From NCBI RefSeq assembly GCF_022829445.1, contig NZ_JAKSXY010000012.1, positions 1 to 32,764 on the forward strand: a DNA stretch of 32,764 bases, in the 5' to 3' direction. Under the pieces are notes generated by a model. The model saw nothing but the letters and a program-made list of their open reading frames with translations. It had not been told where the DNA came from and ran no database searches. Below are positions 1-32,764 of this stretch, one piece after another; within the stretch, counting starts at the first letter, position 1, and the number at the start of each line of letters is the position of its first letter. The position numbers were made by a program, and so were the translations under genes. The DNA comes from Methylobacterium sp. J-068. GTDB lineage: Bacteria > Pseudomonadota > Alphaproteobacteria > Rhizobiales > Beijerinckiaceae.

Positions 1-141
1 GCCGGCGCCTGGCGCAGGGCGCTCTGCGTCTCGCGGCGGGCGACGGCCTGCTGACGATCGAGGAGCGGCGCCACCAGGGCCGCAAGAACTCGCCCAACTT
101 GGTGCGCATCATCAGCCGCGAGTGGCAGGCCTGGATCCGCC
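1..141. repeat. Terminal direct repeat, left copy (circle join)
   Basis: These 141 bases are identical to the last 141 bases of the window (32624-32764). An exact repeat at both ends of a contig is what an assembler leaves when it closes a circular molecule, and 141 equals a common maximum k-mer size, so this is most likely one sequence present once in nature. A reading frame runs cleanly across the join, which supports circularity. The true circle would then be 32,623 bp. Confidence 0.93.
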
Positions 142-317
142 GAGGAGGGGTCCAGAAGCGAAGCGGGTTCGCGTTGGTTGACGAGGGCTCCTCCCAGCCA
201 AAGGCCCTAGGGTGCAAAGCGCTTCGCCCCACGGATAAGAGGATAACTCTGGGGACAAGTTTTACGCCAGAACCCTCCAAGAAGCTGCCGGAACGGCAGA
301 GCCTTGCCCATCGGTAG
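1..317 (+). CDS. Helix-turn-helix protein, 3' part (gene crosses the circle join)
   Basis: This is the C-terminal end of the gene that starts at 32203. Joined across the 141-base overlap, the frame gives 245 codons plus the stop at 315-317 (421 + 317 = 738 nt, divisible by three). The part here carries the last helix of a winged-helix-like segment, a basic stretch (ERRHQGRKNSPNLVRIISRE) and a tail ending in LAHR. Proteins with this layout are, from memory, common in Methylobacterium-like alphaproteobacteria, on both chromosomes and plasmids, with unknown function. The gene lies upstream of the repeat-rich, gene-free region, so it is one candidate for a replication or copy-control protein. That role is inference. 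Confidence 0.75.
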   Translation, partial: RRLAQGALRLAAGDGLLTIEERRHQGRKNSPNLVRIISREWQAWIRRGGVQKRSGFALVDEGSSQPKALGCKALRPTDKRITLGTSFTPEPSKKLPERQSLAHR

Positions 318-1836
318 CGCCATCTCCGATCCTCTTCAGACAGGCAGACCCGGCGCAGCCATGCGTCGTGCGCAGGCGGCTGAGCGATTTAAAGAACGGG
401 CCTTATCGATCGTACGGTGTGGTGTGACAGGATCGACCAATACCCGACAATCGGACATACGCATTCTCGGTCTCTGTCGAAGCAGATGATGCGGAGGGGG
501 AGCATAGGCCTGGGTCATTCCCCCGGATCCCAACGCCATGCTTATGCTGCACTCACAATCTGACGATACCGATCCTGCTCAGGCGTGGGAGGCCGGGAAC
601 CTTGCCGCTAAGAAGATCGACCGTAGGCTTGACATCCGCGTCGCGATTGGCCCTTCGGACAACGGATCCATGATGCGTGTGAGGCCTGCGTCGCCTCGTA
701 TCGGCTGACGCGGTCGCCGGCTGAAACCAAAAGGACGCTCGCTCGGGTACCCTGGTGCGCCCTGAGCGGCATGAGGCTGAGCCTTTCCCCCGCACCCCCC
801 GCGCGGCACAGGACCACCGCACGATGCTCCCCAGCCGGCGTAGAACCCAGCGAGGGAAGGGGAGCGACGCGTTGGGGAAACAGACCTCGACACAAGTGGC
901 CCATCCCCAGCCAATCGTACGGGGAAGGCCACCCTGCAGATCCCATTCTCCTGGGCTTCCAAAGCGGCTTGTCACAGCTCCCCCGTGCCCCCTCGACCCC
1001 CTTGGCATCCCCCTGGCCGGGCCAGCCTCCCAAACCCCGGGCAAACCCTGTCTCGACGCCCCTGCCGGGACGGTGCCATTAACGCAGGCCCGCGGGGGCT
1101 CGCTCGGGTCGCCTTGGCATGGTCTGGAAGGCTTCCACATGCTGCAGGCGCACCCGCACGCCTCGCCCCACGTGGCCCTTGGGGCTGCTCAAGCGATCTG
1201 GGGCCATCCTGGGCACTTCCTGGAGGTGGGGAGCCTTCAGCCTGCCCTGACTGGTCATCCTGACCGTCTCCGACGTGTATCGAAGGGTTGGCCTACACAG
1301 CCTCGGCGGCGCTGACGGTAAGCGCCTGGCACAGGCTTCCAGGATCATGCCGTTCGCATGGATGGCGAGCGCCTCCACAGAGACGATGCCGACGCCTTGC
1401 CACGTTGAGCTACGCCGAGGATCGCGATGGTCTGACATAGCCACGCCAAAAAAAGTTTCCGCCAATTTCGCGCGGGTTTTTAGGTCGCTAAAGACCCGGT
1501 CCGCGGCCGGATCTCGCCAGGGATGGACACCCCCCCTACCCCCAGGCCGCGCGCCGGTGGCCTACCGTACGATCCGCAGCGTCTGTGAGGGCGCTCCACC
1601 CGTACACCTACGCTGCGTGGTCACATTCATACCAGAGATCGTTCCTGGCTTGCGTGAAGCCGACGATCCGGCGTGATAGATCCTATCTCAACCGCTGTTT
1701 GCTCCAGCGACCGCTTCCAGACACCTTCGGGCGTGCTCCTGCTCCCAAGACCGTTTTACCAGAGCCATTGTCCACAGCTTCAGGATGCCGCACTGATTGG
1801 CAGCAAAGCTCGGTGTGTATCACTTTTCTCGATTTA
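318..1836. other. Gene-free region of about 1.5 kb
   Basis: Open frames exist on both strands (for example 553-1140 and 1079-1465 on the minus strand, 755-1315 on the plus strand). They overlap one another, are rich in Pro, Arg, Gly and Ser, and show no recognisable domain, as expected of chance frames in GC-rich DNA. No tRNA, rRNA or clear terminator was found. The stretch lies between the helix-turn-helix gene and the symmetrical repeats and may be decayed sequence or part of a replication region. Confidence 0.5.
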
Positions 1837-2162
1837 GGGAGGCTAGGGAGGATAGCTCCGCAGGGAAACCGCTTGCCTCCCAGATTTCTTTCTTCTCTAA
1901 CTCTTTGTTTTATGTAGATTTTATTTGTGATTAGGGAGGATAGGGAGGATAGGGAGGCAAAATCCTAGTTAGGCTATGTGAGAAGAAGGAAAACAGGCTG
2001 ACCCCCAAGCCCCCTCTCTTCACAAGGTCCAGGTCGGATTTTGCCTCCCTATCCTCCCTAGCCTCCCAAGCCGCCAATAAGACATTGATTTTACGAAGCT
2101 TTATTTGCGCCCCTCGCAGGGAGGGTAGCTGGAGGCTGATCCGCTATCCTCCCTAGCCTCCC
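1837..2162. repeat. Concentric GGGAGG repeat array, candidate replication origin
   Basis: Eleven copies of GGGAGG or its complement lie within 326 bp, mostly spaced 9 bp apart (core GGGAGGATA). They form two nested inverted pairs. The outer pair is 1837-1855 with 2144-2162, 19 bp and perfect. The inner pair is 1934-1965 with 2036-2067, 32 bp with one mismatch. Both pairs share the same centre at about base 2000. AT-rich stretches flank the inner blocks (about 1885-1932 and 2078-2110). Tandem short repeats beside AT-rich DNA are typical of iteron-type plasmid origins or partition sites. No Rep gene of a known family is adjacent, so origin function is inferred. Confidence 0.6.
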
Positions 2163-2226
2163 AGACCGCAGGCTGAGTGGACCGATAAAGACGTCCGCGG
2201 TTTCCCTCGCGAACCATTCAACAAGC

Positions 2227-2369
2227 TAAACCAGCTTGGCACGAAGCACAAAGCTTCGCTGGCGGCCACGATGGACACATCGATTTCCAAGTGCTAGCTG
2301 GTTTATAGATATAATTCGTGATTTAATATTAAACCTTACGAGGTTTAGACCTTTAAGCCTTGAAAGGTC
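2227..2369. promoter_or_regulatory. Cluster of three inverted repeats upstream of the small RHH-like gene
   Basis: Three inverted repeats follow one another: TAAACCAGCT (2227-2236) with AGCTGGTTTA (2296-2305); TAAACCT-TACG-AGGTTTA (2330-2347); and GACCTTT (2348-2354) with AAAGGTC (2363-2369). The second and third abut exactly. A TATAAT hexamer lies at 2310-2315 with no good -35 box at the usual distance. The cluster is 155 bp upstream of the ATG at 2525. It could hold operators for the RHH-like protein, an attenuator, or part of the origin. Confidence 0.4.
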
Positions 2370-2524
2370 CAAAGGTGAGGCCTGAAAGAAACATTATCAG
2401 ATCGGAAGGAATGGTGCGGGCATCTCGCCGGCGGAGAAGGAGGTATTGGGGCCCGCCATACCTTCGATCACGTACCTGCGGATGCTTGTTTTCCGAAGAG
2501 CAGATTAATCAGGGGCAGAGTCAT

Positions 2525-2818
2525 ATGGGAAAGAAAAAAAAGCAGCGTCATTTGAAGCGAGTAATCCATCCTAAAGTAAAACCGGAAACTTCAATTTCGT
2601 TAGAGCAGACAAATTCAGTTGAGCACGATAAGACCGTCTCAATTGTTATGTTTCTTACGGAGTCAGACCGATTCAGGCTGAAGGAATATGCTTTAGCCGA
2701 ACGCACTTCGCTTCAACGCCTAGGGCAATGTGCATGGAATGAATTTCTTGCGAGTAAAAACCAGCCGCCCTTGACCTTTGTATACGCTGGCAAGACGAGA
2801 AAGACAGGATTGACGTAA
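2525..2818 (+). CDS. Small basic protein, ribbon-helix-helix-like C-terminal half
   Basis: The product is 97 residues. The first 25 residues are very basic and lysine-rich (MGKKKKQRHLKR). The second half (about residues 40-85) reads TVSIVMFLTESDRFRLKEYA followed by ERTSLQRLGQCAWNEFLASK, a beta-strand then two helices, as in small RHH DNA-binding proteins. The frame is open back to 2360, but the internal ATG at 2525 starts the sensible protein; the upstream part is Arg-rich and looks non-coding. It sits beside the symmetrical repeats and the inverted-repeat cluster, so it may bind there and act in copy control or partition. No family name can be assigned with confidence. Confidence 0.6.
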   Translation: MGKKKKQRHLKRVIHPKVKPETSISLEQTNSVEHDKTVSIVMFLTESDRFRLKEYALAERTSLQRLGQCAWNEFLASKNQPPLTFVYAGKTRKTGLT

Positions 2819-2854
2819 TAAAATTATATTTAGATCATGCACTTATGATATTTG

Positions 2855-2990
2855 TCTTCACCAAAATACTTAGCCTCAGTGCTGATGACTAAGATCCGAT
2901 GGGCGTTCGGCGAGAACTTCTGCGTCTATGGTATGCAGAACGTCCGGCGGGAGCTCAGCTATGTACCGTGCGTGGCACGAGTGGACGCCA
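2855..2990 (+). pseudogene. IS3-family OrfB fragment
   Basis: The plus-strand frame encodes LMTKIRWAFGENFCVYGMQNVRREL, of which the part FGENFCVYGMQNVRRE resembles the conserved IS3 OrfB segment (E-N-F-x-V-Y-G-x-R-x-V-W-R-x-L). After about 2960 the similarity shifts frame (a CTV followed by degraded sequence) and fades. The fragment is short, has lost both ends and shows no terminal repeats. It marks a past insertion between the origin-like region and the recombinase module. Confidence 0.4.
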
Positions 2991-3054
2991 ATGGCATGTC
3001 GCACGGCCTGACGCTGACCGGAGCCAACTGCCCCGACAGTCGCATGTAGCAACC

Positions 3055-3489
3055 TCACGGCGACGGATAGGGCCCTCGGAACAGGTCACCTATCGCCTTA
3101 CGACGAAAGAGAGTTCGCGAGCGACGGCGTTGATGCTCAGGGCGATCGTGGTTCATGTGGCAGCGCTGGCAGAAGGCGGCGAGGTTCTTCGAGGCGTTGT
3201 TCGCCGTGTCGTGATCGCGGTGTCCGGTGGCCAGAACCACGCGCGTGGTGCGCACACTTCCCAGAATGTCATCGGCCCCCATCGCCAGACAGATGAAGCG
3301 CCCGGTCCCATCCCGCCAGGAGCCCGCCTCTCCATCCCACCAGCGCCCATCGCCAAGATGAAAGACGCGCTGTCCATGCGGACGGGCGCAGACCTCGCAA
3401 CGTCCCTTGGCTCGCTCGAAGCGGATCACGGCCGAGAGCTGGGGCCAGTCGATGGGATAGAAGAAGCGGTGCTCGCGCCGGATCGGCAT
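3055..3489 (-). CDS. HNH-type nuclease-like protein
   Basis: The protein has 144 residues. It has a CEVC pair near residue 31 and a CQRCHMNHD motif near residue 110, the two zinc knuckles of an HNH/treble-clef fold. Between them, GHRDHDTANNASKNLAAF supplies the usual His/Asn elements. The start ATG (3487-3489) overlaps the stop codon of the upstream recombinase gene, so the two are translationally coupled. I recall recombinase-HNH pairs of this kind on alphaproteobacterial plasmids, with the job of the HNH protein undefined. It could nick or cut DNA during recombination, or be a defence gene; the sequence does not decide. Confidence 0.7.
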   Translation of the reverse strand: MPIRREHRFFYPIDWPQLSAVIRFERAKGRCEVCARPHGQRVFHLGDGRWWDGEAGSWRDGTGRFICLAMGADDILGSVRTTRVVLATGHRDHDTANNASKNLAAFCQRCHMNHDRPEHQRRRSRTLFRRKAIGDLFRGPYPSP

Positions 3490-4097
3490 CAGGAGGACGC
3501 CCGTCGGGTCGCCGCGGCGGCAAGGTCGGCTTGGCTGCGCGTGCGCGCCTGGGGGAAGTAGCTGTAGAAGGTATCCCGGCTGACCCCGAGGCGCTTGGCG
3601 ATGGCCGCGATCGAGATGGTGCCCGAGTGCAGCAGGGCGCGGCCCACCTCGATGTCAGCTGGCGTCAGCTTCTTGGGCCGTCCCCCTTTGCGTCCTCGCG
3701 CCAGGGCGGCCTTCAGCCCCTCCATGGTGCGCTCGCGGTTGAGGTCGAGGAAGTACTCGGCCATGGCGCCGTGCATCTGCAGGGCAAAGCGCCCGTGCGC
3801 CGTGTCGCTGTCGAACTGCTCGGTCAGGGAACGAAAATGGACCTCCTTCACACGCAGGGCGTCGATCGTCCGCATCATCTCGACGAGGGAGCGGCCGAGG
3901 CGATCGAGCTTCCAGACGACGAGCACGTCGGTGGGTCGAAGGTAGGCGAGCGCCGCCTCGAACTCGGGACGCTTGGTCCCGGCCTTGCCGGACTTCTTCT
4001 CCTCGAACAGGCGCTCGCACCCAGCCTTGGTCAGCGCATCGCGCTGCAGGTCGAGGTTCTGGTCGAGGGTGGAGACGCGGGCATATCCGACGAGCAT
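3489..4097 (-). CDS. Serine recombinase of the resolvase/invertase family
   Basis: This 202-residue protein begins with GYARVSTLDQN, where Ser9 is the catalytic serine of the resolvase family. It continues with VVWKLDRLGRS (about residues 61-71), the conserved arginine-containing active-site segment, and FALQMHGAMAEYFLDLNRERT, the E-helix leading into the DNA-binding part. GRKGGRPKKL and a C-terminal helix-turn-helix (IAAIAKRLGVSRDTFYSYF) complete a normal small resolvase/invertase. It probably resolves plasmid multimers or is left from a Tn3-like element; no TnpA is present. The downstream HNH gene overlaps its stop. The gene-free DNA upstream (4098-4526) contains a palindrome that could be part of its res site. 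Confidence 0.92.
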   Translation of the reverse strand: MLVGYARVSTLDQNLDLQRDALTKAGCERLFEEKKSGKAGTKRPEFEAALAYLRPTDVLVVWKLDRLGRSLVEMMRTIDALRVKEVHFRSLTEQFDSDTAHGRFALQMHGAMAEYFLDLNRERTMEGLKAALARGRKGGRPKKLTPADIEVGRALLHSGTISIAAIAKRLGVSRDTFYSYFPQARTRSQADLAAAATRRASS

Positions 4098-4209
4098 GTC
4101 GGCTTAGTGGTACAAGAGCAATTATCTGGCAATAGAAATCCGGTCATATTTTCCCGACAGAAACGAGGCTGTTTGAGGCCGCGCGGACCGGGCCCCACAG
4201 GAGTGGCGG

Positions 4210-4225
4210 GAAAACGACCGTTTTC
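4210..4225. promoter_or_regulatory. Palindrome upstream of the recombinase, possible res subsite
   Basis: GAAAACG-AC-CGTTTTC is a perfect 7-bp inverted repeat around a 2-bp centre, in the 430-bp gene-free gap between the recombinase start (4097) and the lipoprotein-like gene (4527). Serine resolvases act at imperfect palindromes with a 2-bp central crossover, usually just upstream of their own gene. Position and form fit, but no second or third subsite was identified. The rest of the gap shows no gene. Confidence 0.3.
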
Positions 4226-4526
4226 TGCATAAACGCGTCCGCACATCTATGACACTATTTAGCAGAGAGGCCGGACCTGAAAAGCGAAGGGTTACTATGA
4301 GTAGAACTTGAACGCTGAAATCCGGACCGAGATCGGAAAAGGTCACTGACGTTTGACAAGACAGTGAGTACAATTAGTGGGCTTTTCCACAGTTGTCATC
4401 AATCATGACACAGATTCGATGCATATCGGCAACAGTCGTCGCGATTTACCGGCCAGCCTTTGAAAGTCCTATCGGCAGATGTGATTTTGTCGTTCTCTTG
4501 GGACCAAGTCCTGAGGAATAAATGAA

Positions 4527-5381
4527 GTGACTCGCTCTACCCCAATCAATTTGCTTCTCCTGTCCCTAGTTTCCCCCTTCTTAGGCGCATGCTGGGCACC
4601 GCTTCCGGTTGTCGACCTGAAATTTTCAGATCCCGACATGTTCAGAGGGTATGTCGAAGCGATCGTAGGTCATGTAGGATGCGAGTTAGCTCAAGCAGTG
4701 CAGGTAGAATATAGCTCTGATTATCCTGAGACTTACAATCTAAGAAAATGGGCTGCTAGGATTGCTCTTACAATAAGGGCCAAAAGCTCATTGTCTCTGA
4801 ACGGCTCGGCGTCTATATTTAGTCCGATTTCTAGTGCGATTTTTTCAACAGGTATTGGCTCCCAATCAGACGCTACCAGGGAATTAGTTATAACATATTT
4901 TGTTCCGTTTGATGAGTTGTTGCTTGTGAAGTTTAAGAAGAGAAGTGACGGTATTACGCTTCTTCCATGCAACGAGCAGGATCAGCCAAGCCAAAGCGCC
5001 AATCCATTAAATGCAGAATACCTCAGGAGGCCCATCGCAGGAAATTTAGGCATCAATACAACATTAAAAGCGGCTATGGAATCATGGACTACACCCGGAC
5101 TTTTTTCTTCTCGAATTGAGAAGGGGCCTTTTGAGACAGTAACAAATCATGTTACTTTTGAAGTCAAACTGGATGCCTCCGTCAATCCCTCTTTGAAATT
5201 CACTAATGTTTCTTCAAACGTCGGTGGAAATCTGGTGAGCTCAACCCGAACCGATACAAATGAAATACAAATTACAATAGGTCCATCTGTTCTTGAAAAT
5301 AGAAAGGTTGTTCCATCAAAATCTCTTGACGAATCTTTCTACATTGAACGCCTCAGGAATGTCATTAGAAGGGATAACTAA
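4527..5381 (+). CDS. Putative secreted lipoprotein of unknown function
   Basis: The 284-residue product starts with GTG at 4527; GAGGA at 4513-4517 is a well-placed ribosome site, and the nearby ATG at 4522 stops after two codons. The N-terminus has a short polar end, a hydrophobic run (INLLLLSLVSPFLGAC) and an LGAC lipobox with Cys22, so it is probably exported and lipid-anchored. The rest has no recognised domain; the part after residue 200 is rich in Ser, Thr, Asn and Val and probably beta-stranded. The gene is clearly more AT-rich than the backbone and is followed after 2 bp by another AT-rich gene, so the two look like an imported cassette. Confidence 0.65.
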   Translation: MTRSTPINLLLLSLVSPFLGACWAPLPVVDLKFSDPDMFRGYVEAIVGHVGCELAQAVQVEYSSDYPETYNLRKWAARIALTIRAKSSLSLNGSASIFSPISSAIFSTGIGSQSDATRELVITYFVPFDELLLVKFKKRSDGITLLPCNEQDQPSQSANPLNAEYLRRPIAGNLGINTTLKAAMESWTTPGLFSSRIEKGPFETVTNHVTFEVKLDASVNPSLKFTNVSSNVGGNLVSSTRTDTNEIQITIGPSVLENRKVVPSKSLDESFYIERLRNVIRRDN

Positions 5382-5383
5382 TC

Positions 5384-5680
5384 ATGCCATGCACAGATCC
5401 TCCCGCTATACACTGTCAAATGCCAGATAACACAGGGTATGACTATGGGATATGCGTTCAAAAAGTATCTCAAGATTCTTCTATGAGGTTAAATAGCAAT
5501 TTCTTTTATGTATTTTTGCAGTCACCTTTCTATAGACCGAATTTTAGGACTGTTTCTAGTGGACATATCTGTAAAATAACTGTTATAAATAGGGCGGGCG
5601 GATCGGTTACTGCTTCGATATACTACCGTTATGGTAATAGATGTATCAGTATGCCACCTGCAGACGCCACGAAGTGCTAG
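5384..5680 (+). CDS. Small cysteine-containing protein, unknown
   Basis: The 98-residue protein contains six cysteines (near residues 3, 11, 24, 63, 88 and 98) and many Tyr, Ser and Asn residues. It has no obvious signal peptide or membrane segment. The start ATG lies 2 bp after the stop of the lipoprotein-like gene, with AAGGG at 5369-5373 as ribosome site, so the two are an operon. Its TAG stop falls inside the GCTAGC target of the neighbouring IS481 element, so the stop predates the insertion and the coding part is probably complete. AT-rich composition matches its upstream neighbour. Function is unknown. Confidence 0.5.
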   Translation: MPCTDPPAIHCQMPDNTGYDYGICVQKVSQDSSMRLNSNFFYVFLQSPFYRPNFRTVSSGHICKITVINRAGGSVTASIYYRYGNRCISMPPADATKC

Positions 5681-6642
5681 CTGTTCAGTCCCGAGGTGAG
5701 ATGGGTCGGATCGTATCTGAAGCGGCTTGGATCGTCTGCCCAGACTCTACAGGTCGCCTCGTATGGCGTGAGGCCGCGTAGGATCTTGAGCCGGCGAGCG
5801 AAGTTGTAGGCATCCAGGAAGGCGGCGAGGTGGTCTCGCAGTTGGTCGTAGCTGTCGTAATGGTAGCGCTTGACCGTCGTCTCCTTGAGGGTCCGGTTCA
5901 TGCGCTCGACCTGGCCATTGGTCCACAGGTGGTTTGGCTTGGTGAGCCGATGCTCAATGTCGTGCGCCCGGCAGATCTGGTCGAAGCGATTGACGCGGTA
6001 CAGGGCAGTCGGGCCTCGACAGTTCTTGGGCAGCTCGGCGAACTGGATGCCATTGTCGGTCAGGATGATGTGCAGGCGGTAAGGACAAGCCTCGATGAGC
6101 GCCTCCAGGAAGGCGCAGGCCACGGGCCGATCAGCGCGTTCGTGCAGCTGGCCGGAGGCGTATTTGGATGTCCCGTCTATGGCCACCCAGAGGTACAGCT
6201 TGCCTTCGCCGGTGCGAACTTCCGCGATGTCGATATGGAAGAAGCCGATCGGGTAGGCCTTGAAGGCTTGCTTACCGGGTTTGTCGCCGCCGACCTCGAG
6301 TAACCGACTGATCCCGTGCCGCTTCAGACAGCGATGCAGCGACGAGCGGTTCAGGTGCGGGATGGTGGCCTGGAGCGCGTACAGGCAGTCGTCGAGCGGC
6401 AAGAGGGTGTGCCGGCGGAAGGCAACGATCATCGCCTCCTCTTCGGTCGTGAGCACCGTCGAGCGCGGCGTCTTCGGTCCCATCACCGCGTCATGCACGA
6501 AGGCACGCTTGCGCCACTTCGCGACCGTCTTGGGGGTCAATCCATGCTGTGCGGCAAGCTCTTTGAGCGAAGCTTTCGATCGCTGTAGCGCTGCTCTGAC
6601 CGCGTGCGTGGTCGGGGCGCAGCCGTGAAGAACCTGCCCCAT
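5677..6642 (-). CDS. IS481-family transposase
   Basis: The 321-residue protein has an N-terminal helix-turn-helix (LKELAAQHGLTPKTVAKWRKR, near residues 26-46) and a DDE integrase-type core. The core shows FFHIDIAEVRTGEGKLYLWVAID (first Asp), IILTDNGIQF (second Asp) and NGQVERMNRTLKE (Glu), all present, so it may be active. The ATG at 6642 is preceded by GGGAGG. The TAG stop lies just outside the element, in the CTAG of the target site, a known habit of this family. It covers nearly the whole element. Confidence 0.93.
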   Translation of the reverse strand: MGQVLHGCAPTTHAVRAALQRSKASLKELAAQHGLTPKTVAKWRKRAFVHDAVMGPKTPRSTVLTTEEEAMIVAFRRHTLLPLDDCLYALQATIPHLNRSSLHRCLKRHGISRLLEVGGDKPGKQAFKAYPIGFFHIDIAEVRTGEGKLYLWVAIDGTSKYASGQLHERADRPVACAFLEALIEACPYRLHIILTDNGIQFAELPKNCRGPTALYRVNRFDQICRAHDIEHRLTKPNHLWTNGQVERMNRTLKETTVKRYHYDSYDQLRDHLAAFLDAYNFARRLKILRGLTPYEATCRVWADDPSRFRYDPTHLTSGLNS

Positions 6643-6704
6643 AACGCCTCCCGTGGTGTAGTGACCTCAGCTAAACTGATGCCACTACACCACGGGACTG
6701 CACA
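5682..6704. mobile_element. IS481-family insertion sequence, complete
   Basis: The element is about 1023 bp and encodes one transposase on the minus strand. The ends match as imperfect inverted repeats: TGTTCAGTCCCGAGGTG at the left (5682) and TGTGCAGTCCCGTGGTG read inward from the right (6704). The left flank is GCTAGC (5676-5681), which fits the NCTAGN target known for IS481. The right flank is GTAAGG, so the matching target copy is missing. On the right the element abuts a 5'-truncated IS1-like gene. This indicates a deletion or recombination next to the element after insertion. Confidence 0.85.
6650..6696. repeat. 14-bp inverted repeat at the right end of the IS481 element
   Basis: CCCGTGGTGTAGTG (6650-6663) and CACTACACCACGGG (6683-6696) are perfect complements around a 19-bp loop. 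The outer arm is part of the terminal inverted repeat. The inner arm lies over the ribosome site and just upstream of the transposase ATG. A transcript entering from outside would fold here and hide the start, so it could damp transposase expression; alternatively it is a second transposase-binding site. Confidence 0.5.
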
Positions 6705-7450
6705 GTAAGGCGTGTGCCGCCTACCACGATCAGAACGTGCGCGGCGTCGCTGCGGAGCGCGTCCAGTGCGACGAGATTTGGTCCTACTGCTACGCCAAGG
6801 CGAAGAACGTCGCTGCCGCTAAGGCTGCCCCTGAGGGCGCAGGCGACGTGTGGACGTGGATAGCTTTGGATGCCGACTCCAAGCTGATCGTGTCCTATCT
6901 CGTCGGCGGACGCGATGCCAAGTACGCCGAGGCCTTCATTAGCGATCTGGCGGGCCGTCTGACGAAGCGCGTCCAACTCACCACGGACGGGCACAAGGCG
7001 TACCTTGAGGGCGTGGAAGGCGCGTTCGGTGCTGACGTGGACTACGCCATGCTGGCGAAGCTCTACGGCCCCGCGCCGGGCGGCTCCACAGGCCGCTATA
7101 GCCCGGCCGAGTGCACCGGGATCAAGAAGACAACCATCGAAGGCCGCCCCGACAAGGCGTACGTTTCCACGTCCTACGTAGAGCGCCAGAACCTCACGAT
7201 GCGCATGCAGATGAAGCGCTTCACTCGCCTATCAAACGCCTTCTCGAAGAAGTTTGAGAACCACGCTCACATGGTCGCGCTCTACACAGTCTGGTACAGC
7301 TCCGTGAAGATGCACAAGAAGCATCGGATGAGCCCGGCTATGGCCGCTGGTGTGTCCGATCGGCTTTCGAGCATGGAAGACGTGGCGGCGCTAGTGCAGG
7401 CCACCGCGCCGGTTGATGGGAAGCGTGGACCGTACAAGAAACAGGCATAG
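6705..7450 (+). pseudogene. IS1-like transposase, 5'-truncated
   Basis: The frame is open from the IS481 right end (reading KACAAYHDQNVRGV) to the TAG at 7448-7450. It encodes the catalytic part of an IS1-like DDE transposase: RVQCDEIWSYCYAKAKNV, VWTWIALDADSKLIVSYLVG, LTTDGHKAYL, and the C-terminal YVERQNLTMRMQMKRFTRL. Relatives have about 50 more residues at the N-terminus, including a helix-turn-helix, which are missing here because the reading frame is cut exactly at the IS481 boundary. An internal ATG at 6737 could start a shorter protein, but it would lack the DNA-binding part. No terminal repeats of the original element were found. Confidence 0.8.
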
Positions 7451-7457
7451 GTGTTCT

Positions 7458-8150
7458 ATGGAACTACATGGTCCCAGTTCGCGCATCGATCTGCGCATTG
7501 ATCGCGTACTTAAAGATTTTGGGTACGCGTCGTTCACATCTTTTCAATTTATTGAACAATTTAAAAAATTGTACCCAAAGACATGGGCAGCCATAGTCGC
7601 TCGGTATGGAATCGGTGGTAAGGGAAGTGGAACAATATATACATCATCAAGCTTCATAGGAACACATTTGGAGAAACGCAAATACAACAGATCATTATTG
7701 AAATTAGAGCGCGTTCGAGCCCCTGTTGGATGGGGTAACCCTTGGATCACTGTGTGGGCGAACCTTTCTTATACTGGAGCCTCGCTCTATCCCGATGAGG
7801 TCCCAAACGAGGGTATTCTGCTTGAGGGTGCCAAAACTCAAGTAACTGTAAATCGATATGAACGAGATAATACGGCACGCAAGAAGTGCATTGAACACTT
7901 TGGAACAAAATGCTCCGTCTGCCGTATGGATTTTGAAGAAACATATGGAAGCTCTGTCAAGGGCTTCATTCATGTGCATCATATTAAGCCGCTGTCATAT
8001 ATTGGGAAGCAATACAAGGTGAACCCCCTAACTGATCTGCGCCCCGTATGTCCTAACTGTCACGCTGTAATCCACGCAAACGGCAAAGTTTTATCTGTGA
8101 CCAAGGCAAGGGCGCTCATGCGGCGAGCGGCGCGGAAAAATTCAAACTGA
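7458..8150 (+). CDS. HNH endonuclease, AT-rich, possible type IV or homing-type
   Basis: The 230-residue protein ends in a canonical HNH domain (about residues 150-205): CSVCRMDFEE, then FIHVHHIKPLS, then NPLTDLRPVCPNCHAVIH, with both CxxC zinc knuckles and the catalytic His region intact. The N-terminal 140 residues are not recognised; such N-terminal parts in McrA-like enzymes read modified bases, but that is inference. The ATG at 7458 was chosen because the longer frame from 7413 overlaps the end of the IS1-like gene. It starts 8 bp after that gene's stop and is followed at once by transposase debris. Base composition is clearly lower in GC than its neighbours, which suggests transfer. Confidence 0.75.
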   Translation: MELHGPSSRIDLRIDRVLKDFGYASFTSFQFIEQFKKLYPKTWAAIVARYGIGGKGSGTIYTSSSFIGTHLEKRKYNRSLLKLERVRAPVGWGNPWITVWANLSYTGASLYPDEVPNEGILLEGAKTQVTVNRYERDNTARKKCIEHFGTKCSVCRMDFEETYGSSVKGFIHVHHIKPLSYIGKQYKVNPLTDLRPVCPNCHAVIHANGKVLSVTKARALMRRAARKNSN

Positions 8151-8152
8151 GA

Positions 8153-8290
8153 CACTACCCCGGATTTGAGCACGTGGACGATACCACTGATCACGCGCCG
8201 CGCGTCCACGCGCTCCTTGCCCCGCGTGTCGGTGGGCAGGTGCGGTGCGATCTTCGCAAACTGCTTGTCTGTCAGCCAAAACCGATCCAT
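8153..8290 (-). pseudogene. IS5-type transposase OrfA fragment
   Basis: From an ATG at 8290 the minus strand reads MDRFWLTDKQFAKIAPHLP followed by RGKERVDARRVISGIVHVLKSG. This is the conserved N-terminal part of IS5/IS1182-type OrfA proteins. Similarity stops at about 8153, next to the stop codon of the HNH gene, where the usual RW-containing continuation is missing. Only about 46 codons remain. It is a remnant, probably cut by the arrival of neighbouring DNA. Confidence 0.7.
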
Positions 8291-8424
8291 TGGCCCCTTC
8301 CGTGGAAGCCGTGAATTACACCTCGCCCTCCGCGCCACCGTTGCGGGTTCGGATGCTAATGTCCGCTCATGGCGCGAAGCTGAGCTCTTACTATGCGCGC
8401 CGATCCAGGGGCCCGTCTCAAGGC

Positions 8425-8485
8425 TTTCTAAGACCTGTCGCATGGCAAAGGCGATCTGTTCGTTCCTGAACCGCTTGCGATGCAT
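8425..8485 (-). pseudogene. IS3-type OrfA start fragment
   Basis: From the ATG at 8483-8485 the minus strand reads MHRKRFRNEQIAFAMRQ, similar to the start of IS3-family OrfA proteins (K-R-F-x-E-E-Q-I). After about 18 codons the similarity ends. It lies between the IS5-type fragment and the promoter region of the DISARM-like operon, which fits a patch of stacked insertion debris at the edge of the island. The match is short. Confidence 0.35.
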
Positions 8486-8661
8486 GGCATTCACCCACCT
8501 ACAGGTTTCAGGATGCCTGAAAAGCTTACGCTCAGCGCGGAGCATTTTGATGGGTCAGGGTCACCGCGGCAGATTTGATCCGTGTTGACGTTTAATTGTG
8601 ATTTGCGCGCCGCTGCCCTTGCAAGTGGCACCATGAGGTTGCAGCATTGCAGGATACTTCA

Positions 8662-8675
8662 TCGGATCAATCCGA
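8662..8675. promoter_or_regulatory. Inverted repeat upstream of the DISARM-like operon, possible operator
   Basis: TCGGAT-CA-ATCCGA is a perfect 6-bp inverted repeat with a 2-bp centre, 18 bp upstream of the ATG at 8694. It is the only clear palindrome in the short region before the operon. Symmetry and position suggest a repressor site, or a small hairpin near the start of the message. No regulator gene is encoded beside it. Confidence 0.35.
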
Positions 8676-8693
8676 GATTTTACGGGGCATAGA

Positions 8694-11549
8694 ATGTTTC
8701 CGGGGGGGAGGCGCAGGAGCCAGGAACTCCAGCGAATGATGGCCGACAAGGCCGTCGCAGCGACTCGTCGTACGCTCCTTCTTTCTCGTAAGTTGAAATC
8801 GGAAAAGTTGCCGCCCTGTGAAGACGCTACGCCATCAGCGGGGCAGCGTTGCGTTCAGGTAGATTTGACGGAGGCCGAGGCATCAGTCCGCCCGACCAGT
8901 GAGTTCGACGTCAGGGCGGAACTGGCTCTGAGACCACGCCTTGCCATCAAGCCTGCCGCCATCGCGAGGGCCCGCTTCCAGGTCGATGCTGGTGCGGTCG
9001 AGGTCACGCATCTGCTCCATGTGCTTCTAGCAACCGCGCTTGCCACTGAGGTCGACAAGCCGATCTGCATCGTGCTGCCTTCGACGGATCAGGTTCCCGA
9101 AACCGTCGGCCTCATGGCTGCCATTGAGTGTCTTGCAGTGGATCTGCAAGGCACTCGTCCCGCCTTCAGGGAAAATCTGCGTCCAGGCAAGCGCGTTCGC
9201 TTACATCCGGGCGGCGAGGTGTTCGAGCTCGATGCCGTCAACGGGGACGGGTCGCTGCAACTACGGATGATGGACAAGGCTACTTACAAGTCCAACGGAA
9301 CCCGCTACGCTTCGGCCGACCGGGCCTTCTGGTTCGAGCCAACCACGCGCCGCCAACCGCTCGGGACCCAGCACACGAAGTTCGTCGCTCCTTGGCCAAA
9401 CCAGTTGGACATGCTGCTGGGCGGCCAGCTTTTTGCCAACACTGGCCTCGTCAGAAACAGGGTCATCCTGGCAGGCATGAGGAAGGGTTTCGAGCGCACG
9501 CTTGCCTCTGTTCCCCTGGTAAGCGTCGAGGGTCCCGCGTTGATGCCCGTCAGGCAAGTCTTTCCGTTCGGCGGGTTGGATGCTGCTGGCAAGGCCTACG
9601 TGATCGAACCATCCGGCTCTGCCGGTCAGCCCATGGTCGCCATCGAGAGGGAACTGCTCGACCTCGAACGTGCCTGTCTTGCCGAGGACATTGAAGCCGG
9701 ATCCAAGATCGTTCTTACCGATCGTCTCGATATGATCCTCAGAGATCTCAGCTTGGCTGGGCGGATTGCCGAGCGGCAGCGGCTCATCCTGTTTGTCGAG
9801 GCTCGCAGGCGCTCGGAGATTGCGTTGCTGGCGGACAAGGGATGGGTTGTCTGGGAGCCGACCGCCCACGAGATTATCGGAGCCGGCCCATCGGACATCT
9901 GCATGGGCTCCAAAGGCATCGACGCCTCCCTTCGTGCAGCTGCCGGCGAGACGCTGAGAACGCCTGGTTTCATCTCCTGCAAGTCGCAGACGCTCAGACA
10001 GGCAGATGCGGCTCTCGCACGCCTTGGTCTGCAACTGAGGGATGAGTCGGTCGAGGAAGAGGAATGGGTGGAAGACCTTCTGTCAGGTGCCCAGGACCTC
10101 TTCTTCTCGTGCGGAAACTGGTTGACGGTGCCCGAGGACGTCGAACTCGATGGCGCCGTCGCCGCTGCGGATCGGATCAGGCGTGCCGCCGATCGCATCG
10201 GAGCGAGACTGGGCCCGGAAGGTGCCGAAGCCGCGGTCGAGTTCGCGGACGCCGTCGACAATTTCCGTTCGTCGGCAATCCGAGGCAGCCTCACGGCTAA
10301 AGGCAGCGAGTTGCTTCGCTTGGCCCGGGCGGCCAGCGAGGGCACGTACAAACAGATGTTCGTCACCGGAAACCGTCAGGGCCGCGAGCGAGCCGATGCC
10401 TTCTTCAGGCGCCACGACCTTGGAACGCGCTGCGTGGCCGTGCGCGAACTCGCCCAGGAAGGGGACAGAGCATCGATCGTCGCGTTCTCGATCATGCGTC
10501 GGGATCTCTTCGAGCGCCTCGTCGATCCTTGGCCTTCGGCGAACACGCTGTTCCTCGGGTACGAGTTCGAGACCGACTGCTACCGACGGCGCCTTGGTCG
10601 ACGGGATGCCCTGCGCCGGACCATGCGACTCGATGCCGAGAGCCGCACTAGGCTCACGAGCATCGCCGGGGCAAGGTTCCCGGAGCCGCGCCATGAGGCT
10701 TCGGCGGAACCGCTGGCACCAGCTGACGTCAATCACCTCAACGGCTTCGATCGCGCGACCAGAGAATGGAGCTGGGTGAGGCGGATCACCATCCCGGCGC
10801 CATCGCACGGGGAGGATACCTGCGAGGCCCGCATCGTCCGCTTCGCGGGGCGTTCGTGGTCGGCCATGACCGCCGAACACGAAATCACTCTGCTCGTTCC
10901 CGGCGAGGGCGGGCAAGCTTCAGTCCGCGAGGTGCATATCGCCGACCTCGCGTCCGGTACCCGGATCGTAGTCCGGGAGGGCGGAGACCGAGACGTGATC
11001 CGCCTGCTTGCACAAGATATCAAAGGCGAGGAGGGCTACGAAACGCTCCGCCAGCACTCGGGCCTGTGGCGCCGCGTCCTGCGCGCGGCCTCCGTCGATC
11101 ATGCAGCCATCCATCGCAGGCTCGAACTCGTCGGCGTTCGTCGAAATCTGGCGACCATCCGTGCTTGGCTTCACAATGCCGCCTTAATCGGCCCCCGCTC
11201 AGTCGACGATGTCGACGGCATCGCGCGGGCTTTCCCGGACCCGACGATCAAGGCCGCCGCGTGGAAGGCGTGCATGGATGCGATCGCGGAGCTGCGGGCA
11301 CTTCATCAGACGGCCGGATCCAGGCTCACCGCCCTGCTGTCCCACCGCTGCGGCAAGATGCTGCTTGAACCCTCCGACACCGAGCTGGCCATCGATCTCG
11401 GCATCGGTACCGTATGGGTGCTTGAGGTGGCGGGCGTGGAGGACGAGACGCGCGAGTGCCCGGCCTCTTACGTCAATCGCATCCACTGGCAGGACCCTGC
11501 CTGGAAGGCGGGGCTCCTGACGTCTCAGCTGCGCGCCAGGGCCGCCTGA
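8694..11549 (+). CDS. DrmE-like protein, first gene of a DISARM-like operon
   Basis: This 951-residue protein is not related to any enzyme I can name with certainty. Its place directly ahead of a nuclease-helicase and the DrmA/DrmB pair, its length, and a C-terminal part with HEITLLVPGEG, VHIADLASGTRIVVREGGDRDVI and a following GLWRRVLRAA resemble DrmE, the protein of unknown function in class 2 DISARM. The segment KPICIVLPSTDQV near residue 125 looks like a beta-strand and turn of a Rossmann-like fold, but no intact Walker A motif is visible. ATG 8694 has a weak ribosome site; ATG 8736 is an in-frame alternative. The stop is one base before the next start, so translation is probably coupled. 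Confidence 0.5.
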   Translation: MFPGGRRRSQELQRMMADKAVAATRRTLLLSRKLKSEKLPPCEDATPSAGQRCVQVDLTEAEASVRPTSEFDVRAELALRPRLAIKPAAIARARFQVDAGAVEVTHLLHVLLATALATEVDKPICIVLPSTDQVPETVGLMAAIECLAVDLQGTRPAFRENLRPGKRVRLHPGGEVFELDAVNGDGSLQLRMMDKATYKSNGTRYASADRAFWFEPTTRRQPLGTQHTKFVAPWPNQLDMLLGGQLFANTGLVRNRVILAGMRKGFERTLASVPLVSVEGPALMPVRQVFPFGGLDAAGKAYVIEPSGSAGQPMVAIERELLDLERACLAEDIEAGSKIVLTDRLDMILRDLSLAGRIAERQRLILFVEARRRSEIALLADKGWVVWEPTAHEIIGAGPSDICMGSKGIDASLRAAAGETLRTPGFISCKSQTLRQADAALARLGLQLRDESVEEEEWVEDLLSGAQDLFFSCGNWLTVPEDVELDGAVAAADRIRRAADRIGARLGPEGAEAAVEFADAVDNFRSSAIRGSLTAKGSELLRLARAASEGTYKQMFVTGNRQGRERADAFFRRHDLGTRCVAVRELAQEGDRASIVAFSIMRRDLFERLVDPWPSANTLFLGYEFETDCYRRRLGRRDALRRTMRLDAESRTRLTSIAGARFPEPRHEASAEPLAPADVNHLNGFDRATREWSWVRRITIPAPSHGEDTCEARIVRFAGRSWSAMTAEHEITLLVPGEGGQASVREVHIADLASGTRIVVREGGDRDVIRLLAQDIKGEEGYETLRQHSGLWRRVLRAASVDHAAIHRRLELVGVRRNLATIRAWLHNAALIGPRSVDDVDGIARAFPDPTIKAAAWKACMDAIAELRALHQTAGSRLTALLSHRCGKMLLEPSDTELAIDLGIGTVWVLEVAGVEDETRECPASYVNRIHWQDPAWKAGLLTSQLRARAA

Positions 11550-11550
11550 C

Positions 11551-13302
11551 ATGGCCGTGATGGTACCTCGTCACGTCGACGCGTCCATCGTCGCGTCCGA
11601 GCGTCGCGTCTTCGAGGCGCTGCGCTCCGCGTCGTTGAGCGAGGGCTGGACCGTCCTGCACTCCCTCGGGCTTTCGAGCGCTTGGACGGGCGAGTTCGGG
11701 GAGATCGACTTCGTCGTCGTGATCCCAGGTCTCGGCATCGTCTGCATCGAGGTGAAGGGCGGGGGCGTCTCCGTCGCGGACGGCGTCTGGACCACCCGCA
11801 ACCGCTACGGCACGACGGAGCGGCTGAAGCGCAGTCCCTACCGTCAGGCCCAGGAGGGCCAGTGGAAGCTGGTGGCCGCTCTCAAGGCGAAGTTCGGGGC
11901 AGGCTCGCAAGAGGCGCGTTGTCCCATCGGATGGCTCGTCGTGTTCCCCGATGTCATGAGCCCGCCGCTCACCCCGGAGGCGACCCGGGATGAGGTCATT
12001 GCCCGAGACGAGCTCGATGGCGACATCGGACCCCGGATACGCTCCACGCCCTCGCTTGCGAAACTCGCCGGGCGGGCGGATCTCGTCGCGCCGAACGCTG
12101 CGACCTGTTCGCGGATGCTGTCGTTCCTCCGCCCGGATTTCGAGCGGGTGCCATCCCCGGCATCCGAGCATTGGGATGCCGATGCGCGACTGAAGATCCT
12201 GACGGAGGAACAGTTCGAGGCCCTCGACAATGTCTCGGACAATCCTGTCTGCCTCCTCCGCGGTCCCGCGGGAACGGGCAAGACCTTGATCGGCATAGAG
12301 CAGGCCCGCCGGATCGCCCAGACGGGGGGCAGCGTCCTCGTCGCATGCTTTAACGGAGGCCTGGGTGGCTGGCTGCAGGACGCGACGGCGGGCTTTGGAC
12401 CGGGGCGCGTCGTAGCCGGCCACCTGCATGGGCTTCTCAGGGACCGGATCGCGAACTCTCCCTTCGCCGAGGACCTGCGACAGGCGGAGCAGGCCGGGAC
12501 CTCCGGCGATGAGCTGTACGGGCGCCACTACTACGAGCTGGGGGCGCTCGCCGTAGAGGAGAGCGGGGAACGCTTCGACGTCATCGTCTTCGACGAGGTC
12601 CAGGACCTGCCGTCCTCGCGGGTTGCGGAGCTGCTGAAGGTGTGGTCGCACACCGCCGGAGGCACGAGGATCCTGCTCCTCGGCGACTTCACGAGACAGG
12701 CGCTCTACACAGGTTCGTCCGACGCATCACTGGAGCTTCTCAGGGCGTCGCTCGGCGATGTCGCCGTCTTCAACCTGCGCCTCAACTGCAGGAACACCCG
12801 TCGGATCGCGATGCAGACGGGCGTCTTCAGCGGCTTCGGGGAGCAACGGCTGAGCGAGCGGCAGCCGGAAGGCGAGCAGGTCAGCCTGCAGTTCCACGCC
12901 GACCGCGCCTCCGGCCTCGCGAAACTCGATGCAGTCGTGCGGCAGCTGCGCGAGAGCGGCATCAAGGCCGCTGACGTGGTCATCCTGGGACCGCGGCGGC
13001 GCGAGAACTCGCTTCTGTCCGGTGTCGCCACCGTCGGAGGCTGGCCCATCAGGGACGCCCACGCTCCCGGGCAGGGCGTCGCCTACGCGACCGCCCACGC
13101 GTTCAAGGGCCTTGAGCGGAAGGTCGTCATCGTCGTCGATGCCGATGCCCGGTACCAGGACGAATCGGACGCCATCCTCTACGTTGCTATGTCGCGGGCA
13201 CGCCTGCGGCTGTTCATCCTCGCCCCCGAGACGTCGCGTCCGGTGATGGAGAAGCGGATGACGGACGCCGTTCTCGCCACCCTTGCACAGAAGGCATCAT
13301 GA
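11551..13302 (+). CDS. NERD nuclease fused to an SF1 (UvrD-like) helicase
   Basis: The 583-residue protein opens with a NERD domain (about residues 10-115): GEIDFVVVIPGLGIVCIEVKGG supplies the Asp and the E-x-K of a PD-(D/E)xK-like nuclease. A helicase follows: LRGPAGTGKT (Walker A, about 238-247), VIVFDEVQDL (Walker B, about 345), a long middle part with LLLGDFTRQ, then YATAHAFKGLERKVVIV (about 511) and LYVAMSRARLRLFIL (motif VI, about 541). It should unwind and possibly cut DNA. The ATG follows the previous stop by one base, and its own stop overlaps the next ATG. NERD-helicases occur in many defence islands; it is not one of the five founding DISARM components. Confidence 0.85.
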   Translation: MAVMVPRHVDASIVASERRVFEALRSASLSEGWTVLHSLGLSSAWTGEFGEIDFVVVIPGLGIVCIEVKGGGVSVADGVWTTRNRYGTTERLKRSPYRQAQEGQWKLVAALKAKFGAGSQEARCPIGWLVVFPDVMSPPLTPEATRDEVIARDELDGDIGPRIRSTPSLAKLAGRADLVAPNAATCSRMLSFLRPDFERVPSPASEHWDADARLKILTEEQFEALDNVSDNPVCLLRGPAGTGKTLIGIEQARRIAQTGGSVLVACFNGGLGGWLQDATAGFGPGRVVAGHLHGLLRDRIANSPFAEDLRQAEQAGTSGDELYGRHYYELGALAVEESGERFDVIVFDEVQDLPSSRVAELLKVWSHTAGGTRILLLGDFTRQALYTGSSDASLELLRASLGDVAVFNLRLNCRNTRRIAMQTGVFSGFGEQRLSERQPEGEQVSLQFHADRASGLAKLDAVVRQLRESGIKAADVVILGPRRRENSLLSGVATVGGWPIRDAHAPGQGVAYATAHAFKGLERKVVIVVDADARYQDESDAILYVAMSRARLRLFILAPETSRPVMEKRMTDAVLATLAQKAS

Positions 13303-16300
13303 CCGGTCGTACCGTCGGCACGACCCGCGAGGTGCGGGACTTCATCATCGACAGCCTCCGTCGGGAGCTGATCGGACCGGCGCCGGGCTATCCGCTCATG
13401 CGGGTCGATCTCTCCGCCGACCGCAAGTGCCATGGCCAGGAGATCCTTCGGCCCCAGGACCCGCCCCGCTATCGCTACTCCGCCGGCATCCTGTTCCCCG
13501 CCGGCGTGAACTTCTCTGCGACGCTGGATGCCGGCGAGGAGGCCGCAGACATCGAAGAAGCCGCCGCCGTCGGTGAGGATGGCGTGGGCGGCAGCGCAGC
13601 CGAGGCCGGCGTCGACGATCAAGCCGAGATCGAGGCGACGGCGAGCGAGGACCGTACGCCCGACACGGACGTGGAGGTCGATCCCACCTCGACCTTCCTG
13701 CCCAGCACCATGGGGGTCAGTTTCCTAGCCGACGTGAGCGGGGGAATCCGCGTCAAGGCGTCCTGGGGCACCTATCACAAGGAGGCCGTCGCCGGCTTTC
13801 CAAGCTTTAAGAAGGATGGATCGGCGGCCGAGCTCTGGTTCCGGACGCCGGACGAGAAGTCGGAGGAATACCGGCTTGACGAACTGGCAGGTCGCGAGAC
13901 CCGCATCCGGCTCCCGCGCAGGCGTGTCTCGCCGCCGGCGCTTGCCGGGGAGCTCACCATCGATGTGGTCAGCCGCCCGGCCGGAGGGAACGAGCGTCTG
14001 GTGACCGTCACGCTGGTCAACGTCGCCCAAAATTCCCGGCCCATCAACGAGAAGTGCTTCTTCCAATGCTCCCTTTCGGTGGAGTCGCTGCCGGGCACAA
14101 TCATCCTCGCCTATCCGGGCAGGCCATCCTCGATGCAGGACGAGGAGGAGGCCTCGCTGAGCCTGCTGTACCGCCACCGGCCTACCTACGCGGTCGGGCA
14201 TGGCTGCGCCGCCGACTGGGATATTGGTGGCGAGGGTTTGCCGATCCGCATCCGAAGCGAGACGCTGCCGGTCTTCGAGCAGCCCCCGGTGCTGCCGCTT
14301 GAGGACGCGCCGGGCGTGGAACTCTCGATGCGGAAGCTCGCGGAAGCCTCCCGGGCGGATGTCGCCTCCTCCTGCCGCGCCCTGGCAGACGCGTACGAGG
14401 CCTGGATCGATGAGCGGGACCGCGAGCTCGCGGCAGATGCCGGGCTGGCCAACGAGCCGGAGCTGAAGGATCGAGGGGAGGAGCACCTCCGGGAATGCCG
14501 GGACTGCCTGGGGCGGATCAGGAAGGGCGTCGATCTGCTCGACGATGACCCGGACGCATTCGAGGCGTTCCAGCTCATGAATATGGCCATGGTGCGCCAG
14601 CGCGCGCACTACGCCCTGTCGTCCGAGGATGACAAGCGGCGCAAGTGGGTCAAAGGAGCCGGCGGCCAGGAGCCGACGGTCCCCTATCCCGCCCCTGCCT
14701 ATCCGTACGAGACCAGATGGCGGCCTTTCCAGCTCGCCTTCGTCCTCATGAACGTTCGCTCGTTTGTAGAGCCCGGGCACGAGGAGCGCAGCCTCGTCGA
14801 CGTCATCTGGTTCCCGACAGGCGGCGGGAAGACCGAGGCCTACCTCGGCCTCACGGCGCTCGTGATCCTGCTCCGCAGGCTGCGTGATCCAGCCGACGCG
14901 GGTACCACCGTCCTGATGCGCTACACCCTGCGGCTGCTGACCACGCAGCAGTTCCAGCGGGCGGCGTCGCTCATCTGCGCGCTCGAACTGGTCCGTCGGG
15001 ACAATCCGAAGCGTTTCGGTGACCTGCCCATCACCATCGGGCTGTGGCTGGGCTCGTCGGTGACCCCGAACAGGGACGCCGCCGCCAGCGTGGCGTTCGG
15101 CAAGCTGACCTCCGAGGGGGGCGACAACCCCTTCGTGATCCTGTCCTGCCCCTGGTGCGGGGTCGACATGGGGCCGCACGACTACGACGGCGATACCCGC
15201 GTCTTCGGCTACCGGCGCGAGAAGAGGACGGGCGGGGACCAGCACGTACGCTTCCGTTGCGAGGATCCCGGCTGCGCCTTCTCAACGGCGGATGGGTTGC
15301 CCCTGGAGGTCGTGGACGAGGGCATCTATCGGGAGCCCCCGACGCTGCTGATCGGCACCGTCGACAAGTTCGCGATGATGCCGTGGAGCCCCGAGGCACG
15401 GTACCTTTTTGGCATCGACAACGAGAACGCGGTCACGCCTCCCGAGCTGGTGATCCAGGACGAGCTGCACCTCATCTCCGGGCCCCTCGGCTCCATGGTC
15501 GGCCACTACGAGACCGTGATCGACGAGTTCACGACCCACGTGGCTGACGGGGCCCGTATCCCGGCGAAGATCGTGGCGTCGACGGCGACGATCGCACGCG
15601 CCGGACAGCAGGTGAAAGCCGTCTACGGTCGCGACGCCAAGCTCTTCCCGCCGCAGGGGCTTAAGGCGGGTGAATCGTTCTTCGCGCGCGAAGGATCCGG
15701 GCAGGCTGGCCGCACCTACGTCGGCGTCCTCGCCACGGCCGTCCCTTCGCACGTCACGGCGCAAGTCCGCACACTGGCGACCCTGCTCCAGGCTCCCGCG
15801 CTAGTGGAGGCCGCGACCGGCCTTGATGGGCTTGTCGATCCCTACTGGTCGCTCGTCGTCTACTTCAACAGTTTGCGGGAGCTCGGCCGGGCCTCCACAC
15901 TCGTACAGGCCGACATCCGCGAGTACCTGAACGCGGTCTGGGACCGGATCGGGCTCTCCTTCGAGGCGACCTACGGCGCCCCGGATCAGCGGCGCTTCAT
16001 CAACAACTTCGACGAGCTCACCAGCCGGATGCGCAGCAGCGACATCCCGGGCGTGCTGCAGAAGCTCTTCACGGCGAAGCCGTCCAAAGAGACCGTCGAC
16101 CTTTGCTACGCGACCAACATGATCCAGGTCGGCCTGGACGTACCGCGCCTCAGCATCATGTCGATCGTTGGTCAGCCGAAGGGAGCATCGGAATACATTC
16201 AGGCTTCGAGCCGCGTCGGCCGCGGGCGCGACAAGCCGGGGCTGGTCATCACCAATTTCAACCCGTTCAAGCCTCGCGACCGGTCACATTTCGAGAGCTT

Positions 16301-16766
16301 CAGGCCATTCCATGAGAACGCCTACCGGCATGTGGAGCCGACCAGCGTGACACCGTTCTCGATCCCGGTCTGCGAGCGTGCCATCCACGCCCTGGCCGTT
16401 GCCATCGTGCGCTTCCGCTACCCGCAGCATCGCGACAGGCCGAACCTGGGGCTTTCGGACGCTGAGCGGAAGGCGGTGACCGCCATCGTCATGGACAGGG
16501 TCGCCCTGGTGGATCCCGACGAGGTGTCGAGAGCGCGCGCCACCCTCGACCGGTTCCTCGACGATTGGCAGCGTCGGAAACCCCAGAACTACGGGAAGGT
16601 GTCCGAGATCCCGGACGATCCGCTGATCTATCCGGCAGGGCGGGCGCTTCCGCAGAACCTCAACCACCTCGTCGGAACGGTCAAGGCGACCGCAACTTCG
16701 ATGCGGAACGTCGATGCGGACTGCGAGGCCACCCCGGTCCCGGTCTATGCGAGCGGGAGCGTCTGA
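13299..16766 (+). CDS. drmA: DrmA-like SF2 helicase (DUF1998-associated)
   Basis: The protein has 1155 residues. An acidic N-terminal third rich in Glu/Asp/Ala (about residues 75-130) precedes the helicase. WFPTGGGKTEAYLGL (about 505) is motif I, IQDELHLISGPLG (about 720) is motif II with a DELH box, STATIARA (about 760) is motif III, and EYIQASSRVGRGRDKPGLV (about 965) is motif VI. A CPWCG...C...C insertion (about 616-660) is a likely zinc knuckle between motifs I and II. The length, the DELH box and an adjacent DUF1998 gene match DrmA. In DISARM, DrmA and DrmB form a complex that binds DNA. Its ATG overlaps the previous stop, and its TGA overlaps the start of drmB. Confidence 0.85.
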   Translation: MTGRTVGTTREVRDFIIDSLRRELIGPAPGYPLMRVDLSADRKCHGQEILRPQDPPRYRYSAGILFPAGVNFSATLDAGEEAADIEEAAAVGEDGVGGSAAEAGVDDQAEIEATASEDRTPDTDVEVDPTSTFLPSTMGVSFLADVSGGIRVKASWGTYHKEAVAGFPSFKKDGSAAELWFRTPDEKSEEYRLDELAGRETRIRLPRRRVSPPALAGELTIDVVSRPAGGNERLVTVTLVNVAQNSRPINEKCFFQCSLSVESLPGTIILAYPGRPSSMQDEEEASLSLLYRHRPTYAVGHGCAADWDIGGEGLPIRIRSETLPVFEQPPVLPLEDAPGVELSMRKLAEASRADVASSCRALADAYEAWIDERDRELAADAGLANEPELKDRGEEHLRECRDCLGRIRKGVDLLDDDPDAFEAFQLMNMAMVRQRAHYALSSEDDKRRKWVKGAGGQEPTVPYPAPAYPYETRWRPFQLAFVLMNVRSFVEPGHEERSLVDVIWFPTGGGKTEAYLGLTALVILLRRLRDPADAGTTVLMRYTLRLLTTQQFQRAASLICALELVRRDNPKRFGDLPITIGLWLGSSVTPNRDAAASVAFGKLTSEGGDNPFVILSCPWCGVDMGPHDYDGDTRVFGYRREKRTGGDQHVRFRCEDPGCAFSTADGLPLEVVDEGIYREPPTLLIGTVDKFAMMPWSPEARYLFGIDNENAVTPPELVIQDELHLISGPLGSMVGHYETVIDEFTTHVADGARIPAKIVASTATIARAGQQVKAVYGRDAKLFPPQGLKAGESFFAREGSGQAGRTYVGVLATAVPSHVTAQVRTLATLLQAPALVEAATGLDGLVDPYWSLVVYFNSLRELGRASTLVQADIREYLNAVWDRIGLSFEATYGAPDQRRFINNFDELTSRMRSSDIPGVLQKLFTAKPSKETVDLCYATNMIQVGLDVPRLSIMSIVGQPKGASEYIQASSRVGRGRDKPGLVITNFNPFKPRDRSHFESFRPFHENAYRHVEPTSVTPFSIPVCERAIHALAVAIVRFRYPQHRDRPNLGLSDAERKAVTAIVMDRVALVDPDEVSRARATLDRFLDDWQRRKPQNYGKVSEIPDDPLIYPAGRALPQNLNHLVGTVKATATSMRNVDADCEATPVPVYASGSV

Positions 16767-18640
16767 TGAAGTCGGGGTTCAAGGGGCGCTTCGGCAAGGG
16801 CAAGGCCAAGGGCGCCCAGACGCAGCCTCGGAAGCCGCCGCGGCGGCGTCCTATACGCAGGTCGCAGGTCATCAGCCCCTTCGGGATCGGCGCGATCAAC
16901 GACTTCAGGAACGACGAGGCCCTGATGTGCGCGGGGCTGGACCAGTGGTTCCCTGACGGGGCCGCGCCGGATCCGGCTCTTGTCGTGAACGAGGAGCGGC
17001 TGGAGGCGCGCCTTGGGTGCAGCCACTTCAGGAAGCCCCCGGATTTCGGGGAGGGCGAGGGCAGCCCTAAGGTCAAGATCCCTCACGTCCGCTTTCCGCT
17101 GTGGCACTACTGCCCGCGATGCTTCCGCATGGGCAAGACGACGATCTTCGGCGGCCAGCCGCAATGCACGGAATGCAAAAGCAAGGCAGGTCACGGCAGG
17201 CGGATGATCCCTGTTCGCATCGTGGCCATCTGCGAGCACGGACATATCGAGGACTTCCCGTTCCAGAACTGGATCGGCTGCGCCTGCAGCGACGCCGATC
17301 GCAATCTGTTCTTCGAGGCGGGTCGGAGCGCTGCCAGCCTCGCCGGCATCAAGATCAGCTGCGACAACTGCAAAAAGACCCGCTCCCTGGCGGGCTCCTT
17401 CGACAAGGATGCCCTGACGGGCTACAAGCAGTGCGGCGGCGCCCAGCCCTGGCTGGGCCGCGAGACCGGCGTGACAACGTGCGGGCAGGCCTTGCAGACC
17501 GTCCAGCGAGGCGGGGCGAACGTCTACTTCCCCCTCGTCACCAGCTCGATCTACATCCCGCCGACACGGACCGCCGAGAGCGACCTCATCGCCCGCGTCC
17601 TCGACAACCCAACCGTTTGGCGCACGCTCACTAGCGTCACGGTGGACGGGAAGGTGCCGAAGGACGTCTGCACGGCGATCGCGGGCGTCTATCAGGTCGA
17701 TGCCGACGCTCTCGGCAAAGCCGTGGCAGCCCGCCTCGCGGGCTCGGCCGCCCTGGTGGTGGCGACGACCGAGGAGGAATTTCGCAAGCAGGAATACGAT
17801 GTCCTCAGGAGTGGCGGCGGAAGGCCACAGGACGACCTGTTCGTGGAGCGCATCGAGGGCAGCCGCTACGGCTGGCTCGGCCGCTTCGTCACCGGCATCG
17901 GTCTCGTCCGCAAGCTGCGCGAGACGCGGGTGCATGTCGGGTTCTCCCGTCTCATGCCCCAGACGGACCGCGGCGATCCGGCCGTCCAGCCCCTCGGGAT
18001 CGCGGATACCATCGATTGGCTCCCAGCGATCGAGGTGCGTGGCGAGGGGATCTTCGTCGAGTTGAGGGCCGACGCGATCGAGGAATGGCTTAAGGACGGC
18101 GTCGCCGGCAAGCGGGTCAGGCCGCTCATCGGCGGGTACAATCACAAGCGCGTCGAGAGGAGGCTGGCGGAAAGGCCGGTCGACGCGCGGTTCATCATGA
18201 TCCAGACGCTGGCCCACGCCCTCATCAAGGAGCTGACGTTCACCTGCGGCTACGGCTCCTCGTCGCTGCGCGAGCGCCTGTACTGCAGCATCGAGAACCC
18301 CAAGCAGCCCATGAACGGGTTCCTGATCTACACGGCGTCCGGCGATTCCGAAGGCACGCTGGGGGGCCTCGTCGCGCAGGCGGCGCCCGGACGCTTCGAG
18401 ACGCTGGTGCACGACGCGCTCGCCAGGGCATCGTGGTGCTCGAACGACCCGGTCTGCATGGAGAGCCCGGACGGCGGGGCGTTCTCGTCCAATCTCGCCG
18501 CCTGCCACAGTTGCGTGCTGCTGCCGGAGACTAGCTGCGAGGAGGGAAACAGGCTGCTCGACCGGGCGCTGCTGGCCGGCACCTTCGACGATCCCGACGT
18601 CGGCTTCTTCCGCGATCTCGATTTCTCCTGGGCGCAGTAA
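16766..18640 (+). CDS. drmB: DrmB-like DUF1998 protein
   Basis: The product is 624 residues from the ATG at 16766, which overlaps the drmA stop (TGATG). The N-terminus is basic (KGRFGKGKAKG...RRRPIRRS), followed by SPFGIGAINDF. Several cysteine pairs follow: YCPRC and CTEC (about 115-135), CDNC (about 200) and a C-terminal group with CHSCVLLPETSCEEGN (about 580). TLAHALIKELTFTCGYGSSSLRERLY (about 480) is the signature of DUF1998. In DISARM, DrmB pairs with DrmA. The operon ends here: only 80 bp follow before a decayed vsr-like gene. The start at 16565 in the same frame would overlap drmA by 200 bp and was rejected. Confidence 0.87.
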   Translation: MKSGFKGRFGKGKAKGAQTQPRKPPRRRPIRRSQVISPFGIGAINDFRNDEALMCAGLDQWFPDGAAPDPALVVNEERLEARLGCSHFRKPPDFGEGEGSPKVKIPHVRFPLWHYCPRCFRMGKTTIFGGQPQCTECKSKAGHGRRMIPVRIVAICEHGHIEDFPFQNWIGCACSDADRNLFFEAGRSAASLAGIKISCDNCKKTRSLAGSFDKDALTGYKQCGGAQPWLGRETGVTTCGQALQTVQRGGANVYFPLVTSSIYIPPTRTAESDLIARVLDNPTVWRTLTSVTVDGKVPKDVCTAIAGVYQVDADALGKAVAARLAGSAALVVATTEEEFRKQEYDVLRSGGGRPQDDLFVERIEGSRYGWLGRFVTGIGLVRKLRETRVHVGFSRLMPQTDRGDPAVQPLGIADTIDWLPAIEVRGEGIFVELRADAIEEWLKDGVAGKRVRPLIGGYNHKRVERRLAERPVDARFIMIQTLAHALIKELTFTCGYGSSSLRERLYCSIENPKQPMNGFLIYTASGDSEGTLGGLVAQAAPGRFETLVHDALARASWCSNDPVCMESPDGGAFSSNLAACHSCVLLPETSCEEGNRLLDRALLAGTFDDPDVGFFRDLDFSWAQ

Positions 18641-18719
18641 GCTGCACTCTGCCCAACGGTGCGATACTGAATGAGCTGCATCGTACGAACATTATGAGGT
18701 AGAGACCTGAAGCGCGGTG

Positions 18720-18980
18720 ATGATTAGCATCTGGGGAGCAGGAACGAAGCCGGAAGCTGTCATCCAGACCGCCCTGGATACGAAAGCAATGGCCTTCAGG
18801 ATTCATACTTGGGAACTTGCCGGGCAGACCTGACTTCATGATGCGCGGGCAGCAGGTTGAAGTATTCGTGGACGGCGACTTCTGCATGGGCATCGGTTCG
18901 CCGAATGGCGCCTGAAACTCTCGGAAGAGTTGGAAGCCAAAGTCGCGGCGAACATAGCCCGCGACCGCCGCAGAAGGTAG
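18720..18980 (+). pseudogene. Decayed second vsr-like endonuclease gene
   Basis: Three forward frames in succession give a broken Vsr-type protein. From ATG 18720: GAGTKPEAVIQTALDTKAMA and HTWELAG. After a one-base shift near 18830: GRPDFMMRGQQVEVFVDGDF. After another near 18886: HGHRFAEWRLKLSEELEAK and ANIARDRRR up to the TAG at 18978. GRPDF, VFVDGDF and the expected HGxRF order match the second type of Vsr-like domain, which differs from the intact vsr nearby. Two frameshifts and the missing 3' end make it non-functional. It lies on the same strand as drmB, 80 bp downstream, so it was probably once the next gene of that operon. Confidence 0.75.
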
Positions 18981-19143
18981 CACTTCGTGCCAGACACGCC
19001 GCGCACCATAGGTGCGGTCGCTGCCCACGAAGCGCGTGCGGACCTGAGCCAGGATCGCTTCGTCGTCGCAGGCGCGCTGGCTGGGGGATCGGGTGAGCCA
19101 CGCATGGAAGCCATAGCGCGAGACGCCCAGCGCCGAACGCTAG
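18981..19143 (-). pseudogene. IS3-family OrfB fragment between the two defence operons
   Basis: The minus strand reads SALGVSRYGFHAWLTRSPS and then DDEAILAQVRTRF and GSDRTYGARRVWHEVL, the N-terminal region of an IS3-family OrfB. Both ends are missing: upstream the sequence runs into the end of the vsr gene, and downstream it abuts the broken vsr-like gene. It is the scar of an insertion that probably removed the 3' part of the forward operon. It has no catalytic DDE residues left. Confidence 0.75.
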
Positions 19144-19155
19144 GTCATAGCTAAG

Positions 19156-19629
19156 CTACTCGACCAGCTTGGCGGGCCACCTGCCGGCTATCTCACCATG
19201 CTGCTCATCACCTCTTAGAAAGTCTGCGCAGCTCGCAGCTACATCATCTTTCGGGCGCCTCGCCGGGCCCTTCACACTACACTCCCAAACAGTAAGGATC
19301 CGCCATCCGGCCGCCTCGAGCTGGGCGGCCTTCCGCTGGTCACGCGCGCGGTTGCCGGAAATCTTTGCAGACCAGAACTCCTGCCGCGTGCCCGGCATCT
19401 TGAACATCGGGCAGTCATGGCCGTGCCAGAAACAGCCATGGACGAAGATGGCAGCCCGGAAGCGTGGAAACACCATGTCAGGCCGGCCAGGCAGCTCGCG
19501 GGCATGGAGCCGGTAGCGGAAGCCGGCAGCGTGCAGACTTTTCCGCAGTACGAGCTCGGGTTTGGTATCACGCCCCCGGATCCGGCTCATGTTCAGACGC
19601 CGCTGCTCCGGCGTGAGCACGTCCGCCAT
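19156..19629 (-). CDS. vsr: Very short patch repair endonuclease Vsr
   Basis: At 157 residues it matches the usual length (E. coli Vsr has 156). The active-site residues fall at the E. coli numbering: Glu25 (DTKPE), Asp51 (GRPD), His64 and His69 (VHGCFWHGH). The zinc ligands Cys66, His71, Cys73 and Cys117 are also present. Vsr nicks beside T:G mismatches that arise when 5-methylcytosine deaminates, so it protects sites methylated by the C5 methyltransferase of the same operon. The ATG lies 3 bp after the stop of the McrC-like gene. It is the last gene of the minus-strand operon. Confidence 0.95.
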   Translation of the reverse strand: MADVLTPEQRRLNMSRIRGRDTKPELVLRKSLHAAGFRYRLHARELPGRPDMVFPRFRAAIFVHGCFWHGHDCPMFKMPGTRQEFWSAKISGNRARDQRKAAQLEAAGWRILTVWECSVKGPARRPKDDVAASCADFLRGDEQHGEIAGRWPAKLVE

Positions 19630-19632
19630 CCG

Positions 19633-21303
19633 CTACAACGCAACCGGCGCGGCGGTAGCATCGGCAACCACCATTCGCAGGGCCTCCGTGATCTGCCCGG
19701 TGCTCATTCCGGGTCTGAGTGTGAGCGCGCCGAAGCGGAAGCCGCTCCGGTATTCAGGATGAAACAGCCGGCTTGGCATGGCGGTCCCACGATAACCGGC
19801 CTCGAGCTCCGGAACATGCGGTGCCAGCAGGTATGCCGCTGTCACGAAGCCCTTGATAGTCTCCGGCCCCTCTTCCTGCACCAGGGCGTCCCGATAAGCA
19901 TGGATCGAGCTCAGCGCATCGTTAAGCCCGGCCTCGATGCGGTACTTTGCATCGAGGACGATCAGCCGTCCGACCTCATCGGGGGACGCCGGCGTAAAGG
20001 CGGCCACCACGTCAGGGATCATATCTCGGCTGTAGGATCCGCGACGGTCGGTTTCGAGCCAGAACTCGCGGTATCGCTTCTGGAAGCAGAGTGACCAACC
20101 CCTTCCGACCGGAACTGTGACCGCGCCGGCGGCCAGAGTCACACCGCCGGCGGCATCAGTGACGAACAGGTCCCCTATCTCGAGCCCCGAAGGGCCGAAC
20201 TCCTCTGCAGCTGCCCGTAGCAGCCGCAGGAAGCACCACAGCTCATAGAGTTCAAAGGTGCGGGCCAGGGGCAGGTCGAGGAAGTCGCCGAATACCGCCG
20301 CAATGCCGAGGTTCATGTCCTGCCAGAGACGGTAGAAGCGCCGGTAAGTAGGATCGTTGCGGAACAGGGCTGACAGTACGAGGCGCGCCGGACCCTCACC
20401 CGCTTCCGCAAAGGGCTCCGCCTTCGTCAGCTGGCTGATCCGTCGAGAAAGCTGCCGGCACCGGGCCGCCCACGCTGCTGCAGCCTGCCGGATCTCGGCT
20501 TCTCCGCCGGCAGGGCTGCGATCGAGGATCCCAGCGACGGCACCGAGCCATGCCGCCCAGGAGCGAAGGCAGGCGGCCATCTGACGGTGCTCGGGCAGGT
20601 CGAGCGTGCTCCGGCGCTGCCGGACGCGGATCTGCTCCGGCAGAAAGCCTTGCAGGGCTGCCGGCAGACGCGACGGCGAGCCTTTCTCCTGCAGGATGCG
20701 ACCGGAGCGGAAGGATCGCAGGATCTCCGGTCCGGTGGCACGGGTGGCCCGGTGGTAAGGGAGCGTCACTTCCTCCAAGCCGAGGCGGCGCCTGGGATGA
20801 CGCTCGATCAGCGCGACCACTGCCTCAAGCTCGCCAATACGCGAGCGCAGGAACTCGAGGCGCGCGATCGGAGGTGGCCGGTTGCCGGCTCCTCTGGCAA
20901 CGGCCTTCCGGAAGCTGCTGAGCGAGAACAGGGCGAAGGTGTCCTCGATGATCTCGCGCACCATTGCGTCGAAGGCATCTCGCGTCAGCTTGCGGCGGTC
21001 AGGATCCGTGATGATCTCGAACCGGCGTGGCCCCGAACCCGGGACACGCAGCTCGGCCTCGACGGTGCCGGCGTGGAAGCCGGGTGACCAACGCCAACGG
21101 GCCATATCGGCTGCCGGCGCCCGCAGCGCCTCGAGCGTGTGGTCATCGAGCGCCAGCTCCGCCCCGAATGCCTCAGGGCAATCCCGCAGCTCGAAGAGGT
21201 AAGTTCGGGTTTCCTGGACCGTACCAGGAGCAACGGGCTCCGGATCCGGCCAGACGCGCCACCGTGCGCCGGTCGCCTCGCTCATCATCAGCAGCGCGGT
21301 CAC
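19633..21303 (-). CDS. McrC-like DUF2357 restriction nuclease subunit
   Basis: The protein has 556 residues. The N-terminal half, with DAFDAMVREIIEDTFALFS (near residue 110), fits the DUF2357 region of proteins that pair with McrB-like ATPases. The C-terminal part contains a PD-(D/E)xK nuclease core: SRDMIPDVVAAF (about 424-435, catalytic Asp) and LIVLDAKYRIEAG (about 445-457, Asp-x-Lys), then SIHAYRDAL. It should be the DNA-cutting subunit, driven by the McrB-like protein encoded 9 bp upstream. In the LlaJI system a similar pair acts with cytosine methyltransferases. The next gene, vsr, starts 3 bp after its stop. Confidence 0.8.
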   Translation of the reverse strand: MTALLMMSEATGARWRVWPDPEPVAPGTVQETRTYLFELRDCPEAFGAELALDDHTLEALRAPAADMARWRWSPGFHAGTVEAELRVPGSGPRRFEIITDPDRRKLTRDAFDAMVREIIEDTFALFSLSSFRKAVARGAGNRPPPIARLEFLRSRIGELEAVVALIERHPRRRLGLEEVTLPYHRATRATGPEILRSFRSGRILQEKGSPSRLPAALQGFLPEQIRVRQRRSTLDLPEHRQMAACLRSWAAWLGAVAGILDRSPAGGEAEIRQAAAAWAARCRQLSRRISQLTKAEPFAEAGEGPARLVLSALFRNDPTYRRFYRLWQDMNLGIAAVFGDFLDLPLARTFELYELWCFLRLLRAAAEEFGPSGLEIGDLFVTDAAGGVTLAAGAVTVPVGRGWSLCFQKRYREFWLETDRRGSYSRDMIPDVVAAFTPASPDEVGRLIVLDAKYRIEAGLNDALSSIHAYRDALVQEEGPETIKGFVTAAYLLAPHVPELEAGYRGTAMPSRLFHPEYRSGFRFGALTLRPGMSTGQITEALRMVVADATAAPVAL

Positions 21304-21312
21304 CGCGCGGCC

Positions 21313-22968
21313 CTACCGGCTGGCCTGGAACGAGCCGAACTCGTCAAGATCACTCAGCAGCCGTGAAAGGTAGGCTTCGGAGCGGGTCAGCGGGAGCGCC
21401 TTCTGCAGGCCAGTCAGCATGGGGCGCTGCTTCTCCGAGCCGCGCAGCTTCACCAGAACCTTCTGCACCATCAGTTCGTCCACGGTCGCATCCGCATCCT
21501 GACCCAGGGTCGTCGTTGCAAAGGCATGGTAGCGAACTACCTCCTCAGCGACCCGGTAGCCGAAGCCGAGGTTCTGCGGGTGCATCAGCTCCTGTGCAGC
21601 CAGCAGACGCGGCTCGCAGGCAGTCCGGGCATCTTTCAGAGCGGGTTCGCGCACCTCGAGATTTGCGAAGAAGCCGGCCAGATCGACGGCGGACATGTCG
21701 ATGACCATGGCGCGATCGAGCACTTTGTCGCTGACCGCATTGGTGGTCTCATCGATGTTGATGGTGCTGACGATGAACAGGTTTTCGGGCAAGGGCAGTA
21801 CGGCGGGCACTGTCGTCCCGGTCGATCCCTCGAGCGGCACGCCGCTCGAGTGCAGCTGCAACGCTTCACCGGTCTCGACGCCTGAAAGCACGTCCGAGAA
21901 ATAGTATTCCACCCGGGCCAAGTTCATTTCATCGAGGACTACGAACACCGGCGAGTCCCGGTGTGCGGTGGCGAGCAGCACCGCCTCGAGGAAGGGCGGC
22001 ACCATATAGCGGTTAGAGAGCACGTCGAAATAACCGGTCAGCCCGGTTGGATCCGTCCACTCGGGCCGCACCGGACAGATGAACAGGAAGGGGTCGAGAT
22101 CCTTCATCGTCTTCAGGCCGTGCACCGCCCGCGCGTACTTCAGCGCCAGCTGCGTTTTTCCCGTTCCTGACAGGCCGGCCAGGATGACGAAGTGCTTGTG
22201 CTGTAGGAAGTTGAGCGCGGCGTGGAAGCGGCGGACCTCGCCGCCCGGGTAATGACCTCCGAGGGCAGTCACAGCTGCCTCAAGCTCGCCGATCGGGATC
22301 GAGGCCGGCATCCGGCGCATCTCGGCGCTGACCGATCCCGCTTCATCCCAGACACGCAGCTCGTGGACCCTCTCGCGCCCGATCAGGTCGCCTAGATAGC
22401 CCACGAAGGAGCGCGCGAGCAGGCTTCGCCGTGCCGAGGCGGCAGGCGGCCAGATGGCAAAATGAATGGTGTCGATCCGGGCGAGGCAGTCCGGGTCCAG
22501 CTCACCCTTGGCAAGAGCCTCGCGCAGCGACTCCTTGAAGTCGTAATTATGAAAATACAGGTTGCTCGTGTCGGTGATATAGAATTTGACGTTGTTGCTG
22601 ATGCTGCCTGTCTTCTTGGCAGCGGCAACCAGCGCTGCGTTGCGCGCCTCTCCCTCGTGGAACAGTTTTGCCAAGCCAGCATTCAGCTTCGCTGCATCGG
22701 AACGCACCGAAATCGCAAAATACACTTCGTCATGCGGAGGGAAGGTCAGGACGCAGAGCAGCACCATCTGCTCGAGCGGTGCCCCGGTGCCCCTCACGAG
22801 CTTCTCGGAATACGTCTCGAGGTTGTTGGTACACGCGAACAGCCCTCCCTCGAGAACCCTGGCGCTGTTGGAGAACCCGAAATTCGCTGCGATCCTGGCG
22901 TCCGGGCGGATGCCCGGCAACGCCTTAATCGCTGTTTCAAACTGCTGCTGCCGCTCGCTGGACGACAT
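21313..22968 (-). CDS. McrB-like AAA+ NTPase restriction subunit
   Basis: The 551-residue protein has a 240-residue N-terminal part of unclear fold, expected to recognise DNA, and a McrB-type AAA+ domain. GLSGTGKTQLALKYARA (about 262) is Walker A. VFVVLDEMNLARVEYYFSDVL (about 340) is Walker B with the DEMNLARVE signature of McrB relatives. FIVSTINIDETT (about 395) is the sensor region, with an arginine in DKVLDRAMVID. McrB proteins hydrolyse GTP; whether this one uses GTP or ATP cannot be read from sequence. It starts 32 bp inside the end of the methyltransferase gene, so translation is coupled. Confidence 0.87.
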   Translation of the reverse strand: MSSSERQQQFETAIKALPGIRPDARIAANFGFSNSARVLEGGLFACTNNLETYSEKLVRGTGAPLEQMVLLCVLTFPPHDEVYFAISVRSDAAKLNAGLAKLFHEGEARNAALVAAAKKTGSISNNVKFYITDTSNLYFHNYDFKESLREALAKGELDPDCLARIDTIHFAIWPPAASARRSLLARSFVGYLGDLIGRERVHELRVWDEAGSVSAEMRRMPASIPIGELEAAVTALGGHYPGGEVRRFHAALNFLQHKHFVILAGLSGTGKTQLALKYARAVHGLKTMKDLDPFLFICPVRPEWTDPTGLTGYFDVLSNRYMVPPFLEAVLLATAHRDSPVFVVLDEMNLARVEYYFSDVLSGVETGEALQLHSSGVPLEGSTGTTVPAVLPLPENLFIVSTINIDETTNAVSDKVLDRAMVIDMSAVDLAGFFANLEVREPALKDARTACEPRLLAAQELMHPQNLGFGYRVAEEVVRYHAFATTTLGQDADATVDELMVQKVLVKLRGSEKQRPMLTGLQKALPLTRSEAYLSRLLSDLDEFGSFQASR

Positions 22969-24436
22969 AATTTTCCTTTTGTTGGGATCCGTTCAGCGCC
23001 TCCAGCACCGTGGAGGCTAGCGCCTTGGCCACCAGCGGCGGCACGGCATTACCGATCTGCCGGAAGGCCGGGTTCATCGTCCCGCAGAACACGAAGCCAT
23101 CCGGGAAGGATTGCAACCGGGCTGCCTCACGGACAGAAATCGTCCGGGCCTGCTCGCTGTCGTAGTGGATGTGGCTGTAGCCGTCCTTGCCGAGGTGAGC
23201 CATCAGCGTCCGCGCCGGCTGATCGCGCCACATCTTCCGCCATTTATTCGGGAATTTCCCGGCATCATAGGGCGGTACGATCGCGTTTTTCAGGCGAAGA
23301 TACTCCGGGCTGCCTTCGCGGACCCGCACGCCCTGCAGGCGCAGCTGCTCGATGCGCTCGGCCAGCATGATCATCGCGTGGCGGTGCGCCTCCGGGTACT
23401 GATCGCCCGGGTTCAGCCTGGCAAAAAGCTCGTAGTCGCGGGGCAGGTAGCGGATGACGTGGTCCTTGATGCCTTCGGCCGGATGCTCGAAACCGGGCCA
23501 GGTTCGCATCAGGCGGGCGTAGTCGGAGATCTTGCGCCGAGCATCGGAGACCATAACCTGATCGAACCGGCGTGCTCCCCGTTTCAGCACGCCGGCGGCG
23601 AGCTGCTTACGGGCGTATATCGGTGTCAGGTCGCTTAGCGCCTTTTCGGCCGTGACGGCCGCTGTCTGCTTCCGATTGGGTGCGGGCGGCTCAATGTAGT
23701 CGTGTGCATTACCCTCCGCGCCGTTCAGCAGCTTAAGAGCAACCGAGCGGGACCCCTCATAGCCTAGCGGAAGGTCCATCCAATGGGTGGGGGCCGGGAA
23801 GGCCACCTGATCCGTCACCTCACGGTGATAGGCGATCAGGAACATGCGCTCGCGCATCTGCGGCACGCCGTAGAACGAGGCGTTCAGCAGCGTGTAGCCG
23901 CAGACGTAGCCCTTCGCCTCCAGGACCTCGCAGATCTCCTCGGCGATATTCTGGCCGCCGTGGTTCAGCACGTCGGGGACATTTTCGATCACCACGGCGA
24001 GCGGCTGGAAGGCCTCCACGTAGCGGAGATATTCCTGGTAGAGCCTGGCGCGCGGATCATGCTCGAAGGCGCGGGGATGGGCATCAATCTCGCGCAGCTT
24101 CGGCCGGCCGACCCGGGCAAACGCTTGGCATGGCGGGCCGCCCACCAGAACGTCTAAAGCATCTTCCGCCAGCCCGAGCTCGAGCTCCGCTGCCAGATCC
24201 TCCGGATGCGTGACGATGATGTCCCGCGCCACGCTGTGGCGGGCGTCTCCGGAATGGAAGTTGAGGCCATGCGAACGTGCGGCGTCCGGGTCGAATTCAA
24301 CCGCTGCATCGATCCGGAAGCCGGCAGCGAGGAAGCCGAGCGAAAGGCCGCCGCAGCCGGCGAACAGATCCAGCACCCGGGGCTTGCCTCCGGTCTGCAG
24401 CCTAGCGAGCTTCCGCCGTGCGATTTCCGGGTTCAT
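22937..24436 (-). CDS. DNA (cytosine-5) methyltransferase
   Basis: All key motifs of a C5 methyltransferase are present in its 499 residues: DLFAGCGGLSLGF (motif I, 23-35), GGPPCQAF (motif IV, catalytic Cys103), ENVPDVL (motif VI, 151-157), QMRERMFLIAY (motif VIII, 193-203), REAARLQSFPD (motif IX) and GNAVPPLVAKAL (motif X). The long stretch between VIII and IX (about 210-430) holds the target-recognition domain, so the recognition sequence cannot be guessed. It would protect host DNA from the McrB/McrC-like pair in the same operon. The start ATG overlaps the stop of the RHH gene (ATGA). It is larger than the usual 330-420 residues because of the long variable region. Confidence 0.95.
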   Translation of the reverse strand: MNPEIARRKLARLQTGGKPRVLDLFAGCGGLSLGFLAAGFRIDAAVEFDPDAARSHGLNFHSGDARHSVARDIIVTHPEDLAAELELGLAEDALDVLVGGPPCQAFARVGRPKLREIDAHPRAFEHDPRARLYQEYLRYVEAFQPLAVVIENVPDVLNHGGQNIAEEICEVLEAKGYVCGYTLLNASFYGVPQMRERMFLIAYHREVTDQVAFPAPTHWMDLPLGYEGSRSVALKLLNGAEGNAHDYIEPPAPNRKQTAAVTAEKALSDLTPIYARKQLAAGVLKRGARRFDQVMVSDARRKISDYARLMRTWPGFEHPAEGIKDHVIRYLPRDYELFARLNPGDQYPEAHRHAMIMLAERIEQLRLQGVRVREGSPEYLRLKNAIVPPYDAGKFPNKWRKMWRDQPARTLMAHLGKDGYSHIHYDSEQARTISVREAARLQSFPDGFVFCGTMNPAFRQIGNAVPPLVAKALASTVLEALNGSQQKENYVVQRAAAAV

Positions 24437-24636
24437 ACGGCTACCCGGCTTGCCCTGGGCAGACGCAGAGGGAGCTCGGTCTGACCGCCGTGCTCCTCGA
24501 GGAAGCGCAGAATGGCCGCACGTATCACCCAGGCAGCTGACACATCGTTCGCATCAGCCAACGCCTGCACGCGAGCATGCGCCTCCTCCGGGAGGATCAC
24601 AGACGTGCGGACCGACTTCTTTTCGCTTCCTGACAT
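24433..24636 (-). CDS. Small ribbon-helix-helix regulator of the restriction operon
   Basis: The 67-residue protein has a CopG/Arc-type fold: VRTSVILPEEAHARVQALAD (beta-strand and first helix) and SAAWVIRAAILRFLEE (second helix). It is the first gene of the minus-strand operon and its stop overlaps the methyltransferase ATG. Restriction systems are usually timed by a helix-turn-helix C protein; an RHH protein in that place would be an alternative timer, probably repressing its own promoter. An imperfect palindrome 44 bp upstream (24680-24694) is a candidate site. It could also be an antitoxin without a toxin, but none is seen. Confidence 0.75.
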   Translation of the reverse strand: MSGSEKKSVRTSVILPEEAHARVQALADANDVSAAWVIRAAILRFLEEHGGQTELPLRLPRASRVAV

Positions 24637-24679
24637 ACGCTACGCTCAACGGCCAAGGTTCACCTTCTAGCACCAGATG

Positions 24680-24694
24680 GGTGTAGGATGCACC
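24680..24694. promoter_or_regulatory. Imperfect palindrome upstream of the RHH-methyltransferase operon
   Basis: GGTGTAGGATGCACC has inverted arms GGTGTA and TGCACC (five of six bases pair). It lies 44 bp upstream of the RHH start at 24636, where a promoter operator is expected. RHH dimers bind short inverted repeats of this size. The rest of the gene-free gap 24637-24968 shows no gene or other clear signal. Confidence 0.3.
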
Positions 24695-24968
24695 ATTTTT
24701 ACCAAGTCGCGCTACGACGACGCCAAGCGGTCCACACCTTGAACAGCTGGCGTCGCTCGTATCTCTCTTAAAAGTGCCTGCCCTTAACCTGTTTCGATCA
24801 GACGCGGCCGATCGCCCAAAACGCTAGCGCGATCCTCTCCTAACCCCCAATAATATCCTTTGCCACAGAGACTTAGCGTTGGTTCGACCAATTCCCTCCT
24901 ACTTCCCGCTAACTGCTTCGCCTTTCAGAAAAGCGCTTACAAAGGCTTGCTCCCTGCGCACTTGGTCA

Positions 24969-26123
24969 TCAAGATGTCGTTTCAACGATAAATCGAGCCC
25001 GATAGTAAAGCTCATCGAACGTCAAGATTTCCGGGCTCCGGACGTTGCGCCGATAAAGCTCAAATGATTTGAATTTACTAACATTGATGCCACGTTCGGT
25101 TTGGAATTGATCTAAACTGCCAACTACCAGGAAAGCTCGTGGAGCTATGTTAAACAAAGTTTCTCCGGTCGGATCTCCATCTTTGCTAGCAGGGGAAATC
25201 TGCCTTCCGAACTCTTCGATAGCAGCGTGGACGGTAACCTGTGATTGCGCAACACCGCCTGCCAGCTCTGAGGAGGGAGCCCACGTGTCCGATCGATAAG
25301 GTTTCCCCTCAAGCAGAGCAGTATCGTGCCGTTTTATCTCTACGAAACAAAGAGAGTTAATTTCGGCCTGTGTTTTCATTACGCCGTCAGCGCGTTTTCC
25401 TGCGCCTTCTAAATTATGCCCTCGAGTCACTTGCTCAAGTTTACGGTCTTCAAGGCCACTAAGAAAAATATAGGATAGCCCATATCCGAATATCCATGTG
25501 TTATGCTCAAAGAAATATTGCCAGAGCGCTTCCGGTGTTTTATTTTCTTCAACGCAGCAAGCGGCAAAAAATTCAGATTCTATAAGTAATCTCTCAAATA
25601 CATGGAGTTGTTGTCTCCTATATCCCAGGGCTACAACATCATGAGCCAAATTTTCCTGTGAGGCAATTTGCAGGAATAGTTCCTGATTCTCAGCGAATAG
25701 CTGCTGAGCTCTGCCAGCCTCCAACTTGTCTGCGCCAGGATCCAGAGCGGGTAAACTTACATGGCCGGGATGCTTTATCTCTGCGGTTTGAATGGTTCGC
25801 GCAAAATCCAGCAAGGTTTTAATCTCGGCGCCGACAAGCGAAAAATATTCATGTGAACCGGAGTTGCTGAACCTCTGAATGGTGAGAACGCTTACACTGC
25901 GATCTTTCTCATAAAACGTTGCTTTAATCTCGTATCGGCCCTTTGGAGTCGTGCGTAGAACAACCTGTCCCCCCTCAGTGATAGCTGCTGCTCCCTCTTC
26001 TCCATCGATCACTGTAGACATGATGCGTACCGGATTTCCTCGTCCAAGTTGATCGATACTGCGGCTGATACTGGCTCGGCCCGGGGTTTTCCTCCAGAAC
26101 CAATCGGCTTCATTACCTGCCAT
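24969..26123 (-). CDS. sduA: Shedu-type DUF4263 nuclease
   Basis: The 384-residue protein has the DUF4263 domain in its C-terminal half: FFEHNTWIFGYGLSYIFLSG (about 225), RADGVM (about 243), CFVEIKRHDTALL (about 255, the E-x-K nuclease element) and RSDTWAPSSELAGGVAQSQV (about 271). SduA proteins of the Shedu system act alone as oligomeric DNA nucleases against phages and plasmids; the N-terminal part (1-150) varies and senses the target. The frame is open back to 26492, but the extension overlaps the divergent gene and looks like chance sequence; the ATG at 26123 with an upstream AGGTAG is preferred. GC is clearly lower than in the neighbouring operon, a sign of separate acquisition. Confidence 0.85.
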   Translation of the reverse strand: MAGNEADWFWRKTPGRASISRSIDQLGRGNPVRIMSTVIDGEEGAAAITEGGQVVLRTTPKGRYEIKATFYEKDRSVSVLTIQRFSNSGSHEYFSLVGAEIKTLLDFARTIQTAEIKHPGHVSLPALDPGADKLEAGRAQQLFAENQELFLQIASQENLAHDVVALGYRRQQLHVFERLLIESEFFAACCVEENKTPEALWQYFFEHNTWIFGYGLSYIFLSGLEDRKLEQVTRGHNLEGAGKRADGVMKTQAEINSLCFVEIKRHDTALLEGKPYRSDTWAPSSELAGGVAQSQVTVHAAIEEFGRQISPASKDGDPTGETLFNIAPRAFLVVGSLDQFQTERGINVSKFKSFELYRRNVRSPEILTFDELYYRARFIVETTS

Positions 26124-26479
26124 GCCTATTCTACCTGAGAACTTTTCAACATCACATGTCGGGCCGTGGCGGCGTGCCAATCTCGACCATTCAATGTCGA
26201 GATGTGCTGAGCATTGAGATCGGCAGCGACAACCCTGAGCAGCCAAGCACGGCCGCACCTTCGTTTCACGGCCCCGATCAGGCGCTTGGACGCCGGTTTT
26301 GGGGCGTTTTGCACCGGGGCTCAAGGGCAGGGATCGGACCATTGTGACAGAGACGATCCGAAAAATCTGGCCTACCAAAAATAAGTCACTGATATAAAAC
26401 AATAAAACTTTGCACGAAAAAACGGCGAGCCCGCAGAAAGAGTATCTGTTATAAATAGCGCAGTGTGACAGGTTGCTGA
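26124..26479. promoter_or_regulatory. Divergent promoter region between Shedu and an unknown nuclease gene
   Basis: The 356-bp gap serves two genes that read away from each other. Bases 26360-26460 are AT-rich and contain TATAAAT at 26450-26456, a possible -10 box, 24 bp before the ATG at 26480, without a good -35 box. No clear palindrome was found. The arrangement suggests both genes may be expressed under joint control. Confidence 0.4.
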
Positions 26480-28096
26480 ATGGCCAGCCCAAGCGTCGAA
26501 CAAATTCTCCTCACCGAGGGGCCCTGCCTGACATCCAGGCTCTGTGCGATCCTGGAAGCCGGAGGGCTGTCATCCAGTGCCGCGCGCCAACGTGTTTCGC
26601 GTGCGCCGGCAAAAGTTAAGCGTCTGGACGGCCTAGTTTTCCCCCATCGCGTCAGATTTGCGTATCACGAGTCCCAATTCAATAGCGAGGGCTATTGGAA
26701 CGGCCTGCTGAACTGTCTCTCCGAAAGCAACACGGCATACATGCCAGCGATAAAGGCCGTCGAGGCGAGAGGAGGCATCGTACCGCAGTCACACTTCGGC
26801 ATCATCTGCGGCGCGCCTTTGAAGCAGAAGAAGCATCTCTCTCCCGAGACGATCATCGAACGGCTCACAAATGTTCGATTGCTGAAGAAAACTCATGTCG
26901 AGGGCATTGGAGATTGTATCTCCCTCGGGGACAAGATCGGCGGAGACGAAGCGTCGGAGGATCTGCTCCGCGCAAGATTGCTGGCGGAAAAGATCTTGCT
27001 GAATGCCGTGAAGGAATGGGCAAAAAACCTCGGTTTGGCGAGCTACAACAAAATCGAAGTTCGAGACGAGCAGCCTGACAATCCCAGGGTCGGGACTTTC
27101 AGTTGGGATCTAACCGGACCAAGCTATCTTCAGCCAATGCGACGCACGAATAAGCAGGGTAAAATACAGCCCGGTTTTCTAGTGTGCGATGTCGCCCTTA
27201 CCGGAGGGGTCCCTCATGAAGTCATCGTCAATTCGTTCATAAAGAAAATTTCGACACTTCAACGCTTAAATCTTTCAACGCCGATACTACCGATCCTGAT
27301 TACCGACGGGTACGACAGGGAAGCATTCAGTGCCGGACGCTCCCACGGGATCGTCATGGGCACCGTCAAATCGTTGTTCGGACATGATGTGGCGCGCGGC
27401 CTGGACATTCTGCTCAGAGTTCTCACGAGCGCAGCAGCCACCGCCGCCCAAAGTCCGGAAGCCATTACAGAGATATTCAGCAAGCTTTCAACCATCGAAG
27501 GCGCTGCGGGCAATCTTCGCGGCCCGTTATTCGAAATGATCGTGGGGTTCTGTGTCAAGCGGGTCGAGGGCGGGTCAATCGAAATCGGGGATAGGGTAAC
27601 CAATCCAAGCAACGGGGCGAAGGCCGAAATCGATGTTCGGCTGACCCGGGAGAACAAACAGTTTCACTGCTATGAATGCAAAGGCTATCATGCCGGTAAC
27701 AGAGTCAATCTGGCAGAAGTCGAAAAATGGGCCAAAGAGAAGGTGCCGGCGATTTATGGGTATATGAAATCGCACGGTACGTTCAAGGACTACAAAGCCA
27801 GCTTCAATTTCTGGACAACCTCGTCGTTCAACGACGATGCGGCTGAATTTTTAGTGAATTACGCCAAACGGACTAAAAAATACTCTATTGGGTTTAAGGA
27901 TGGAAAGGCGGTCCGTCAGTACGCGGCTGAAGCCTCATCAAAGAGCATCATCGAGATACTAGACCAGCACTATCTGGCGGAGCCTCTCACCAAAATAATC
28001 ATAAAACACAATCCGTCCAATAAGATACCAAGCGTCGAGCAGCAAAGCCCGGCATCGGCGCTTATCGAAGAGGTGGATTTCGAGGACGAGCTGTAA
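26480..28096 (+). CDS. Unrecognised protein with a winged-helix start and a PD-(D/E)xK-like core
   Basis: The 538-residue protein belongs to no family I can name. Its first 60 residues (VEQILLTEGPCLTSRLCAIL...LSSSAARQRVSRAPAKVKRL) look like a DNA-binding winged helix. Near residue 383 it reads NGAKAEIDVRLT and then FHCYECKGYH (about 395-404): the spacing of Asp and E-x-K is that of a PD-(D/E)xK nuclease. EVEKWAKEKVPAIYGYM follows as the usual helix. The middle (about 225-330) is uncharacterised and may sense a substrate. Its position, divergent from Shedu and inside a defence island, suggests antiviral function. It may be a stand-alone restriction enzyme or the partner of the Shedu protein. 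No signal peptide or membrane segment is seen. Confidence 0.7.
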   Translation: MASPSVEQILLTEGPCLTSRLCAILEAGGLSSSAARQRVSRAPAKVKRLDGLVFPHRVRFAYHESQFNSEGYWNGLLNCLSESNTAYMPAIKAVEARGGIVPQSHFGIICGAPLKQKKHLSPETIIERLTNVRLLKKTHVEGIGDCISLGDKIGGDEASEDLLRARLLAEKILLNAVKEWAKNLGLASYNKIEVRDEQPDNPRVGTFSWDLTGPSYLQPMRRTNKQGKIQPGFLVCDVALTGGVPHEVIVNSFIKKISTLQRLNLSTPILPILITDGYDREAFSAGRSHGIVMGTVKSLFGHDVARGLDILLRVLTSAAATAAQSPEAITEIFSKLSTIEGAAGNLRGPLFEMIVGFCVKRVEGGSIEIGDRVTNPSNGAKAEIDVRLTRENKQFHCYECKGYHAGNRVNLAEVEKWAKEKVPAIYGYMKSHGTFKDYKASFNFWTTSSFNDDAAEFLVNYAKRTKKYSIGFKDGKAVRQYAAEASSKSIIEILDQHYLAEPLTKIIIKHNPSNKIPSVEQQSPASALIEEVDFEDEL

Positions 28097-28227
28097 GCTC
28101 CGGATGCGACAGCCCCCCTGCCACGTGGCGAACGCGGGGGCCAGAGCGTCACTGGGCGGCTCAGCCGGGACCGGAGCCACGCGCAGCGTAGCGAGCATGG
28201 CGAGGACCGACCTACTTGATGCGTCTT

Positions 28228-28244
28228 TGGGGGCAGCGCCCCCA
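28228..28244. terminator. GC-rich hairpin in the gene-free gap after the unknown nuclease gene
   Basis: TGGGGGC-AGC-GCCCCCA is a perfect 7-bp stem with a 3-base loop, 130 bp downstream of the stop at 28096. There is no U-tract on either side, so intrinsic termination is uncertain; it could instead belong to a mobilisation or transfer-origin region. The whole gap 28097-28841 contains no gene that I can support. Confidence 0.35.
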
Positions 28245-28841
28245 GCCAAGCGCCTGAATGGACAGACACTCCGCTTGCCCGGCCTTCCTTGCCCCTGGGG
28301 CGTCGGCAGCGGCACCGGATCGAGGCGGGCGCAGCCCGTCCAGGTAACGCGAGCGCGGTTCCTGTCCTGGCAGCCCTGCACAGTGCTTCACAGCCGGCGA
28401 AGTTGCGGCAACGTCACAGGGCTGGACCTTGTGTGAGTCGAACGAAGCAGGCGGCGATTGATGGATTTCCATTGGCGTTCAGCAAGCTAGGACCAGCGCA
28501 GGTGCCGGGGAGCTTCGATGACAGGGGGAGGTGCGGCACATCCATCCGGGCAGGGGCCGGCCGCAGCGCCGCCGAACCGAGGGCCGTCAGGGTGGCAACG
28601 GCTAAAACGGCGCCTCAACCGGGTCCACCTGGTCACGCGAATATCGCTCGGCATTCTCCTGATGGCGATACATTGAAGCTTCCTCCCGCCGCTATTAGCC
28701 GGTGATTGTACCAGTCGGGTCAGAACTTCACGCCGGTCAAAGCATCGAAAGCGGCCATCAACGGCTATATCGACAGTGTGAACCCAGCTAGGCAAAGCAG
28801 AAGACAGCTGCTGCACGTCTGAGTGCGGAAACGGATTTTGG

Positions 28842-29504
28842 ATGGATCGCACGCGCCTCAAACGATGGGTCGGCTGGGCCCTGTCCCCGAGCCGGATGGC
28901 GGCCAAGGCCCGCATCGACCGCGGCGAGATCGGCTCCGCGCGCCAGCTGAGACAGTGGAATTTCGCATTCCAGGCCATCACGGCCGAGATCTGCTGCATC
29001 AGCATCGCGGACCGGCTCCTTGGATGGCACCTCCCCAGCCTGCTGTATGTCGCCGCCGGCGTCTACGCCTTCGGCCGCGTCAACGAGCTCGTGGTCGCTT
29101 TCTTCCGCGATGCGCTCGACAGGCTGGAAGGCAAAGAGCCGCGCATCAGGCTGGAGAAGTCTGAGCGCATCACCCTGCTCGGGATCGGCTATGTCGAGAT
29201 CATCGCGCAGTTCGGCCTGATCCATCTGGCGGGGCAGGCATTGTCTACAGACTGTGCGTACAAGCCTCCGCTACGGGATGCGTTCGACGCCGTCTATTTC
29301 AGCGCCGTGACGATCACGACGACGGGGTTCGGCGATATCGCACCACTAGATCCGCTGCCTCGCCTCGCGACCATGTACGAGGCGGTGATCGGCATCGTGT
29401 TTCTGGCCCTGGCCCTCGGGTCCTACCTGTCCTTCACCGTCAAACCCGAAGCTGCGAGCGATGGGAAAACAGGCGTGGAGACATGCGAGGCGTCGCCCCC
29501 ATAG
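28842..29504 (+). CDS. Two-pore-helix-type potassium channel family protein
   Basis: The 220-residue protein has about four hydrophobic segments (about residues 45-62, 62-85, 108-128 and 175-200). A pore loop with selectivity filter TITTTGFGD (about 160-168) precedes the last segment, VYFSAVTITTTGFGDIAPLDPLP being the classic ion-channel signature region. TTTGFGD instead of TVGYGD is a common bacterial variant. It lacks a ligand-binding RCK domain. The N-terminal 25 residues are basic. It stands alone between the defence island and the partition genes. It may contribute potassium transport or act as a membrane effector of a defence response; the sequence gives no proof of either. Confidence 0.8.
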   Translation: MDRTRLKRWVGWALSPSRMAAKARIDRGEIGSARQLRQWNFAFQAITAEICCISIADRLLGWHLPSLLYVAAGVYAFGRVNELVVAFFRDALDRLEGKEPRIRLEKSERITLLGIGYVEIIAQFGLIHLAGQALSTDCAYKPPLRDAFDAVYFSAVTITTTGFGDIAPLDPLPRLATMYEAVIGIVFLALALGSYLSFTVKPEAASDGKTGVETCEASPP

Positions 29505-29804
29505 TTCGAATGAGCGTCCCCTCCAGGGCCGTGCTCTACTCGGCTTCGCCTCCCGGAACCCGGTTGCCGGTTTCCGCCAGGCGGTGACGATCGCTGACCC
29601 AAAGGCAAAGAGGGGCTGACCGCCCCCGCCATCAAGGACTGGACGCGAGCGCGTCGGCCGGGGTGTCTCCGGTTTTCGCGAAGGGCTGCAAACCGGGAGA
29701 TCCCCCTCCCCGGCCGCCGATCCTGGACGGCTTCCCCCCGCTCATTGGCGCTTGGCCTAGCGGGGTTGCATGCGCAACCCTTTAAGCAACGAAGAGAAAA
29801 GACG
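29505..29804. other. Gene-free spacer before the parB relic
   Basis: The 300-bp stretch contains only short frames without recognisable products. It ends 1 bp before the ATG of the decayed parB-like gene. It probably once carried that gene's leader and promoter; no canonical promoter was recognised. Confidence 0.4.
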
Positions 29805-30667
29805 ATGACTACCAATGCTTTACGTGAAATCTCCCTGACCAAACTGACGCAGTAGAACGGCAGTGTCCGCAAGACTGGCGTCGAGACAGGCATCGACGAA
29901 ATGGCGGCGTCGATTGCCGCGCACGGCCTGATCAATCCCCTAACCATCTGCTCGGCCCCCAAGGGCAAGTTCGTCGTCGTGGCGGGGCAGCGGCGGTTGC
30001 TGGCCCTCAAGAAGCTGGCGAAGGACGGCGCGATCCCGAAGACCCACCGGGTCGCCTGCACCATGCGGGACGACTAGACGGACCCAGTCGAACTGTCCCT
30101 CGCCGAGAATGTCGTGCGGGTGACCACGGAGAAGCTGGACGCCCTCGCCGGGGAGGTGAAGGCGGAAGGCTGGTAGTGGGCCGAAGCGCGGCTTTCGTTC
30201 GGCTGGACCGACTGGCAGGACTTCGAGAAAGTGGAGGCCGAGCTCGCGATCGACGAGGACGACGATACCGCCCTGTCATGGTCGCACGAGGCGAAGGCCA
30301 TCGCCGGAGCCGTGGTCATCCTGTCCTATGCCGGGGAAGCGGTGATCGAGCGCGGGCTGATCTGTCTCGGCGAGATCGAGCCGGAGGCGGACGAGGGGAA
30401 CGGCGCGACCGGGGACGACGACGAGGACGCGACAGCCGGCCCCCTGCCCTGCCCGCGTCACTGGTCGAGGATCTGACGGCGCAGCGGACGGCGGCTTTGC
30501 GGATCGAACTGGCCCGCAGCCCCGAAACGGCGCTTGCCCTCACCGTGCATACGATGGCGACATCGGTGTTCTACCATACCGGCACCGGCGTCCTGAAAGC
30601 CTGGATCACGCGGCAGTCCCTGCGCTCCTCAGATGCATACCAAAGTGGCTTCACGACAACGTGTTGA
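29805..30667 (+). pseudogene. Degenerate ParB/RepB-type partition gene
   Basis: From the ATG at 29805, one frame reads as a plasmid ParB: IDEMAASIAAHGLINPLTIC, VVVAGQRRLLALKKLA, PVELSLAENVVRV. Three in-frame stops interrupt it, all TAG (29853, 30075, 30174). After LAENVVRV the sequence jumps to EKLDALAGEVKAEGW, so roughly 180 codons, including the helix-turn-helix and most of the centromere-binding core, are missing without a frameshift. Further on the frame ends at TGA 30474, while the expected continuation, LPASLVEDLTAQRTAALRIE to WITRQSLRSS, is found in the neighbouring frame; a one-base shift near 30445 explains this. The gene cannot make a working ParB by normal decoding. It converges with the functional par operon. 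Confidence 0.88.
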
Positions 30668-30674
30668 CACGTCA
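30661..30674. promoter_or_regulatory. 14-bp repeat downstream of the par operon, possible parS
   Basis: GTGTTGACACGTCA occurs here, between the 3' ends of the parB relic and the RHH gene, and again identically at 31796-31809, upstream of parA. It contains two overlapping near-palindromes (GTGT-TG-ACAC and TGAC-AC-GTCA). Two perfect copies on either side of the operon fit a partition-site or operator role for the RHH protein. Confidence 0.5.
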
Positions 30675-30687
30675 ACTCGTTGTTCTG

Positions 30688-31029
30688 TCATCGTGTCTTC
30701 GCGATGCGTCCTTTTCCGCGCTTTGCGAGGAGATCGCTGATCGCCTCCATCATCACGTCCTGGGTAGTCATATCGTGATCCAAGCCAACGAGCTTGATCA
30801 TGCGATAGATCTCCGGCTCTACCCAGACGGTGATCCCACGGGCGCCCTCACGAGTGGCCGAGCGCTTCGTCTTGCCCTCCCCCCGGAGCTTCGTTGCCGC
30901 CTTTGGAGGCTTCAGTGATGGAACAGGCTCGGCGGCTTCCGCCTCGTCGACGGCGGGCTCCTCGCGGCGGCCGGTGGAGATGCTGTCGTTCACGGCTGCC
31001 CGAAGGCTAAAGCGAGGTGCGGCGCTCAT
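30688..31029 (-). CDS. Ribbon-helix-helix partner of ParA (centromere-binding protein)
   Basis: The 113-residue protein has a disordered, charged first half (Glu/Ala/Pro-rich, then lysine- and arginine-rich RGEGKTKRSATR) and a C-terminal RHH domain (ARGITVWVEPEIYRMIKLVG, then TTQDVMMEAISDLLAKRGK). Small RHH proteins of this type (ParG/ParR-like) bind the centromere and stimulate ParA ATPase with their flexible tail. Its ATG overlaps the parA stop, the normal order of type Ib partition operons. It probably binds the 14-bp repeats on either side of the operon and represses it. Confidence 0.85.
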   Translation of the reverse strand: MSAAPRFSLRAAVNDSISTGRREEPAVDEAEAAEPVPSLKPPKAATKLRGEGKTKRSATREGARGITVWVEPEIYRMIKLVGLDHDMTTQDVMMEAISDLLAKRGKGRIAKTR

Positions 31030-31682
31030 GCTGCCTCAACGGTGTTGGAAGCCTGCGGCATCTGCAGGCCGATTTCAGCGGCTACCCAGCGGAACAGTTC
31101 ATCGACCTCAGCAGCTGCCCTGCCCGCCGGCTCAATCTCCAGAGCCGTACGTCCAGGAATGAAGCCGCGGGAGAAGCTGACGCGCTGGTAGATGGCACCC
31201 GGGTAAACCGGTATGTCTCGCTGCTGAAGACCTTCACGAGCCTCTTCGAGATCGTACTCCGTGCTGGTGTTGCAGGCATTGAAGACGACCCAGGACGGCT
31301 TCCTCGCGATCGTAGCGAGGTCATAGGTCTGACCGATCGCATCGATGTCGAGGATCGATGCCCGGCATGGAATCAGAACGAGATCGGCCGCCTTGCACGC
31401 AACCAGAGCCGGGCGATCGGCATGAGGAGCCGAATCGATGATGAGGAGATCAAGCCCGCCAGCGGCGGCTTGGCCCTTCAGGTGGTCCAATTGCTCAGCG
31501 CTGGTGACCACCGCCTCGGGGTGATCCTTACGTCGTTCAGACCACTTCCAAGCTGACGATTGCGGGTCGAGGTCTGCGATGGCGACCTGCAGGCCAGCGT
31601 GATGAGCGGCGACGGCAAGGTGCAGAGCCAAGGTGGTTTTACCGGCTCCTCCCTTCTGACTGACCAGGGCAAGTGTGCGCAT
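31026..31682 (-). CDS. parA: ParA-type partition ATPase
   Basis: The 218-residue protein has the deviant Walker A QKGGAGKTTLALHLA (about 9-23) with the extra lysine of the ParA/MinD family, IADLDPQSSAW (about 35-45, switch I) and LDLLIIDSAPHAD (about 79-91, Walker B). It lacks the long N-terminal DNA-binding part of type Ia ParA proteins, so it is a small type Ib ParA. AGGAGG lies upstream of its ATG. The next gene, the RHH partner, overlaps its stop. It moves plasmid copies apart over the nucleoid. Confidence 0.95.
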   Translation of the reverse strand: MRTLALVSQKGGAGKTTLALHLAVAAHHAGLQVAIADLDPQSSAWKWSERRKDHPEAVVTSAEQLDHLKGQAAAGGLDLLIIDSAPHADRPALVACKAADLVLIPCRASILDIDAIGQTYDLATIARKPSWVVFNACNTSTEYDLEEAREGLQQRDIPVYPGAIYQRVSFSRGFIPGRTALEIEPAGRAAAEVDELFRWVAAEIGLQMPQASNTVEAA

Positions 31683-31726
31683 CGTGTTGACCTCCTGACG
31701 GGCTGTCGAGCTGACCTAACATCACG

Positions 31727-31786
31727 GCAACGGGTTTACACTTCATCAACGCAACGAGATGACCCCGCAACGCGTCAGACCGTTGC
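31727..31786. promoter_or_regulatory. Repeated GCAACG motifs upstream of parA
   Basis: GCAACG occurs at 31727, 31751 and 31767, and inverted (CGTTGC) at 31781, within the 110-bp leader of parA. Spacing is 24, 16 and 14 bp. Such a cluster could form operators for ParA/RHH autoregulation. The motif is short and partly expected by chance in this GC-rich DNA. Confidence 0.3.
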
Positions 31787-31795
31787 TTTGAAAGC

Positions 31796-31809
31796 GTGTT
31801 GACACGTCA
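31796..31809. promoter_or_regulatory. 14-bp repeat upstream of parA, possible parS/operator
   Basis: This is the second exact copy of GTGTTGACACGTCA (first at 30661-30674), 114 bp upstream of the parA ATG. It is followed by related half-sites (TGACAC at 31816, GTCACGATGAC at 31825-31835). Its place in the parA leader fits autoregulation and partition-site function. Confidence 0.5.
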
Positions 31810-32004
31810 CCAGTATGACACGCTGTCACGATGACCGTCTAGCTTCGAGGAGGCGCAGGCACCTACGATCTGCGGACCGAGCACGTTGACTTAAGCATGT
31901 CGAGCACGCGACATGGCACTTCCGGCAGGCTCGCTTCGGCGAGTCGTAAGCCGACCACCATCAGGGATTAGTCGCCGCGAGAAAGACCTAAGCCCAAAAC
32001 GCCA

Positions 32005-32036
32005 ACGGCCCCGTTCCCTGGCAGGAACGAGGCCGT
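32005..32036. terminator. Strong GC-rich hairpin upstream of the helix-turn-helix gene
   Basis: ACGGCC-C-CGTTCC and GGAACG-A-GGCCGT pair over 12 of 13 positions around the 6-base loop CTGGCA. A short T-run (CTTTTG at 32050-32055) lies 13 bp after the stem on the plus strand, rather far for a classical terminator. It lies in the gene-free stretch between the par leader and the helix-turn-helix gene, so it could isolate that gene from upstream transcription or shape its leader. Confidence 0.5.
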
Positions 32037-32202
32037 CGAAATCGTGGGGCTTTTGAGGGCCGAGTTGCTTCCCTTCATCAGCCACAACACCGGTCAGGTG
32101 TCAATCGGGGTTGCTTCCCGAAACGATGGCGCTTTGCCTTTTGACGGGGACAGCTCTGGCTGTGCCTCCTGCTTTGCCGCGGCCCGAGCAGGGACCGGGA
32201 CG

Positions 32203-32764
32203 ATGTTTCACGCCGCCATGCAGGCCGCGATCGAAGGCGCGCGAACGCTTGCGCAGATGGACGAGCTGTCTCGCCAGCTTTGGCAGGGACACGGGTCCGG
32301 CGCTCTGGGCGACCAGGAGGCGCAGAGCCTCGCCGAACGCCTCCACGGGCGCCGCAGCGCGATCCGAGAGGGCATCCAGCCGGTCGGCATCCCTGTCGGG
32401 CGGGCAAGTCTGTTCCCGGCTCGCAGGAGCGTCAGGAGCCCTGATCGAGCCGCATCGCTGGAAAGGCGTCGGCTGCTAGCCTGCTCGGGACCCTTGCCGC
32501 CGCAGCTTGCCGCACGCTTTACGGAGGGCCAGAGGGCGGTCCTGCGCATCGTCGGCGACGAGGTCGCGGCCAAGGGCGTGTGTGGCCTCTGCGTCGACGC
32601 CATTGCCGCTCGAGCGGGTGTGTGCCGGCGCCTGGCGCAGGGCGCTCTGCGTCTCGCGGCGGGCGACGGCCTGCTGACGATCGAGGAGCGGCGCCACCAG
32701 GGCCGCAAGAACTCGCCCAACTTGGTGCGCATCATCAGCCGCGAGTGGCAGGCCTGGATCCGCC
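32203..32764 (+). CDS. Helix-turn-helix protein, 5' part (gene crosses the circle join)
   Basis: The gene continues across the join to the stop at 317; the whole product is 245 residues from the ATG at 32203. The N-terminal helical part (MFHAAMQAAIEGARTLAQMD...LWQGH) is followed by a linker and then a winged-helix-like DNA-binding domain: LPPQLAARFTEGQRAVLRIV and VDAIAARAGVCRRLAQGALR (recognition-helix region), then GDGLLTIEERR (wing). The frame stays open upstream to TTG 32065 and GTG 32098, so the start could be earlier. The last 141 bases repeat the window start. It is a possible replication or regulatory protein, unproved. Confidence 0.72.
   Translation, partial: MFHAAMQAAIEGARTLAQMDELSRQLWQGHGSGALGDQEAQSLAERLHGRRSAIREGIQPVGIPVGRASLFPARRSVRSPDRAASLERRRLLACSGPLPPQLAARFTEGQRAVLRIVGDEVAAKGVCGLCVDAIAARAGVCRRLAQGALRLAAGDGLLTIEERRHQGRKNSPNLVRIISREWQAWIR
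32624..32764. repeat. Terminal direct repeat, right copy (circle join)
   Basis: Identical to bases 1-141. It should be counted only once when the circle is drawn; the unique sequence is 1-32623. Confidence 0.93.

What the first reader, a model, noticed from the sequence alone, without database searches (positions are those of the whole stretch)
8694..18640. DISARM-like operon with a NERD-helicase and without DrmC or a methyltransferase
Four genes with overlapping or one-base junctions encode a DrmE-like protein, a NERD nuclease-SF1 helicase, DrmA and DrmB. Known DISARM adds the PLD protein DrmC and a methyltransferase. Here the NERD domain could supply the nuclease and a second helicase, giving a self-contained variant.
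Basis: partly seen in the sequence, partly recalled or inferred. Interest (0 to 1): 0.8.

Follow-up and report, generated by a model that had tools for sequence, protein, structure and literature searches.

The report
DISARM lineage armed with NERD helicase
This bacterial operon belongs to a widespread branch of the DISARM anti-phage family in which no gene for the usual DrmC nuclease was seen and a NERD nuclease fused to a helicase sits in the operon instead, likely supplying the DNA-cutting step that has been hard to place in DISARM defence.

Summary
In detail: DrmE-family protein, NERD-SF1 helicase, DrmA and DrmB are adjacent on the + strand (1-base gap, ATGA overlap, TGATG overlap). In a NERD-helicase scan, 31 of 33 DrmA-bearing loci share the set, 30 in this order, over about ten phyla. 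In a DrmA-anchored survey of 60 loci, 23 carry an SF1 helicase, 19 DrmC, none both, though this rests largely on one split of the tree. DrmA of this type falls in a supported 53-row clade; none of the 46 rows that reach past DrmB shows DrmC. Nuclease and helicase catalytic residues are invariant in 51 of 51 NERD-helicases.

'Without a methyltransferase' is wrong as a reading of the system: a C5 methyltransferase and Vsr lie downstream on the other strand, and 15 of 15 such loci in the survey have a C5 methyltransferase nearby, against 5 of 37 others.

Extra: DrmE is predicted to have an SF2-helicase fold without a P-loop, likely a dead helicase.

Defence and DNA cleavage are inferred. Verdict: a new, phylogenetically distinct variant of DISARM.

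The parts
8694..11549 (+). DrmE-family protein (951 aa; start may be 8736); predicted SF2-helicase fold without a P-loop
   Evidence: identity; fold, no Walker A
11551..13302 (+). NERD (PD-(D/E)XK) nuclease fused to SF1/UvrD-like helicase, 583 aa; E51, D53, E67, K69, Q99; Walker A K244, Walker B D348-E349
13299..16766 (+). DrmA, YprA-family SF2 helicase (1155 aa), with an acidic stretch (about residues 75-134) at the place of the DrmA trigger loop
16766..18640 (+). DrmB (DUF1998/MZB zinc-binding), 624 aa from ATG 16766
22937..24436 (-). C5-cytosine DNA methyltransferase, candidate DrmMII-equivalent (PADLOC MTase_II 257.5 bits, DrmMII 250.9)
   Evidence: association
19156..19629 (-). Vsr mismatch endonuclease
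   Evidence: association
19633..21303 (-). DUF2357 + PDDEXK_7 nuclease (McrC-like by recall); restriction-type neighbour between Vsr and the P-loop gene
   Evidence: no relative found in the loci L003-L082; not searched for in the later survey loci
21313..22968 (-). P-loop/AAA protein (McrB-like by recall; PADLOC PDC-M26A 5.2e-45), overlapping the methyltransferase gene

Best explanation
These four genes belong to a distinct, widespread lineage of DISARM operons in which no DrmC was seen and which carries a NERD-nuclease/SF1-helicase that likely acts as the effector, cutting phage DNA opened by the DrmA-DrmB helicase. Shown by sequence comparison: the conserved gene order, no DrmC where its place could be seen, the invariant catalytic residues of the nuclease and of both helicases, a C5 methyltransferase as the usual neighbour, and the placement of DrmA in one supported clade. 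Inferred from the solved DrmAB complex: DrmAB stays idle while an acidic loop covers its DNA channel, and loads on single-stranded or 5'-overhang DNA of incoming phage. Inferred: DrmE, predicted to be a dead SF2-helicase fold, serves as adaptor or DNA-binding scaffold; the NERD-helicase moves along the exposed strand and degrades it; host DNA is marked by the C5 methyltransferase, and Vsr repairs the T:G mismatches that arise when 5-methylcytosine deaminates.
For: Order: 31 of 33 DrmA-bearing loci of the NERD scan have DrmE and NERD upstream of DrmA, 30 in the same order and one (L019) with the two swapped. Gaps are at most 30 bases in 41 of 43 (DrmE-NERD), 42 of 43 (NERD-DrmA) and 36 of 38 (DrmA-DrmB) loci (L019 left out). 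Exclusion: SF1 helicase 23, DrmC 19, both 0 of 60 DrmA-anchored loci; with contigs that end before the place of DrmC left out, 22, 17 and 0 of 53. Tree: a clade of 53 DrmA rows (SH-aLRT 100) with 46 NERD-upstream loci and no DrmC in the 46 rows that reach past DrmB; a nested clade of 41 with 40 NERD-upstream, the other being on a contig that begins at DrmA. Catalysis: E51, D53, E67, K69, Q99, K244, D348 and E349 invariant in 51 of 51. Co-evolution: distance correlation NERD-DrmA 0.97, NERD-DrmB 0.94, DrmE-NERD 0.95, against 0.52-0.62 for the four core genes with the methyltransferase (34-45 loci a pair). Methyltransferase 15 of 15 against 5 of 37. Acidic loop: net negative in all 49 NERD-type DrmA examined, at the place of the trigger loop of solved DrmA (PMC9142583, passages seen).
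Against: My paper searches brought up no assay of a member. In tested DISARM, DrmC appears dispensable (PMC9142583, passages), so a nuclease may not be needed and the NERD-helicase may be auxiliary. Five loci inside the 53-row clade have DrmE-DrmA-DrmB without NERD-helicase (L083, L087, L172, L174, L175); in four of them no DrmC is seen either, L087 ends too soon to tell. NERD-helicases of the same type also occur with no DrmA in the fetched stretch (L015, L033, L036). The exclusion of DrmC rests largely on one split of the tree: on independent pairs it cannot be told from chance (7 pairs, DrmC differs in 0-1). Among the 20 DrmE-bearing loci alone it is not significant (0 of 12 with NERD, 2 of 8 without; p 0.15). 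The A3 query holds 10 NERD-type DrmA of 16 rows at least, which tilts the survey towards this type.
Confidence: 0.6

Rival explanations
1. The NERD-helicase is an accessory (for example clearing or recycling DNA ends), and DrmA-DrmB blocks phage replication by binding and unwinding, without needing a dedicated nuclease.
For: DrmC appears non-essential in tested DISARM, while DNA binding, ATP hydrolysis and the DrmAB heterodimer are needed (PMC9142583, passages). Five loci of the same DrmA clade lack the NERD-helicase, four of them visibly without DrmC.
Against: The NERD-helicase is in 46 of 53 rows of the clade, co-varies with DrmA as tightly as DrmE does (0.97 and 0.92), and keeps the eight catalytic residues named in 51 of 51.
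Confidence: 0.22
2. The two convergent gene sets form one restriction-modification machine: the McrBC-like pair (P-loop protein plus DUF2357/PDDEXK_7) is the nuclease, and the DrmE-NERD-DrmA-DrmB block feeds it unmodified DNA under the control of the shared C5 methyltransferase.
For: Methyltransferase, P-loop protein, nuclease and Vsr lie side by side on the minus strand and face the Drm block. Other loci pair the same block with an AspBHI-like Mrr enzyme (L004, L007, L008 scanned; L005, L013 same cluster) or with NaeI (L084).
Against: The P-loop/DUF2357 pair was not found in any of the 33 DrmA-bearing loci of the NERD scan (the later survey loci were not searched for it), the partner enzyme varies, and in Bacteroidota loci the methyltransferase stands directly before drmE without a conserved endonuclease.
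Confidence: 0.12
3. The NERD-helicase acts on host nucleic acid or RNA, so that the system works by abortive infection rather than by degrading phage DNA.
For: NERD-helicases also occur in DRT and other defence candidates (PADLOC RTasNERD-Hel 1.3e-30, C3a187 2.7e-15), whose targets may differ.
Against: ARMADA, a related YprA-helicase system, protects by a direct, non-abortive route (PMC12458937, abstract). The helicase pair and the DNA methyltransferase point to DNA.
Confidence: 0.06

Closest known systems
DISARM class 2 (DrmE-DrmA-DrmB-DrmC-DrmMII; example L166)
   Same: DrmE family, DrmA and DrmB in one operon; C5 methyltransferase and Vsr right beside it, in L166 on the opposite strand as in the window
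   Different: DrmC in L166, NERD-SF1 helicase between DrmE and DrmA here; DrmA of L166 falls on the class 1 side of the tree
DISARM class 1 (DrmD-DrmMI-DrmA-DrmB-DrmC)
   Same: DrmA-DrmB core, acidic loop in DrmA
   Different: SNF2 helicase DrmD and DrmMI in place of DrmE and the C5 enzyme; DrmC in 13 of the 17 class 1 loci of the survey
ARMADA type II (PMC12458937)
   Same: YprA-family SF2 helicase paired with a UvrD/GajB-like SF1 helicase that has an N-terminal nuclease domain
   Different: RelE-like RNase domain, BrxHII helicase, PglX methyltransferase; another YprA clade
TALON (PMC12458937)
   Same: a YprA-family helicase and a NERD nuclease in one operon
   Different: ARMADA-like YprA fused to an inactive RNase H fold, TPR-CSD and TBP genes; here DrmA and DrmB are separate and DISARM-like
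NERD-helicases of DRT and of other defence candidates; Gabija GajB
   Same: NERD + UvrD architecture (PADLOC PDLC03813, PDLC01087) or UvrD-like helicase alone (GajB models)
   Different: as listed by PADLOC these belong to other systems; the present one is tied to DrmA, DrmB and DrmE

Membership tests
DISARM (any class) | DrmA helicase | tested here: met
   PADLOC DrmA 1.2e-217; solved DrmA 7s9v 2.5e-145; NCBIfam DrmA 939 bits, just under the 950 cut-off
DISARM (any class) | DrmB (DUF1998) as a separate gene | tested here: met
   NCBIfam DrmB_fam 415.7 bits, cut-off 240; TGATG junction
DISARM class 2 (definition in PMC9252829, passage) | DrmC phospholipase D-like gene | tested here: not met
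   none among the window genes scanned; no match in the own genome with one DrmC model; 0 of 23 SF1-helicase loci in the survey, 22 of which reach past DrmB
DISARM class 2 | DrmE | tested here: inconclusive
   DrmE family relative: DrmE_fam 2.2e-18 but under its cut-off, DrmE_C 26.3 against 27 bits, HHalign probability 93 with canonical DrmE; no PADLOC DrmE match
DISARM class 2 | DrmMII C5 methyltransferase | tested here: inconclusive
   C5 methyltransferase present on the other strand; DrmMII 250.9 bits, generic MTase_II 257.5. In three relatives scanned DrmMII is the best match
DISARM class 1 | DrmD and DrmMI | tested here: not met
   no match among the ten window genes scanned with PADLOC
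TALON | YprA helicase of ARMADA type in one chain | tested here: not met
   DrmA and DrmB are separate; best PADLOC matches DrmA and DrmB
Anti-phage activity | protection against phage | not testable with these tools

The most novel reading that the evidence does not exclude
A third class of DISARM, spread over about ten phyla, in which a NERD-nuclease/SF1-helicase is the built-in effector in place of DrmC, and DrmE is a catalytically dead SF2 helicase that couples it to the DrmA-DrmB sensor: a three-helicase-fold machine that answers which nuclease DISARM uses.
Probability: 0.5. Interest if true: 0.75.

Novelty: new variant of a known kind. Interest (0 to 1): 0.62.

Why it matters
DISARM studies left open which nuclease destroys phage DNA, because DrmC is dispensable and often missing (PMC9142583, passages). 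This lineage carries a nuclease-helicase with invariant active sites inside the operon, which makes the question testable with point mutations. PADLOC's published type II definition requires DrmC (PMC9252829, passage), so a rule of that kind would not count these loci as complete. The predicted dead-helicase fold of DrmE gives a structural idea of what that protein might do.

Tried and rejected

A first motif search for the acidic loop missed 69 of 97 DrmA and was replaced by alignment columns. The independent-pairs test had too few contrasts to confirm the DrmC exclusion, and the test within DrmE-bearing loci was not significant.

Paper searches that brought up no account of a NERD-helicase in DISARM, seen as listings. 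The only held paper with DISARM, DrmA, DrmB and NERD is PMC12458937, of which I saw the abstract, passages and sections 5 and 8; its NERD passage is about TALON. Its supplements were not open to me. Of PMC9142583, PMC9252829, PMC10952713, PMC9716671 and PMC10270631 I saw passages; of PMC13192584 the abstract and section 11. Ofir 2018 is not held; what I say of the classes beyond these passages is recalled.
Full report
1. The block. The window comes from an assembly of 5.1 Mb in 128 contigs; the nearest named relative of two of its proteins is Lichenibacterium dinghuense (86% and 92% identity). It holds four tightly packed + strand genes at 8694-18640. Junctions read from the DNA are a 1-base gap (DrmE stop to NERD ATG at 11551), an ATGA overlap at 13299 and a TGATG overlap at 16766. 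Family scans give DrmE_C (just below cut-off), NERD + UvrD-like helicase, DrmA and DrmB. Upstream lie transposase-like and resolvase genes, downstream a restriction-type gene set and a Shedu gene. In the sample no DrmA match at E <= 1e-60 was found in the five other genomes of the same genus, so it looks like an accessory trait.

2. Conservation. A scan of a species-level genome collection with 47 NERD-helicases found 162 related stretches, of which the best 80 were kept. DrmA is present in 33 of these 80, and 31 of the 33 have DrmE and NERD upstream of DrmA. Thirty keep the order DrmE-NERD-DrmA; L019 has NERD and DrmE swapped. The other two are L035, where the DrmA match is a partial ORF on the other strand, and L039, with a helicase after DrmB. 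Six of the 31 contigs end before the place of a gene after DrmB (L010, L013, L016, L017, L030, L031). Most of the remaining 47 loci are more distant NERD-helicases without DrmA in the stretch; L015, L033 and L036 are closer by score but have no DrmA. Record titles and the taxonomy printed with the tree place the 31 in Pseudomonadota, Acidobacteriota, Chloroflexota, Verrucomicrobiota, Gemmatimonadota, Cyanobacteriota, Bacteroidota, Planctomycetota, Myxococcota and Bacillota, plus one MAG labelled Mycoplasmatota. Many are MAGs, so single labels may be wrong. The survey and a Rhodococcus plasmid add Actinomycetota.

3. The converse test. DrmA was searched with alignment A3 (16 rows, at least 10 of NERD type, which tilts the sample) at E <= 1e-60: 14 of 398 genomes in the window's phylum, 8 of 299 in that of L032 (Bacillota), 26 of 296 in that of L046 (Actinomycetota), 14 of 247 in that of L027 (Bacteroidota). 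I fetched 61 loci and left out one duplicate (L109). Of the 60, 23 have a match to the NERD-helicase profile upstream of DrmA (15) or after DrmB (8; some of these have no NERD part, as in L095), 19 have DrmC, none has both (Fisher 1e-5). In the 52 with DrmA over 600 bits (L101, a cut contig at 462 bits, kept in) the numbers are 23, 14 and 0 (Fisher 6e-5). Leaving out contigs that end before the place of DrmC, they are 22, 17 and 0 of 53; for the NERD-upstream type alone, in the stricter 48, DrmC in 0 of 15 against 14 of 33 (Fisher 0.002). The low-scoring DrmC loci may be Dpd-like (inference). Relatedness weakens all this: on the tree there are only 7 independent contrasts, and DrmC differs in 0 or 1 of them. 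A separate search for DrmE_C in the class of L032 hit 11 of 398 genomes; of the 10 loci newly fetched 3 have the NERD-helicase, 2 DrmC, 5 neither, one of the 5 being cut. Among the 20 DrmE-bearing loci of survey and this search, DrmC is in 0 of 12 with NERD and 2 of 8 without (p 0.15). The exclusion is therefore mainly a property of one lineage.

4. The methyltransferase. In the same 52 loci a C5 methyltransferase lies in the fetched stretch in 15 of 15 NERD-upstream loci and in 5 of 37 others (Fisher 3e-9); Vsr in 8 of 15 and 4 of 37 (Fisher 0.002). On independent pairs the methyltransferase goes the same way in about 4 of 6 and never the other way (median p 0.125). DrmE is recognised by the profile in 9 of the 15 and not in the other 6. 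In the NERD scan 26 of 31 have the methyltransferase and 14 of 31 Vsr; the five without the methyltransferase are on contigs that end inside the operon. Best PADLOC matches for the methyltransferases of L027, L169 and L008 are DrmMII; for the window's own, a generic type II model is ahead by 7 bits. L014 carries a C5 methyltransferase with a HhH-GPD glycosylase-like part (1.1e-4, under its cut-off), which could do the same repair job as Vsr (inference). In canonical class 2 (L166: DrmE over the equivalog cut-off, DrmC, DrmMII) methyltransferase and Vsr also lie on the opposite strand just past the operon, as in the window.

5. Phylogeny and co-evolution. In a DrmA tree of 97 rows (IQ-TREE, quick search, SH-aLRT only) the window falls in a 53-row clade (support 100) of 46 NERD-upstream loci, 5 with DrmE only and 2 others; no DrmC is seen, and seven of the rows end before its place. 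Inside it a 41-row clade (support 96) holds 40 NERD-upstream loci and L108, whose contig begins at DrmA. The NERD-upstream label as a whole needs 8-9 changes on the tree, so it was gained or lost more than once. Class 1 and the canonical class 2 locus L166 lie elsewhere. A second arrangement, an SF1 helicase after DrmB in the place of DrmC, occurs in several branches (for example L085, L095, L100, L113, L123). Distance matrices correlate 0.88-0.98 among DrmE, NERD, DrmA and DrmB, but 0.52-0.62 with the methyltransferase and 0.39-0.57 with Vsr (19-45 loci a pair): the four genes travel together, the methyltransferase module is likely exchanged more often. The accompanying endonuclease also varies: McrBC-like pair in the window, AspBHI-like Mrr enzyme in L004, L007 and L008 (L005 and L013 cluster with them), NaeI in L084, none recurrent in the Bacteroidota loci.

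6. Active sites. In 51 NERD-helicases (window and 50 loci; L004 and L092 are one sequence) E51, D53, E67, K69, Q99, K244, D348 and E349 are invariant; K106 is not. DrmA K511, D721 and E722 are invariant in 46 of 46. The 60 residues before the conserved PS motif of DrmA are net acidic in all 97 DrmA; they beat every other 60-residue stretch sampled after it in 47 of 49 NERD-type, 13 of 18 class 1 and 24 of 30 other ones. So the loop is common to DISARM, not special to this type. In the solved DrmAB complex a loop near this place blocks DNA until a 5' overhang displaces it (PMC9142583, passages); the match of place rests on the alignment.

8. Mechanism. DrmA-DrmB senses single-stranded or overhang DNA, the NERD-helicase translocates and cuts, the C5 methyltransferase marks self, and DrmE holds the parts together. 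Only the anatomy and conservation are shown; cutting, targeting and protection are inferred. An analogy, not a proof: in Druantia III the YprA-family helicase DruE has its own nuclease and works on DNA with exposed single strands (PMC13192584, abstract and section 11).

9. Genome-wide check of a DrmC in trans: none with PADLOC PDLC02594 in the whole assembly, a model that rings in 4 of 14 control genomes. Two PLD-domain reading frames of 485 and 1089 aa exist elsewhere; they were not tested further, so a host PLD nuclease in trans is not excluded.

Noticed in passing
window 24969-26492 (-) and 26480-28096 (+): A Shedu SduA gene (PADLOC 6.9e-143) in divergent arrangement, overlapping if both listed starts are right, with an unknown 538-aa gene without Pfam or PADLOC match.
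   Followed up: no
window 19156-24436 (-): Methyltransferase, P-loop protein (PDC-M26A match), DUF2357-PDDEXK_7 nuclease and Vsr in one minus-strand set; resembles LlaJI-type McrBC-like restriction (recalled).
   Followed up: partly
L004 4622-10000, L005 4822-9999, L092 613-5991: The DrmE reading frame is 1.7-1.8 thousand residues long, with a Walker A-like string near its N-terminus: possible fusion of a P-loop protein to DrmE, or only a long open frame in GC-rich DNA.
   Followed up: no
L085, L095, L100, L113, L123, L133, L140, L143: A second DISARM arrangement with an SF1 helicase, in some with NERD, directly after DrmB in the usual DrmC position.
   Followed up: partly
L014 16925-18859: C5 methyltransferase with a HhH-GPD glycosylase-like C-terminal part (weak match), a possible stand-in for Vsr.
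   Followed up: no
L004 18996-20225, L007 18651-19961, L008 3852-5489: AspBHI-like Mrr restriction enzyme (PF18062 + PF04471) beside the methyltransferase and Vsr of the NERD-DISARM locus; two more loci (L005, L013) cluster with it.
   Followed up: partly
L172, L174, L175, L083 (and L087, cut): Loci of the same DrmA clade with a short or split DrmE, and neither NERD-helicase nor DrmC seen: natural losses useful for testing whether a nuclease is needed.
   Followed up: partly
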